Source of the DNA: Acidobacteriota bacterium
GTDB lineage: Bacteria; Acidobacteriota; Terriglobia; Acidiferrales; UBA7541
NCBI GenBank assembly: GCA_003224525.1
Contig: QHZB01000195.1
Span: 16,082 to 80,081, forward strand
DNA: 64,000 nt
Direction of reading: 5' to 3'
In this document: one piece after another, positions 1 to 64,000 of the stretch
Layout: each line of letters begins with the position of its first letter
Position numbering within the stretch: position 1 is the stretch's first letter
Notes under the pieces: generated by a model
What the model was told of the DNA's origin: nothing
The model's input: only the letters and a program-made list of their open reading frames with translations
The model's database searches: none
Position numbers and translations under genes: made by a program

Positions 1-396
1 TTCTTTAGCCAGCCGACGGGCCTTCGGTGACATTTGCGGAGCCGCTTCCACACGCTGTTCTGTCGCTCGCACCGCCGCAGCTGCGCTCGCGCGTTCCGGA
101 CTGCTGGATGCGCGCGCCGCAGGTGCTGCCGTCACGGCCATTGCAGGAGGTTTTTCGCCAGGAGCAACAAGCCACGCGATGGTTTGTCCCACCGGGATCA
201 CCGCTCCCACATCGGCTGTGATCCCCGCAAGAATCCCGTCGCCCGGCGCTTCCACTTCGACGACCGCCTTATCCGTCTCGATTTCGAGCAGCGGCTCTCC
301 CTTAATGACGCGTTCGCCTTCTTTTTTTCGCCAGGCCAGGAGCTTCCCGTTTTCCTGCGCCATTTCGAGCGCAGGCATTACCACACTGATCGCCAT
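1..396 (-). CDS. Dihydrolipoamide acyltransferase (E2) N-terminal lipoyl domain, truncated by the window edge
   Basis: Reverse-strand translation from 396 reads MAISVVMPALEMAQENGKLLAWRKKEGERVIKGEPLLEIETDKAVVEVEAPGDGILAGI..., a lipoyl domain with the ETDKA lipoylation motif. Not in the ORF track because there is no stop in the window. Confidence 0.93.
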   Translation of the reverse strand, partial: MAISVVMPALEMAQENGKLLAWRKKEGERVIKGEPLLEIETDKAVVEVEAPGDGILAGITADVGAVIPVGQTIAWLVAPGEKPPAMAVTAAPAARASSSPERASAAAAVRATEQRVEAAPQMSPKARRLAKE

Positions 397-426
397 AGTT
401 TTTTGTCAGGAGCGGGGGACGCGCCT

Positions 427-1773
427 TCAGTCCGTAGCCGCCACTCCTTCAACCTTCGCGCTCGCTGCTACCATCTCTTTCACTCGCCTGCTGGGCGGCG
501 CCTCATTCTCGCGCGTTGTGGAGAGCGGCCCATTCACCGTGAAATAGTGCGCCCCCGCCACCATCAACTGATCTGCCGGAAATCGCGTAATGACTTCATG
601 CCCGGTTTCCGTCACCACAATCTCTTCTTCAATCCGCGCGGCGCTCCATCCGTCCGTCGAGGGCCAGAACGTTTCCAGCGCGAATACCATCCCCGGCTTG
701 ATCTCATGCGAGTGCTCGAGCGACACCATGCGGCTAATCACCGGCTTCTCCCAAATCGCCAGCCCGATCCCGTGTCCGAATTGCAGCGCAAACGCCGCTT
801 CTTCATCCGGAAATCCAAACTCCTCTGCCTTCGGCCACACCGAAGCAATCTCCGCCGTCGTGCGCCCCGGCTGCACCAGCGAAATTGCCGCATCCAAATA
901 CTCGCGGCATCGTTTGTACGCATCGATCATGGCGTGCGGCGCATACCCAATCGTGAAGCACCGGTAGTAGCAAGTCCGGTAGCCCATGTAGGAATGCAAA
1001 ATGTCGTAATAAACCGGATCCCCCGGCCGCAGCACGCGATCGGAAAACACATGTGGATGCGGATTGCACCGCTCACCCGAAATCGCATTCACCGCTTCCA
1101 CATATTCCGAGCCCAGGTCATACAACACTTTGCTCGCCAGCCCCACTGCCTGGTTCTCGCTCATCCCCGGCTTCATCGCCCGATACAACTCGTCGTACGC
1201 CGCGTCCACCATCATCGCGGAGTGATTCAGCAGCGAAATTTCATCCTGCGTCTTGATGACCCGCGCGTCGGACATCAACTGCTGCCCGTCAACAATCTTG
1301 ATTCCCTCTTTTTGCAGCGCGAAAAGAATCGGCGGCTCGACAACGTCGATCCCCAGCGGCTCTTTGTGCAGTCCGCGCTTCTCGAGTTCTACTTTTATTT
1401 TGCGCGCCACGTTTTCCGCGCGCCCCATCTCCGGTGACATCGCCCCGCGCAGCAGCGGAATTCCCGGCCGCGATCGTTCTCCCAGCCACGGGCAATTTTG
1501 CTGATGATGTCTCGCCGCCGATCCAAAATCCCAAAGGATCGGCTCGTCATTCTGCGGCAGCAGCGAAAATCGGCTGATTTTGTCCTGCGCCCACGTCCCG
1601 ATGTGCGTCGCCGTGAGGTAGCGCACATTGTTCATGTCAAAGCACAGCAACGCTCCCATCTCCGATTTCGCCAGCAGCGCTTTCGCCCGCGCCAGGCGTT
1701 CGCGGCGCAAGCGGTCAAAATCAATGCGGTTTTCCCAATCCACCGCCATCGGCCCGTAAGTTTTCAGCGCCAT
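427..1773 (-). CDS. M24 (creatinase/Xaa-Pro peptidase) family hydrolase
   Basis: M24-like architecture (DMNNVRYLTAT, HPHVFSDRVLRPGDPVYYD, FGHGIGL, KPGMVFALET, RIEEEIVVTETG). Start trimmed to MALKTYG. Confidence 0.85.
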   Translation of the reverse strand: MALKTYGPMAVDWENRIDFDRLRRERLARAKALLAKSEMGALLCFDMNNVRYLTATHIGTWAQDKISRFSLLPQNDEPILWDFGSAARHHQQNCPWLGERSRPGIPLLRGAMSPEMGRAENVARKIKVELEKRGLHKEPLGIDVVEPPILFALQKEGIKIVDGQQLMSDARVIKTQDEISLLNHSAMMVDAAYDELYRAMKPGMSENQAVGLASKVLYDLGSEYVEAVNAISGERCNPHPHVFSDRVLRPGDPVYYDILHSYMGYRTCYYRCFTIGYAPHAMIDAYKRCREYLDAAISLVQPGRTTAEIASVWPKAEEFGFPDEEAAFALQFGHGIGLAIWEKPVISRMVSLEHSHEIKPGMVFALETFWPSTDGWSAARIEEEIVVTETGHEVITRFPADQLMVAGAHYFTVNGPLSTTRENEAPPSRRVKEMVAASAKVEGVAATD

Positions 1774-1796
1774 CTCAAACCTCTCATTCCGCGCAA

Positions 1797-2792
1797 TTAC
1801 GCCTTCCCGCAAAGCGCCCGCGCCGCCTCAAATACCGTCTGCTCCGTCGGCACCGTCACATCTTCCAGCGGCGGCGAAAACGGAATCGGCACGTGCATTG
1901 CGCCCATGCGCTTCACCGGAGCTTCCAGGCTGAAGAACGCGCCTTCTGCGATGACCGCTGCGATCTCTCCGGTCACGCCATACCGCCCATATCCTTCATC
2001 AACCACCATCGCTCGCGAAGTCTTCTTCGCCGATTCAATCAGCGTTCTCTCATCCAGCGGCCAGGTCGTCCGCGGATCGATCACTTCCGCGCTCACGCCA
2101 ATCTTTTCCAGCAACTCCGCCGCGCCCAGCGCCACTTGCACCATGCTGCTGGTCGCCACGATCGTAATGTCCTCTCCCTCTCGCTTCACGTCGGCCACAC
2201 CCAACGGAATCGTGTACTCCTCTTCCGGCACCGGCCCCTGCAACTTGTACATCATCTTGTCTTCGAAAAAGACCACCGGGTTCTCGTCGCGAATCGCCGT
2301 CTTCAAAAGCCCCTTCGCATCGTACGGCGTCGACGGCATCACCACTTTCAATCCCGGCACATGGCTCAGCCACGCGTGCAGCGACTGCGAATGCTGCGCC
2401 GCCGAACGCCGCGTCGCCCCCAGCGTCGTCCGCAGCACCATCGGCACTTTCCACGTCCCGCCAGACATGTAGTGCACCTTCGCCGCCTGATTCACCATCT
2501 GGTCCATCGTTAGAGTCAGGAAGTCGCCGAACATGATGTCCACCACTGGCCGCAACCCAGTCATCGCTGCCCCGACTCCCATGCCCGTGAAACCCGCCTC
2601 CGAAATCGGCGTATCCATCACGCGTTCCGCGCCGAATTCCTCCACCAGGCCCGACAACACTTTAAACGGCGTCCCCGCTTCCGCAACGTCCTCGCCGAAA
2701 ATGCACACGCGCGAATCGCGGCGCATCTCTTCCGCAAGCGCTTCGCGGACTGCTTGTGCAAACGTCAGCTCTCTCGTCGCCACTTCAGGCAT
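1797..2792 (-). CDS. 2-oxoacid (pyruvate/acetoin-type) dehydrogenase E1 beta subunit
   Basis: Typical E1beta start (TFAQAVREALAEEMRRDSRVCIFGEDVAEAGTPFKVLSGL) and transketolase pyrimidine/C-terminal motifs. Confidence 0.92.
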   Translation of the reverse strand: MPEVATRELTFAQAVREALAEEMRRDSRVCIFGEDVAEAGTPFKVLSGLVEEFGAERVMDTPISEAGFTGMGVGAAMTGLRPVVDIMFGDFLTLTMDQMVNQAAKVHYMSGGTWKVPMVLRTTLGATRRSAAQHSQSLHAWLSHVPGLKVVMPSTPYDAKGLLKTAIRDENPVVFFEDKMMYKLQGPVPEEEYTIPLGVADVKREGEDITIVATSSMVQVALGAAELLEKIGVSAEVIDPRTTWPLDERTLIESAKKTSRAMVVDEGYGRYGVTGEIAAVIAEGAFFSLEAPVKRMGAMHVPIPFSPPLEDVTVPTEQTVFEAARALCGKA

Positions 2793-3783
2793 AAACGTCC
2801 TGATCCACCTGGTCTACCGCCGGGTACGGCGCGGCAATCGCAAACTCCACCGCCGCCTTCATTTCCGCCCGCACTTCTTCCTGGATTTGCTTGAGCTTTC
2901 CTTGGTCCGAAAATTTTTGCTCAACCAGCCATTGCGAGAAGTTCTTGATGGGGTCCCGTTTCGTCTTCCATTCCTGCTCTTCTTGTTTCGAACGGTAATA
3001 TTCGCGGTTGATGTCCCCCACGTGGTGTCCCGTGTAGCGATACGTTTCGCAAACCAGAAACGCCGGCCCTTCGCCCTTCCGCGCCCGCTCCACCAGCCGG
3101 TGCGCCGTCGCGTACACCGCTCGCACATCTTGCCCGTCCACGCTTTCTGCCTGCACTCCAAACGCAGTTCCGCGCGCCAGGATGTCACCCGCCGTTGTCT
3201 CCGAATAATGCGTATATTCCGTATAAAGATTGTTCTCGCAGACGTAGATCACCGGCAATCTCCACAGCGCCGCCAGGTTCATCACCTCGTAAAGCACGCC
3301 CTGTCCGAGCGCTCCTTCGCCAAAAAAGCACACTGCTACTTTTCCCGTGCCCAGTCGCTTCGACGAAAGTGCCGCTCCCGTGGCGATTCCCGCGCTTCCT
3401 CCCACGATTGCATTCGCCCCCAGGTTGCCGGTCGCGGGATCGGCAATGTGCATGGATCCCCCTTTGCCACGGCAATACCCCGCTTCTTTTCCGAGCAGCT
3501 CCGCAAACATGCGGTCCGGTGAAGCGCCCTTCGCAACGCAGTGACCGTGCCCCCGGTGCGTGCTGGTAATGTAGTCGTCCCGGCGCAGCGCTTCGCAAAT
3601 CCCCACCGCCACCGCTTCTTCGCCAATGTAAAGGTGCGCCAGCCCCGGCATCAGCGCCCGCGTATAAAGTTCGTTCACCTGTTGTTCGAACTCCCGGATC
3701 ATCACCATCCGCCGGTACATGCGCATCCACTGCTCGGTTTTGACTTCCGCTTTGGTCTTGGATTGATCCGTTGCAATTGTCAT
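2785..3783 (-). CDS. 2-oxoacid (pyruvate/acetoin-type) dehydrogenase E1 alpha subunit
   Basis: TPP-binding E1alpha signature (GEEAVAVGICEALRRDDYITSTHRGHGH, CFFGEGALGQGVLYEVMNLAALWRLPVIYVCENN). Stop overlaps the E1beta start. Confidence 0.93.
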   Translation of the reverse strand: MTIATDQSKTKAEVKTEQWMRMYRRMVMIREFEQQVNELYTRALMPGLAHLYIGEEAVAVGICEALRRDDYITSTHRGHGHCVAKGASPDRMFAELLGKEAGYCRGKGGSMHIADPATGNLGANAIVGGSAGIATGAALSSKRLGTGKVAVCFFGEGALGQGVLYEVMNLAALWRLPVIYVCENNLYTEYTHYSETTAGDILARGTAFGVQAESVDGQDVRAVYATAHRLVERARKGEGPAFLVCETYRYTGHHVGDINREYYRSKQEEQEWKTKRDPIKNFSQWLVEQKFSDQGKLKQIQEEVRAEMKAAVEFAIAAPYPAVDQVDQDVYA

Positions 3784-4661
3784 GGCCTCACTCCGGACAT
3801 CTGCGCCAAAACATTGAACACCACGGCAAAATCCTTCTCCTCGAGCCCCAGTCCGCGCGCCGCCGTCAGGAACTCGTTCGTGACCGCCGTCGTCGGCATG
3901 GGCACATCCAGTTGCCGCCCCAGCTCCAATGCCAAGTTCATGTCTTTCTGCATCATGTTAACGTTGAACCACGCCTCTTCCGGCTTCTTCAAAATAAACG
4001 GGCCCCGATACTGGACCATCGGCGACGCAATCACGCTGTGCGTTAGCACATCCACGGCGATTTCCCGCGCAATCCCGCTCTTTTCCGCCAGCAGCACTCC
4101 CTCGGAAAACGCCAGCATCTGCACGGCGAGGCTCAGGTTCGTCCCGATCTTCATCACCAGCGCCAAACCGTTGTCCCCTACGTAGGTGACCTTCGGCCCG
4201 ATATCCAGCAGTAGCGGCTTCACTTTTTCAAATGTCTCTTTCCGCCCGCCCGCCATCACCGAAAGCTTTCCCTCTTGCAGCGTGATCACGCTCCCGGAAA
4301 CCGGCGAGTCCACCATGTCGCCGCCCTTTTCTCGCACCTTGCCGGCAATCTCCCGGCTGTATGCCGGGCTCACCGTGCTCATGTCCACGAAAATCTTGCC
4401 CGGCGTCACTCCTGCCAGCATTCCGTCAGGCCCATTCATTACCGCTCCCAGCGCCGCGGAATTCGTAACCATGGAAAAGGTAACCTCCGCCGCTGCCACC
4501 ACCGCGCGCGGCGAGTCCGCCCACTTCATCCCTTTCTTGATGAGCCACTCCGCTTTCGAACGCGTACGGTTGTAGCCCCTAACGCTGTGGCCCTTGCCGA
4601 GCAGCCGGTTCACCATTTCGCCGCCCATTACGCCAAGCCCGACAAATCCAAGATTCGCCAT
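3780..4661 (-). CDS. 3-hydroxyisobutyrate dehydrogenase-like NAD(P)-dependent oxidoreductase
   Basis: Rossmann start NLGFVGLGVMGGEMVNRLL; DSPVSGS and MKIGTNL motifs of the beta-hydroxyacid dehydrogenase family. ATGA overlap with E1alpha. Confidence 0.9.
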   Translation of the reverse strand: MANLGFVGLGVMGGEMVNRLLGKGHSVRGYNRTRSKAEWLIKKGMKWADSPRAVVAAAEVTFSMVTNSAALGAVMNGPDGMLAGVTPGKIFVDMSTVSPAYSREIAGKVREKGGDMVDSPVSGSVITLQEGKLSVMAGGRKETFEKVKPLLLDIGPKVTYVGDNGLALVMKIGTNLSLAVQMLAFSEGVLLAEKSGIAREIAVDVLTHSVIASPMVQYRGPFILKKPEEAWFNVNMMQKDMNLALELGRQLDVPMPTTAVTNEFLTAARGLGLEEKDFAVVFNVLAQMSGVRP

Positions 4662-4959
4662 GAATCCTTTTTCTCCTCGCTACAGGCGGCTTCAAAATCC
4701 TTTCTACGCTTCTCTGCCCTTCTCGTGCCTTGCGCCGCGCTTGAGCGCGGCCTTCTCATGGACTCGGGCCAATCAAGCCCGGCATCTCAGAGAATGGAGA
4801 GAGAACTCAAGTTGGCACACTTCTTTTCTTCCCTGCCAAAAACTTAGATCTCACAATTGACAGCCCTGCCGGGACGCAAACTCGGCAAATAACCAATCAC
4901 CATTTGAATCTTTTTTCTTCTCCGACTAAAAATTCAAAACTAATGACTTACAACTGTTC

Positions 4960-5667
4960 TTAGGATTCCTGCCCGCCCGTCGCCCGCCGCGAATCCTCTC
5001 GCACTTGCCGCAGGTGCGCCTTCATCGCGTCTCGCGCCCCTAGCGGATCGCGGTGCTCAATTGCCTCCAGGATCCTCTTGTGGTGATACTGCCCGCGCTC
5101 CGGGCCGCCTTCCACGTGGAAGATTCCCATCCGCTGTTCGCGCAGCAGCCCCACAATCGAATCGATCAACGAAAGAATTAGGGGATTGGCGGCGGCTTCC
5201 GCGAGAGCTAGGTGAAAATCCAGGTCGGCCTCAATGAATGCATCCGGGTCCTTGCGCGCGGTGTCCATCACCGCGATTTCTTCCCGCATCGAAACAAGAT
5301 CTTCGTCGTCGACGCGAGTTGCGGCCAGCGCGGCAATCTCGGGCTCCAGGATTTCGCGTACTTCTGCCAGAAACGCAGACCCCTCGGGCTGCCCAATCTT
5401 TAGCATGCGGTCCAGCGACTGCCGCATGGAATACGAAGTGCCATCGGTGACAAACGTTCCGCGGCCCGGATAGGCTTCCACCAGCCCCTTTTCATGCAGC
5501 GCCTTCACCGCTTCGCGAACCGCGGTCCGGCTGACGCCAAATTGTTGAGCCAACTCCCGTTCCGGGGGAAGTTGGTCCCCGGGTTTCATCGCTCCCTTGT
5601 GGATGGATTCCTCGACCTGCTGCACGATCTGTTCATACAAACGAGAAGAACGTACGATCTTGTACAT
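4960..5667 (-). CDS. GntR/FadR-subfamily transcriptional regulator (FCD domain)
   Basis: wHTH start RLYEQIVQQVEESIHKGAMKPGDQLPPERELAQQFGVSRTAVREAVKALHEKG, then an all-helical FCD domain. Start chosen at MYKIV, preceded by GAGGA. Confidence 0.9.
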   Translation of the reverse strand: MYKIVRSSRLYEQIVQQVEESIHKGAMKPGDQLPPERELAQQFGVSRTAVREAVKALHEKGLVEAYPGRGTFVTDGTSYSMRQSLDRMLKIGQPEGSAFLAEVREILEPEIAALAATRVDDEDLVSMREEIAVMDTARKDPDAFIEADLDFHLALAEAAANPLILSLIDSIVGLLREQRMGIFHVEGGPERGQYHHKRILEAIEHRDPLGARDAMKAHLRQVREDSRRATGGQES

Positions 5668-5697
5668 GACATCCTCGTCGAAAGAAGTCATTTCGCT

Positions 5698-5722
5698 CTT
5701 TGGTACGACCGCCGTACCAAAG
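5698..5722. promoter_or_regulatory. Candidate GntR-family operator (inverted repeat CTTTGGTACG-N5-CGTACCAAAG)
   Basis: Perfect 10-bp arms around ACCGC, 31 bp upstream of the chosen gntR start. Confidence 0.65.
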
Positions 5723-5822
5723 TAAACTCGCCTAAGTCCAGTTGTTTGACGTGGGGGACTCGTCACTGTCTGGTTGAGTTGTCGGACCAATCTACCACCC
5801 CATCCTCCATTTCGCAAACCAC

Positions 5823-7196
5823 TTAGGAGGCCTCCTCAATCCATACCGTCTTGATGTTCGCGAACTCGCGGATTCCATGGACCCCCAGTTCTCGCCCGTG
5901 TCCCGACCACTTAACTCCCCCGAAGGGCATACGAGGATCGGAAGCCACCATGCGGTTTATGAATACCATTCCGGATTCCAGATCGTTGACGAAGCGCTCG
6001 CGTTCATTCCTATCGTTCGTCCAGGCACTGGCCCCCAATCCAAACCGGCTGTCGTTCGCGATTCGAATCGCGTCATCCAGGTCTGTAGCCCGGAACACGC
6101 TCGCCACCGGACCAAATAGTTCTTCCTTGTGTGCCGGTGAGCCCTTCGGAATATTTGTCAGCACCGTGGGAGCATAAAAATTCCCTGGACGATCCAGCGG
6201 TTTGCCCCCGGTCAAGACCTTCGCACCTGCCTCGACCGTCTTCTTCACATCGCGGTCCAGATCGGCCAGGCCCTCCGCCGTTGAGAGTGGTCCGAGTTCC
6301 GTCATTTCGTCAAAAGGATCTCCTACTTTCAATGCGGTCATCTTTTCTGCGAATACCCGTTCGAATCGGTCCGCGATGGATTCGGCCACTATGAAGCGCT
6401 TGGCGGCGATGCAAGATTGTCCGTTGTTGAATATCCGCGCCTTCACCGCCGTGGCCGCCGCCACCTCCAGATTCGCGCTCGGCATTACGATAAAGGGATC
6501 GCTGCCTCCGAGCTCCAGCACCACCTTCTTGATTCTTTTCGCGGCGCCGATTCCCACCTCAATTCCTGCTCCTTCGCTCCCTGTCAATGTGGCCGCCATT
6601 ACGCGCGGATCTCCCAGGATTTTGTCCACTTTTTCTGAGCCCACCAGAAGTGTTTGGAAAGCTCCGTCGGGAAACCCGGCCCTCCGGAAGACGCCCTCAA
6701 TCGCTAACGCGCACTGCGGAACGATCGACGCGTGCTTCAGAAGGCCGACGTTCCCGGCCATCAACGCCGGCGCGGCGAATCGCAGCACTTGCCAAAACGG
6801 AAAATTCCAAGGCATGACCGCTAGAACGGCCCCAAGCGGCTGGTATCGGATGTAACTCCGGCTCGCGGTCGTCTCCACTATTTCGTCAGCCAGAAAACGC
6901 TCCGCGTTTTCCGCATAGTAGCGGCAGACCCACGCGCATTTCGCTGCTTCATCGACCGCGGAACGGAACGTCTTGCCCATTTCGGTCGTCATCATTTTGG
7001 CAAAAGTCTCTTTTTCGCCGTCCAGGATTGCTGCCGCCTTCAGCATCTTCTGGGCGCGTTCAGCGAATGGCACTCTTCGGTAGCTCAGAAACGTATCCGC
7101 TGCCTTTTGAAGTCTTACTTCAATCTGTGCATCCGATAGCGACTCGAATGTCTTCACCACTTGACCGGTCGCGGGATTGATAGTTGCAATTGCCAT
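5823..7196 (-). CDS. Aldehyde dehydrogenase (succinate-semialdehyde dehydrogenase-like)
   Basis: INPATGQVVKTFE start, WNFPFWQVLRFAAPALMAGN, VVLELGGSDPFIV, FNNGQSCIAAKRF. Start trimmed to MAIATINPATG with an upstream GAGGGAGAA. Confidence 0.92.
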   Translation of the reverse strand: MAIATINPATGQVVKTFESLSDAQIEVRLQKAADTFLSYRRVPFAERAQKMLKAAAILDGEKETFAKMMTTEMGKTFRSAVDEAAKCAWVCRYYAENAERFLADEIVETTASRSYIRYQPLGAVLAVMPWNFPFWQVLRFAAPALMAGNVGLLKHASIVPQCALAIEGVFRRAGFPDGAFQTLLVGSEKVDKILGDPRVMAATLTGSEGAGIEVGIGAAKRIKKVVLELGGSDPFIVMPSANLEVAAATAVKARIFNNGQSCIAAKRFIVAESIADRFERVFAEKMTALKVGDPFDEMTELGPLSTAEGLADLDRDVKKTVEAGAKVLTGGKPLDRPGNFYAPTVLTNIPKGSPAHKEELFGPVASVFRATDLDDAIRIANDSRFGLGASAWTNDRNERERFVNDLESGMVFINRMVASDPRMPFGGVKWSGHGRELGVHGIREFANIKTVWIEEAS

Positions 7197-7421
7197 TTCG
7201 GTTCTCCCTCTGAAATCCTTCTCTGGCCCTGTGCCTAGAGAGATCTCTGCCGGTGTACGGCTCTGCAGTTTGTCGTTCGAACGATTGCGAAGCGATGAGC
7301 GGCCATGGCCGAAAGTCTCTCGTTTTGGTCCAACCACTATACCCGAACACTTTTTCGCAAATCATACTAACTGCAACCATCTCCAATCCATAGAATATTC
7401 TTGACAGCCTTTGTTTACGAA

Positions 7422-7439
7422 TGGTACAGCGGTCCTACC
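7422..7439. promoter_or_regulatory. Second copy of the candidate GntR operator (TGGTACAGCGGTCCTACC)
   Basis: 16/18 identical to TGGTACGGCGGTCGTACC (minus strand of 5702-5719). Sits just downstream of TTGACA (7401-7406) and upstream of the CDS at 7509. Confidence 0.6.
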
Positions 7440-7508
7440 TTTTGGATGTCATGGCCTCGATCGCAAGCACTGCGAGCCAAGAGTTTATGGCCCAAGGAGC
7501 CGCCAAAG

Positions 7509-9113
7509 ATGAAGGACAAGACTGGCGCGAGGATGCCAAATTCCGGGAATACGAAGTTTCGAAACACGCTGGATGGAGCCGGACTACCGACTCGGCGCGA
7601 GTTCCTGCGAACCGCGGCCGGCGTTGGCTTGGCATTGGCCGGTTCTCCGATTGCGGCTTGGGCGGACCATCATGCCCACCCCACCCCGAACAGTATCTCG
7701 TATCTGGATCGCAGGATGTACATCCACAATATGGAGCTCCTCGGCCACTTCATGCCCGGCCGTGTCCGCAATGGCAAGATGCAGTTGATGTCCATTGGCG
7801 ATCGCCGCTACATGTTCCAGCAAGGCGATGTCATCGACGTCAGCGACGTTCGAAAGCCCACCTTTTACAACCAGGGTGGATTCGAAGGCGGCCAAGTCCA
7901 GGTGGCCTACAACAAAAATCTAAAGAAGTGGATTCTCATGACCGGGGCGCAGACGCCGATCACCGATTCGACTCCTGAAGCGCCCATGGGCAAATACGAC
8001 GACGCGCATCTCGATGACAAGCGCAAAAATTACAAAGGACTTCGTGGCGTACGCTTCTATGATGTCACCGCTCCGTCGAAAATTGTCAAACTTTCTGAGT
8101 TCAGCACCGGCGCCACCGGCCAGGGCACGCACCGAAACTATTACGACGGCGGCAAGTATGCTTACCTCGATACGGCGCCCGATGAAACTTTCATTCACCA
8201 GCCGGCCTACTTTCGGCAGTTGGTCAACGGCAACATGATTGTGGATACTTCCGATCCTTCCAGCGCGAAAGAAGTCTCGATGTGGTGGGTTCCCGGCTCA
8301 CGCAAGGGCGAGGAAGCCGATTACAACAAATGGATTTGGTCGAAGCTCGTTCCGCCGAAAGTCGTAGCAGACCAGACGCCTTTCGCGGGACTCCACGGCC
8401 CGGTGTATGTTCCCAAAAAACTGGAAGATGGCGGCAATCGTGGCTACGGCGCATTCGGCTGCAACGGATTCATTATTCTTGATCTTTCGGATCCTACGCA
8501 CCAAAAAGAAATTGGCCGGTTCGAGCCGCCGCCACAGTACTCGGGTATGGGCATCGCCTTTCACACAATTTATTGCGGCATCCTCGACCGCGGTTTTGTT
8601 CTCACCAACGGCGAAACAACCAATTCTGATTGCAATCAAATCTATTTGCCGAACTGGGTCATTGATATTCGCGACGAAGAGCACCCCATCGCAGTCGCGC
8701 AGTTGCCGCGCCCCGTGCCTCCTCCGGAAGCACCCTACCGCGATTTCTGTTTCAAGCGCGGGCGCTTCGGCGCGCATAATCCGCCGCACCTGAAAGCGCC
8801 CGGGAAACCGCGGCCGGAGTTTATTGCGTATTCGTACTTCATCGCGGGACTGCGTTGTTACGACATTGGAGACCTTTACAAGCCGGAAGAAGTTGCTTAC
8901 TTCATTCCTCCGCAGGGCGGCGATTTGAAACAATTTGGAAGCTACGACCGCACCGTGGACAACGTGTTCATCGAATGGGACCGCAACATCATCTGGACCG
9001 CGACGGATACGGGCCTCTACGCGTTGAGCTGTCCGAATCTCGGAAAGCCCATTCTCGATCCCCTGCCGGTCGCGGAATGGTCGCTCGACAAATTGAACAA
9101 GGGCGCACCGTAG
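7509..9113 (+). CDS. Tat-exported LVIVD-repeat-like beta-propeller protein
   Basis: Twin-arginine signal TRREFLRTAAGVGLALAGSPIAAWA; repeated VIDVSD / FYDVTAPSK / ILDLSDPT / VIDIRDEEHP blade motifs. AAGGAG upstream of MKDKTG. Confidence 0.75.
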   Translation: MKDKTGARMPNSGNTKFRNTLDGAGLPTRREFLRTAAGVGLALAGSPIAAWADHHAHPTPNSISYLDRRMYIHNMELLGHFMPGRVRNGKMQLMSIGDRRYMFQQGDVIDVSDVRKPTFYNQGGFEGGQVQVAYNKNLKKWILMTGAQTPITDSTPEAPMGKYDDAHLDDKRKNYKGLRGVRFYDVTAPSKIVKLSEFSTGATGQGTHRNYYDGGKYAYLDTAPDETFIHQPAYFRQLVNGNMIVDTSDPSSAKEVSMWWVPGSRKGEEADYNKWIWSKLVPPKVVADQTPFAGLHGPVYVPKKLEDGGNRGYGAFGCNGFIILDLSDPTHQKEIGRFEPPPQYSGMGIAFHTIYCGILDRGFVLTNGETTNSDCNQIYLPNWVIDIRDEEHPIAVAQLPRPVPPPEAPYRDFCFKRGRFGAHNPPHLKAPGKPRPEFIAYSYFIAGLRCYDIGDLYKPEEVAYFIPPQGGDLKQFGSYDRTVDNVFIEWDRNIIWTATDTGLYALSCPNLGKPILDPLPVAEWSLDKLNKGAP

Positions 9114-9149
9114 GCTCATTTCCCTGGACTACACAAGGAGCGAATCTCG

Positions 9150-10148
9150 ATGAACGCTAGAAGATGGGTTTGCCTGTCGATTCTCGTTGTTGGATTGTTG
9201 TGCAGCAGCAGTGCGCAGGAACGGAGCGCGCAAAAAATACGATTGACGAGTCTGCCGGGCCGTCCGCTGCCTGTAGTTGCGGCGGAAATGAACGGTACGT
9301 TCGTGAAGTTCGGAATCGAAGTGGAGGTCAACCCGGCGCCGAATTCGGATGCGATGCGGGCCGCCTTGGCGGAGGGACAGGCGGATGTTGCCCACGCGGC
9401 GGTGGACAACTCTGTCGCGATGGTGGAACTGACCGGCGCGGACGTGGCCATTGTGATGGGAGGGGAAGGCTCGTTGAACGAACTTTTCGTGCAACCGGAC
9501 ATTCATTCGGCCGCGGAATTGCGCGGGAAAACTCTGATCGTCGATGCGGTGAACACGGCGTACGCCCTTCAGATGAAAAAGATTTTGCTTCTGAATGGAC
9601 TGCAAGCCGGGCGGGACTACGAGATGAAGCCTTACGGGGCCACGCCGCAGCGATTGGTGGCCATGCGCGAACACAAAGAATTTGCTGGTTCGATGCTTGG
9701 TCCGCCGGCATCGATTGTTGCCAAGCGCGAAGGCTTCGTGAGCCTCGGCTCGACGCAGAAGCTCATCGGGCCGTATCAGAGTTATGGTGCTTTCGTGCAG
9801 CGTAGATGGGCGAGCGAACACAAGGATGCGCTGGTGCGTTATCTTGCCGCGTACATCGAGGCGCAGCGCTGGCTGATGGCCCCGGCCAACAAAGAGAAGG
9901 TGATTGCGTTGATGATGAAGGAATCGAAAATCCCCGAGGATGTTGCGGGGGAGACGTACGCGGTCTTGATTGAAGGTCACGGCGGATACGCGGACGGGGC
10001 GGGCTTCGATCTCGATGGTTTCAAAAACGTGTTGAAGCTGAGAGCGGAAGTGGAAGGTCAGTGGGGCGGGCATCCGCCTGCTCCTGAGAAATACTACGAT
10101 TCCTCGTATTACGTCGAGGCGCTTAGAAGACTGAAAGGGGCGAAGTGA
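9150..10148 (+). CDS. NMT1/THI5 (SsuA)-like ABC transporter substrate-binding protein
   Basis: Signal peptide; PLPVVAAEMNGTFVKFGIEVEV, DVAHAAVDNSVAM, ELRGKTLIVDAVNTAYALQMKKILLLNGL. Confidence 0.8.
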   Translation: MNARRWVCLSILVVGLLCSSSAQERSAQKIRLTSLPGRPLPVVAAEMNGTFVKFGIEVEVNPAPNSDAMRAALAEGQADVAHAAVDNSVAMVELTGADVAIVMGGEGSLNELFVQPDIHSAAELRGKTLIVDAVNTAYALQMKKILLLNGLQAGRDYEMKPYGATPQRLVAMREHKEFAGSMLGPPASIVAKREGFVSLGSTQKLIGPYQSYGAFVQRRWASEHKDALVRYLAAYIEAQRWLMAPANKEKVIALMMKESKIPEDVAGETYAVLIEGHGGYADGAGFDLDGFKNVLKLRAEVEGQWGGHPPAPEKYYDSSYYVEALRRLKGAK

Positions 10149-11387
10149 ATGGATTTCATGGCGAAGCAAGACCGAGTGAGAGCTCTGCGGATTGCGGGGA
10201 TGATTCTCAGCGCGCTTGCGTGGACGGGAAATGCCCTGGCGCAGCAGAAAGAACGAACGCTCGATGAAATCAAAGCCGAGGCGATCAAGCGCGCGGAAAA
10301 TGGAATGTATCCTCTGATCGGACTTGATGCCTCGGATGTGCGTGAGGCGTTTGCTGCGATCAAAACGTCCGACTACGACGAGTGGGCCGCCGCTTTCAGC
10401 ACCGTCGCGGACCGCTACATGACGCAGGCCAAAGCGATCGAGGGCACAGATGCCGCAAAGGCGAGTGCGCTGTACGTCAAAGCGTGGCGGCTGTATTCGT
10501 TTGGGCGGTGGCCGGTGCCTGCGACTCCCGGCAAGCAGCGCGCGTACGCGAAGGCTCTGGAAGCGTTTCTCGCACACGCGCGTTTGATGGATCCGCCGCT
10601 CGAAGTGGTGCGCATTCCGTTTGAAGGATCGGAGATCGTTGGCTATTTGCGGCTGCCGAAAAATGCGAAAGGCCCTGTGCCGTTGGTGATTGCGATCAGT
10701 GGACTCGATAGCCGGAAGGAAGATCTTTCTGAAAACTTCGGCGCCATTTTGCCTTACGGTATTGGATTTATAGGGCTGGATTCGCCGGGCACGGGGCAAG
10801 CGCCGATCAAAGCGAGCGAAACGGCGGAACGCGAATTCTCGCGGGTGATTGATTACCTGCAAACTCGGCCGGAAGTGGACAAGACGCGAATCGGCATGGA
10901 TGGGCAGAGTTTCGGCGCGTACTGGGCGACGAAGCTGGCGATCCTGGAGCACGCACGCTTGAAAGCAGTGGTGGCGCAATCGCCGCCGGCGGACGCGACG
11001 TTCCAAAAAGATTTTGTGATCAACAAGACGCTGGGAAATCGCGAATATCTCTTCGGACTGGGTCCCGCGCTGATGTCGATTTACGAAGGCGCGAAAACGG
11101 TGGATGACCTGGCGAACATTTTTCCGAAGATGTCGCTGGTTTCGCAGGGGCTGCTGGGGAAGCCGACGGCGCCGATGCTGATCATCGCGGGAGTTTTGGA
11201 TACGCAGGTGCCGATCTCGGATACGTATCTGCTTCTTAGCAACGGTGACGTACCGAAGGAGGCTTGGATCAATCCGCAGGGCGGGCATCTGGGAAGGCAA
11301 GTGAAAGTGTGGCCTGATCCGGTGATTTTCCGGCAGGTGATTATTCCGTATCTGGTGAGGAAGCTGGGCGTGGAGAGCGGAGGTTGA
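10149..11387 (+). CDS. Secreted alpha/beta hydrolase (FrsA / DPN-hydrolase-like)
   Basis: PLVIAISGLDSRKED, GFIGLDSPGTGQAP, IGMDGQSFGAYWATKLA (nucleophile elbow GQSFG), LIIAGVLDTQVPISD. Confidence 0.83.
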   Translation: MDFMAKQDRVRALRIAGMILSALAWTGNALAQQKERTLDEIKAEAIKRAENGMYPLIGLDASDVREAFAAIKTSDYDEWAAAFSTVADRYMTQAKAIEGTDAAKASALYVKAWRLYSFGRWPVPATPGKQRAYAKALEAFLAHARLMDPPLEVVRIPFEGSEIVGYLRLPKNAKGPVPLVIAISGLDSRKEDLSENFGAILPYGIGFIGLDSPGTGQAPIKASETAEREFSRVIDYLQTRPEVDKTRIGMDGQSFGAYWATKLAILEHARLKAVVAQSPPADATFQKDFVINKTLGNREYLFGLGPALMSIYEGAKTVDDLANIFPKMSLVSQGLLGKPTAPMLIIAGVLDTQVPISDTYLLLSNGDVPKEAWINPQGGHLGRQVKVWPDPVIFRQVIIPYLVRKLGVESGG

Positions 11388-11941
11388 AGGTTCTTCCGCT
11401 TTCTCGACATGGCTCCCTCCTGGAGTTGATTTGCCATGCGAGGCGGCCCAAACTGTGCGGAACGGAGCACTCCCTTGAACGGGATCGACGTACTCCGATG
11501 AGGAGCCGCCGTCACCACTGTTTTGACCACAGAGTCTGAGGCCATGCTAAAGAACGGGCTCCCGAAGGATGCACCATTGATGCTTTCGGCCTACTTGCCG
11601 GCGCGCATGGGCCCGCTCATCGTATCGCAACGAAGCCCCAGGCTCAGTTCCTTACCTATTTGACCCACGCATCGCGGGTCCGTTGCTAAAGAGCTGCTTA
11701 ATCGCTTGAAAAAACATGGGAAGCAAAGTCGATTGATCGTGCGACATCAGGCGAAATCTGCGAACAGAGGAGTGGCTGGCGACTTTTTGGGGTTGATGGC
11801 GTCGAACTTAATTGCGAGGGAGTGCGTAATTGGAAGAGAGGAAAGAGCGGGTCTGAAGACCGGCCATTACGGGTCACTGGGCTTGAAGTCGCTGAATTAA
11901 AGGATAGATGGAAGCGGGGTCGACCGAACTGGGAGGTGCGC

Positions 11942-14263
11942 ATGGGAACGCTGGGGCAGGATATCCGGTATGCCTTGAGGAACCTGGGGAAGACGCCGGG
12001 ATTTGCGTCGATCGCGATACTTACGCTGGCACTGGGGATTGGGGCGGCCACCGCAATTTTCAGCGTGATCGATAACGTCATGATGGAGCCTTTCCCCTAC
12101 CCGGATGCGCAGCGGTTCTATTCGGTGCAAATCCATGACGCGGAACGGAGCGAGCCCGGGGGACGGGGAGGGTACACGGGGGCAGAGTTTTTGGATTATG
12201 TGGAGCAGAATTATAAAGGGTGCATCGTGACGCCGGGGACGTTTGAGTTTTTGGGGATGCCAGCGCTCGCGGGGAGAGTGATGCAGCCGGCGGATTACGA
12301 GCCGGGAGCGCCGCCAGTCTTTATGTTGCGCTACAAAGTGTGGGTAAAGGATTTCGGCGCCGATCCGGGAATCTTGAACAAGACGTTTGTGCTGAATGGG
12401 ATATCGAGAACGCTGATCGGAATTATGCCGCCGCGGTTTGGATGGGGCGACGCAGACATGTGGATTCCGGCGAAGCCGACTCGGGCGGCGACCGGAAAAG
12501 CCATCGCGGGGGCGTTTCAGCAGCGCTGGTTCCTGCTGGGGCATCTGAAGTCGGGGATCTCCGTGAAACAGGCGGAGGCGGACTTTACGGTGGTGGCGAA
12601 GCATCTTGCCACGGTGTACCCGACGGAGTACCCAAAACGCTTCACGGTATTCATGGATTCCCTTACGAACCTGGTGGTGGGCAGGTTTAAGACGACGCTT
12701 TACATCGTGCTGGCCGCGGTGGGGTTGCTGCTGCTGATCGGCTGCGGGAATGTGGCGAACCTGCTGCTGGCAAGGGCGACGACGCGGGAAAAAGAGTTTG
12801 CCATCCGATCGGCGCTGGGGGCCAGCCGGTGGAAACTGATCCGGCAACTTCTGGTGGAGAGCATGCTCCTGGCGATCGGCGGCGCGGCGATGGGCACGCT
12901 GCTGGCGTGGGGAGGGTTGAAGTCCCTGGTGGCGCTGATGCCGCAAAACATCATACCGGCGGAAGCAGTGATCCGGCTGAATACTCCGGTGCTGGCGTTC
13001 ACGTTGTCGATAGCCGTGCTGACGGCGCTGGTGTTTGGACTGGTGCCGGCGCTGAAGGCGGCGCGAAAGGATTTGAACGAACCTTTGCGGGATAGCGGCA
13101 AGGGGATCAGCGGCGGATTCCGGCACGGGCGGCTGCGCGACGCCGTTGTGGTGCTGGAAGTGGGGCTTTCATTGACGCTGTTGGTGGGCGCGGGACTGCT
13201 GATGAGAAGTTTTGTGGCGCTTCGGGATGTGAAGCTCGGGTTGCAACCGGATCATGTCTTGGTGGCAAGGCTTCCGCTGCCAGTGGATCGGTACAAGACG
13301 GCAGACCAGGTGACGGGATTCTACCGGCCGCTGTTACAGCGTCTGAAAGCGCTGCCGGGTGTGGTGGAAGCGACGGAAACCAGCACGCTGCCGCCGTACG
13401 GCGGGATTCCGAGCGACATCGAGATTCCCGGGAAGACGCACGCGGAAAAATGGAATTTCGTGGACGGAAGGGGTTTCACGGAAGCGGAAGTGAACGGAGC
13501 GAGGAAGCTGGCGATTGTGAACCAGACGTTTGTGCACAAATATTTGGGCAACGAGACTCCCATCGGGAAACAAGTAAGAATCGCGCAACTGGCCGAGTTT
13601 GAAGACGCGGTGAAAGAGCCCATGTTTGAAATTATTGGGCTTGTAGCGGACGCAAAGAACCGGGGATTGCAAGATCCGATCGAGCCGGAGATCTGGGTGC
13701 CGTACACGGTGACGGGTTCGGCGTTCCGCGGAATCCTGGTGCGGACAGCGAAAGAACCGATGACGATGATGAATGCGGTGCAGCGGGAGATCTGGGCCAC
13801 GGATAGCAACGTGGCGCTGACGTTTACAGGGACACTGGAAGGCTACATCAGCCAGTTTTCGTATGCGGGACCGCGGTTTGGATTTTTGTTGATGACGATC
13901 TTCAGTTCGATTGGGCTGGTGCTGGTGACGCTTGGCGTTTACAGCGTGCTGGCGTACACGACGGCGCGGAGAACACAAGAAATCGGGATACGCTTGGCAC
14001 TGGGAGCGAATGGCTCGGATGTTCTCGGATTGGTGATTCGAATGGGGCTGCGATTGGTGGGGATTGGCGTGGGCCTTGGCCTGATCGCTAGCCTGGCGCT
14101 AGGGAGGGTGATTGCGACACAGCTCTGGGGAGTGTCGGCGTACGACCCGTTGACGCTTACGTGTGTTCCGGCGCTGCTTATTACAACCGGGCTGCTGGCG
14201 TGCTGGATTCCCGCGCGGCGTGCCGCGAATGTCGATCCACTGGTGGCCCTGCGGTATGAGTAG
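11942..14263 (+). CDS. ADOP-family MacB/FtsX-like permease
   Basis: DIRYALRNLGKTPGFASIAILTLALGIGAATAIFSVIDNV; two FtsX-like TM blocks (NVANLLLARATTREKEFAIRSALGASRW and TARRTQEIGIRLALGANGSDVL). Confidence 0.9.
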   Translation: MGTLGQDIRYALRNLGKTPGFASIAILTLALGIGAATAIFSVIDNVMMEPFPYPDAQRFYSVQIHDAERSEPGGRGGYTGAEFLDYVEQNYKGCIVTPGTFEFLGMPALAGRVMQPADYEPGAPPVFMLRYKVWVKDFGADPGILNKTFVLNGISRTLIGIMPPRFGWGDADMWIPAKPTRAATGKAIAGAFQQRWFLLGHLKSGISVKQAEADFTVVAKHLATVYPTEYPKRFTVFMDSLTNLVVGRFKTTLYIVLAAVGLLLLIGCGNVANLLLARATTREKEFAIRSALGASRWKLIRQLLVESMLLAIGGAAMGTLLAWGGLKSLVALMPQNIIPAEAVIRLNTPVLAFTLSIAVLTALVFGLVPALKAARKDLNEPLRDSGKGISGGFRHGRLRDAVVVLEVGLSLTLLVGAGLLMRSFVALRDVKLGLQPDHVLVARLPLPVDRYKTADQVTGFYRPLLQRLKALPGVVEATETSTLPPYGGIPSDIEIPGKTHAEKWNFVDGRGFTEAEVNGARKLAIVNQTFVHKYLGNETPIGKQVRIAQLAEFEDAVKEPMFEIIGLVADAKNRGLQDPIEPEIWVPYTVTGSAFRGILVRTAKEPMTMMNAVQREIWATDSNVALTFTGTLEGYISQFSYAGPRFGFLLMTIFSSIGLVLVTLGVYSVLAYTTARRTQEIGIRLALGANGSDVLGLVIRMGLRLVGIGVGLGLIASLALGRVIATQLWGVSAYDPLTLTCVPALLITTGLLACWIPARRAANVDPLVALRYE

Positions 14264-14483
14264 AAAGCCTTTGCAACTCTGCTTAGATCCGCGTCGAGAT
14301 CGCCGTTGGTGGCCAGTCTTTAGTTCTTAGTTTTTAGTAGGAGAAGAAGGAACGCTCTATCGTTCTCTGCTCTCCAGGAGGCTACTGCAAGAACTTTGGG
14401 TTTGTCCGTCCAAATTATTGCCGTCACAATGCACAAAAGAATCTTGGAATCAGCTCCGGCTAGAGGCTAGAAGCCGCTGTGTT

Positions 14484-16703
14484 TTAGGCCCAGGAAAAGC
14501 CGTGTTTGGAGAGCGGGAGGGAGCGGATACGTTTGCCAGTGACGGCGAAGATGGCGTTGCAGACGGCGGGAAGAACCGGCGGGAGCGCTGGCTCGCCGAG
14601 GCCGGTGGGTGAATTGTCGGTCTTGAGGAAATGGACTTCGATTTCCGGGGGCACTTGGTTCATGCGGACCGGGGGATATTCGTGGAAATTGCTTTGGAGG
14701 GCGCGACCGCCGTCGATGGTGATTTCGTAGGACATGACGTGGCTTAGACCTTCGATGACGGCGCCACGTACCTGATTTTCAGCGCTGCTGGGATTGATGA
14801 TCTGGCTGCCGACGTCGCCTGCTACCCAAACTTTATTTACTTTTATTTTGCTGTTGGCGTCGACGCGCAGCTCCACGACTTCGGCAAAATAGCCGCGATG
14901 AGAAAATTGGAAGGCCACGCCCATGCCAGTGTCCTTCGGCGCCTTGCGCGAGCCCCAGCCGGATTTTTCCGCGACGAGTTTCACCACGCCGCTCATGCGG
15001 GCGGCTTCGAGATCGGCTTCCGCCGGATTCGTCGAGGGCGTTGAGGACGGGATGCGGGGCGAGCTCAGGAGATCCAGACGGAACTGGACGGCGTCCTTGC
15101 CCGCGGCGTGCGCTAGCTCGTCCGTGAAGGATTGAAAAACCCATGAGAAGGCGTTGCTGCGAGGAGCGCGCATGGCGTAGGTGGGAACGCCGAGCGGCAT
15201 GAGCGACGCCCCGAAGAAAAAGTTTGGGAGGAACGTGCCGGGAAATTCGTTGCTGGGAATGTTGGCTGAGGGGGCAAACTGCTGGCCCTCGCCAAAGCTG
15301 ACAAAATGATTGCGCCAGGCGACGAGTTTGCCGGAGGAATCGAGGCCGCCCTTGAGGAAATGAAAGCCGGCGGGGCGGTAGTGGTCGTGGTGGAAATCGT
15401 CTTCGCGGGTCCAGAGGAGCTTGACCGGAACGCCGACCTGCTTGGCGATGGCGGCGGCTTCGAGCATGTAGTCGTTGGTAAGGCGGCGGCCGAACCCGCC
15501 GCCGGCGCGCTTCAGGTGCACGATGATGTCGTCGTGAGGAATGTTGAAGACTTTTGCGACGAGCTGGCGACCGGATTCGGGTGTCTGGCTGGGCGACCAG
15601 AATTCCATTTTGCCGTCGTGGTAATGCGCAAGGCAGTTCTCTGGCTCCATGGGGGCGTGGGCGAGAAAGGGATAGGAGTATGCGCCCTCGACGATTTTTG
15701 CGGCGGACCGCAGAGATTTCTCCGCGTCGCCGTCGCTGCGGACGGTGATAGCAGGCGCTTGTTTCGAAAGTTCATCGGCACGGTTTGCGAAGCCTGCGCT
15801 GCTTTGCTGGGCGGTCGCGCCTTCGATCCATTTGGCTTGCAACTTTTTCCGCGCGGTGTTGGCTTGCCACCAGGTATCTGCGACGATGGCGACGCCGCAA
15901 TGCAAGCCGAGCAGATCGGAGGTCCCATCCACTGAAAAAGCATGACGGACGCCGGGCATGGCTTTGATTTCATCGAAATTGGCGCTGAGGAACTTGCCGG
16001 CGTAGACCGGGCATTTTTCGTAGACGGCGTACAACATCCCAGGAAGTTTGAAGTCGATGCTGTAGAGATTTTTTCCGGTGACGATGGAGGCGTTGTCCAC
16101 GCTGTGAATGGGCTGGCCGATGATCTTGTAGTCTTTGGGATCCTTGAGCTTGACGGACTTGAGATCGGGCGGCGTCAGCGTGGCGGCTTTTTCGGCAAGC
16201 ACTCCGTAAGCAAGGGTGCGTTTTGACGGCTGGTGGGTAACGCGGCCTGAAGAGGTTAGGCATTCGGATTCGGGGACCGACCAGGTTTGCGCGGCGGCGG
16301 TGACGAACATTTGGCGGCACGCGGCGCCGACGCGGCGCAGCGGATCCCAATTGATTGGAGTAGCAGTGCTGCCGCCGGCGCGTTGCGGACCATACTTTGC
16401 TTCATCGAGATCGGCTTGCTCGATGCGGACATCTTTCCAGTCGACGTCGAGTTCGTCGGCGATAATCATGGGGAGACTGGTTTTTACACCCTGGCCAATC
16501 TCTGGGTTCTTGCCCATGATGGTCACGATGCCATCCGCTGCGATGCGGATGAAGGCGGTGGGAACGAAAGCGGGGGGCGAGGGCTGAGGCGCTTGGGCAA
16601 GAAGTTCAGCGAATGGATCGAGATGGAGTGCAACGAGGATGCCTCCGCCGGCGACAGCGGAGACGCGGAGAAAACTGCGGCGATCGAGGAGCGTGGTTTG
16701 CAT
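14484..16703 (-). CDS. Tat-exported xanthine dehydrogenase-family molybdopterin-binding subunit (IorB-like)
   Basis: [22 protein letters not shown] Tat signal; [70 protein letters not shown]. Start MQTTLL preceded by AGGAGG. Confidence 0.9.
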
Positions 16704-16916
16704 AGGGCCTCCTTCTTGCTTTCGAGTTTGGTTGCGCGCGGGTGAGGCGGTTGGCATCGCTGGAATTGTAACGCGGTCTATCGGGTTTTGGTTTCACTGT
16801 TTTTGAGTGTGACGAAGCCGGGGCGCGCCACAGCGCCGATGATCGCCTGACGAACAAGACCAAGCATGCTTCGCTCCTGCGAATGCCGCGACGGAGGTTA
16901 CTCTAGAAGAAAGATT

Positions 16917-17786
16917 TTAGGAAGGTTTGGCTGGAGCAGCCTGAATCGTAGTTTGATAGCTGATGGACATGACCCAATGACCGTCGCGCTTAATCCACAG
17001 GCGGCTCACGTGAACCGGCTTACCAGAATAAGGCTGATGGAGGCAGGTCATCACCACGGCGTCTCCGAAATCAAACATCTGAGCTGATACCAGCGGGGCG
17101 GGCGCAGAACCATGGCCGGTCTGCTTCTGCAAATTGAGAGTTGCGATGCGATCGGCCTTGCTCAGTGGATGGTCATTGGTAGAGCCGAGCATGACGAATT
17201 CTCCCGCGATATGCGGCGACCAAGCGGAAGCGTCATGGTTCGTAACGCCGGTCTCCAAAGCCTGCCATGAAGCTATGATGGCCTGTTCTGCTTCGGTTTT
17301 CGGTTTGAATGGCAAAGTCTTGCACGGATTCTGGCAGTCATTCACGCCGGGCCCTGCCGCAGTCGCGGCCAGCTGGCCCAGAGCGACCTCGTGATAGACG
17401 AGCAAACGCCAACCTGCCGGACGCTTTACCCAGATGCGCAATACGTGGATTTTGTCGCGGCCGGACATCACCGCGCCGACCTGACCGTAGGTGCGCGGCT
17501 TAAGTTGCGCTCCGGTTTCGTTGCCAAGTGCGGGCGTGGGCAGGGACTTGAGGACGTCGGCCCGGGCTCGCGTCTTTCCGTCTGCATCCGTCCAAGTGAA
17601 ATCCGCGTCGAGCAGTTTGCCGACCGCCGCCTTGTCGTCTTTCGCGGCGGCCTGGACAAATTCGCTGTCGATCTGGAGAAGCGATGGTTCATCTGCGACA
17701 GCAATGGCGCGCTCGCCAGACTCCGCAGCCAGCATGACACCGAGCGCGACCCCGGCGGTCAGCACACTCGCGACAAGGCGTCTCAT
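16917..17786 (-). CDS. Secreted protein with two NTF2/SnoaL-like (DUF4440-type) domains
   Basis: Signal peptide MRRLVASVLTAGVALGVMLA; two successive SnoaL-like cores (DSEFVQAAAKDDKAAVGKLLDADFTWTDADG...; WQALETGVTNHDASAWSPHIAGEFVMLGS...). Confidence 0.7.
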   Translation of the reverse strand: MRRLVASVLTAGVALGVMLAAESGERAIAVADEPSLLQIDSEFVQAAAKDDKAAVGKLLDADFTWTDADGKTRARADVLKSLPTPALGNETGAQLKPRTYGQVGAVMSGRDKIHVLRIWVKRPAGWRLLVYHEVALGQLAATAAGPGVNDCQNPCKTLPFKPKTEAEQAIIASWQALETGVTNHDASAWSPHIAGEFVMLGSTNDHPLSKADRIATLNLQKQTGHGSAPAPLVSAQMFDFGDAVVMTCLHQPYSGKPVHVSRLWIKRDGHWVMSISYQTTIQAAPAKPS

Positions 17787-17889
17787 TGGTTTCAGTCCCC
17801 CCCTGGAATTCGTTCCCTCGGTTATACAGGGAAAAAGGGCCGGATGCGTGTCAGGGCCCCTTTGTTGTGTCCAAGTGTGCCCAAGCACG

Positions 17890-20800
17890 TTAGAAGGTGA
17901 ACTTCAAGCCCAACTGGATAGCGCGGGCGCTGCCCGAGCCAAGCACGGGGTTGAAAGAAGCGTTGTCGGGGGTAGCGCAGCCGCAACCGAAGGCGCCAGC
18001 CTGTGACGGATCGCCAGTTGCCCCCTGGCCGTAGCCACTCGTGCTGCCATAGGGATTCGCGAAATTGGGGTGGTTGAGAAAGTTGAAGGTCTCGACACGG
18101 ATTTGAGCTTTTACTTTCTCTCCAAACCTGAAGGATTTCGAGATCGAAAGGTCCACGTTATGGAAGCCAGTATCCCGGAAGATGTTGCGGCCCATGGTGC
18201 CAAACTGGCCGACAGCATTCGGGATCAGCAAAGAATTGCCCACCATATAACAATAGTTGGTCCCAATCTCGGGATCCGTAAGCGAAGTCACTGCACCAGG
18301 GCCGACGGAAGTGGCTGCGCTCAAGCAAGCGGCCGGGACGGGACCTGTGCAGGCACCGCCGCCACTCGGACCGAAGCACGGAATTCCATTGGGGCCGATT
18401 GACTTGAAGTCGGCCGGGTTGCCAAAGAAATTCCAACGGTCAGCGTTTTCGTTGGCTCCCGCAAAATTGTTCACCTGGTCGTTCACTCCCCAAGGTTGCC
18501 CGCTCTGCAGAGTGATGATGGTATTGAGCTGCCAGCCTTCGAGGAGTTGGCTCTTGGTTTTCTTTTCCGGGAGCGAATAGGTCACGGAAAGAGTAAAGCG
18601 GTGAGTGATGTCAAAGTCGCTGCTGCCACGATCCTGGCCGGGATGCTTGCTATCCTGGGGGAGGAACGCAACCCAGTTCGATGACAGGTCGTCAATGGCA
18701 TGAGCATAGGTATAGCCAGCCACGAAATCGAGACCATGGTAGTTGCGGGCCGTTAGCGTGGTCTGCAAACCGTGGTAGGTAGATCCATAGAAATTAGAGA
18801 GGTAGTTGATGTAGTTGAGGTAGGGATACTGAGCCGCGAATGGCTGCGCGGTGCTACCGTTTGCGATATCCGGCTGATTGAGATCCACAACTCCGATCAA
18901 TCTCACGCCATGGTTACCCACGTAAGTGGCCTCCAGGGAAAGCTTGCCGGAGAAGGCGTGCTGGATACCCAGAGTCCAATTCTCAACGTAGGGGGTGCGG
19001 AAATTGCGGTTCATGGAAAAGGTATCGCAAGGCCCCGGGTCGGTTCCGATGCCGTCACCGCACTGAACCGATGCGGTGACGCTGGAAGGATAAATTGCGG
19101 TAGTTTGATCCTGCCAGGTAAGGTTTGAGCCTGAGAGAGTAACGCCTGTGGCAAAAATGTTTCCGATGCCGCCGGTAGTAACGGGGGAGACGGGGCAATT
19201 GCCACCCACTGGAGCTGCAGGACATACAATGATGGTGGCGCCCGTGGGGACGGTACCAACACCCAACGTGACGGTGTTTTGTGTGTTCTGCTGAGAAAGG
19301 AACGCGTTCATGGAAAGAAGGCTGTAGATGATACTTCCTCCGGCGCGGACGATAGTGGTGCCCTTTCCGGTCACGTCCCAAGCGATCCCGAAGCGTGGGG
19401 AAAAATTCTTGTGGTCGCCTTTATAAATCGAGCCGATGTTCTTGCCCACCTGTTCAAAACCGACAGAAGGCTCCCAATTTCCGAACAGGTTGTTTGCTTC
19501 CTTAGGAACACCCTGGAGCTCGTAGCGGAATCCGAGATTCATAGTGACCCTTGGAGTGATGCGCCAGTCGTCCTGGGCGTAACCGGCGTAAAGCCACTGG
19601 GTAATATTACGGGTGGGATCTCCAGCCAAAAAGGTGGTATTCCCCGGTATTCCAGCGAGAAAGTCTTCGAGTGGAGAGGAGCCAGCGGCAACTCCGTCGC
19701 CTTGGAATCGGATCCGCCCTCTCCCTGCACGGAATGTGGCCTGATGGACCTGGTCTTTGCGGAGTTCGCCACCGAACTTAAAGGCGTGCTTGCCACGTAA
19801 GTACGACAGCTGATCAATAACGTCATAGACTTTGTCCGGCCCGACAATTTTGGGGAAATTGTGGAAGGAACCCAGTTGCGAAAAGGGACTGATTCTGATG
19901 TCGGGGATACCGCTCAACAAGGGAATGGAGAGGCCGGTGTTAATCTTGTAAGGGAAACCAATGTCGTCGGGGAGGATTTGTAGAACGTAGTGTGTGAACC
20001 CGCCACGAAGCTCGTTGGCCCAAGTGGAACTTGGAGTCCAAGCCCAGTGGGCGGAGACGTCTTGCGCTCGGGAATGAACTTTGGTGCGGAATTGCGGCAG
20101 GAGCTCGAAGAAGTCCATTCCCACGATGGTGTCGTTGCCGAAGAAATAGGAGCCGCTCAGAGCATTATGGTCGTTGATATGGTAATCCACTTTCCCTATC
20201 GCATTCTTTGAGCTATTAACGTTGGGATAGTTGAGCGATACAAACGTCCCCTGCCCGGTGTTCGGCGCGGGAGAGTATAATCCCAATAAATAATTGCTGA
20301 GCGGATTAACCACGAAACTCGCGTTCTGCGCCAGCAGGTCTTGAGTGGCATCGGCGACGCTGATGGAGCAGTCGCCCGTGGTGATCACCACACACCCGTT
20401 GCCGCCGCCACCGACAATGGAAGCCGTCGTCGGGACGTGTCCGGGCAGGGAGTTGCCGACGGTATACATCTGGCCTTCGTAAGCACCAAAATAAAAGAGC
20501 TTGTCCTTAATGATGTGCCCGCCGGCGCTCCCGCCGTACTGCTCTAGTTCTACAGGAGTCTTGTCTGAACCGACAGGGTTGAAGTAGTTGCGAGCATCGA
20601 ATTTGTCAGAGCGGCCAAAACCATAAGCAGTGCCATGGATGTCGTTGGTGCCCGATTTCAATCCGACGCTAGTGACTGCGCCGGGCTTCCAGCCGAACTC
20701 GGCCCTAGGATTGACCTGCGTATTGAACTCCTGAATCGCATCTATCGGTATAAGGGTGGCGGCATCACCGATGACAGCGGCGGCGTTAGTGACGCTCAGG

Positions 20801-21441
20801 CCCATGAAGGCTTCGTCGTTGGTAATGCCGTCGACGATGTAGCTGGTGTCCTCGGGACGAATACCGTTGGTGCTCTGGGTCCAGGGTCCGCCGCCAGGGT
20901 AGATCATGGTGCCGGGACGGAGAGAAACAAGATTCTGGTAATTGCGGCCGTTCAATGGCAAATCATTAATAATCTCGTTGCTTATCGTGCCGCCGAGAGT
21001 GGTGGAGGTGGTGTCCACCATCGGGACTTCTTCGGTGATAGTGATCGTTTCGGTTGTCGAGCCGGGCTGGAGGACGGCGTCGATGCGCGCGTCCTTGCCA
21101 ACTTCTACCAGGATATTCTTGCGCTCAAAAATCTTGAAACCCTTGAATTCGGCGCGCACGGTATAAGTGCCGGGCTGAAGGTTCAAAGCAACATAGGCTC
21201 CATCTGAGTCCGTAGTCAGAGTTTGTGAGACGCCGCGTGCCACGTCCGTAATGGTTACTGTCGCGCCCCCGACGTTGCCGCCAGACTGGTCGGTGACGAC
21301 ACCCAGAATTCGGCCGCTACTGCCTTGTGGATGAGCTGCAACACTAGCAAATAGCGCTGCGCAAACCGCCGCCAGAACTCGAAGGAGCTTGGCCAGGCTG
21401 GCACACCCCTGCATGACGTTCCGCTGAACATTGGACTGCAT
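17890..21441 (-). CDS. TonB-dependent receptor-like protein with N-terminal CarboxypepD_reg-like domain
   Basis: GRILGVVTDQSGGNVGGATVTITDVARGVSQTLTTDSDGAYVALNLQPGTYTV; plug VDTTSTTLGGTISNEIINDLPLNGRNYQNLVSLRPG; C-terminal aromatic GLKFTF. GGAGG upstream of the start. Confidence 0.93.
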   Translation of the reverse strand: MQSNVQRNVMQGCASLAKLLRVLAAVCAALFASVAAHPQGSSGRILGVVTDQSGGNVGGATVTITDVARGVSQTLTTDSDGAYVALNLQPGTYTVRAEFKGFKIFERKNILVEVGKDARIDAVLQPGSTTETITITEEVPMVDTTSTTLGGTISNEIINDLPLNGRNYQNLVSLRPGTMIYPGGGPWTQSTNGIRPEDTSYIVDGITNDEAFMGLSVTNAAAVIGDAATLIPIDAIQEFNTQVNPRAEFGWKPGAVTSVGLKSGTNDIHGTAYGFGRSDKFDARNYFNPVGSDKTPVELEQYGGSAGGHIIKDKLFYFGAYEGQMYTVGNSLPGHVPTTASIVGGGGNGCVVITTGDCSISVADATQDLLAQNASFVVNPLSNYLLGLYSPAPNTGQGTFVSLNYPNVNSSKNAIGKVDYHINDHNALSGSYFFGNDTIVGMDFFELLPQFRTKVHSRAQDVSAHWAWTPSSTWANELRGGFTHYVLQILPDDIGFPYKINTGLSIPLLSGIPDIRISPFSQLGSFHNFPKIVGPDKVYDVIDQLSYLRGKHAFKFGGELRKDQVHQATFRAGRGRIRFQGDGVAAGSSPLEDFLAGIPGNTTFLAGDPTRNITQWLYAGYAQDDWRITPRVTMNLGFRYELQGVPKEANNLFGNWEPSVGFEQVGKNIGSIYKGDHKNFSPRFGIAWDVTGKGTTIVRAGGSIIYSLLSMNAFLSQQNTQNTVTLGVGTVPTGATIIVCPAAPVGGNCPVSPVTTGGIGNIFATGVTLSGSNLTWQDQTTAIYPSSVTASVQCGDGIGTDPGPCDTFSMNRNFRTPYVENWTLGIQHAFSGKLSLEATYVGNHGVRLIGVVDLNQPDIANGSTAQPFAAQYPYLNYINYLSNFYGSTYHGLQTTLTARNYHGLDFVAGYTYAHAIDDLSSNWVAFLPQDSKHPGQDRGSSDFDITHRFTLSVTYSLPEKKTKSQLLEGWQLNTIITLQSGQPWGVNDQVNNFAGANENADRWNFFGNPADFKSIGPNGIPCFGPSGGGACTGPVPAACLSAATSVGPGAVTSLTDPEIGTNYCYMVGNSLLIPNAVGQFGTMGRNIFRDTGFHNVDLSISKSFRFGEKVKAQIRVETFNFLNHPNFANPYGSTSGYGQGATGDPSQAGAFGCGCATPDNASFNPVLGSGSARAIQLGLKFTF

Positions 21442-21776
21442 GAGGACCTCCCCATGCGAGCATCTAAAATAGTGATATGGCCAGGAAGGAGAGGATACTG
21501 GTACAGAGGTTGGACCACGATTGTGACCCGGTACTGAATGACCGGATCTTCTTTCATACTGCCCCCTGCCAGATCAGGTCAATTTCGGCGAAATCGCAAG
21601 ACTAGTCTGCCCACATCACGTCCGCTTGACGCGCCGATTTGGGTTTGCAGAAGCAGCCTGGTGAATTGGGCTAAGTTCAAAAACCAGTCTTGCCGGGGTG
21701 GGCGCATGCAGGCGGCGCACCCGCTTTCTTTTTTGAAAGGTGCCGATTACGATTCCTCGATACAATAAGGCTGATA

Positions 21777-22346
21777 ATGTTCCATCTCCTGCTTTCCTTG
21801 CTGATGTCGGCGTCCGTAGCTGTACCTCACCAAAACACGGGGGCGAGCGTCGTCGCCAGGCCGTGCGCGGAAGGGTGGGACGGCGCTGGACCGAGGACCA
21901 AGAAAAAGCCGCGGAAGCATGCAAAGGGAGAGCCGCAAAATAAAGCGGGGGCTTGCATAGAACTGTCATTTCCCCCGCTGGAGATTCAAGAATACTTGCA
22001 GTCGTACGCCCGGAGTCAGCAATGGAAAATCAGTCAGGAACAAGTGACCGAAGACTCCTGGACGGTCTCGCGGGAGCTCAGCAAAGAGGAACTGCTGGGC
22101 GCTACCAAGAGGAACTCAGGTATGGCCAGAGTAACCTGGACGGCAGGAGTAGTCCGTTTGCACATCAGTACGGCGCAAGTGGCAGAAGGGTACGCACGCA
22201 CCATGATTCGTGCCAGCTTCCGCGGCTACGGCCAAAACGCGGATCAGTTTGCGCTGCCGCGGGAATACTGGGATTTGGAATCCAACAACAACCTCGAGAC
22301 GTCCATCACTTCTGCCCTGCAGGCCCATTTCAAGGCTTCGCAATAG
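21777..22346 (+). CDS. Hypothetical secreted protein
   Basis: Signal-like start MFHLLLSLLMSASVAVP; coherent alpha/beta composition; no family recognised. Confidence 0.55.
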   Translation: MFHLLLSLLMSASVAVPHQNTGASVVARPCAEGWDGAGPRTKKKPRKHAKGEPQNKAGACIELSFPPLEIQEYLQSYARSQQWKISQEQVTEDSWTVSRELSKEELLGATKRNSGMARVTWTAGVVRLHISTAQVAEGYARTMIRASFRGYGQNADQFALPREYWDLESNNNLETSITSALQAHFKASQ

Positions 22347-22589
22347 GAGTTGGACGGCGCAGCGTCAAGAGCTTGGGCACGCAGAAAACCTGCTATTATC
22401 CTGCGGGCTTCTCCGGCGATGTGGGGCGGTTTGTTTTCGTTTTGCAGCCAGCCGCGGGTCTGCCACTTTTACATCCGCCAATGGATCCTGCCACAGAACT
22501 GCTCGGGAAGCACCGGCGGGCTGAAATAGTACCCTTGCGCCTCGTCACATTGGTGAGCCTGAAGAAACACTAGGCAAAAGAGCAGGCAC

Positions 22590-22617
22590 AAAAAGAAAAA
22601 CGGGAGCAGAGCTCCCG
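22590..22617 (-). terminator. Intrinsic terminator on the minus strand
   Basis: Minus strand reads CGGGAGC-TCT-GCTCCCG followed by TTTTTCTTTTT; perfect 7-bp stem. Confidence 0.7.
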
Positions 22618-22635
22618 CACTCCAAACTTAGTTTT

Positions 22636-22653
22636 CTATAACGTCAGTTATAG
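22636..22653. repeat. Short perfect inverted repeat CTATAAC-GTCA-GTTATAG
   Basis: Direct reading; 7-bp arms, 4-nt spacer, in an intergenic region. Confidence 0.6.
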
Positions 22654-22858
22654 CGGAAACTGAGGGAAAGTCAGGAGAGACTTCGGAGTTTCGGAGTTCC
22701 GTCAACCCTCACTAGAAGTGTGCCCTTTCCTACCCGAGTAGCAGCGTCCCTTCGCGAGCTGGGAAGGGGCGTTGCGTGGTAACAACGTGGGGGATAGAAT
22801 GCCGGGAAGGCCGGAAATCAGGCGTGGGATTGACAGTCAAGACGCGAAATTGGTTCCC

Positions 22859-24400
22859 ATGATGAATTGTTCGCCTAGACTCCCCCTCGCGACCGTACCA
22901 ATCAAGGATCATTCTCGCTTGGTGTTCATCGCCCTGACGGTTCTGCTGCTGAGTTTGCCTAGCGCGACTGCGTTAGGACAGGGCACGTCGCCGCAGCGGC
23001 GGGATGCCATGACGGTCGAGGGCACCGTACGGAACTCGGCGGGTGAGCCCGTTGCAGATGCAACTGTGCTCCTTGAAGGGAAAGATCATTCCAATTTCGC
23101 GGAAATGAAGACCAGAGCGGACGGGATATTCGTCTTTTCCGTTTTTGATCCTGGCACATACATCTTGAGGGTGGAAAAATCTGGATGGCGCAATAGCGTT
23201 TCGAGTTCCCTGGCTATGTCGGAAGGAGCCAAGAAGCATGTCGATTTGGTTCTCGAATCTTTGGCTCATCCCGATTCTTCGGGCGAATCTCGCGCTTCCG
23301 GCTCCGCGCCCGCGGCGATGGAATTTGATGACAAACCGAATTTCACGGTGGCGGGTGTCACCGATTGGAACAATACGGGCATCCATGGGTCGGACGCTAG
23401 TCAACGAACAAGCGAGGCACTGGTCAAGGAAACACTTGCGCTGAAATCTGGCGAGCACGCTGAAACGTCAGCGGGCGCTTCGAATGCAGGCATTACGCCC
23501 GTTAACTCGAGCGAGACTGAAGAGGAACTGCGCGAAGCGCGCGAGCATGCCAAGAAAATGCTTGCGATCGCGGACAAAGCGGATGCGCATCGATTGTTGG
23601 GGGAGCTGGACGAGCGATTGGGCGATCCGTTGGAAGCCGTTCAGGAATATGAACGGGCAGCCCGCCTGGACCCGAGCGAACAGAATTATTTCGAATGGGG
23701 TACGGAGCTGCTTCTGCACCGCGCGGACCAACCGGCGGTGGAAGTATTTACGAAAGGATCCCGCGCGCATCCAGATTCGGCGAGAATGCTGGCAGGCCTT
23801 GGCGCTGCGCTTTACGCTGACGGCAAATCCGAGGACGCGGCTCGCAGGCTCTGCGAAGCCGCTGACTTGAAACCGGCTGACCCCGCTCCGTACCTGTTCC
23901 TCGGAAAAATGGAGAAGGCCGCGCCGGCGCTGCTCCCCTGCAGCGAGCAAAAGCTGGCGCAGTTTGTGCGTGACCAGCCCGGGAATGCGCTGGGCAACTA
24001 TTATTACGGAATCGTTTTGTGGAAGCGCGACCGCGGATCGGAGAATTCAGCAGGTTTGCAACAGGCCGAAGCGCTGCTTGAAAAAGCCGTGGCCATCGAT
24101 CCCAAGTTCGGCGAGGCTTATTTGCAGCTAGGGATTTTGCATTCCGGGCGGGGCGGATTCACGCAAGCTATTCGCGAGTACAAAAAGGCTATTGAAGTGA
24201 GTCCACAGCTCGGCGAACCTCATTACCGGCTGGGTTTGGCCTACCGACGGATGGGCGAAGAATCGAAAGCCGAGCAGGAATTTCAGGAGTACGAGCAGAT
24301 GGAGAAAGCCGAAACTGCCGCAATCGAAAGTCGGCGGCGTGAACTTCGACAATTCCTGATTATTCTACAGGACCAGCCGGCAGGCCCTGCGCCGCGTTGA
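22859..24400 (+). CDS. Secreted CarboxypepD_reg-like + TPR protein
   Basis: VEGTVRNSAGEPVADATVLLEG...GTYILRVEKSGW; TPRs including RLDPSEQNYFEWGTELLLHRADQPAVEVFTKG and DPKFGEAYLQLGILHSGRGGFTQAIREYKKAIEVSPQLGEPHYRLGLAYRRMGE. Confidence 0.85.
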   Translation: MMNCSPRLPLATVPIKDHSRLVFIALTVLLLSLPSATALGQGTSPQRRDAMTVEGTVRNSAGEPVADATVLLEGKDHSNFAEMKTRADGIFVFSVFDPGTYILRVEKSGWRNSVSSSLAMSEGAKKHVDLVLESLAHPDSSGESRASGSAPAAMEFDDKPNFTVAGVTDWNNTGIHGSDASQRTSEALVKETLALKSGEHAETSAGASNAGITPVNSSETEEELREAREHAKKMLAIADKADAHRLLGELDERLGDPLEAVQEYERAARLDPSEQNYFEWGTELLLHRADQPAVEVFTKGSRAHPDSARMLAGLGAALYADGKSEDAARRLCEAADLKPADPAPYLFLGKMEKAAPALLPCSEQKLAQFVRDQPGNALGNYYYGIVLWKRDRGSENSAGLQQAEALLEKAVAIDPKFGEAYLQLGILHSGRGGFTQAIREYKKAIEVSPQLGEPHYRLGLAYRRMGEESKAEQEFQEYEQMEKAETAAIESRRRELRQFLIILQDQPAGPAPR

Positions 24401-24413
24401 TCGCCAGAACAAT

Positions 24414-26171
24414 TCATTTGGGCTTCGGGCTGACGGGCGCGACCATTCCGCTGCCCTCGCGAATGGTCAGTATCTGGTTGGCCTTTACCTGCCTGAACTG
24501 TTCCACCTTTTGCGTGGTCGGCCATTTCACTTCGATGAGATCCACGATTTGCGCTTTCCCGAGGCCGAAGTGCAAGCGTAAGTCGCTTTGCGACATGACG
24601 CTTGTGCCACTGTGGACTTCATCCATCTGGGCATGCTTGGCGGTGACCACGCGGACGCGGGCGCCGATGGCAGTGCGATTGCACTTTGTTCCGATCAGTT
24701 TGATCTTGATCCAATTCTGCTGGTTACCGCCGTCGTTGCGCAGAAGAGAAGGCGGGTCGTTCATATTTAGAACCAGCGCGTCGATGTCGCCGTCGTTATC
24801 ATAATCGCCGAACGCAGCGCCGCGGCTGGAGAAACGCTCGCTGATGCCGGGTCCCATCTCAGACGAAACGTCTTTGAATCGCCCATCACCCAGGTTCTTG
24901 TACACCAGACGCGGGTTCTTGTAGGTCTGGCCGGTATCGTGCCCCTCAATCTCCGGGTAGACATGTCCATTGATCTGCAGGATATCCGGCCAGCCATCGT
25001 TATCGAAATCAATAGACGAGAACGTCACATCGCTGAATGTTCCATCTCTGTTGTTGTGGTAGAGGTTGCAAGTATCGTCCGCGAAGTTCGTCTTGAAAAT
25101 GTCAAACGAGCCGTCACAGTCGTAATCGGCCACCGCCACGCCCATCCCTGCTTGCTCGTGGCCATTCTCGCTATAGGCGCAGCCGGCTATCACCGCGACA
25201 TCGGTGAAAGTGCCGTCGTGGTTGTTGTGGAACAGGATGCTGGGTTGCGAGTCCACGGCCACATAAATATCCGGCCATCCGTCGTTATCGAAATCATAAG
25301 AGACCGCGGTAATGGAATACCGGGGACCGGGCTTCAGGATGCCCGACTTCTCGGAGACGTCAGTAAAAGTTCCATCTCCGTTGTTGTGATAAAGAACGTT
25401 TGTATCGCCTGGTAAACCGCGCGGGCCGCACATTACGGGGATCCCTTTCCACTGGCACTGGGGGGGATCACTCTTGGAGGGAGTTTTTTCCGGATCGAGC
25501 TTTATGTAGTTGCATACGAAAAGATCCAAGCGCCCATCACGGTCGTAGTCGAGCCAAGTGCAGCCGGCCCCCCAGCGGATCTGTTCGTCGTAGACGCCGG
25601 CTTTGCGAGTGACCTCCGTAAACGTGCCGTCGGCGTTGTTGTGAAACAGAATGTTGTGCCCCCAAAAGCAGCAGAAGAGATCGTCCCAGCCGTCGTTGTC
25701 GTAGTCGCCCACGCAGACGCCCGTCTGCCAGCCAGTGCGACCTAAGCCGGATTTTTCCGTGACATCGGTGAAGGTCCCGTCGCGGTTGTTTTTATACAGG
25801 TGCGAGGTTGGAGGTTTCCCGGGGGGCCAATTAGCATCGAAGCGCGTTCCGTTCGTTAAATAAATGTCTAGCCATCCGTCGTGGTCATAATCGAAAAAAG
25901 CCAGCCCGCTTCCCTTCGCTTCAATGATGTACTTCTTGTGGTCGGCACCGCCCCACACATTGGGGGCGACTAGGCCGGCCTCGCGGGCGGCGTCCACGAA
26001 CACGACTGGAGAGGCCGCCGTTGGATTCGAGATAGACGGATTCGAAACGGGCGCCGCTTCGAGCAGCGCCGAACTCCTCCATTTCCAGAGCGGAATTGTG
26101 AGCGCGTCCAAGAGCGTGCTGCCGAGAACGACGAGGGATGAGCCGAGGAAACGCCGCCGCAGGAGATTCAT
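24414..26171 (-). CDS. CRTAC1-family protein (FG-GAP/VCBS repeats + ASPIC/UnbV)
   Basis: Repeated DYDxDGWLDIYLTNG / LYHNNxDGTFTDVT units; C-terminal NWIKIKLIGTKCNRTAIGARVRVVTAK...DLRLHFGLGKAQIVDLIEVKWPT. Confidence 0.92.
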   Translation of the reverse strand: MNLLRRRFLGSSLVVLGSTLLDALTIPLWKWRSSALLEAAPVSNPSISNPTAASPVVFVDAAREAGLVAPNVWGGADHKKYIIEAKGSGLAFFDYDHDGWLDIYLTNGTRFDANWPPGKPPTSHLYKNNRDGTFTDVTEKSGLGRTGWQTGVCVGDYDNDGWDDLFCCFWGHNILFHNNADGTFTEVTRKAGVYDEQIRWGAGCTWLDYDRDGRLDLFVCNYIKLDPEKTPSKSDPPQCQWKGIPVMCGPRGLPGDTNVLYHNNGDGTFTDVSEKSGILKPGPRYSITAVSYDFDNDGWPDIYVAVDSQPSILFHNNHDGTFTDVAVIAGCAYSENGHEQAGMGVAVADYDCDGSFDIFKTNFADDTCNLYHNNRDGTFSDVTFSSIDFDNDGWPDILQINGHVYPEIEGHDTGQTYKNPRLVYKNLGDGRFKDVSSEMGPGISERFSSRGAAFGDYDNDGDIDALVLNMNDPPSLLRNDGGNQQNWIKIKLIGTKCNRTAIGARVRVVTAKHAQMDEVHSGTSVMSQSDLRLHFGLGKAQIVDLIEVKWPTTQKVEQFRQVKANQILTIREGSGMVAPVSPKPK

Positions 26172-26260
26172 AGCCTATGATCGCCGAGAACGAAGTTCGC
26201 CACGCTGGAAATTCGCGAGTGAACCGATCCGTTTGTCACGTGTGCGGCTCCATTTCTCTT

Positions 26261-28030
26261 TCATCGGCTCGGTACCTTTGGAAAGTTGCGCGGCACAATT
26301 CCGGTGCCCTCCTTGACGGCGATAATCCGGTCGATTGGCACATTCGTTAGCCGATCCACCTGCCCGCTCGGCCAAGTGATTTCCAGAGACTCGATCTTGG
26401 TGCGTTTCCCCAAACCAAAATGAATCCGGGGATCACTCGCCGACATATAGCTCATGCCGCCCTTTGACTGTTCAACGTGCGCGACCCCTTCGGAGGTTAG
26501 CTTCAGCGAAGAGCCGATCCCATCGCGGTTGGAGCGTGCACCGATCAGCAGGACTTCCAGCCAGTGATTGGCGTTCCCGCCATCGTTGCGCAGAAGCTCC
26601 GGATAGTCCCCGCGATTATTGATGGCGACGTCGATGTCGCCGTCATTGTCGAAATCAGCGGTGGCCAGGCCGCGGCCGGCGATGGGGCGCATGAAATCCG
26701 GACCCAAAGAGTCTGACACTTTTTCGAACTGGCCTTTTCCCAAATTCCTGAACATCAGCAAGAGTTCCTTGTAAGACACTTCGCTGTGATAGAGATGAAT
26801 GTTGTCCAGCATGGCGCCGTTCAATTGCAGGATATCGGGCCAGCCGTCATTGTCATAGTCCAGGAACTTCATGGAGACGCCGCTCAGCAGGATGGCCTTG
26901 TTCCCTATCCCGGAGCGATAGGTGTAGTCATCGAAGGTTCCATCCCGGTTGTTGTGGTAAAGGCGATTCAATTCGAAATCAAGGTGCGTGACGTACACAT
27001 CCTGCCAGCCGTCGCCGTCCACGTCCGCGGCATCGATGCCCATTCCCGCCTCATAGCGGCCGTCCTCGCTGGCCGCCAAACCGGAAACGAAGGAAACATC
27101 CTGAAAGGTGTCGTCATGCTTATTGATGAAAAGAAAATTCGGCCAAGTGTCGTTGGCGATAGCGATGTCCGGCCAGCCGTCGTTATTGAAATCTGCCAGG
27201 ACCACACCCATGCCCTTCGATTCGGGCTTGCCAACACCGGACGCATCGCTGACGTCGGTGAAAGTGCCGTCATGATTGTTGTGGTAGAGCTTGGTCTTCT
27301 GCCCTTTGTAGTTGCCCGGATTGCAGTAAGAACGATAGCCTGGCCGGCGTTCGCCGCACCACAGGTTCGTCTTCGGCGTCCACTCGATGTAATCGGTGAC
27401 GACCAGGTCGAGCCAGCCATCCTTATCGTAGTCAAACCATCCTGCGCTGGTTGACCATCCGCCTTCGTCCGCGACACCGGCCTTGGTGGTGACGTCGGTG
27501 AACGTTCCATCGCTGTTATTGTGATAAAGGATGGCGCGGCCATAGCCGGTCACGTACATATCGGGGTAGCCGTCATTGTCGAAGTCCGCGATGGCAACAC
27601 CCTGGCCGTAATGCCCCTCTCCGCCCACGCCAGCTTTTTCGGTGACGTCGGTAAACGTTCCGTCACCATTATTGTGGTAAAGCGCCGAGCGCAAGGGATG
27701 CGCTGGTTTGTAAATGTCAGTAGCGGCCGATTGGACAAAGTAGAGATCCATCAGGCCGTCCTGGTCATAGTCGATCCAGCCGACGCCGGTGCCCATGGTT
27801 TCGAGGTAATACTTTTCTTCTGTTTGCGTGGCATCCTGACGAAATGTGATTCCGGCCGATTGTCGAACGTCGGTGTAACGGACGGTTATCCGGGAATCCT
27901 GCGCTTTGGGAGTCTGCCGAGCGAGGGTCTTCTGATGAACGGTTATACCAATCACGGTGCTTAACGTCAGGATTGCGCTGCACGCGGCTCTGAGATGGAG
28001 TCCTCTACCCAGGTTCGATTTTTTTTCCAT
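26261..28030 (-). CDS. CRTAC1-family protein (FG-GAP/VCBS repeats + ASPIC/UnbV)
   Basis: DYDQDGLMDLYFVQSA, LYHNNGDGTFTDVTEKAGVGGEG; HWLEVLLIGARSNRDGIGSSLKLTSEG...RIHFGLGKRTKIESLEITWPSGQ. Confidence 0.93.
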   Translation of the reverse strand: MEKKSNLGRGLHLRAACSAILTLSTVIGITVHQKTLARQTPKAQDSRITVRYTDVRQSAGITFRQDATQTEEKYYLETMGTGVGWIDYDQDGLMDLYFVQSAATDIYKPAHPLRSALYHNNGDGTFTDVTEKAGVGGEGHYGQGVAIADFDNDGYPDMYVTGYGRAILYHNNSDGTFTDVTTKAGVADEGGWSTSAGWFDYDKDGWLDLVVTDYIEWTPKTNLWCGERRPGYRSYCNPGNYKGQKTKLYHNNHDGTFTDVSDASGVGKPESKGMGVVLADFNNDGWPDIAIANDTWPNFLFINKHDDTFQDVSFVSGLAASEDGRYEAGMGIDAADVDGDGWQDVYVTHLDFELNRLYHNNRDGTFDDYTYRSGIGNKAILLSGVSMKFLDYDNDGWPDILQLNGAMLDNIHLYHSEVSYKELLLMFRNLGKGQFEKVSDSLGPDFMRPIAGRGLATADFDNDGDIDVAINNRGDYPELLRNDGGNANHWLEVLLIGARSNRDGIGSSLKLTSEGVAHVEQSKGGMSYMSASDPRIHFGLGKRTKIESLEITWPSGQVDRLTNVPIDRIIAVKEGTGIVPRNFPKVPSR

Positions 28031-28037
28031 TCGCCGA

Positions 28038-28499
28038 TTACCGATGTGCGATTGCAGGTAAGAAGCTGATGCGGAAGCACGTATATTGCGCTACTGCGGT
28101 TACCACGAATGCCGTTACCGCCATCGCGGGAGACAGAGAGGACTTGAGTCGAGTGAATATTGCAATGCCGGTCACCGACGCCGCTCCCACGATGATGGTC
28201 ATTGCAATTTCGAAAGGTGAGAAATGTCCGCTAATGATGCTAGAGATACCGAGCACGTATAGCCAAATGAACACCATTAAGGTCAACCAGAATAGAAAAA
28301 GCGGGAGCCCGATCCAGCCAGCCAAACGGGCACGGCGGAGGCCAAACACAATACCTATCCAGAGCGGAAGGGTCTGCACGACGTAGCACAACACTAGGCC
28401 GGCGGGAAAACCCACGCCCGCCACTAGAGAAACAATGATGGCAAAGCAGCAGAGCGCGATTGCAATTGATTCTTTCCCGAGGGGATGTGCTTCGGAACT
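28038..28499 (-). CDS. Hypothetical multi-spanning membrane protein
   Basis: Four to five hydrophobic segments (IAIALCCFAIIVSLVAGVGFPAGLVLCYVV...). Lies in a tight same-strand gene series. Confidence 0.65.
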   Translation of the reverse strand, partial: SSEAHPLGKESIAIALCCFAIIVSLVAGVGFPAGLVLCYVVQTLPLWIGIVFGLRRARLAGWIGLPLFLFWLTLMVFIWLYVLGISSIISGHFSPFEIAMTIIVGAASVTGIAIFTRLKSSLSPAMAVTAFVVTAVAQYTCFRISFLPAIAHR

Positions 28500-28576
28500 C
28501 ATCGAAAATATTTCAGTCGGCCCGCACATTCTAACGCGGGCAATCAAGCTGCTCAACCAGAAGTTTTCTTATCCGC

Positions 28577-31132
28577 TCAGAGTGTGCGGTCAGCAAGCGA
28601 CAGCGCCAGTTGAAGTAACTGCTGCCTGGCAACCATGGGCATGGGTTCACGAAGCGAAGACGGCGCCGCCGGGGCTTTGGCCAGGGCTTCTTCAATTCGA
28701 TGCACATCCAGTCCACCGGCTGCGTTGCTGCCCTTGAAGCGATTCAGCACTTCCCGGGCTTTGGTGATTTCTCCTGTTTGATAATAAAAAGCGCCCAAGG
28801 TGGAATAACTACCGGGCCACTCCGGCAAAAGGTCCACGGCGCGCTCGAGGTTCTGCGCAGCTTGCGGGGTCTTCCCTTCCAGGGCCGAGACGATTCCCAA
28901 TCCCCAGAGGATTTTTCCGGAGCTGGGAATTCGCGCCAGCCCCTTGCGCAGCGTTTCTTCGGCTCCGCTGATGTTATTTTCGCGGAGCTCGACGAGAGTA
29001 AGGGAGAGGTAATATTGGTCATTGTCAGGATTGCGTTTGATGGCTTCACGGAAAATTTCTTCAGCCCGGGCTGTGTCACCAAGATGGGCCTGGATGTCAC
29101 CGAGCAGCGCCAGGAAAGCATCGTCCTGCTGGCCCGTCGCCGAAACTTGCCGCGAAGCTTCGAGCGCTTGGGAATAGAGGCCGCGGCGGAAGTAAGCATC
29201 GGTCAAATCAAATTTCACGTCGTCGGAATCGGGATTGGCGCGCAGGGCTGTCTGGAAATGCTGGATGGCGTCGTCGTACAAACGGAAACGCGCCAGCAGT
29301 ACACCGACGCCGGTCTGGGTGCGGTAGTCGCCCGCGCTGAGCTGGTCAAGTTGCGCGATGACCTTTCGGCCTTCGTCGGGCTTGCCCAGTTTCAGATAAG
29401 CTTCGGCCAGCAGGTAGAGGTCTTGCGGTTGGTCCGGATGTTTCTGGATCTGCTCCGTCAGCTCGGTCAAATCCAGCTGCGTCCGGTCCTGAGGCGAGAG
29501 ATTGGAACGATTATCAAGATAATCGAAAAGATGTTGATAGGGATACGGACCCGCCGAAGCATCTTTGGAGAGAGTCTGAAAGACATTCAAATCCCTCTGT
29601 GCGGCGTTCATTTGATGGAGGCCCCTCTCGACCATGGCAAGTTTGTAGTAGCCTGAAGCGGCATTGCGGCTGACTTTGACGTATCTTCTGAGCAATTGCG
29701 CGGCTTCCTCCAATCTCTTGTTCGTGATTCGTAAATTAGCCAATTCCAACAGCGCTTCGGAAAAATCAGGGTTCGCCCGAAGCGCCCGCTGAAACAGCTC
29801 CTCGGCCCGTGCGTGATTTCCCTGGTGCTCTTCAATATAGCCCATGTTAAAAAGGCAGGAAGCGTTGTGTGGATCTTGCTTGAGACCTTCCTGAAAATAT
29901 TTCCTGGCTTCATCGAACCGCCCCAGATGGCGGTAAGAGAGTCCCAAGAAAGTGTAAGATCGTGCTGAGGGGTCCAATTGGATCAGGTTCTTGAACTCTT
30001 CGATGGCCTTTTCCGCCTTGCCCGACATGAAATAGCTCTCACCCAGCGCGGCGTGGAGATCAGCGCGTTGCGGCGCGATTTTCAAGCCTGATTCGAGGAG
30101 CTGAATGGCATCTTCGAAATAATTCTGGGACATGCTTACCCGGGCCAAGAGAAAAATGATGTCCGTATTCTGAGGGGCCAGCTTGTGAGCACGCACCAGC
30201 AAATCCAGAGCATCTACAGCCCTAGTCTGATCCGCATTGACCTGCGCCAGCAAGTAGAGGGTTTCCGGTGAATCAGGTTTCAGTTTCAGAGCTCGATTCA
30301 GCGCCGGTTCGGCTTTCGTGTATTCGCCGCCGCGAAGATAGGCCTGTCCAAGGTTGAAGAGAATCTCGAAAGTTTCTGGCCGTAGTGCGTTGGCCTTTTC
30401 CAGTTCAAGTTGGGCTGCACGGTACTGCTTCTCAGAAGCCAGCAACACACCCAGAGTGAAATGCAGCTGGACGTCATCCTTATTTTGAGCGGAAAGCTCC
30501 GTTGCCACCTTTAGCCCGTCGGCGGGCCTGCGGGCCTGGAGGCAGGCGCGAATGAGGTTGAATCGCGTTTCGACGTTCGAAGGGCGCACACGCTGAAAGT
30601 GGATGATGGCTTCGGCAGGCCTACCCTTGGCCATCAAGACCAGGCCCAGGTTGTAGTTTCCATCGCGATTCCCGGGGTCGAGCCGCAAGACTGTCCCGAA
30701 CTCTTTCTCCGCGAGGTTGAGCTTTTCCTGGGCAACATATACGTTCCCGAGATTGTTACGAGTTCTGGTTGAGTTTGGTTCGAGCTTCAGCGCATGCTGG
30801 AACGCCTCCAGTGCTGTCGCATAGTCCTTTTGGTCGCTGTAGATAATCCCCAATAAATTGTAACCTTCCACGCTTGAGGGATTCCGTTTGAGCTCTTCCT
30901 CAATTTTCTCTTTGGCCTGATCGACCAAACCTCGGCGAATCAGTTCCTCCGCTTCCCGGAATTGCGGCTGGATCTTCGAAGATTGCTGAGAATTTTTCTT
31001 ACTGGGGACAGATTGCTGCGCTGCAGATACTCTTGGAAATAGGAGAATCAAGGCCAGCGCAAAGATTCCGCGCAACTTCGGCCGGCTGCCCGCGATCCTG
31101 GATGGATGCTGAAATGAAGAGCCGATATTCAT
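28577..31132 (-). CDS. Large secreted TPR protein
   Basis: Signal sequence and ~20 TPR units (VEGYNLLGIIYSDQKDYATALEAFQHALKLEPNSTRTRNNLGNVYVAQEKLNLAEKEF...). Confidence 0.9.
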   Translation of the reverse strand: MNIGSSFQHPSRIAGSRPKLRGIFALALILLFPRVSAAQQSVPSKKNSQQSSKIQPQFREAEELIRRGLVDQAKEKIEEELKRNPSSVEGYNLLGIIYSDQKDYATALEAFQHALKLEPNSTRTRNNLGNVYVAQEKLNLAEKEFGTVLRLDPGNRDGNYNLGLVLMAKGRPAEAIIHFQRVRPSNVETRFNLIRACLQARRPADGLKVATELSAQNKDDVQLHFTLGVLLASEKQYRAAQLELEKANALRPETFEILFNLGQAYLRGGEYTKAEPALNRALKLKPDSPETLYLLAQVNADQTRAVDALDLLVRAHKLAPQNTDIIFLLARVSMSQNYFEDAIQLLESGLKIAPQRADLHAALGESYFMSGKAEKAIEEFKNLIQLDPSARSYTFLGLSYRHLGRFDEARKYFQEGLKQDPHNASCLFNMGYIEEHQGNHARAEELFQRALRANPDFSEALLELANLRITNKRLEEAAQLLRRYVKVSRNAASGYYKLAMVERGLHQMNAAQRDLNVFQTLSKDASAGPYPYQHLFDYLDNRSNLSPQDRTQLDLTELTEQIQKHPDQPQDLYLLAEAYLKLGKPDEGRKVIAQLDQLSAGDYRTQTGVGVLLARFRLYDDAIQHFQTALRANPDSDDVKFDLTDAYFRRGLYSQALEASRQVSATGQQDDAFLALLGDIQAHLGDTARAEEIFREAIKRNPDNDQYYLSLTLVELRENNISGAEETLRKGLARIPSSGKILWGLGIVSALEGKTPQAAQNLERAVDLLPEWPGSYSTLGAFYYQTGEITKAREVLNRFKGSNAAGGLDVHRIEEALAKAPAAPSSLREPMPMVARQQLLQLALSLADRTL

Positions 31133-31177
31133 CCCCTGTCTGCCTCCGCGTGCGCTCTCATCGCAGGTCTCGCAAAG

Positions 31178-34100
31178 TCACTGTAGCATTTCCAGTTCTT
31201 TCTGGGCCACCGCGTGCTGCGGTTGTTTGTGCAGCAGTGCCAGCAACACCTCTTTGGCTTTTTGCTTTTCCTCCAAAATCACGTACAGACGGGCCAGATT
31301 GAGATAGGCCTGGTCAAAGTTCGGGGCAACGCGGATGCAGGTCTTGAATCTCTCCTCTGCGTCGGAGTTTCGCCGCTCACGCACAAAGAGCACACCCAGG
31401 TTGTTGAGCGCGTCGGGATAGTCAGGGCGCAAATTCACCGCTCTTTCCAAATAGTGCGCGGCCTGTTCGAGCTTCTCCTGCCGGGCGTAGAGCATGCCGA
31501 GGCTGTAGTTGACCTCCGGATCATCCGGTGTAATTTCAAGCGCACGACCCAACAGTTTTTTCGCTTCTTCAAAGTCTCCCTGTCGCCGGTAGATGTTTCC
31601 GAGGTTCGCGAGCGCGATGGCATAGCTCGGCCTTAAGAGCAGAGACTGTTTGAAATTGCGAACGGCCTGGTCCGTCTGACCTTCCTGGGCGGCCACCATT
31701 CCAAGATTGTTCCACGCTTCAGGATAGTTCGGACGGAGCTTCACCGCCTGCTCGAGGTATTGGCGGGCGTCCTGGGAAGCGTTTCTCCGGAGATAGAGCG
31801 TTCCCAGATTGTAATAGGCCTCGGGATCTTGCGGCTTGGCGGCGATAACCTGTTTGAAGGACGCCGCCGCCTGCTCCAGATAGCCGCGCTGAAACATCGC
31901 CACCCCGTAAGTGAAGTCGTTCCGTTGGAACACGTCCTGGTAGAGCACTCCGCCCAAAGGAAGCGCTCTCCGTATCTGCTCGGCTTGCGTACCCGGGACC
32001 GATCTCAGGTCTTCCACCAGCCGTTCGGGATGCACCGGCCCCTGGTAAACCTTTATGATCATGCCGTCCTTATCGAGGAGGAGAGAAACCGGAATGGGCA
32101 GATCCCGGCGACGGTCGAACAGGTAACGATAAATGATGTTGTAGATGCCGGCCACATCCTGGGAGGCGAGAAGGTTGGGGAAGGAGAGCCCTTCTTTGGC
32201 AGCGAATGATCTCACAGTTTGTGCATCGCCAGGGTCATCGACGTTTATGCCAAGGATCCGAAGGCCGCCGGCGGTGAGAGTTACCTGGTATTGCTGAAGA
32301 AGTCGCAATTGTTTCCGGCAGGACGGCAAAGCAGTCGCCCAAAAGCCGAGAAGCAATGCGCTGCCTCGGAACGACTGCAAATCCCGCATCTTGCCAGCGA
32401 GGTCGGGCAAGGAAAACTCCGGCGCGCTCAGAGGCTCGATAAGCCATGTCTCCACAGACGAGGGCAAGAGTTCTGGCTTCAGAGGTTCGCCCGCCCGCGC
32501 ATAAGAAGGAGGTGAAGCCGCAAATGGCTTGGCCAGAAAATCTTCGGAGCCTTCCTGAAGTTCGATTCGGTGGTTCAGAGGTAAGTGCCCGAAGACCTGC
32601 GTTAGGCCGCTGGGCCAGCGGATCGAAGCGTGGACCGTTCCTTGGGCTTTCCCAACACCAAAGAAAAGTTCCTTGCTGTGCTGCGATAGAAATCCGGAAC
32701 CGGCCTGTAGATATTTCGTCTGGCGATGTGCTTCGGCTTCGACGGTTATCGCGGCCCCGATCGCGTCGCGATTACTTTTCCGCCCGCGCAAGCGGAATGC
32801 GATCGAATTGCCAAGATCCTTCATCGCGTTGCGCAAAATCCGGAGTTGCGGCGCGTTTCGATTTTTCAGGACGACTTCCAATCGCCCGTCCTGGTCCAGG
32901 TCGGCGAGTGCAAACGAGCGGCCGTCCTCAAGAAAGTCCAATCCAACTGTGCCAGAGACTTCCGAGAACGTGCCGTCGTGATTATTCAGGTAGAAAACAT
33001 TTCTTTCGCGGCCGCTCCAGGAGTTGTCCGACCGGATCAGCTCATTGATGGCGTTCCATCCCTGCTCATACTTCAACAACGGAGTTGCATTCTGGGGCGA
33101 TTTCGCCACCAGTTGTCGCCAAAAGAAGCTCGAAAGGTCGCCCTTCTCGCTCCCTGAAGTGTCGGGCCCAGAAATATAGCCGTTCGCAACGTAAAGGTCC
33201 GAGTAGCCGTCGTGGTCGAAATCCCAGGCGTCCGAGCACCAGGCCCAGCGACCCATCTCTACCCCCGCTTGGCTGCTTACGTTTTGAAACTTGCCATTTC
33301 CCTGATTTCGATACAGCGAATTGCCACGCGCGTGATGACGATAAAGCGCGCGGATATTTTCAGGATCTTTTTCATGAAAGCGATCTTCATCTGAAACTCG
33401 AAGTCCAGCGGCGGACCACATAGCAGCACTGTAGATATCCAGTCTTCCGTCGTTGTCGAAATCGAACCAGCAGGCGCTCATTCCCGCGCCAACCTCCTCG
33501 ACGCCCACTTCGGTAGAGACGACGGTAAATTTTCCGTTGCCATTGTTGCGGTAGAGATTGTTTCGCCCAAAGTCGTTGGCCACATAAAGGTTCGGGGAAC
33601 CGTCAGAGTTGTAGTCGCCCCAGGCGCACGCAAAGCTGTAACGGTCGTTATCCACGTTCAGTCCCGCCGTCTCAGTTCGATCCTGGAAGGTTCCGTTCCC
33701 TTCGTTGTGAAGCAGAAAGTTCGGCGGGCCATTGCGCGCGTCAAAATAAGGAGTGGGATAGTGATATTGATCGAGGCCCACATAATAGCTGTAGAGGCAA
33801 AAATAAATGTCCAGAAGTCCATCGCCATCATAGTCAGCGATGGCAGCGTGCGTGAAAGTTCCCTGGGGAGGCCGTAGAAAGTTGAAGGCATCGCGTTTGA
33901 GTAGGAACTTTCCGTTCCCTTGGTTCAAGAAGAGCAGCGGGCCGCTGCCGCAAACCACCAGGAGGTCCTGAAGCCCCTTATTTTCGAAATCCGCGAACAG
34001 AGCGCAAGCCGTGCCGTCCAGCACGCCCACTCCGGACTCTTCAGTCACATCTTCGAATGTCCCATCACCGCGATTGCGATAGAGCCGGTTGGGAAGTCCC

Positions 34101-34981
34101 GGAGGTTGGCAGACATATATGTCATCCAGTCCATCGTTGTCGAAATCTCCCGCCGCCAAGCCATTGTTGCCGTAAACGTCGATCCCGCACGCCCCGTCGA
34201 GAACCGTGCGCCAATAATCGACTCCGTGAAGCAACTGATTCTTGTACGATTCCGTTTGGCCTAGAGCCTGGGAAGTAATGTCGATGAAAACCGGCTCGCG
34301 AGCCCGGCTGAGAGTTTCCTCCGCCGCCGCCCATCGGAGAACTCGCCATGCGTTTGATTCATCGCACGCCCACTGAGTCAGCCAATGTCCGATACGCTCC
34401 TCGCGCCCATTGTCCGTCCGCTTGCCGACAAAATCATACCGGATGTCGATGTGGACTGTCGGCGGAGAGCCTGAGGTTTCCTCAATCCCCACGATTTCGA
34501 ATTCAGCCGTTTCCACCCGCGAGATTGGAGTCAGGTAGGTTTTGATCTCCTGAAGAAATCGCTCGCGGCCCGATACCACATTGGTCGAAAATTGCCTTCG
34601 AATGACCTCGATGCCATTCCCCGAACGGACCGTGTTTTCTTGGGTTGGAACCAGCGGAGTGACTTCGATCGATGGGTCCAGGAATTTCGCCAATACGGCA
34701 AGAGCGGGCGGCGTTGCCTTAAGAGCTTGGGTCCATTCGTTGAGAAGCCGCACGATTTCAAATGCGTACTTCTCCGCGATGTACTCATCCGCGCCGGGAG
34801 CAACGAGCCGAAGAACATCATCAAGCGGAGACTTCGCGGGATAGTGGGGCGTTAGACGAAAATCAGCAAAGGGGAAAGTGGAGGTCCCATCCCCGGTGGT
34901 CTCTGGGAGTATCGACGGAAAGGGCGACGCATGAAGAGGAGCCCGAAGAAAAAGCAGAGGCGCCCACCGCATCCTTCTCAA
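31178..34981 (-). CDS. CRTAC1 (VCBS + ASPIC/UnbV) - redoxin - TPR fusion protein, 1267 aa
   Basis: VCBS units (AGDFDNDGLDDIYVCQ...), ASPIC/UnbV (RGRKSNRDAIGAAITVEAEAHRQTKYLQAGSGFLSQHSKELFFGVG), redoxin (FSLPDLAGKMRDLQSFRGSALLLGFWATALPSCRKQL), then several TPRs. Confidence 0.92.
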   Translation of the reverse strand: MRRMRWAPLLFLRAPLHASPFPSILPETTGDGTSTFPFADFRLTPHYPAKSPLDDVLRLVAPGADEYIAEKYAFEIVRLLNEWTQALKATPPALAVLAKFLDPSIEVTPLVPTQENTVRSGNGIEVIRRQFSTNVVSGRERFLQEIKTYLTPISRVETAEFEIVGIEETSGSPPTVHIDIRYDFVGKRTDNGREERIGHWLTQWACDESNAWRVLRWAAAEETLSRAREPVFIDITSQALGQTESYKNQLLHGVDYWRTVLDGACGIDVYGNNGLAAGDFDNDGLDDIYVCQPPGLPNRLYRNRGDGTFEDVTEESGVGVLDGTACALFADFENKGLQDLLVVCGSGPLLFLNQGNGKFLLKRDAFNFLRPPQGTFTHAAIADYDGDGLLDIYFCLYSYYVGLDQYHYPTPYFDARNGPPNFLLHNEGNGTFQDRTETAGLNVDNDRYSFACAWGDYNSDGSPNLYVANDFGRNNLYRNNGNGKFTVVSTEVGVEEVGAGMSACWFDFDNDGRLDIYSAAMWSAAGLRVSDEDRFHEKDPENIRALYRHHARGNSLYRNQGNGKFQNVSSQAGVEMGRWAWCSDAWDFDHDGYSDLYVANGYISGPDTSGSEKGDLSSFFWRQLVAKSPQNATPLLKYEQGWNAINELIRSDNSWSGRERNVFYLNNHDGTFSEVSGTVGLDFLEDGRSFALADLDQDGRLEVVLKNRNAPQLRILRNAMKDLGNSIAFRLRGRKSNRDAIGAAITVEAEAHRQTKYLQAGSGFLSQHSKELFFGVGKAQGTVHASIRWPSGLTQVFGHLPLNHRIELQEGSEDFLAKPFAASPPSYARAGEPLKPELLPSSVETWLIEPLSAPEFSLPDLAGKMRDLQSFRGSALLLGFWATALPSCRKQLRLLQQYQVTLTAGGLRILGINVDDPGDAQTVRSFAAKEGLSFPNLLASQDVAGIYNIIYRYLFDRRRDLPIPVSLLLDKDGMIIKVYQGPVHPERLVEDLRSVPGTQAEQIRRALPLGGVLYQDVFQRNDFTYGVAMFQRGYLEQAAASFKQVIAAKPQDPEAYYNLGTLYLRRNASQDARQYLEQAVKLRPNYPEAWNNLGMVAAQEGQTDQAVRNFKQSLLLRPSYAIALANLGNIYRRQGDFEEAKKLLGRALEITPDDPEVNYSLGMLYARQEKLEQAAHYLERAVNLRPDYPDALNNLGVLFVRERRNSDAEERFKTCIRVAPNFDQAYLNLARLYVILEEKQKAKEVLLALLHKQPQHAVAQKELEMLQ

Positions 34982-35097
34982 GAAGGTTCGACGTGAAAAA
35001 ATGTGGTCCTCGTCTTTGTGACGGGTCGTCCTCTAGCGTCCGCGCAGCGATGGCCCGTCGTTCGCATGCTAGCACTCACGTGAGGTCACTCCAAACA

Positions 35098-36111
35098 TTA
35101 AGGCATTTGTTCAGAGGGAGCGGGTCCCGAGGAATCTCCCAAAATCAGTTCGGCGGGAATCTGATATTCCCTGCCCTGAGGATTCGGTGAGCGAGAGAGT
35201 TCATGAAGGGCGTCGGCCGCCATCTGGCCCAGCATGTCTCGGTGCACGTCCACAGTGGTGAGCGAGGGATTGCTATATTCGGCCAGGCGCGTGTTGTCGA
35301 ATCCCGTAACGGAAACATCCTGCGGGACACGGCAGCCGGCTTTCAATAAACCCTTGATGACGCCTACGGCAGTGAGATCGTTGACGGCCACAACCGCGGT
35401 GGGCCTGGGAGAAAGCTTTGCGATGGCCAAACCGGCCGCCAAGCCACCTTCGAAGCGCAAGTCCCCGCGCAGTATCGGTCCCGGCTCGAGTCCCAATTCC
35501 AGCATGCACTTCTCGTACGCTTCTAGCCGGGCGTTGTTTGATTTGAGCCTGGGTCTCCCTGCGATGAAGGCGATTCGCCGATGTCCATTCTTATAGAGGT
35601 ATTTGACGATTTGCTCGACTCCAGAGAAATAGTCAATTCTCAGGTTGCTCATATAGCCCCGAACGGGCGCGAGGTCGAGGAAAGTCACGGCAATCCTTCT
35701 TCGGGCGAGTTCGTGGATCAATCGCAAAGTGATTTCGGAGGTCATCACCGCAACGCCGCGGACGTTGTGCTCCATCATTCGCTCGGCGGCCTCCCGCGTC
35801 CTCCGCGGATTATAGTTGGTATCGCTCAGAATGGCGTCATAACCCAGCTGCCGGGCGCGGACTTCAAAACTCTTGATCACTTCCGGGAAGAACGGGTTTT
35901 CGATGTCGGACACGATGATTCCAAGTGTGCGACTGTCGCGCGAAGCAAGGTGCCGCGCATGAACGTTCGGGAAGTATCCGAGACGCTTGACGGTCGAGAG
36001 CACCAGCAGGTGCGTGCGCCGGCCAACTTTGCCCGTCTTGTTTAAGACGTTCGAGACGGTGGCGGTGGAAACACCTGCAGCTTTCGCGACGTCACGAATG
36101 GTTAGACCCAT
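35098..36111 (-). CDS. LacI-family transcriptional regulator
   Basis: HTH TIRDVAKAAGVSTATVSNVLNKTGKVGRRTHLLVLSTVKRLGYFPN and periplasmic-binding-like effector domain (IGIIVSDIENPFFPEV-type, TGFDNTRLAEYSNPSLTTVDV). Confidence 0.96.
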   Translation of the reverse strand: MGLTIRDVAKAAGVSTATVSNVLNKTGKVGRRTHLLVLSTVKRLGYFPNVHARHLASRDSRTLGIIVSDIENPFFPEVIKSFEVRARQLGYDAILSDTNYNPRRTREAAERMMEHNVRGVAVMTSEITLRLIHELARRRIAVTFLDLAPVRGYMSNLRIDYFSGVEQIVKYLYKNGHRRIAFIAGRPRLKSNNARLEAYEKCMLELGLEPGPILRGDLRFEGGLAAGLAIAKLSPRPTAVVAVNDLTAVGVIKGLLKAGCRVPQDVSVTGFDNTRLAEYSNPSLTTVDVHRDMLGQMAADALHELSRSPNPQGREYQIPAELILGDSSGPAPSEQMP

Positions 36112-36206
36112 AGTTCGATTACTCAGCCCTTCGCGGGCGTTTCTGGTCTGTCTTCGCACTTCTCGAGCATGCCCGCGACACGCGAAGTATAGATGAAAAA
36201 AACTGC

Positions 36207-36235
36207 TTGACAAGATACAAGGGACGGTGTAATAC
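36207..36235 (+). promoter_or_regulatory. Sigma70-type promoter TTGACA-N17-TAATAC
   Basis: Exact -35 TTGACA at 36207-36212, 17-nt spacer, TAATAC at 36230-36235, upstream of the TonB-type receptor gene. Confidence 0.75.
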
Positions 36236-36247
36236 CTCGCACACAGG

Positions 36248-36259
36248 TTAAGCGTTTAA
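36248..36259. promoter_or_regulatory. Candidate LacI-family operator TTAAGCGTTTAA
   Basis: 12-bp near-palindrome (one mismatched pair) with the AAnCGnTT core typical of LacI-family sites, near the expected +1 of the 36207-36235 promoter and beside the lacI-type gene. Confidence 0.6.
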
Positions 36260-36529
36260 GTGGTTTGGGGGCCCGATTCGGATCGCGGTTGCATCCATTC
36301 TGTGGCTCAGGGGTCTCAAGTAAAAAACGTTGGTGCCGTGAAGCGCAATGCGGTTTTGCTTCGCGAGTTAGGTCAGGCGCTCAATCAGGCCACTGACCGC
36401 AAAAACTGTATGCGCAGGGCTTGGCGAGCGGGTTTTTGGTTCCTTTGCAATGGTCGAGGGGATGGCCTGAATCACAGACCTTGCGCGGCTTGCTCAGTAT
36501 TGGTGCAGAGCGCCTTAGGAGGATCGGTT

Positions 36530-39500
36530 ATGAATCGAAAGCCTATCTCGACTTGGATCCTGCGGGCATCCTTGGAGATGACTGCCGTAGTGTTGTTTAT
36601 ATTCTTGAGCGCGCAGCGTCTCCACGCCCAAGTTGACGCCGGTACCATCCTGGGGACCGTCGCGGACACCTCGGGGGCGCCGATCAACGGCGCCAAAGTT
36701 ACGCTGACGAATGAAGGCACGAGCGCCTCGCTCTCGACCATCACCGGACCGGATGGTTCGTACAAGTTCACGCCGGTCAGAATCGGGAGTTACAAGCTCA
36801 CCGCATCCTTCCAGGGATTCCAGACCACCACGCAAACGAATGTCGCGGTCAACGTGGGTGCGGATGTGGTGATCAATTTCTCGCTCAAGCCGGGCGAAGT
36901 GACACAGATCGTCGAAGTATCCGCAAGCACTCCTGTCCTCGAAACCCAAAGTGGTTCCGTCGGCCAAGTGGTAGACACGCGCAGCGTCAATGATCTTCCC
37001 CTAAACGGGCGGAATTTCACATTCCTGGCCCAGCTCGCCGCGGGCGTGAACACTCCTCAGGCCGACACGCGTGGCAATGCCGCCACCGGCGCCTTCGCTG
37101 CCAATGGCCTCCGGCCAGCGCAGAACAATTATTTGCTCGATGGTATTGACAACAATTCGGACACCGTGGACTTCTTGAACGGTACGAACTTTGTCGTTCT
37201 TCCCCCGGTCGATGCGATTCAAGAATTCAAGGTTCAGACCACGGGCTTCAGCGCGCAGTTCGGCCGTTCCGGGGCTGCCATTCTCAATGCCACCATCAAA
37301 TCTGGTACCAACGAGTTGCATGGCACCCTCTGGGAGTTTCTCCGGAACGACAAATTGGATGCCGCGGACTTCTTTGAAAACGCGAATGGCGTCAAGAAGG
37401 GTGAATATCGCCAGAACCAATTCGGACTTTCGGCCGGCGGACCTGTCAGAATCCCGCACCTGTTTGATGGCCGCAACAAAGTGTTCTTCTTCGGCGACTA
37501 CGAAGGTCTGCGCAGGATTCAGGGGACAGTTCACCAGGGATCCGTACCCAGCCTCGCCGAGCGGCAGAGTGGATACACCGATTTCTCGGACCTGATTCTC
37601 GCTCAAGCGTCGCGCCCTGCAAGGCCCGACGCCTTGGGTCGCAAGATCCCCGTCGGGACGATTCTGGACCCCGCCACAACCCGAGCGGTCCCCGGTGGGT
37701 TTGTCCGCGATCCTTTCTTCACCCCAAGCGCCGCTTGCCCCGCCAATACGACTGACTTTTCAGGTGCAAACATCGCTGCCTGCAAACTGAACCAGATTCC
37801 AGCCGGACGTTTGGATGCGAACGCCATCAAGCTTTTGAATCTCTATCCGAACCCAACCAACAACGCCGCCTCCGCGCTTCTCTCTAATTTCGCGGATTCT
37901 CCGGCCTTGAGGGAACACCGCAACGCCTTTGACGCCAGGCTGGACATCAATTTTAGCCAAAAGGACACGCTCTTCTTCCGGTTCAGCTACGTGGATGATC
38001 CAAATTTGATTCCCGGTATTTTCGGAGGCATCCCCGATGGCGGCGGCTTCCAGGAGGGCAGTCAGACCGCGAACGCTCAGCAGAGCGCACTGGGCTGGAC
38101 CCATACGATTTCTCCGACCCTGATTAACGAAGCTCGTGCGGGTTTGAGCTACCTTCACACCACGCGCGTTTCGCCCGCAGCCAATGATCTCAGCAACCTT
38201 CCTCTCACCAATGGCGGCGTCATGGGCATACCCCAACTGTCGGAAAATGGCGGACTTCCCGCCTTCGGAGTCAACGGTCTGGCAACGCTGGGCAGTAATG
38301 CCTTCCTGCCTTCGGATGAAGTCAGTTCCACGTTCCAGGTTACAGATGATGTCACCAAAATCTACAGCAAGCATACCTTCAAAATGGGTTTCGAGTTTCA
38401 GCACGTCAAGTTCTCGACGCTGCAGCCGCCCTGGTCACGCGGACAATTCAACTTCGACGGCGTCTATACGGATATCCCCAATGTGGGAGGGGGCAACACG
38501 GGCCGCGCACAAATGTTGTTGACTCCGATCGCATCAACTGTGCTGGGTGGAGTTGATTACGTCGGCGGCCCCAACGAAGTATTCGTCTCCAACATCTCCT
38601 TGACCGATAACGGAAAGAACTACTACGGCACTTACATCAACGATGACTGGAAGATTACTCCCAAGCTGACCCTCAACCTGGGTGTGCGTTGGGACTTCTT
38701 CGGGCTGGTTCTGGAGCACCATGGGAACCAAGCCAACTTCATCCCGTCCGGCGGTCCCCTCAACGGTCCGACTTACTTAATGCCAGGGGGTAAGAACTCC
38801 TGCAACAACACTTTCGTCTCGGTAAGCTTCACTACTTTGCTTGCTGCGGACGGCATCAAGTGCCTTGCCACGAATGCTTACGGAAGCGGGCTTGGTAATT
38901 CCCAGAAGACGAATTTTGCGCCGCGTTTCGGATTTGCCTACCAGGTTAACCCCAAGCTCGTGGCCCGCGGCGGCTTTGGCATTTTTTACAACGGCTTTGA
39001 GAACCGCGGTTTTTCACCCAACATCGGGGAAAACTATCCTTTTCAGTTTAATTTCCATTTCAACAAACCTGACGAAACTCACCCCATCAACAACTTTGCA
39101 GGCTGCGCCACTGCAACACCCGCCGGAGGCCCAACCATCGCGACGGGCTTCAGTTGTACACCGCTTAGCCCGCTTGTGGTCAACGCCAGTGGGTTGGAGT
39201 TGCGCGGAATCCAATTTAATTACCTCACTCCCTACTCCATGGGTGGCAATTTGACCGTCCAGTATCAACTTACTCCCTCAATGTCCGTCCAGGCTGGTTA
39301 CGTGACATCGCTGGCACGTCATTTGGAGTCGTTCCCGGGCGCTAACCGCGTCACCCAAATCTTGGATCGAACCTTGAGTTCTTCCAATTTCAAGCCCTTT
39401 AAGGATTTCGGGGAAGGTTCGAGTTATGCGGCGACGGAGGGGAGCAGTGCCTACCACGCCCTTCAGACCAAGGTTGAAAAGCAATTTAGTGGCGGGTTGA

Positions 39501-40297
39501 ATTTTCTGGCTACTTACACGTGGTCCAAGACGCGATCGGACGCTGGCGACTTGCTCAACGGAGGTAGCCTGCGGGGCTACCGTGCTCCGTACGTTCCCGG
39601 ATTCGGAATCCAGGGTGATTACGGCTTGGCTTCCTTCGATATCCGCAATGTCTTCCACTTCAGCGGGGGTTACGAACTTCCCTTCGGCAAGAACAAGCGC
39701 TTCATGTCACAGGCCAGCGGCGTGACGAACAAGGTGGTTGGAGGCTGGAGCGTCAACTGGATCGCCACTCTTCAGGGTGGCCAGCCCATTACCCTCCCTT
39801 GCCCTTCGGACACGACCTCGGGAACGGGGTGCTATGCCCTCCTCGTTAAAGGGCAGGACCCGAAACTTGGACTGTACACCGACACCGCTCACGGGAGATT
39901 GAACTGGATTGGGAACCCGGCGGCATTTGCCCAGCCTTGCGTCTTGGGTGCCGGCGGGGTCGCCACCGCTTCTCCGACAGGATGCGTTCCTCTGACGGGC
40001 CTTGCCGCCTTGGGTGGCCCCCCTGGGCAGATACCAGGACCGGGATTCCACAGGCTGGACTTTTCGATCTTCAAGGACATTCCGTTCAACGAGCGCGTCC
40101 GTCTGCAATTCCGTGCGGAAATGTTCAACATTCTCAACCACCCGAATTTCAACTCTCCCGGATTCGGCGGCAACGGTGTTGTCGCTATCTCCGACTCGAA
40201 CCATTTCAACAGTTCGACCTTCGGCGAAATCGGTTCAACTCGTGACGCTCCTAACGATCCGAGACAGATCCAATTCGCTCTGAAGCTTTACTATTAG
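36530..40297 (+). CDS. TonB-dependent receptor-like protein with N-terminal CarboxypepD_reg-like domain
   Basis: AGTILGTVADTSGAPINGAKVTLTNEGTSASLSTITGPDGSYKFTPVRIGSYKLTA; VVDTRSVNDLPLNGRNFTFLAQLAAGV; ends FALKLYY. AGGAGG upstream of MNRKPIS. Confidence 0.94.
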   Translation: MNRKPISTWILRASLEMTAVVLFIFLSAQRLHAQVDAGTILGTVADTSGAPINGAKVTLTNEGTSASLSTITGPDGSYKFTPVRIGSYKLTASFQGFQTTTQTNVAVNVGADVVINFSLKPGEVTQIVEVSASTPVLETQSGSVGQVVDTRSVNDLPLNGRNFTFLAQLAAGVNTPQADTRGNAATGAFAANGLRPAQNNYLLDGIDNNSDTVDFLNGTNFVVLPPVDAIQEFKVQTTGFSAQFGRSGAAILNATIKSGTNELHGTLWEFLRNDKLDAADFFENANGVKKGEYRQNQFGLSAGGPVRIPHLFDGRNKVFFFGDYEGLRRIQGTVHQGSVPSLAERQSGYTDFSDLILAQASRPARPDALGRKIPVGTILDPATTRAVPGGFVRDPFFTPSAACPANTTDFSGANIAACKLNQIPAGRLDANAIKLLNLYPNPTNNAASALLSNFADSPALREHRNAFDARLDINFSQKDTLFFRFSYVDDPNLIPGIFGGIPDGGGFQEGSQTANAQQSALGWTHTISPTLINEARAGLSYLHTTRVSPAANDLSNLPLTNGGVMGIPQLSENGGLPAFGVNGLATLGSNAFLPSDEVSSTFQVTDDVTKIYSKHTFKMGFEFQHVKFSTLQPPWSRGQFNFDGVYTDIPNVGGGNTGRAQMLLTPIASTVLGGVDYVGGPNEVFVSNISLTDNGKNYYGTYINDDWKITPKLTLNLGVRWDFFGLVLEHHGNQANFIPSGGPLNGPTYLMPGGKNSCNNTFVSVSFTTLLAADGIKCLATNAYGSGLGNSQKTNFAPRFGFAYQVNPKLVARGGFGIFYNGFENRGFSPNIGENYPFQFNFHFNKPDETHPINNFAGCATATPAGGPTIATGFSCTPLSPLVVNASGLELRGIQFNYLTPYSMGGNLTVQYQLTPSMSVQAGYVTSLARHLESFPGANRVTQILDRTLSSSNFKPFKDFGEGSSYAATEGSSAYHALQTKVEKQFSGGLNFLATYTWSKTRSDAGDLLNGGSLRGYRAPYVPGFGIQGDYGLASFDIRNVFHFSGGYELPFGKNKRFMSQASGVTNKVVGGWSVNWIATLQGGQPITLPCPSDTTSGTGCYALLVKGQDPKLGLYTDTAHGRLNWIGNPAAFAQPCVLGAGGVATASPTGCVPLTGLAALGGPPGQIPGPGFHRLDFSIFKDIPFNERVRLQFRAEMFNILNHPNFNSPGFGGNGVVAISDSNHFNSSTFGEIGSTRDAPNDPRQIQFALKLYY

Positions 40298-40315
40298 GCC
40301 CAAGTGACACCCCGC

Positions 40316-40355
40316 AAAGGGCGCCCCAACCACCGGGTCGGGGCGCCCTTTGTTC
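40316..40355 (+). terminator. Intrinsic terminator after the TonB-type receptor gene
   Basis: AAAGGGCGCCCC-N12-GGGGCGCCCTTT, perfect 12-bp stem, then TGTT, 18 bp after the stop. Confidence 0.75.
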
Positions 40356-40423
40356 TCACTCTGGCTTTCTCTGAATCCCCTACCCCCGCCGGCCACGGCG
40401 CGGTGGTAATCTGCAATATCGTG

Positions 40424-41836
40424 ATGACGAGAAACCTGTCGATTTGGTCTGTTTTCGCGGCTCTTCTGGCGTGCCTGGCAGCGGCCGCTGCCGGCCCCCA
40501 GCAAAGCCAGGATTTGGATCGCGAGTTCAAGGCGGCCGTCGCTCAATATGACTCTGGCCGGTATGCGGAAGCCGCCACGCAACTGGAGAACTTAGTGCGC
40601 GAAGCTCCGGAAAGTTTTGAAGTCCGTGAACTCCTGGGGTTGGTCTATTCCGCGCAATCGCAGGACGCCAGAGCCACCCAACACTTACAGAAGGCGGTCC
40701 TCCTCAAGCCGAACTCGACGCCTGCCAGAACGAACCTCGCCGCCAATCTGGCCCGCCTGGGAAAGTTCGATCTCGCCGCCGAGCAATTCAAGAAAGCCGT
40801 CGAGCTTGAGCCGCGGAGCTTTGATACCAACCACAACCTGGGTGAATCCTACGTTCGCGCTGGGAAAGTCGCCGAGGCCGCTCCGTTCCTCGAAAAGGCT
40901 CAGCAAATCGATCCTGCTTCCTACGATAACGGCTACGACTTGTCCCTGGCTTACATTCAAACCGGCCGGCTCGCCGACGCCCGGCAACTGCTCCAGCATC
41001 TCCTGAAGCGAAAAAACACTGCGGAATTGCACAACTTGCTGGGAGAAGTGGAAGAGAAAGACGGCAAATTCGTGCCTGCCGCAAATGAATACGAAATCGC
41101 CGCGCACATGGATCCCAGCGAGGGCAACCTGTTCGACTGGGGAAGTGAGCTCCTTCTCCACCGCACGCTCGGACCCGCCGTCGAAGTCTTTCAGCAAGCT
41201 TCCGATCGTTATCCCGCATCGCAGCGCATTATGATCGGCCTAGGGATGGCTCTCTACGCGCGCGGTAACTATGACGACGCGGTCAAATCCTTGCTGAGGG
41301 CCGCCGATCTGAATCCCTCCGACCCCGGCTGCTATCTTTTTCTGTCCAAAGCCTACGACAGTTCCCCAAGCCAGGCTGCGGAAGTCATCGAGCGTTTCCG
41401 CCGTTTCGCGGAACTTCAGCCGCGCAATGCGCGGGCCCTCTACTACTACGCGATGAGTTTGTGGAAGGGCAAGCGGGCGCAAGATCCTGGCCTGGATCTC
41501 CATCAAATCGAATCGCTGCTGAAGAATTCGCTCGCGCTCGATCCCAAGCTCGCGGAAGTCCACCTGCAGTTGGGCAATCTCTACTCCGACCAGAACAAAT
41601 ATACCGAGGCCGTCCCGGAGTATGGACGCGCGCTTGAACTCAATCCCGATCTCGCCGACGCTCACTATCGCCTGGGCCAAGCGTACGTTCGAACCGGCGA
41701 AAAAGACCGCGCCCAGGAGCAGTTCCAGGTTTATCAACGAATCCGCGAACAGCACTTGGCCGATCTCGACAAACAAAGAGCGGAAATTCGGCAATTTGTT
41801 TATTCAGCGAAGGATTCCCCGTCCGCGAAACCGTGA
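40424..41836 (+). CDS. Secreted TPR protein, paralogous to the C-terminal part of the 22859-24400 product
   Basis: Signal peptide; TPRs; shared motif DPSE-N-F-WG-ELLLHR-PAVEVF. Confidence 0.88.
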   Translation: MTRNLSIWSVFAALLACLAAAAAGPQQSQDLDREFKAAVAQYDSGRYAEAATQLENLVREAPESFEVRELLGLVYSAQSQDARATQHLQKAVLLKPNSTPARTNLAANLARLGKFDLAAEQFKKAVELEPRSFDTNHNLGESYVRAGKVAEAAPFLEKAQQIDPASYDNGYDLSLAYIQTGRLADARQLLQHLLKRKNTAELHNLLGEVEEKDGKFVPAANEYEIAAHMDPSEGNLFDWGSELLLHRTLGPAVEVFQQASDRYPASQRIMIGLGMALYARGNYDDAVKSLLRAADLNPSDPGCYLFLSKAYDSSPSQAAEVIERFRRFAELQPRNARALYYYAMSLWKGKRAQDPGLDLHQIESLLKNSLALDPKLAEVHLQLGNLYSDQNKYTEAVPEYGRALELNPDLADAHYRLGQAYVRTGEKDRAQEQFQVYQRIREQHLADLDKQRAEIRQFVYSAKDSPSAKP

Positions 41837-41899
41837 TTCAGTCCGGCTTTTGCGACGCGGACAGGGGAAAATTAAGATGCCGCGCTTCTGATGGATGTC

Positions 41900-41944
41900 T
41901 TGACACCGGTTCTGCCGCGTCGTAGTTTTTACGGAAAGCGTTCC
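41900..41944 (+). promoter_or_regulatory. Candidate promoter TTGACA-N17-TAGTTT with LacI-like palindrome GGAAAGCGTTCC (41933-41944)
   Basis: Direct reading; shares the AAGCGTT core with 36248-36259. Confidence 0.4.
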
Positions 41945-41951
41945 ATTTGCA

Positions 41952-43160
41952 ATGAGTTCCCACTGTTCACTGCAGACCGCCAAGGACCGGGCTCGCCTGG
42001 CCGCCACGAGAGCATCCGCTCCCCAAGAACTCGCACGGCAACTCGCCTGCAGCCGCCGCGAATTTTTGCGTAGAGCCGCGGGGGTGGCGCTGGGCAGTTC
42101 CCTGCTGCCCTCCAGCCTGATCGCTCGAGCGGGTATCTCTACCAATAAGCGGAAGGTAGTAGTCATCACCTTCGGCGGCGGCGCGCGGGACCAGGAAACG
42201 TTCGCCCCTGAAGGGCAGGAAAACATCCCGCATCTGATACGCGAACTCATCCCGCAGTCAACCTTCTTCACGCAAGTGGTGAATCGCGGAATCCTGGGCC
42301 ACTACGTGGCAACCGCAAGCCTGGCAACCGGCGTCTATGAAACGATCAACAACTTTGCTTCCCTTCCCCCGGAACACCCCACAGTGTTTGAGTACTTCCG
42401 CAAGGACTTGAAGCGTCCCGCCTCCGACGCGTGGGTCGTTGCTCCCAGCAACGGGTTCAATCGCATTGGAGAAAGCAGCCACCGTTCCTACGGTCCAGGC
42501 TTGGGAGCAAGAGTGATTCTGCCAAAGCATCTCTTGACGGCGGCAACTTCCGGCGGCGGCACGGACTACGAACATTTGCTGCGTGACAACTATGAAACGC
42601 CGTTCTACACCCCGGAACTCGGCGGCGGCGAATTTGCATTGCAGCAATTGGGAATGATGCTGAAACTCTCGGTCGATGACTTCAAGACCCACGCGCGGAC
42701 GTTGTCGAGCCCCGACGAGCTCTCGGTGTATATCGTGCGCCAGTTGATGCGCCAACAGGCGCCCAGCCTCCTGTGGATCACCATGCACGATATCGATATC
42801 GCCCACGCCGGAGCCTTTTCCCTCTACGTTGACGGTATTCGGCGCACCGACCGCCTCTGCGCGGACATCTGGAAAACCATCCAGAGCGAGCCGGAATACG
42901 CCGGTAAGACGACTCTCTTTATTCTGCCGGACTTTGGCCGCGACTCGGACGACGATTCCGGTGGCAACGGATTCCAGCATCATCGCACCGGCGATGCGCC
43001 CTCCCGCACCACCTGGATGATGGCGCTGGGCGCCGGCGTGCGCGAGGGAGTGGTTTTCGACCGCCCGATGGAATCGACCGATCTCGTGCCAACCCTCGGC
43101 TCGATGCTGGGATTTTCTCCCGCGCTCGCACAGGGCAAGCCGATACCGGAGCTCTTGTAG
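41952..43160 (+). CDS. Tat-exported alkaline-phosphatase-superfamily-like protein
   Basis: Tat signal CSRREFLRRAAGVALGSSLL; VVVITFGGGARDQETFAPEGQENIPHL, TLFILPDFGRDSDDDSGGNGFQHHRTGD; DUF1501/sulfatase-like overall layout. Confidence 0.65.
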   Translation: MSSHCSLQTAKDRARLAATRASAPQELARQLACSRREFLRRAAGVALGSSLLPSSLIARAGISTNKRKVVVITFGGGARDQETFAPEGQENIPHLIRELIPQSTFFTQVVNRGILGHYVATASLATGVYETINNFASLPPEHPTVFEYFRKDLKRPASDAWVVAPSNGFNRIGESSHRSYGPGLGARVILPKHLLTAATSGGGTDYEHLLRDNYETPFYTPELGGGEFALQQLGMMLKLSVDDFKTHARTLSSPDELSVYIVRQLMRQQAPSLLWITMHDIDIAHAGAFSLYVDGIRRTDRLCADIWKTIQSEPEYAGKTTLFILPDFGRDSDDDSGGNGFQHHRTGDAPSRTTWMMALGAGVREGVVFDRPMESTDLVPTLGSMLGFSPALAQGKPIPELL

Positions 43161-43165
43161 ATTCT

Positions 43166-44371
43166 ATGCTCCCAGCCGACCTCAAACCGGAGCAGTTCAA
43201 TGGCTATCCGCCGGAAGCAAGAAAACTGGTCACCGGCCACGTCGCCGCGCTGCAGCAGCTGCCACTGAGCTTCTTGCCGAGCCTATTGCGAGAGGTTATT
43301 GAATACGATTTCAAATTCCCCGCCGAGCGCCGGGCGCTGGAAAACGAACTTGCGAATCTGAAGTCTCTTTCTGCGGAACAGATAAAGGACTGGTTTCAAG
43401 GATTCGCGCAAATCCTTCTTTCCTCCCAGCTCGAACATTCTGATTGGGTCAATGCGCCCGGCCAGTTCGTGGAACAACTGTCGTCATACCTTTGGACTAC
43501 CCACCAACTGGATGCCTTTCGGACCGCGGCGCTTGCCTACGCCGATCGTTTGCGGGCTGTTGCGCCGCCGGAACTGCCTCCGGCGCGGCGTCTCGGAATC
43601 ACCGTCATCGGCCAGGGAGTTGCCACACATGACGAGCCCCTCTTTCGCAAACTCCGTGCGCATGGCGCGTATTTCAGCGGCGTCAAGCCGGAGAACGGGC
43701 TGGAACTTCTTCTGAATCTGGTAGCCGCTCGAGCCAAGGCGCATCCCGTTCCCTATGGCCACTGGTACATCGATGGCGGGCAAGCAGCCCCTTACGACCC
43801 CGTGCTTACGTGCGTCTCCTATCACGCCCTGGAATCAGTGCGCGCGGCTTTGTCAGGCAAAATTCGCGCCGAAATCGAGCGGCCCGGGATGGGACCGGAG
43901 GCGCTGCGCACGATTCTCGCGCAGATGCGTCCCGCGGATCTCGGTCTGGGCAAGGCCGGCGAAGCAGTGCTGGATCGCTTTCAGGTCAAGCTGCTGACCG
44001 AAGGCTCCGGTACGCAGGTTTTCAGCACCACCTTCGCCCAATGGGCGGCGCGCGAAGCCCTGCGGCGAGCCCAGCCGCTCACCTTGCTAGTCCGCTTCGC
44101 TCCGCGCCAAAGGCAGAAGCCGATGAACGAAATGCTCTCCGCGAGCCATGACGTTGCTGAACTTGATCCCCTCGGCTCCCTGATCGATGCGGACATGGGG
44201 GCTTATTACAACTGGCTGAACCTGCAACGGCTCCCAGGAGCCGAGCAATCTTCGTTCCTCGTCTGGTTCGAAGGTCACCACGAAGCGATTGCCATCGGAC
44301 CTTCCTTGCCGCGCGGCACCGAATCCAATGCTGCCGCCGGGTTGGACCAGTTATTGGCCTGGGCAAGCTAG
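43166..44371 (+). CDS. Conserved-looking hypothetical protein (401 aa, no family recognised)
   Basis: ORF starts 6 bp after the stop of 41952-43160; coherent soluble composition; no signal peptide. Confidence 0.75.
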   Translation: MLPADLKPEQFNGYPPEARKLVTGHVAALQQLPLSFLPSLLREVIEYDFKFPAERRALENELANLKSLSAEQIKDWFQGFAQILLSSQLEHSDWVNAPGQFVEQLSSYLWTTHQLDAFRTAALAYADRLRAVAPPELPPARRLGITVIGQGVATHDEPLFRKLRAHGAYFSGVKPENGLELLLNLVAARAKAHPVPYGHWYIDGGQAAPYDPVLTCVSYHALESVRAALSGKIRAEIERPGMGPEALRTILAQMRPADLGLGKAGEAVLDRFQVKLLTEGSGTQVFSTTFAQWAAREALRRAQPLTLLVRFAPRQRQKPMNEMLSASHDVAELDPLGSLIDADMGAYYNWLNLQRLPGAEQSSFLVWFEGHHEAIAIGPSLPRGTESNAAAGLDQLLAWAS

Positions 44372-44409
44372 CGGCAGTACACATTTTTTATTCGATCGAA
44401 AGGAAGGCT

Positions 44410-44496
44410 ATGGACAGACGCGACTTTCTGAAGACGACGAGCCCGGGCAGCCCATTGCCGATAGCCAGCGCCGAATGTAAACGGCACCGATTGTAG
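44410..44496 (+). pseudogene. 5' stub of a Tat-exported protein gene (MDRRDFLKTTSPGSP...), truncated at an IS3 remnant
   Basis: AAGGAAGG followed by ATG GAC AGA CGC GAC TTT CTG AAG ACG ACG = MDRRDFLKTT Tat motif. Reading frame then runs into IS3-like sequence. Confidence 0.5.
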
Positions 44497-44696
44497 TACT
44501 GTTCGATGAAGGCCTCGATGAGCAAGTGTTCTAAGTCTCAGTAGTGGTTCGCATAAATCTCCTCCCGTTTGAGCGTCTTCATGAAGCAACTGGCGTTGTC
44601 ATAGGGGTTCGCCGGCCGACTCATGCTCGGGATCATCTGGTGCTTTCGCAAGATCTTCACGTAGTCTCCAGAAGCGTACTGCACACCACGGTCGGA
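44457..44696 (-). mobile_element. IS3-family transposase (OrfB) C-terminal remnant
   Basis: Minus strand reads DRGVQYASGDYVKILRKHQMIPSMSRPANPYDNASCFMKTLKREEIYANHY*DLEHLLIEAFIEQYYNRCRLHSALAIG: DDE OrfB tail with an in-frame stop. Confidence 0.85.
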
Positions 44697-44831
44697 CGGA
44701 CGCTCGCGAGCCGGTTGCCGATCGCGGCTCTGCTGTAATTCTCGACGCGTTTTTCATGCGACTGGGGAGATTCAGATACTGCTTGGAAGAAATCATGGCC
44801 GTCATTGGTGCAGAACGAGGTGATGCCAAAT

Positions 44832-47327
44832 CTACTCCGCCCTGAGAGCCTCGATGGGGTCCGTGGTGGCGGCGCGCAGCGCAGGCACCATTGCCGCCAG
44901 AATCGTTACGATCACCAGAGTTCCAGCCACGCCGGCGATCGTCGAAGGATCGTAAGCCGAAACTCCGTAGAGCATCGCGGATACGAACCGCACTGTGAAG
45001 AGCAGCGCAATCGCCCCCAACAGCAGTCCCAAGGCCAGCAATCCGAAGGCTTCCCTTAAGACCATCCGCAGCACCATCCCGCGCGTCGCGCCCAGTGCCA
45101 TGCGTACGCCAAGCTCGCTGGTCCTTTGCGCCAGGCCCGCCGAGAGCAGGCCATATAGCCCGAGCGCGCTCAAGAGCAATGCCAGCACGCCAAAGAAATT
45201 CGCCAGTAGGGTGATCAATTCTTGACTCCCCAACGCAGCGTCCATTTGTTCGCGCAGCGTAACGAAGATCACCAACGGCACCGTCGGCGCAATCTCCGCA
45301 ATCGTTTTGCGAAAAGCCGCAATCGCCTGCGCCTTTGTTCGCGAATGTATCAAGAACACCAGGTTCCCCAGATTATCGATCCGTTGCGCCGATAAGGGCA
45401 GGTAGATAGTCCGCGGCGGCCCTTCCCGGATGTCGGAAAACTTAGCGTCTTCCGCCAATCCAATCACCCGGCATGCCACCGGTTCGGGAAACTCCTTGGC
45501 ATCCTTGCTGCGCATATATCTTCCCAACGCCTGCTCATGCGGAAAGAAAAACGCGGCGGCCGACTGGTTCAAGATACACACGTTGAGTTGACGCTCATTT
45601 TTCTCAAACTCGCGGCCCGCCAGGATGCGCGTCTTCATCGCCCGGAAGTATCCGGGGCCAACATCGTTATAAGCCAACTTGGTATCCTCGGGCGGATTGG
45701 GCCCGTCGGCCACGGCCTGAAAATCGGCAACAATCTTTTCTCCGGTCATCGGCGTCTGCGACGTGGCGGCCGCCGCATCCACAGCCGGCATCTCCATCAG
45801 CCGGTCCACGATGCGCTGATAGAGGTTCAGCCTGGCGTCGCCTTTTTGATGCAGGAGGTACAGCGGAGAGGTTTGTATCGTGACGTGGTCCAAGTCGAAA
45901 CCCGTGTTCTCGCTGCGGAGCTTGATCACGCTTTGTGACAGCAGCACTGCCAGCACCACCAACACCATCGACATCGCCACCTGAATCGGAACAAACATGC
46001 GCCCGGCGATCTGCCGGCGCCCGCCCAAGGTGTTGCGGGCTTTCAACAGCAAACCTGGGTCGGTGTGCGCGGCTCGCCACGCTGGCACTGTGCCGGAGAT
46101 CAGAGTGGTCAACACCGCGAACAGCGCCGTCATCCAGAAAATCGCCTTGTCGGGATGCACAGACATCGATTCGAACATCATCGGGTCGCGGAAGAAATGC
46201 AGTAAGAAGCTGCTGCCGTACCAGGCCGCGATGGCACCCAAGCCGCTGCCGGCGATGGCGATCACAAAACCCTCCGTCAGATACTGACGCACCAGCCGAA
46301 CGGACGAAGCCCCTACCGCCGTACGCACCGCAAACTCACGCTGCCGCGCGGCGACACGCGATAGCATCAGGCCGCCAATGTTGACGCAGCACAGCAGCAA
46401 CACCGCTCCCACCAGGCCCTGCATCAAATACAAAGGCTTGGCGTACGTCCGGCTCACGTAGGTCGGCAATCCACTCCGCGCGGAGCTGACCTTCAGGTAG
46501 GCCTTCTCGACGTACGGATCATGCTGAAACCGGGGAGGAATAAACCGGTCGAACAAACTTTTCTGCAGGAGCGCCAACTCGGCATTTGCCTGCGCCAGCG
46601 AAACTCCCGGTTTCAGCCGCCCGATCACCGAACAGCCAAAAGCGGAATCCGGATCGTCCAGCACATCCTTATTCGCCAGAACCGATGCGAACTGGAAAGG
46701 CAGGTACATCTTCGGCTCTTCGCCTGGCCACACCCCATGGAAGTCGGGCGGCGTAATACCCACTACTGTTACTGGCACGTCTGAAATCTTGATCTGCTTG
46801 CCCACGATATCCGAGGCACGGCCGTAGAAATCGCTCCAGAAGCCGTAGCTCAAGACGACCGGCCAGCCTCCGCTGGGTCCGCCCCGCACATCGTCATACC
46901 CGGCGATCAAACGGCCCCGGTATGGTTGAACTCCCAGCAGATCGAAGGCGTTGCCGCTGACCATTACTGCAAAATATCCTCGGACCGATCCTTCCTTGTC
47001 TTTGATCAGAACTTGGCCGCCATCCCAGGCGGAAAGGTCTCGGAACGAGGACTGTTGCTCGCGCAGCCCTTGCAGCATTCGGTACGGCATGAAGGCGTTG
47101 TTCTCTTCCGAATCGGGCTCCGCCGCGCTGGGTATCCCCACCTTCACCAGATGAAACGCGTCGGGCGTTGGCAAACTCCGCAGCACCAGCCCATAGAGCA
47201 GCGTAAAGATGGCGGTGTTTGCGCCGATGCCGAGCGCCAATGTGAGGACCGCCGTAAGGGACAGGACAGGGTTTTTGCGGAGCGACCGCAGGGCCAACAC
47301 GACATCGCGATACCAGCTGCTCAGCAT
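44832..47327 (-). CDS. ADOP-family MacB/FtsX-like permease
   Basis: RDVVLALRSLRKNPVLSLTAVLTLALGIGANTAIFTLLYGLVLRSLP; GLYGLLSAGLAQRTSELGVRMALGATRGMVLRMVLREAFGLL. Confidence 0.92.
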   Translation of the reverse strand: MLSSWYRDVVLALRSLRKNPVLSLTAVLTLALGIGANTAIFTLLYGLVLRSLPTPDAFHLVKVGIPSAAEPDSEENNAFMPYRMLQGLREQQSSFRDLSAWDGGQVLIKDKEGSVRGYFAVMVSGNAFDLLGVQPYRGRLIAGYDDVRGGPSGGWPVVLSYGFWSDFYGRASDIVGKQIKISDVPVTVVGITPPDFHGVWPGEEPKMYLPFQFASVLANKDVLDDPDSAFGCSVIGRLKPGVSLAQANAELALLQKSLFDRFIPPRFQHDPYVEKAYLKVSSARSGLPTYVSRTYAKPLYLMQGLVGAVLLLCCVNIGGLMLSRVAARQREFAVRTAVGASSVRLVRQYLTEGFVIAIAGSGLGAIAAWYGSSFLLHFFRDPMMFESMSVHPDKAIFWMTALFAVLTTLISGTVPAWRAAHTDPGLLLKARNTLGGRRQIAGRMFVPIQVAMSMVLVVLAVLLSQSVIKLRSENTGFDLDHVTIQTSPLYLLHQKGDARLNLYQRIVDRLMEMPAVDAAAATSQTPMTGEKIVADFQAVADGPNPPEDTKLAYNDVGPGYFRAMKTRILAGREFEKNERQLNVCILNQSAAAFFFPHEQALGRYMRSKDAKEFPEPVACRVIGLAEDAKFSDIREGPPRTIYLPLSAQRIDNLGNLVFLIHSRTKAQAIAAFRKTIAEIAPTVPLVIFVTLREQMDAALGSQELITLLANFFGVLALLLSALGLYGLLSAGLAQRTSELGVRMALGATRGMVLRMVLREAFGLLALGLLLGAIALLFTVRFVSAMLYGVSAYDPSTIAGVAGTLVIVTILAAMVPALRAATTDPIEALRAE

Positions 47328-47479
47328 GGGTTGAGTGTACTCCGAAAGTGACCTTCTGTTGGAGGCCCGGCGCTCGGCTTGCTGGCTAGGGGTTGCTCGG
47401 GGAAAAAAAACCACGGCGCGTGTCGGGCGCTGATATTAACTGAAATCTTCCCGTTCTGAGAGTTGCCATTTTCCCAACT

Positions 47480-48185
47480 ATCTTAAGTCCCGCTAAGTCT
47501 TAGAGCTTTAACGGAAGCGCGCTTCGCGAAGTAGGTGACGGGAGTAAGGTGCTGTGGCGCGCCCTCGGTAAAGCGACTTGGAGGGAGCCGCGCGGGTTTG
47601 CGGCGGACGCGGAACCTATGCAAGTTGAAGCCGGAAAAAGAGATTTGTTCGGCGACAAGGCGAACGGCAACGGACCGTGCCAAAGCACGCAGAGTTTTCT
47701 TGATGGAAAGAGTTGTTTCATGCGGCGGCAGTGACCAGGGGTGGAGAGCGAGGCTGTACTTCGGCGGCCGTGAGTCTCTGGACGACCACCATTGGGTCCA
47801 GCGCACTTGGGGCAGAGCCAAAGATCACTGGAGTCCTTGGTGCGTGACGTGTGTTGCTCTGTCCGCAGTGATCCAGCCGAGCAACTGAAAGCAAAGAGGC
47901 AAGAGCGTGGCATGCCGTCGGTTGGCCAGGAAGCTGAAATGCCGGATGTGCACGAAGCTGTCTGGAAGCAGATGCAAGAGGAAGCGAGGCAAGAACTCAT
48001 TGATAGATAGAGTCAGCAACTTCTGCTCCTTGTTGTGAGCGCAGTCCTGCCACCGAAAAGTGACTCTCTGGTCCGCGAAGGAGACCAATCGGTGGTTGGA
48101 AATGGCTACGCGATGGGTGTAACGACTCAGATAACGGAGCACATGCTCTGGACCTCCGACCACATGCACGTAAGGGTGTCGGAAG
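47480..48185 (-). mobile_element. IS91-family transposase remnant (frameshifted C-terminal part)
   Basis: Minus strand: GGPEHVLRYLSRYTHRVAISNHRLVSFADQRVTFRWQDCAHNKEQKLLTLSINEFLPRFLLHLLPDSFVHIRHFSFLANRRHATLLPLC, then LWLCPKCAGP in another frame. Confidence 0.85.
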
Positions 48186-48189
48186 ACCA

Positions 48190-48402
48190 TGGATGGCAAG
48201 AAGGCACTGCTTTGGCCGCAAGGCCGACTCCCAGGCTTCTTAATCAGCTTCATTGGCTCGATACTCAGGACGGCCAGCATGACGTGCGACCTCCCGGCTC
48301 ACCGTTGACACAGCTCGGTCCGAGCGTTTGGCTATCTCACGAATCGACGAACCGGAAGCGATCCCTCGAGAGATGTCTTCTCGCTCCGTCGGTGTAAGTG
48401 CT
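48190..48402 (-). mobile_element. IS30-family transposase N-terminal remnant
   Basis: Minus strand: LTPTEREDISRGIASGSSIREIAKRSDRAVSTVSREVARHAGRPEYRANEAD*EAWESALRPKQC, an IS30 HTH with an in-frame stop. Confidence 0.85.
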
Positions 48403-48576
48403 TGGGGCCAGCGCCGAGGGCTGCCTGAACAATCCCACCTTGATTCGATAACAGAAGGTGTATTGACGAATGATCAAACACGACCGAGCAAAAAGACTAT
48501 TTCATCGACGATGGCTGCTTCAGAGATGATGTCGCGACGCGGTTGATAAGTGAACTGCGCAAACAGGGGATGGAGA

Positions 48577-51500
48577 CTAACGAAAAACCTGGTCGGGAGG
48601 GTCGTGGTCGGAGGGGCGTACGGAATTGCGTGCACGTTGAGTGAGGCGGGTTGCCCATTCAACCCACGGTACGGCCTCCAACTCTGCCAGGTAGGAATAC
48701 GCTACAGGCACGACCAGCAAGGTCAGCAGCAAACAGAGCGTTTGCCCTCCGATAATCGTTACGGCAATGGAGGCGCGCTGTTCCGAGCCCGCGCCGATGC
48801 CAATCGCCACGGGGATCAGCCCGGCAATGATGGAAAGCGTGGTCATCAGAATGGGCCGCAAGCGTACGCGATTTGCTTCCAAGATCGCTTCTCCCACCGG
48901 CATCCCTTCGGCTCGCAATCGATTCGTGTAGTCCACTTGCAGAATGCCATTCTTTTTCACGATGCCGAGCAGGAGAAACATCCCCAACGCGCTCCAAAGG
49001 CTGAGCGCGCGTCCCGTGATCCACAGTGAGAAGAGCGCGAAAGGCACACTCAGCGGGAGCGTGAGCATGATGATGAAAGGATGAGAAAAGCTCTCAAATT
49101 GCGCTGCGAGAACCATATACATGAAGATGGAAGCGAGGAGCATGGCCAGCAGGAGATTCACGGTTGTCTCTTCGAGGATTTTCACTTGCCCGGAAAATAC
49201 GTACGAATAGCCGACCGGCAGCCCTGCTTCCTTGATGGATTGCACAGTGTGAGCAGCGGCGAGGTCGAGCGGATAGCCGGCAGCGACGTTGGCAAAGACG
49301 CTGACTTGAAATTCACGGTTGTAGCGCTGGAGCGACGCCGGCCCGGCGCCGCGCCCGATGCTGGCGACATTTTCGAGGCGCACCTGACCCAATTTCGTTG
49401 AAGGCACCATCATGCGCGCCAGAACATCGGGATTGTCCCGCTGCTCCGGCAGCAATTGCATCGTGACGGGATACTGTTCCGAGCCTTCCTTGAATCGGGT
49501 AATTTCGTCTTCGCCGGAATAGAAAAGTCTGACGGCATCGCTGACATCCGTCATGCGCACGCCGATGTCTGCGGCCCGCTGTCGGTCCACCTTCACCTGT
49601 AGCTCCGGCGTGTTCAGGTTCAGGCTGGGGTTGACGTCAACAAGTTCCGGATAATTCATCATCCGGCCGGCGGCTTGCTTGCTGATTTCCGCAAGTTGCG
49701 TTAGTTCCGGCCCGCGGATGACCGCGGCGATGGGAAAATAGATTTCGCCACCCAAGACAGAAGGCAAACGCACGTTGTAGGTCATGTTCCGGTAAGCGGC
49801 GAGGACGCTACGAACGGCTGTGGCCAACTGCGTGTGACTGCGCTTTCGCTCGCTGCGCGGCACTAGCACGATGAAGAGGTGCGCGTGATTCGTCGGTCCG
49901 TGCGTAAACGATTGGATGAGCGCCACCTCCGGCAAGGCAATCACGCGCTCGGCGATTTCCTGCGCGCGCTGGGTGGTTTTCTCGAGTGAAGTGCCTTCGG
50001 GAAGCGTATAGGAGCTGATCAGTTCGGACTGGTCATCGGCGGGAATCCAATCGCGCCCGACCAGGTGATAGAAACCGAAGGTGGAGAGGAAAGTCGCGAC
50101 GCAAATCAGGATGATCGCGCGCCGGTGCGCCAGCGACCAGCGCAGCATCCTCAGATACATCTCTTCCACAGAGTGCAGCACTCCTCCGGAGTGCGCCTTC
50201 TTTTCGCCACCGCCCAATTTCAAGAAACGCGAGCTCATCATCGGCGTCAGCGTGAAGGCCACCAGCAGCGAAACGAGGATCGCCATCGCCATGGTCCACC
50301 CGAAGGAATTCACGTACTTCCTGGCGTAGCCGCTCATGAAGGCAATCGGCAGAAAAATGATCACCAACGAGAGAGTTGTGGCCGTCACCGCCAGCCCGAT
50401 CTCCTTCGTGGCTTCAATCGCCGCTTGAATGCGGTTTCTTCCCTTCTCTTCCATGAACCGAAAAATGTTTTCGAGGACGATGATGGCGTCGTCAATCACG
50501 ATGCCCACGGCCAGCGTCAGTGCCAGGAGCGTTATGTTGTTCAGAGAGAAGTCCATTCCCCGCATCAACGTGAACGTGGCAATTATGGACGCCGGGATGG
50601 CCACCGCGGCAATCAAGACCGCGCGCCAGTTTCGGATGAAGAGCCAGACCACCAGGCTGGCGAGAATACTACCCAGAATCAGATGCTCGATCAGCGAGTG
50701 GACGGAAGCCTTGATGAAGTTAGAAATGTCGTGAACCACTTGGAGTTGAACACCGGGCGGCATCTGCGCGCGCAAATCGTTGAGCTTGCTCCTCACGTCG
50801 TCCGCGACGCGTACGGTGTTGACACCCGATTGGCGCAGCACCTGAATGGAGACCACGTCTTGCCCGGGAAGACCCTTGCGAAATAGGGCCGACCATGTGC
50901 GAAGTTCCTGGGCGCCATCCTCCACTCGCGCCACATCGCGGATGCGCACCGGCGTGCCTCCGCGCGTACCGATTACGACCTCACCGAATTGCTCCGCGGA
51001 AGTGACGCGCCCCAGCGTCCGGAGCCCCAGTTCCTGCGGCCCAGTGATCATGCGTCCGCCCGGAGCTTCGATGTTCTCGCGCTGCAAGGCCGAGCGCACG
51101 TCCAGGACCGTGAAGTTGTGAGACGTAAGCTTCTGCGCATCCAGCAGTACGCGGACTTGCCGGCCTTGCCCTCCATTGAGCTCGACGCTGCCTACCCCAT
51201 CCACCGTTTGAATGGCGCGACGCACCTGCTTGTCCGCAATTTCGGTCAGCTCGCGGCGGCTCATCGGACCGCTAACAAGGAGCGTCATGATGGGATCAGA
51301 CTGCGGATCCTGCTTGGTGATGATTGGCGGAAGCGTGTCGCGCGGTAGCCGGTCGATGGCGCCCGAAACTTTTTCACGAATATCCTGAGCGGCGCCCTCG
51401 ATGTCGCGCTCCAACACAAAAGTGCACGTAATTTCAGCGAAGCCTTCAAACGACCAAACGTTGATTTCATCGATGCCGCTGACGGAGGAAATAGCGTCCT

Positions 51501-51702
51501 CGAGCGGCAAGACCACCCCGGTGACAACTTCTTCGGGAGTTGCCCCGGGCAGGCGTACTTCCACGTTCACCGTGGCGGGGTCCGCTTTGGGAAAAAGATC
51601 AACGGCCAAGCCCCGGTAGGAAAACACCCCGAGCGTGACTAGGAATGCAATCAGCATCACCGTGAAGACGGGATACTTTACGCAGGTTTCGGAGAGCTTC
51701 AT
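48577..51702 (-). CDS. RND-family efflux transporter permease (HAE1/AcrB-like)
   Basis: ETCVKYPVFTVMLIAFLVTLGVFSYRGLAVDLFPKADPATVNVEVRLPGATPEEV; GIVIDDAIIVLENIFRFMEEKG. Confidence 0.95.
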   Translation of the reverse strand: MKLSETCVKYPVFTVMLIAFLVTLGVFSYRGLAVDLFPKADPATVNVEVRLPGATPEEVVTGVVLPLEDAISSVSGIDEINVWSFEGFAEITCTFVLERDIEGAAQDIREKVSGAIDRLPRDTLPPIITKQDPQSDPIMTLLVSGPMSRRELTEIADKQVRRAIQTVDGVGSVELNGGQGRQVRVLLDAQKLTSHNFTVLDVRSALQRENIEAPGGRMITGPQELGLRTLGRVTSAEQFGEVVIGTRGGTPVRIRDVARVEDGAQELRTWSALFRKGLPGQDVVSIQVLRQSGVNTVRVADDVRSKLNDLRAQMPPGVQLQVVHDISNFIKASVHSLIEHLILGSILASLVVWLFIRNWRAVLIAAVAIPASIIATFTLMRGMDFSLNNITLLALTLAVGIVIDDAIIVLENIFRFMEEKGRNRIQAAIEATKEIGLAVTATTLSLVIIFLPIAFMSGYARKYVNSFGWTMAMAILVSLLVAFTLTPMMSSRFLKLGGGEKKAHSGGVLHSVEEMYLRMLRWSLAHRRAIILICVATFLSTFGFYHLVGRDWIPADDQSELISSYTLPEGTSLEKTTQRAQEIAERVIALPEVALIQSFTHGPTNHAHLFIVLVPRSERKRSHTQLATAVRSVLAAYRNMTYNVRLPSVLGGEIYFPIAAVIRGPELTQLAEISKQAAGRMMNYPELVDVNPSLNLNTPELQVKVDRQRAADIGVRMTDVSDAVRLFYSGEDEITRFKEGSEQYPVTMQLLPEQRDNPDVLARMMVPSTKLGQVRLENVASIGRGAGPASLQRYNREFQVSVFANVAAGYPLDLAAAHTVQSIKEAGLPVGYSYVFSGQVKILEETTVNLLLAMLLASIFMYMVLAAQFESFSHPFIIMLTLPLSVPFALFSLWITGRALSLWSALGMFLLLGIVKKNGILQVDYTNRLRAEGMPVGEAILEANRVRLRPILMTTLSIIAGLIPVAIGIGAGSEQRASIAVTIIGGQTLCLLLTLLVVPVAYSYLAELEAVPWVEWATRLTQRARNSVRPSDHDPPDQVFR

Positions 51703-51735
51703 CGGCGAATGCGCTGCTTGCTCACGGCATCCTCT

Positions 51736-53025
51736 TTATCTCACCGCAGGCACGTTGCCTTCGGATCGTTCTTGTACCGTGGCGCCATCGTGCAATTCGC
51801 CGGAAATGGCCACCGCCACACGGTCGCCCGGCTTCAGTCCCTCAGCCACTTCGAAACGCCGCCCGTGTTCGTCTTCTGTCTGCCCGGCCGGCCGAATCTG
51901 GTGCTCCGAGACGCGATTGCCGTTCAGCAGAAACACTTTGTAAACGCCATAACGGTAGTTCACGGCACGCTCGGGGAGAAAGATCGCTTTCTCTTCTTTC
52001 TCGCTGGGTATGGATGCTTGTACGAAGAAACCTGGTTTCAGCCGCCCATCCGAATTGGTGATCAAAGCTTCCGCTTCAAACGTGCGCGAATCCTGCGCCA
52101 CAGAGGGATTGATCCGCGAAATCTTCCCTTGAAAAGTCTCACTCGGAAAAGCCTCCACGTGCAGATCCACAATCTCGCCGTCCTTGACCCATCCCGCCCA
52201 CCGTTCCGGCACTGCCAGGCGCGCGCGCAAGTGGTCCGTTCGCACCAAAACCATCACTGGACTCTGCACCCGGAGGTATTCGCCGGGATGCACGTCGCGC
52301 GTCTTGATGGCGCCGGGAAATGGCGCGCGAAGGATCGCGTCGCCCAGCTTCTTCTCGGCCAGTTTCTCGCTGGCTTCACTGGAAATCAGCAGCGCTTTCA
52401 GCCGGTCGATTTCTTGCAGCGCTACGGTGTACGTCGCCCTCGTACTCTGATAGCGGCTCGCCGCCTCATCCAGCTGCTGCTGCGAGATTAGATTGTCCTT
52501 GAACATTTGCTGCGCACGGCCGTATTTGTGGTCCGCATCAAAGAGGTCCGCCTCCGCCCGCTGCACGGAAGCGAGTTTCTTCGGGTCCGTGGGCGCTGGG
52601 TCATTTGGGCCGATCCCCAGCTGTGCCCGCACTTGTGTAACCAAGCCTCGTTGGCGGTCCACTTCGAATTGCAATTCCTGGGGATCGATCGTGATCAGCG
52701 GCTGACCTTCCTTGACGTTATCCCCAACATCAGATAACACCTCGGCCACGCGGCCTTCCACCTGCGAACTCAAAGTGCTCTCTTCCAGCGCGTAAAGTGA
52801 GCCAACAGCCTGGATGCGCCGCCGGGCTGTTTCCTCGGCAACGGCGTAAAAATGCACAGGAGTCGGGTGAGCCGCATCTCCCAAGACGCTGCTCGGTTGG
52901 CTCCTCGAACACCCAGTAGCAAGCACCATGGCCAAGGCCACGGAAGGGACGAGACAGTTCACGCCTCGCCGGCAATCGCGCTTTCGGTAAATTTCTTGAC
53001 GCACTTTGACTGGCAAGTTCCCGTC
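51736..53025 (-). CDS. RND efflux periplasmic adaptor (membrane fusion protein)
   Basis: VQAVGSLYALEESTLSSQVEGRVAEVLSDVGDNVKEGQPLITIDPQELQ; coiled-coil; DAILRAPFPGAIKTRDVHPGEYL. Confidence 0.93.
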   Translation of the reverse strand, partial: DGNLPVKVRQEIYRKRDCRRGVNCLVPSVALAMVLATGCSRSQPSSVLGDAAHPTPVHFYAVAEETARRRIQAVGSLYALEESTLSSQVEGRVAEVLSDVGDNVKEGQPLITIDPQELQFEVDRQRGLVTQVRAQLGIGPNDPAPTDPKKLASVQRAEADLFDADHKYGRAQQMFKDNLISQQQLDEAASRYQSTRATYTVALQEIDRLKALLISSEASEKLAEKKLGDAILRAPFPGAIKTRDVHPGEYLRVQSPVMVLVRTDHLRARLAVPERWAGWVKDGEIVDLHVEAFPSETFQGKISRINPSVAQDSRTFEAEALITNSDGRLKPGFFVQASIPSEKEEKAIFLPERAVNYRYGVYKVFLLNGNRVSEHQIRPAGQTEDEHGRRFEVAEGLKPGDRVAVAISGELHDGATVQERSEGNVPAVR

Positions 53026-53129
53026 CATGTTTTTCGACGCATGTGATAGCCAAGGGTTTCGCCTGTGGCTCGAACCCAAGGATTGTACCAACGCCGGGGC
53101 GGGAATCTACAACACAATAGTAAATTGGC

Positions 53130-53442
53130 AGCTGAACACCGTTTTAAAATGGCAGCGTCGGCTCAAAAAGCTATTTGGACTCGCGGGCGTCGATGGTGGC
53201 CATGCCCATCGGTTCCATGACACTTTTTCGATTTAGCTGTTGCGGGCCGGGGTGCCGGTGGACCGCGTGAGTGTGTTGCTCGGACATCACAACATCCGTA
53301 TTGCGGAGCGACAATATTCGGCGTGGGTGGAGAACGGCAAGAACAACTCGAATCCGACGCGCAGCGGCCGTGGAGCGAAGATCCCATTGCCCTAATTCAA
53401 GGTACGCCGCCGGTACATGAAAAAGCGGAGCGTCTCAATTGA
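53130..53442 (+). pseudogene. Tyrosine recombinase/integrase C-terminal remnant
   Basis: KWQRRLKKLFGLAGVDGGHAHRFHDTFSI*LLRAGVPVDRVSVLLGHHNIRIAERQYSAWV (in-frame TAG), then a +1 shift to RQEQLESDAQRPWSEDPIALIQGTPPVHEKAERLN*. Confidence 0.85.
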
Positions 53443-53721
53443 TTTACTTGAATTCGCCACTGGTGCGCTTGTTGACGACCCGTCGGTCTGTGTTTGGCAT
53501 GGGAAGTCTATAACCCAGGCTAAAGTGGCCGAAGAATAGCGAAATTAAGACATGGCCGGCAGTCACTTGTCCGATAAGCTCGGGATCAATCGAGGAACTT
53601 CTCTCGCGTGCACGCGAGCCCCTGTACAAATCTGAAAGAATCTTCTGGACTTTTCACAAATTTCGGCTGATAACGATTGTACTAAGCCCATCCCAAACAT
53701 CCCAATCTAGGAGGATAGATC

Positions 53722-54201
53722 ATGCGAATCAAGAGGTTTGCCGTTTTTGCGACGACACTGCTCTTCGTAGCACTTGCTCTGAGCCTTGTAGCCAGGGCTG
53801 CCGATCAGCACTCTGGCACCTGGAAGATGAACCCTGCAAAGTCAAAGTACAGTCCCGGACCAACACCGAAGAGTATCACGGTAAAGATCGACTCTGACGG
53901 AGATAACATCAAGCTCAGTTCAGAGGGAATCGACGCCGCTGGGAATCCGACTCATGTCGAGTACACCGCAAAATACGACGGCAAAGACTACCCGATTACT
54001 GGCGTGCCGAACGCTGATACAGTAGCGTTAGAACGGCTCGACGCCAGCACGATCCGTTCCACCATAAAGAAAGGTGACCAGGTTGTGATGACCGTGACGT
54101 CGGTGATCTCTAAAGCCGGAAAAACGAGGACCTCGACATTCAAGGGCAAGGACACGCAGGGGCAGGATGTAAATAACGTCGTCGTTTACGACAAACAGTA
54201 A
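53722..54201 (+). CDS. Small secreted hypothetical protein
   Basis: Signal peptide; GTWKMNPAKSKYSPGPTPKSITVKIDSDGDNIKLSSEGIDAAGNPTHVEYTAKYDGKDYPITG; GGAGG upstream. Confidence 0.8.
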   Translation: MRIKRFAVFATTLLFVALALSLVARAADQHSGTWKMNPAKSKYSPGPTPKSITVKIDSDGDNIKLSSEGIDAAGNPTHVEYTAKYDGKDYPITGVPNADTVALERLDASTIRSTIKKGDQVVMTVTSVISKAGKTRTSTFKGKDTQGQDVNNVVVYDKQ

Positions 54202-54391
54202 AACGATTTCTTCAACTTTTTTCGCTGATGCGGACGTGCGAGGTGCTCGCAGGGCCGTTGGCGAGCCTGCGCTGAGTTTTGCCCCGCACGGTGAGCTATT
54301 GCCTGAAAATTCGTCCCGCTGGTTGCGGAACCCCGGCAATGTCTACGCCCGGGGAAATCGATTTACATTATTCTGCGACGTCTGAACAGAG

Positions 54392-54811
54392 TCAAGGGCG
54401 TGCCTTCGGCTCTGGTTCCGCCTTCGGAGCCGGCGCGGCGTGCTGTTTCGGCGCCTCGCACACATATTTCTTGATTGTTACTTGTGCGACCAGAAAAATA
54501 GGCTTTTGTTCGCGCTTCTCAGGATGATCTTTTATGTACTGAAGAACTAGGTCAAGCGTGGTTCTCACTGTCGCGCTATCGGGAATACAAATCCTCTGAC
54601 CGGTGTCTGCCCAATTGAGCGCGAGCGTCCCGACCACCCCGGCAACGTACGCCAAGCAAACATCAGGCGGATGATCGTTATCGTATTGGCAGACCGCCAA
54701 GAAGTCATCGCCCCGGTTTATAATGTCCGAAGTTTTCTGGGCCTTCGCTACGCTTAAAATCGTCAAAGCCAAAACTGCAATGATTAGCGTTTTTATATAG
54801 GGTGCCTTCAT
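54392..54811 (-). CDS. Rap1a/Tai-immunity-domain-like secreted protein
   Basis: Signal peptide; GDDFLAVCQYDND...DVCLAYVAGVVGTLAL...RICIPDSATVRTTLDLVLQYIKDHPEKREQKPIFLVAQVTIKKYVCE. Confidence 0.65.
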   Translation of the reverse strand: MKAPYIKTLIIAVLALTILSVAKAQKTSDIINRGDDFLAVCQYDNDHPPDVCLAYVAGVVGTLALNWADTGQRICIPDSATVRTTLDLVLQYIKDHPEKREQKPIFLVAQVTIKKYVCEAPKQHAAPAPKAEPEPKARP

Positions 54812-55288
54812 GACTGTGACTCCGAAAATGCATTGACCGGCGCGAGTTCAAATTCCGCCATCGAACGGGGTGCCTATTTCTTGACGCCCCTGACATACGA
54901 AACCCCACCGGGACGCTTATTGACGAGCAATAAGATGAAGATTTCGAACTTCATTCAGGCACGTCCGTTCCCGCTGGAAAGGCTTCGGGAGAAGAATGCA
55001 GAATCCTTCCGTAGCCAGCAATGGAACGAAAGTAGGAGAGGATGAAACTTAAGTCCTAGCGGGTTACCGAGAAGCCTTGTGTTTACCTATCGACTTGGGA
55101 GCCGCATTCCGATTCCCCCTGAGAAAATTGCGATGGCAGGCGCTGGCTTGGGACCGCTTGAATTGAACGAGAATTGGTTTCGCCATTGGCGCGCAATGTG
55201 CCCTCCAATAATTGCGTAGGAAGAACGGGAAAGGCTATGAGCGCGCGTTACTGAGAGTTTTTCGGCGAATGCTGAACGTGGCAGTCCG

Positions 55289-55316
55289 AAAAAAACTACT
55301 ACCACCCGGGGGTAGT
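55289..55316 (-). terminator. Intrinsic terminator on the minus strand
   Basis: Minus strand: ACTACC-CCCGGGT-GGTAGT-AGTTTTTTT. Confidence 0.6.
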
Positions 55317-55444
55317 CCAATTCCCGGCTCCGGGGCATGGCCTGCTGTTAACCAATCAGGACGAGTGCGTCCGCCACACCAATTAATGCATGTATGTCCG
55401 AATGATTCGCTGTCGCGGGCCTTTGTTCCGGGAGCGGCAAGGGA

Positions 55445-55672
55445 GTGAAGCCCCAAGAGTCCGCAGCATTGACACGAACAAATCGCTTACTCGAGGTCGG
55501 AAAAGTGCAACGACTTCGCAAGGCCCTCCAGTCGCGCAGCAACTCTGAGGCGGTCAGACGTGTAATCGATGAGCGCCTGGCAGTGGAAGCAGGTCTCCAG
55601 GTCCTGCAGAACCTGCGAAGGCCCGGAGGTCCAGAGGACGTCTTCGGGCGCGCTCGAACGAAGAAGAGATGA
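55445..55672 (+). CDS. Ribbon-helix-helix-type antitoxin (VapB-like)
   Basis: Small basic protein VQRLRKALQSRSNSEAVRRVIDERLAVEAG; stop overlaps the PIN gene start (ATGA). Confidence 0.7.
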   Translation: MKPQESAALTRTNRLLEVGKVQRLRKALQSRSNSEAVRRVIDERLAVEAGLQVLQNLRRPGGPEDVFGRARTKKR

Positions 55673-56088
55673 TTCCTCTGCCAGCGGGCCCGCTGGTGTT
55701 CGATACCGGCATTTACATCCGCTCCAGCAGGGGAGAGAGCTTTCTCTGGCTGGGCGAGGACACCCGGGTCTTCCAGCGTACCATCCTGACCGCGGTCGTC
55801 GCCGCCGAACTCTACGCCGGTACCCGGGACCATCGGGGGAAGCGCGCCCAGGGCCATTTCTCGCCACCCAACGCAGCAGCGTGGATTGACACCGGCATTC
55901 TGTTACGTCGCGCTCGAAGGGCCTTCGGGCGAATGGACTTTGTCCATCAGTTTCGTGATCTCCTGATAGCGATGGAAACGGTACGGACAGGTGCCACACT
56001 CGCGACCGAGAACCTCGGAGACTTCGAGCGCTGGAAATCTCTACTCGCGTCCGCGAAGAAGACTCTGAACCTGTTCGAGCCATCCTAA
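55669..56088 (+). CDS. PIN-domain toxin (VapC-like)
   Basis: LVFDTGIYIRSS, TAVVAAELYAGTRDH, DLLIAMETVRTGATLATENLGDFERW, the acidic PIN layout. Confidence 0.82.
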   Translation: MIPLPAGPLVFDTGIYIRSSRGESFLWLGEDTRVFQRTILTAVVAAELYAGTRDHRGKRAQGHFSPPNAAAWIDTGILLRRARRAFGRMDFVHQFRDLLIAMETVRTGATLATENLGDFERWKSLLASAKKTLNLFEPS

Positions 56089-56354
56089 AATTAGGCAGTG
56101 TAAGGCAAGCCCTGCAGAACGCGGGATGGCACCTCCAACCGGACGAGTCGAATTCCCTGACGCTAGGTTTCCAATTTTGATGAGCCGCGCTCCTTACTGC
56201 CGTTCGTTACCCGCCCGACCTTGAGTTCGGTTTCAACACGCATGTCCGCGATGGTCGCCAACTTCTGCGCAAGTTCAGCGCGCTTCCCTGCTTTGAGTGC
56301 GCGGAAGCCATCCTTAGATTGGCATCGACTGTTTGATGTGCCGGCATGCAAATT

Positions 56355-56945
56355 TTAGACCCTTAGCGAGCCACGGAACGCCCTAGCGGCATAGTAAGAT
56401 TCCGCACCGTTGTGATACACGAAAACAGTGTCGTAGCGGCGATCACAAAAGAGGGCGCCGCCGAGTTTTCTGATATCAGAAGGTGTTTTCACCCAGCTCG
56501 ACGTTTTCGTATCGAAATCTCCAAGTTTCTGCAACTCTCGATATTGTTCTTCCGTTAAAAGCTCAATGCCCATGGCAGCTGCCATATCAATAGCGTTATC
56601 TTCTGGTTTGTATTCTTTCCTTGACTCCAGCGCTTCACGGTCGTAGCAAACACTTCTGCGGCCTTTAGGACTTTCCGCTGAACTATCATAAAAAATGTAT
56701 TCGCCCGTCTTTTTATCATGACCAACAACATCCGGTTCACCGCCAGTTCTTTCCATTTCATTGAGTGACCACAGTTTTTCGGCACTAGCTTCCAGCTTTG
56801 CTTGCACTTTATCCCATTCAAGACCTTTATGGCGGTTCATGTTTTTCTCAAAACGGGCTTTCAATGCTCTGAGTAGTTCTTTACGTTGTTCTGGTGACAA
56901 GTCCTTTTTGTTGCTATTAATGTTTCGCGCTTTTGTTGCTCTCAT
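56355..56945 (-). CDS. DUF4256-like protein
   Basis: LRALKARFEKNMNRHKGLEWDKVQAKLEASAEKLWSLNEMERTGGEPDVVGHDKKTGEYIFYDSSAESPKGRRSVCYDREALESRKE; GIELLTEEQYRELQ. Confidence 0.82.
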   Translation of the reverse strand: MRATKARNINSNKKDLSPEQRKELLRALKARFEKNMNRHKGLEWDKVQAKLEASAEKLWSLNEMERTGGEPDVVGHDKKTGEYIFYDSSAESPKGRRSVCYDREALESRKEYKPEDNAIDMAAAMGIELLTEEQYRELQKLGDFDTKTSSWVKTPSDIRKLGGALFCDRRYDTVFVYHNGAESYYAARAFRGSLRV

Positions 56946-56963
56946 AATCGCTTCCCGCGTTTC

Positions 56964-57329
56964 TTATCTGTTACTCCGCTGCGCTCCGCCACCTGTTTTT
57001 TTTCGGCTTGTCTTTGCGTTCCTATCAATTCGCGGTCTCCACGCCGTTCGGAGTGCACCCGTCAGTACATCCTCGCTCGCCGCCAGGCGAATATACGGGT
57101 GTCCCACCTTTCCCCAGCCGCCAGGAATCGGCAGGAAACTCTCGGGCGCCTCCTCCACAAACGCCGCCTGCCGCTCCAGAGTAAGCATCAGATTTCCGTA
57201 CCCCCTTGCTTGCGAGGCCAGCGAAGCAAATTTCCTGCCTGCTACACGAAAAGCCGGCAATCGTGCGTGGGAGTATTCTTCCACCCCCTTCAGGCTCAGT
57301 GCAATCCTGCGAAAGTCTGCTGCGGTCAT
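56964..57329 (-). CDS. MmcQ/YjbR-family protein
   Basis: TAADFRRIALSLKGVEEYSHARLPAFRVAGRKFASLASQARGYGNLMLTLERQ; GWGKVGHPYIRL. Confidence 0.75.
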   Translation of the reverse strand: MTAADFRRIALSLKGVEEYSHARLPAFRVAGRKFASLASQARGYGNLMLTLERQAAFVEEAPESFLPIPGGWGKVGHPYIRLAASEDVLTGALRTAWRPRIDRNAKTSRKKTGGGAQRSNR

Positions 57330-57598
57330 CGGGTGACTCCGTAGATTGCGGAGTATCTGACCATCACCGGACGGTATATGTCTACTGCTCCGGGCCGAAT
57401 CATGGGCAAACCTTCCGTTAAGGCTTTGAGGAAGAGGCTTTCGGGAAGAGTTGCCGACTATACGCCAAGAGCCTCGTATTTCGCGTCTCGCAACCACGTT
57501 CCCGGCCAGCGAGGGCACTTGATTCCGTGACAATGTCCGGTTATATCCAGCGTGATAACGAGGTGTCGTTCAAAGCAAGGGCCTGCAACCGTTCGAGT

Positions 57599-57970
57599 TT
57601 ATTGCTTCTGCCATTTCGCTTCGATCTGACCCCGCGAGGCGGTTTGTTCCCCTGAGTATTGGATTGCATCGAACCAGGACTGCGCCTTTTTTACCTGCTC
57701 CCAGTTCGTCGCGACCCAATCTACTAAGGCCTGCATTGGAAGGAGCAAGCTTTTTCCGAGGCTCGTAAGTTCGTATTCGACGCGTGAGGGAACCTCGGGA
57801 AACACTTCTCTTGTAATCAATCCGTCGCGCTCTAGATTTCGCAGGGCTAGCGTGAACATTCTTTGGGAGATTCCAGGGATTGTTCTTTCGAGCTCAGAAA
57901 ACCAGGCGCGGTTCCCAAGTAGCTTGGCAAGGGAGAGAATCAGAAAGATACTCCACTTGTCTCCGACCAT
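57599..57970 (-). pseudogene. HxlR-family transcriptional regulator lacking its N-terminus
   Basis: Begins at the internal VGDKWSIFLILSLAKL of the HxlR wHTH; the usual CPV...ALD segment is absent. Confidence 0.75.
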
Positions 57971-57974
57971 TTCA

Positions 57975-58400
57975 ACAAAGGATGCGGCTGAAGCTCAGAA
58001 ATTAAAGTGGTCGGTAAGTCTTTCTAAGCTGACCGACGAACTCTTGGGGTCGGATCTTTTGGTCATTGCAACGCCAACGTGGAATTTCAGCATTCCTTCC
58101 TCGCTTAAAGCGTGGATTGATCTTGTTGTTCGTCCCGGCAAGACCTTTTCATATACGAATGATGGTGTGTTGGGACTGGCAAAGGGCAAAAAGGCGATTT
58201 TGGTGTTGGCATCAGGCGGCGTGTTCACCGAAGGCCCATGGAAGTCATGGGACTTCGTGGAGCCCTATTTGCGCAAAATCTTAAGTTTCATCGGCATTGA
58301 CACCGTCCAGACTGTGCGACCTGAGGGCATGAATATCCCGCCCCTTGCAGATAGTGCCGTGCCGAACGCAGAAAGGGCCGTTGAGAACCTTGCCCTTTAG
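57975..58400 (+). pseudogene. FMN-dependent NADH-azoreductase (AzoR-like) lacking its N-terminus
   Basis: DAAEAQKLKWSVSLSKLTDELLGSDLLVIATPTWNFSIPSSLKAWIDLVVRPGKTFSYTNDGVLGLAKGKKAILVLASGG; the N-terminal flavodoxin strand/loop is missing. Confidence 0.8.
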
Positions 58401-58484
58401 GCGAAAAGGCGTGCCTTTCAAGATGCGGAAAGAGCCAAGAGTTGCTTCGTGTCGACGCTCACGTCGGGCGCCAAGGAGTTGATG

Positions 58485-58916
58485 ATGTCGAAAGCCGAGT
58501 ACGAGGTTTTTGAAGCTCTCAATCCTTTCTTCGAAGTCGTCATGGAAGGCTTACGTGGACTCGTTGATGGCGACGATTATTTCGACACGATTGCCGAAGA
58601 CGCATTCTTCGAGTTCCGATATCACTTTCCTGGTTGGCCTCTGACGATTCGCGGACGAGCCAATCTGATGGCTAGCTTCTCGGGATACGGCAAGACGATC
58701 AAGCTTCACTCCGGCGACGCACTTGTTGTGCATCGCTCTCAGGATAGTCGCGTCGTGATCCTCGAATACGAAGTGCACGGCAGGATTCTTTCGAGCGGTG
58801 CGCCCTATGACAACAGACTCATCTCGGTCATCACGATTGAGAACAGAAAAATCGTTCATTGGAGAGACTACGTGGACTCTTTAACTGCCTGGAGGGCGCT
58901 GAATAGCTCCTCTTAA
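58485..58916 (+). CDS. Nuclear transport factor 2 (SnoaL-like) family protein
   Basis: DYFDTIAEDAFFEFRYHFPGWPLTIRGRANLMASFSGYG...LISVITIENRKIVHWRDYVDSLTAW. Confidence 0.82.
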   Translation: MSKAEYEVFEALNPFFEVVMEGLRGLVDGDDYFDTIAEDAFFEFRYHFPGWPLTIRGRANLMASFSGYGKTIKLHSGDALVVHRSQDSRVVILEYEVHGRILSSGAPYDNRLISVITIENRKIVHWRDYVDSLTAWRALNSSS

Positions 58917-58984
58917 CATTTTTAGCTCACCGGCACGGCGCCTGATCACGTTCCCTCCCCGCTTACACCTACTGTCGCCGCGCC

Positions 58985-59272
58985 GCCAAGCTAAAAATGC
59001 TCTGCATTGGAGCAAAACGCTTCGCCGAGCAAAGGTCCTCTATTCCCGCATCTACGACCTTCGATCCACTTATGCTACGCGGCTAAGTGCTGGGGGAGTG
59101 GCGGATGAATGGGTGACTCAAAGGCTGCGCCAGGGAGACGCGCAAGTCTTCAAGAAGTACTCTCAAATGAAGTTGCAGATGAAGCGGGAAGCCCTGGAGA
59201 AGCTCAACCGCCGAGCCGGCGAAATAGCTCCGGTGACTGCAGAACGAATGTGCACGGTCATAGTTCAATAAG
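58985..59272 (+). pseudogene. Second tyrosine integrase C-terminal remnant
   Basis: KTLRRAKVLYSRIYDLRSTYATRLSAGGVADEWVTQRLRQGDAQVFKKYSQMKLQMKREALEKLNRRAGE: catalytic R..Y C-terminal region without an N-terminal half. Confidence 0.8.
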
Positions 59273-59382
59273 CAATTTGTGGGAATAAATGCACGGTAAG
59301 TGCACGGTCAAGGCCAAGAGACCATGAGTAGGAGCGGGCAGAAAATCGGAAAGTGCTTTAGAATGAGTAGTGCAGTTCATGT

Positions 59383-59459
59383 CGGGGCGTAGCGCAGCCT
59401 GGTAGCGCGCCTGCCTTGGGCGCAGGAGGTCCCGAGTTCAAATCTCGGCGCCCCGACCA
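59383..59459 (+). tRNA. tRNA-Pro (anticodon TGG), CCA encoded
   Basis: Acceptor CGGGGCG/CGCCCCG + ACCA; anticodon arm CCTGC-CTTGGGC-GCAGG; T arm with GTTCAAAT. Confidence 0.97.
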
Positions 59460-59978
59460 AAAATATGTCGCGTGTTTTCTTCTACTTATTGAAAGCGCCG
59501 TTCACCTCAACCCCCATCTGTGGAATTCTGGCAGACAGGAGGTCTGGATTCGCAAGTCATTTAGTTTCTGAGAGTTCGCCACATGACGAAGTTTCAAAAA
59601 CATGAGGAGGCAGGCGTGCTATACAGAAAGGATTGAACGGAGGGAAGTTAAGCGCGCTATATTTGGCAAGTATGGTGAAAATTCAGGGGACCCTGTGCAT
59701 TTCTTATCTCATTGATCATCGGAAATGCGATTCAGTAATCACGCGCCAGGCTCAGCTCGCGCTTCGCCGTGTGCCTCTCAATTGTCTCCGCACTAGTTGG
59801 TTGAATTTGGGAAGCGCGAGATCTTGGCGGCGGATTGCTAATTCACTCTGACCCGTTCGCACTGATCGATTTTCGTTTGTTTTGTTAGCGTTACAACCTT
59901 CTCATTCTCCCTCGTTTGCAGTCAAATGCTTACCAAGTGCTTACCAACTTTCTTTCCGTGCTATTGTTCGACCCCTAT

Positions 59979-61742
59979 TCACAAATCGATGACGACATCG
60001 CGGGCCGGTTGCGAGCAGCAAATGAGAAGGTTGCCGGTGGCAGGCTTTTCGAGTGGCTCGGGTCCGTAGACGACTGTCCCGGAAACCAAGCCGCTCTCAC
60101 AGTTGTGACAAACGCCAGTGCGGCAGGACCAAAGAGCGGGGACGTCGCACGCTTCGGCCAACTCCAAAATGCTTTGATATTTAGAGGCGTTCCAATGTGC
60201 GGCGATGCCGCTGCGGGCAAATGACACAAGGGGGCCGGCGTGGTTTTCGTCCGCGGGAAGATGGGGAGCCTTGTGCGTGGCGCGGATACCTCCAGGGGTC
60301 CTGGAATTGTCGCCGCTGAAAATTTCGGCGTGAATTCGCTGCGGTGCGACACCGACCGCCGCGAGGGTTTCTTTCATGTCCTCCATGAACTGGTATGGGC
60401 CGCAGAGATAAGCGTCGGCGTCTCGCGGGATGCCGATTTCGTCGAAGACGGAGCGAGACAGGCGACCGGCAAAGTCGAAATGCTCTCCCATTTTGTCGTC
60501 CGCGCTTGGTCTGCTGTAGCAGACATGCGCGCGAGCATTCGGGAGCTTCCCCACCAGGCTGCGGGCTTCGCTGGCGAACGGATGATGCTGGCGATCGCGA
60601 GCCGAATGGAGCCAGAAGATTTGACGTGTTGAGCGATTGCCCGCCAGCGCGTGCAGCATGGCCAAGACCGGAGTCGCGCCGATTCCTGCGCTGAGCAGCA
60701 CGGCGGGTTGATCTCCCGGTTCCAGAATGAAGGTCCCGCGGGGCGAACTGATATCGAGAATATCGCCCTCGCGGGCTTGCTCTTTCAAATAGGTTCCGGC
60801 TGCGCCATGCGGTTCGATCTTTACGCTGATGCGGTAGCGCTCGGTTGAAGCGGGACCCGAAAGTGAGTAGCTGCGAAAAAGTGGAGGGCGATCTGCGCCA
60901 GGCTGGAGACGCAGGACTACGTATTGACCTGGCAAAGCCATCGGCAACTGTTGTCCATCATTGCTCAGCATGGAAAACGAGAGGACGTCCGCGGACTCGT
61001 GATCGATTGCCGAAATTTGGAGCGGGCGAAATCCCGGCGCGACCGGATGTGCCGCGGTGGCGGGCGCGAGGCCTGCGTTGCCGCTCGCCGATCCCGTTGT
61101 TTGGCTCTTCAGCAGGGCTTCAAAGGACCAGCGCCATCCGGAGGGTAGCGCTTCGATTCGCAGAGCGCGCTCAAGCAGTTCGCGAGGGTGACTCGAGGAA
61201 TAGAGAAGCGCGTTGATTTCAGCGACGGTCATGCGCTCACTCGCCTCTCCAACTTTGGTGATTTCGTCACCGGCGCCGACGTCACCTTCCTGCAAAACGC
61301 GAAAGTAGAACCCAGGCCGGCCGCTCCCCGTTAGCAGTGCTGGCATGCGAGACTCATTCATCCGGATGCCAACGCGATAACAGGTAACGCGGGGCTGAGA
61401 AACCTCGAACATCGCGCTGCCAATCTGGAAACGGTCCCCGATGCAGACAGCGTCGTCGGGCAAGCCGGTGACGGTGAAGTTTTCGCCGAACTGCCCGTGG
61501 ATGAAGTCGCTCCGACTCAGCTGCTCCTGCCAATAGCGGTACGATTCGATTTGATAGACAAAGACAGCACGGTTCTCGCCGCCGTGCCCTGCCAAGTCCG
61601 CTTGGCCATCCCCATCAAGATTGAGTCGGCGGACGCGACAGCGACCCTGGACTGGATATTTCCAAATCGCGCTGCGCACGATGCGACCTTTCCACTCGAC
61701 TTCGTGCGGTAAACCGACGTTCACTGATAGAAGCTGAGCCAT
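59979..61742 (-). CDS. MOSC domain - FAD/NAD ferredoxin reductase - 2Fe-2S fusion protein
   Basis: MOSC (GGENRAVFVYQIESYRYWQEQL...GQFGENFTVTGL), FNR-like (LRLQPGADRPPLFRSYSLSGPA, LLSAGIGATPVLAMLHAL), plant-type 2Fe-2S (CRTGVCHNCESGLV...C). Confidence 0.9.
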   Translation of the reverse strand: MAQLLSVNVGLPHEVEWKGRIVRSAIWKYPVQGRCRVRRLNLDGDGQADLAGHGGENRAVFVYQIESYRYWQEQLSRSDFIHGQFGENFTVTGLPDDAVCIGDRFQIGSAMFEVSQPRVTCYRVGIRMNESRMPALLTGSGRPGFYFRVLQEGDVGAGDEITKVGEASERMTVAEINALLYSSSHPRELLERALRIEALPSGWRWSFEALLKSQTTGSASGNAGLAPATAAHPVAPGFRPLQISAIDHESADVLSFSMLSNDGQQLPMALPGQYVVLRLQPGADRPPLFRSYSLSGPASTERYRISVKIEPHGAAGTYLKEQAREGDILDISSPRGTFILEPGDQPAVLLSAGIGATPVLAMLHALAGNRSTRQIFWLHSARDRQHHPFASEARSLVGKLPNARAHVCYSRPSADDKMGEHFDFAGRLSRSVFDEIGIPRDADAYLCGPYQFMEDMKETLAAVGVAPQRIHAEIFSGDNSRTPGGIRATHKAPHLPADENHAGPLVSFARSGIAAHWNASKYQSILELAEACDVPALWSCRTGVCHNCESGLVSGTVVYGPEPLEKPATGNLLICCSQPARDVVIDL

Positions 61743-61793
61743 GATGCGTGGAAATCACTCGTGGAACGAGGTTCGCAAGAGACGCTACCAATG

Positions 61794-62234
61794 TCACGCG
61801 TTGCGGTAGCCGCGTTCCTGCAGCACCCAGCTATTGCCATCCGGATCGGAGAAGCTGGCGAAGCTGGCATAGTCGCCGCGCGCGGGATCAAGTCCGGGCG
61901 CGAAACCTCCGTCCCAAGCGCCGATGGGCGTCTTGTGGCGGATCTCGCTGACCGCGGTGCCGCGCTCAAGGAGTTGGATGCGCGTGGCATCCAGGTCGGT
62001 AACCACTAGATAGACGTTGCGGAGTGAACCGACGCGTGCGTCGGTGAGTCCTTTGCCAATCTGGATGGAGCAGGCGGAGCCCGACGGAGTGAGCTGAACG
62101 ACGCGAAAGGCGTGGTTGGGCGAATAGTCCACGTCGAGGTGGAAGCCGAGCTGATCCTTGTAGAACCGCAACGCGCGATCAACGTCGCTTACCGGTATGG
62201 TAATCACTTCGACGGAAAAGCTTAGTGCTGTCAT
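61794..62234 (-). CDS. VOC (glyoxalase/bleomycin-resistance) family protein
   Basis: SVEVITIPVSDVDRALRFYKDQLGFHLDVDY...DPDGNSWVLQER. Confidence 0.92.
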   Translation of the reverse strand: MTALSFSVEVITIPVSDVDRALRFYKDQLGFHLDVDYSPNHAFRVVQLTPSGSACSIQIGKGLTDARVGSLRNVYLVVTDLDATRIQLLERGTAVSEIRHKTPIGAWDGGFAPGLDPARGDYASFASFSDPDGNSWVLQERGYRNA

Positions 62235-62260
62235 GGAGGATTTCCTTCTGGCGGAGCTTT

Positions 62261-63124
62261 CTATTGTCGAGGTGTCGCCTCGACAATGCTGAGCTCGCGG
62301 TCGGGGCCATGTGGAATCACCGCCTGGCCCGGCTCAAGGTGGAGTTGGGTGCCGTCCAGAAAGACCGAAACAACGTCCGGTTCGAACGAGATCAAGCCGG
62401 AAATCCGACCAACTTCAGGATAGGCTTCGCGATACGACCATCCCGCAAACCGCGCGTCGCCGATGTCGTAGTAGCTGCAGAGGCCTTTGTAGGGACAAAA
62501 GGTTTGATGTTCCACGAAGGTAAGAGCGGACTCATCGATGTCGGCACGCGGAACGTACCAGCGCGGAGCAAAACCGGACTCGTAGAGGACCAGAGGCCGC
62601 TTACTGTCCGCGACGACGCGGTCGCGATCACGAACCACGAGATGGCGCGAAGTTTGGCGGATGTCAATTCGATGGTAACTGTCGGCAGCATGGCCCAAGA
62701 TCCGTTCCTCTTCCTCGTAGAAGGCATCCATGGCCCGCCAAGCAAACGCGATCCGCGCACCAAGATCGCTCGCAAAGGGGGGGAGGTCCACATGTTGCCA
62801 CGCTCCACGTAGTGCACGCTGACCACCGGCTTTAACGAGATACCAGGAAGTGTGCCCAAGATCAGGGTGCTTTGTGGTGTGCTCGCTGCGCTCTAGAACT
62901 TCTGGAGACACATCGGCTTCTGGAAAATAAGCAACGGGATAACGGCCAGGTTCAAACAATAGAAGAACGTCTTCACTGTCGGCGATCCAAGCTCCGCCGA
63001 ACCGCACCCGCATGCGCCGGCGCAACGGCTCGATGTACAGCAGTCGTTCAGGTAGCGGCTCGGGCACCAGGAAACGGCCGATGGCTCCCGGTGCGAGTGG
63101 ACCTTGTTGCCAAGACAGTCCCAT
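62261..63124 (-). CDS. DUF427-family protein with two tandem domains
   Basis: RMRVRFGGAWIADSEDVLLLFEPGRYPVAYFPEADV...HTSWYLVKAGG and RHLVVRDRDRVVADSKRPLVLYESGFAPRWYVPRADID...CPYKGLCSYYDI. Confidence 0.88.
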   Translation of the reverse strand: MGLSWQQGPLAPGAIGRFLVPEPLPERLLYIEPLRRRMRVRFGGAWIADSEDVLLLFEPGRYPVAYFPEADVSPEVLERSEHTTKHPDLGHTSWYLVKAGGQRALRGAWQHVDLPPFASDLGARIAFAWRAMDAFYEEEERILGHAADSYHRIDIRQTSRHLVVRDRDRVVADSKRPLVLYESGFAPRWYVPRADIDESALTFVEHQTFCPYKGLCSYYDIGDARFAGWSYREAYPEVGRISGLISFEPDVVSVFLDGTQLHLEPGQAVIPHGPDRELSIVEATPRQ

Positions 63125-63256
63125 GATTTTTTTCAGCCTGCTTTCTTTGCAAAGTCGGTCTCGAGTTCCGTAAGAATTCGTTTGTAATTCTTGATGACGC
63201 GCGTCAATTTTCTTCAACCACTTCCGCCGAAGGACTCGGGATGCTCGGCGAGCATT

Positions 63257-64000
<744 letters not shown>

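Follow-up and report, generated by a model that had tools for sequence, protein, structure and literature searches.

Between a LacI-family repressor gene and a TonB-dependent-receptor-type gene, the window (the whole analysed stretch of 64,000 nt, from a soil acidobacterium) carries a palindrome, O1, which is highly likely to serve the neighbouring LacI-family protein as its main operator and to keep the receptor promoter repressed until a sugar releases the repressor. This palindrome is very probably the repressor's on/off switch for the receptor, since it is kept at orthologous gene pairs and precedes galactose-metabolism genes in some relatives. The anatomy of the site, its conservation, and its recurrence at related genes are read directly from the sequence, and from them we infer binding, repression, and the inducer.

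The repressor gene (35098..36111, minus strand, start codon at 36111) encodes a protein of 337 aa with a helix-turn-helix (HTH; VSTATVSNVLNK) and a Peripla_BP_3 effector domain. Both Pfam matches are above cut-off (LacI, PF00356, 1.1e-14; Peripla_BP_3, PF13377, 9.1e-40) and place it in the LacI/GalR family; its closest solved structures are RbsR, CcpA, and PurR. The presumed regulated gene (36530..40297, plus strand) encodes an outer membrane protein of the TonB-dependent receptor type with CarboxypepD_reg (2e-21), Plug, and OMP_b-brl_4 (1.7e-213) domains, and it starts at ATG 36530 with an AGGAGG Shine-Dalgarno sequence just upstream. Next in the same direction are a gene for a TPR protein (40304..41836, plus strand) and two further genes encoding 402 and 401 aa (41952..44371, plus strand), all of which keep their synteny in orthologous loci. 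The 402- and 401-aa proteins have no Pfam match above cut-off and are strongly conserved, mostly with 70–90% identity in relatives. Downstream of lacI lie conserved genes (24414..34981, minus strand) for an FG-GAP/TPR protein, a TPR protein, a small membrane-like protein, and two FG-GAP/UnbV_ASPIC proteins, which are possibly co-transcribed with lacI. Across orthologs, lacI and the FG-GAP/TPR/ASPIC genes form a syntenic block on the left, found in most loci, and the receptor, TPR, and two unnamed-family genes form one on the right.

The predicted receptor promoter, of the sigma-70 kind, comprises a conserved −35 element, TTGACA (36207–36212, plus strand), which matches the consensus at 6/6 positions, a 17-nt spacer, and a putative −10 element, TAATAC (36230–36235, plus strand). 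A TG dinucleotide just 5′ of the latter (36228–36229, plus strand) is kept in 15/15 genus divergons. The candidate operator O1 (GTTAAGCGTTTAAG, 36247–36260), recognised by its conservation in divergons and by genus and outgroup scans, has the core TTAAGCGTTTAA (36248–36259), which follows TAATAC after a gap of 12 nt. Direct reading confirmed this series of elements and its placement between the lacI-type and receptor genes, as given in the initial annotation. Its description of the promoter as near-consensus applies to the −35 but not to the −10 element: TAATAC matches TATAAT at 3/6 positions, the hexamer is not conserved, and the receptor promoter is absent from the promoter scanner's list, which contains only the lacI promoter on the opposite strand. 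The arms of TTAAGCGTTTAA are complementary at 5/6 positions, the exception being a G/T pair next to the central CG, and the centre of O1 lies at about +11 relative to the predicted receptor start. As an even palindrome with a central CG that adjoins a lacI gene, O1 has the form of a LacI-family operator. The LacI-family regulons in RegPrecise (Ravcheev et al. 2014, PMC4052901) have even palindromes with a central CG, are mostly local sugar regulons, and are frequently autoregulated; O1 fits this general rule for the palindrome. At about 276 bp, the distance between O1 and the receptor start codon exceeds that of most sites in that collection, which is 30–140 bp (PMC4052901).

Conservation provides the main evidence for an operator. 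With at most one mismatch, GTTAAGCGNTTAA(G/C) is present in 34/34 lacI/receptor intergenic regions of Acidobacteriota, 17 of which have an exact copy; these divergons belong to orthologs whose lacI identity can be as low as 64%. All retain the motif even though the median identity of the aligned intergenic regions is only 42%. It occurs in 0.12% of dinucleotide-shuffled regions; permuted patterns were found in a mean of 0.05 of the 34. Same-genus LacI orthologs (78–94% identity) have a divergent receptor gene, and the palindrome is found in every available intergenic region. The last base was left free in the motif only after the genus members had been viewed, so it is the more distant orthologs, and not these members, that provide an independent test. 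Further Acidobacteriota were drawn from a named genome collection and carry labels such as gp1, Sulfotelmatobacter, and Terriglobia, among others; two of its records, both matching same-genus contigs, bear the label Candidatus Acidiferrum typicum. In the genus alignment, the two 14-mers with the highest conservation are O1 (36248) and a block at the −35 element (36200). Conservation of the palindrome upstream of orthologous receptors, which had been proposed as a check, extends to every ortholog for which a divergent region was available. Nearly all of the 34 regions have TTGACA in the receptor direction, and a TG usually lies shortly before the weak −10 element. The distance from the −10 element to the start of the operator is 6–15 bp in most regions and 34–48 bp in others, and in a few the two abut; relatives thus differ in their blocking geometry.

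Genome-wide, exact copies of the motif are rare and are concentrated at this gene pair. The 6.47-Mb genome of the window has a single exact TTAARCGYTTAA, namely TTAAGCGTTTAA, and GTTAAGCGNTTAAG likewise occurs once in it. Fourteen GTTAAGCGNTTAAG sites were found in 36 same-genus genomes, 13 at the divergon and one before galK-galT, and 14 GTTAAGCGNTTAA sites in 18 further ortholog-carrying genomes, 12 at the divergon, one before galK, and one before a GH97 gene. This gives 28 exact sites in 54 genomes, 25 at the divergon and three elsewhere. The 13 genus divergon sites include one beside an internally truncated lacI (G006) and one in a divergon split over two contigs (G019). In the truncated copy (G006:C1:178481; L076/L117/L220), lacI residues 1–168 are joined to about 310–334 and a break occurs near residue 45; this natural loss of the repressor has left the operator intact and the receptor start in place. 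One-mismatch sites were not counted towards the regulon, because the majority of the 12 relaxed sites in the window's genome are intragenic or precede unrelated genes; in relatives, too, this is true of most one-mismatch sites. Matching relaxed to two mismatches is uninformative, as about two sites are expected in the shuffled window. Other loci totalling 284 kb contained no site with up to one mismatch.

These scans bear on whether the palindrome might be the operator of a different LacI paralogue, with the adjacent LacI regulating something else, which we consider very improbable. About a dozen other LacI paralogues were detected in the genome, some with related HTH sequences, and related LacI proteins with a similar HTH (VSTATVS...) are found, together with CpG-centred palindromes such as CGTAAGCGCTTACG, near other receptors; moreover, GH97 sites of the O1 type exist in genomes where no ortholog of the adjacent LacI was found. 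Against this, the exact motif tracks the adjacent LacI: 13/14 genus sites are beside its gene, and genomes without the gene have no exact genus motif, except the one with the truncated copy. The closest paralogue in the same genome, a second LacI with 94% identity at C131, is again found near a near-identical motif. It is encoded last in a receptor-TPR-TPR-lacI block, the receptor of which has TTAAGCGCTTAG and GCAAGCGCTTAG upstream, and the C131 DNA outside lacI is not similar to the window. Together with the divergon conservation, this paralogue supports the initial proposal of a LacI operator near +1.

A more distant group of LacI proteins (about 46% identity) has CGTAAGCGCTTACG or variants of it near another receptor gene (L053, L055, L056, L059, and L060, and also L052 and L054), so that the genus appears to have a second module of LacI, operator, and receptor. 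The recognition helix of this group (VSTATVSHVINK) suggested that an N-to-H change alters the operator; this covariation was rejected because orthologs with 64–69% identity also have H yet keep TTAAnCGCTTAA.

The lacI gene has its own promoter, TTGTCA-16-TATACT (36186..36213, minus strand), which has 10/12 consensus matches and is conserved across the genus. It stands back-to-back with the receptor promoter, and the two −35 boxes have five bases in common; this layout with a common −35 is genus-wide, and the lacI promoter is the better of the two by consensus. The initial annotation identified the receptor promoter and its palindrome and left out this second promoter, the sites that relatives have at galactose genes, and a possible further operator at the −35. 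The strength of the opposite-strand promoter, together with the frequency of autoregulation in the family (72% of LacI-TFs, PMC4052901), would suit a LacI confined to autoregulation, or one that activates, with O1 serving the lacI promoter rather than receptor repression. We judge this very improbable: in the receptor direction O1 comes after the −10, and it is located about 33 bp upstream of the lacI −35, as would suit a block on the receptor promoter; at C131 the motif precedes the receptor although lacI is about 7 kb away; and the extra sites are found before galK and GH97 genes rather than before lacI.

Further putative operators flank O1. A possible second operator, O2 (AAAACTGCTTGA, 36199..36210; family form AAnYGCTTGAC), overlaps the −35 boxes, has its centre 49 bp upstream of that of O1, and falls within the conserved 14-mer there. 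In the 15 genus divergons, its position has a central CG in five and TG in ten. The conserved AAnYGCTTGAC resembles a half-degenerate second operator, which remains a weak suggestion because it overlaps both promoters. The GGATCGCGGTTGCA region (36277..36292) is a degenerate remnant of a third site, O3, and aligns with GGTTAAGCGGTTTACA in relatives; the third site lies 28–58 bp downstream in several relatives and is intact in L045, L047, and L048, while the window keeps only the remnant. Three relatives (L039:2874, L040:783, and L042:2879), unlike the window, have another CpG-centred palindrome, TGAAAGCGCTTGCA or variants of it, about 55 bp ahead of the receptor start codon.

The palindrome is at the beginning of the predicted receptor mRNA leader (288 nt, 36242–36529), which has moderately conserved stretches, GTTTGGGG and GTTGGTGCCGTG. 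This location, and the fair conservation of the flanking GTTTGGGG, would be compatible with conservation on other grounds, such as a role in a 5′ leader RNA element or in the promoter itself, a reading we find barely credible. The leader region has no Rfam match, and the RNA element was dropped as a candidate; the motif also recurs at unrelated genes (galK, GH97) and is kept in relatives at differing distances to the −10 element. An operator of the adjacent LacI remains the preferred reading.

The sites outside the divergon point to the likely inducer. The three exact ones precede galK-galT (G030), galK (by about 15 bp; G092), and a GH97 gene (by about 60 bp; G098), and a one-mismatch site, GTTAAGCGCGTAAC, is located just before galK-galT in G035. 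The best match of the GH97 protein tested from the genus is the retaining alpha-galactosidase 3A24 (E 2e-168), and its KVDFM nucleophile motif is kept. In seven genus genomes, GTTAAGCGCTTTAC precedes GH97; it is found about 50–100 bp before GH97 alpha-galactosidase-type genes at L138–L141, L158, L159, L161–L164, and L167. Two of these genomes (G007 and G001) yielded no LacI ortholog. In the window's own genome, galK has no operator and the central CG is missing from the GH97 site (GTTAAGCTCTTTAC), which is why GH97 was not retained as a firm regulon member there; the galactose assignment thus rests on the relatives. From the sites before galK(T) and GH97 and the alpha-galactosidase match of GH97, we propose with moderate confidence that the inducer is galactose or an alpha-galactoside. 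Whether a single LacI regulon joins the receptor/TPR locus, galK-galT, and the GH97 alpha-galactosidase, with up to three operators around back-to-back promoters with one common −35 and perhaps also including the FG-GAP/ASPIC genes, we regard as evenly balanced.

In the proposed mechanism, a LacI dimer bound to O1 would block RNA polymerase at the receptor promoter when no inducer is present. An inducer, for which galactose or an alpha-galactoside is the most likely candidate, would free O1. As the inducer would derive from the imported sugar, the receptor operon would be induced by its own substrate. The weaker second site at the common −35 may let the same LacI restrain its own gene.

In the lac system of Escherichia coli, the main operator is centred at about +11, a secondary site lies elsewhere, and the repressor gene is adjacent; the acidobacterial locus is similar in all three respects, although its second site is only a possible one. 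The lac operator O1 has an odd-length centre and its LacI has a C-terminal tetramerisation tail, whereas the acidobacterial O1 is an even palindrome and the 337-aa LacI is PurR/CcpA-sized and lacks such a tail. Moreover, the 49-bp spacing between O1 and O2 does not suggest a phased loop.

By analogy, the locus most likely joins a known class of LacI-controlled sugar TonB-dependent receptors, as in Caulobacter and Xanthomonas. In Caulobacter crescentus, the LacI-type repressor SucR is encoded beside the TonB-dependent receptor gene sucA and represses its promoter, Psuc-sucA, which is induced by sugar (PMC11897816). The SuxR protein of Xanthomonas campestris is a LacI/GalR-type repressor of the sugar TonB-dependent receptor gene suxA that is autoregulated, substrate-induced, and part of a carbohydrate utilisation locus (PMC1790865). 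The acidobacterial locus has the same layout, a repressor gene adjoining a TonB-dependent receptor gene with a candidate operator at the promoter, whose operator role we deduce from conservation; for SucR-sucA, the likeness is in the position of the repressor gene beside the receptor gene and in the proposed repression of the receptor promoter. Both known systems differ in belonging to Proteobacteria and responding to sucrose. SucR is reported to be constitutively expressed (PMC11897816), and at the suxA locus there are also an amylosucrase and an inner-membrane transporter, neither of which is seen beside the acidobacterial gene pair. The main text of PMC4052901 makes no mention of Acidobacteria or TonB, and our literature search found no paper joining LacI, TonB-dependent receptors, and Acidobacteriota, or the LacI family, an operator, and galactose in this phylum.

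The mechanism itself is textbook, and Acidobacteriota are abundant soil bacteria in which such switches have hardly been mapped. The mapped candidate operator provides a motif for finding other targets of the repressor, and thereby a testable substrate, galactose or alpha-galactosides, for a ligand-orphan receptor. If true, the regulon reading would link a defined sugar to one of the CarboxypepD_reg/OMP_b-brl_4 receptors, which form a large and poorly characterised family.
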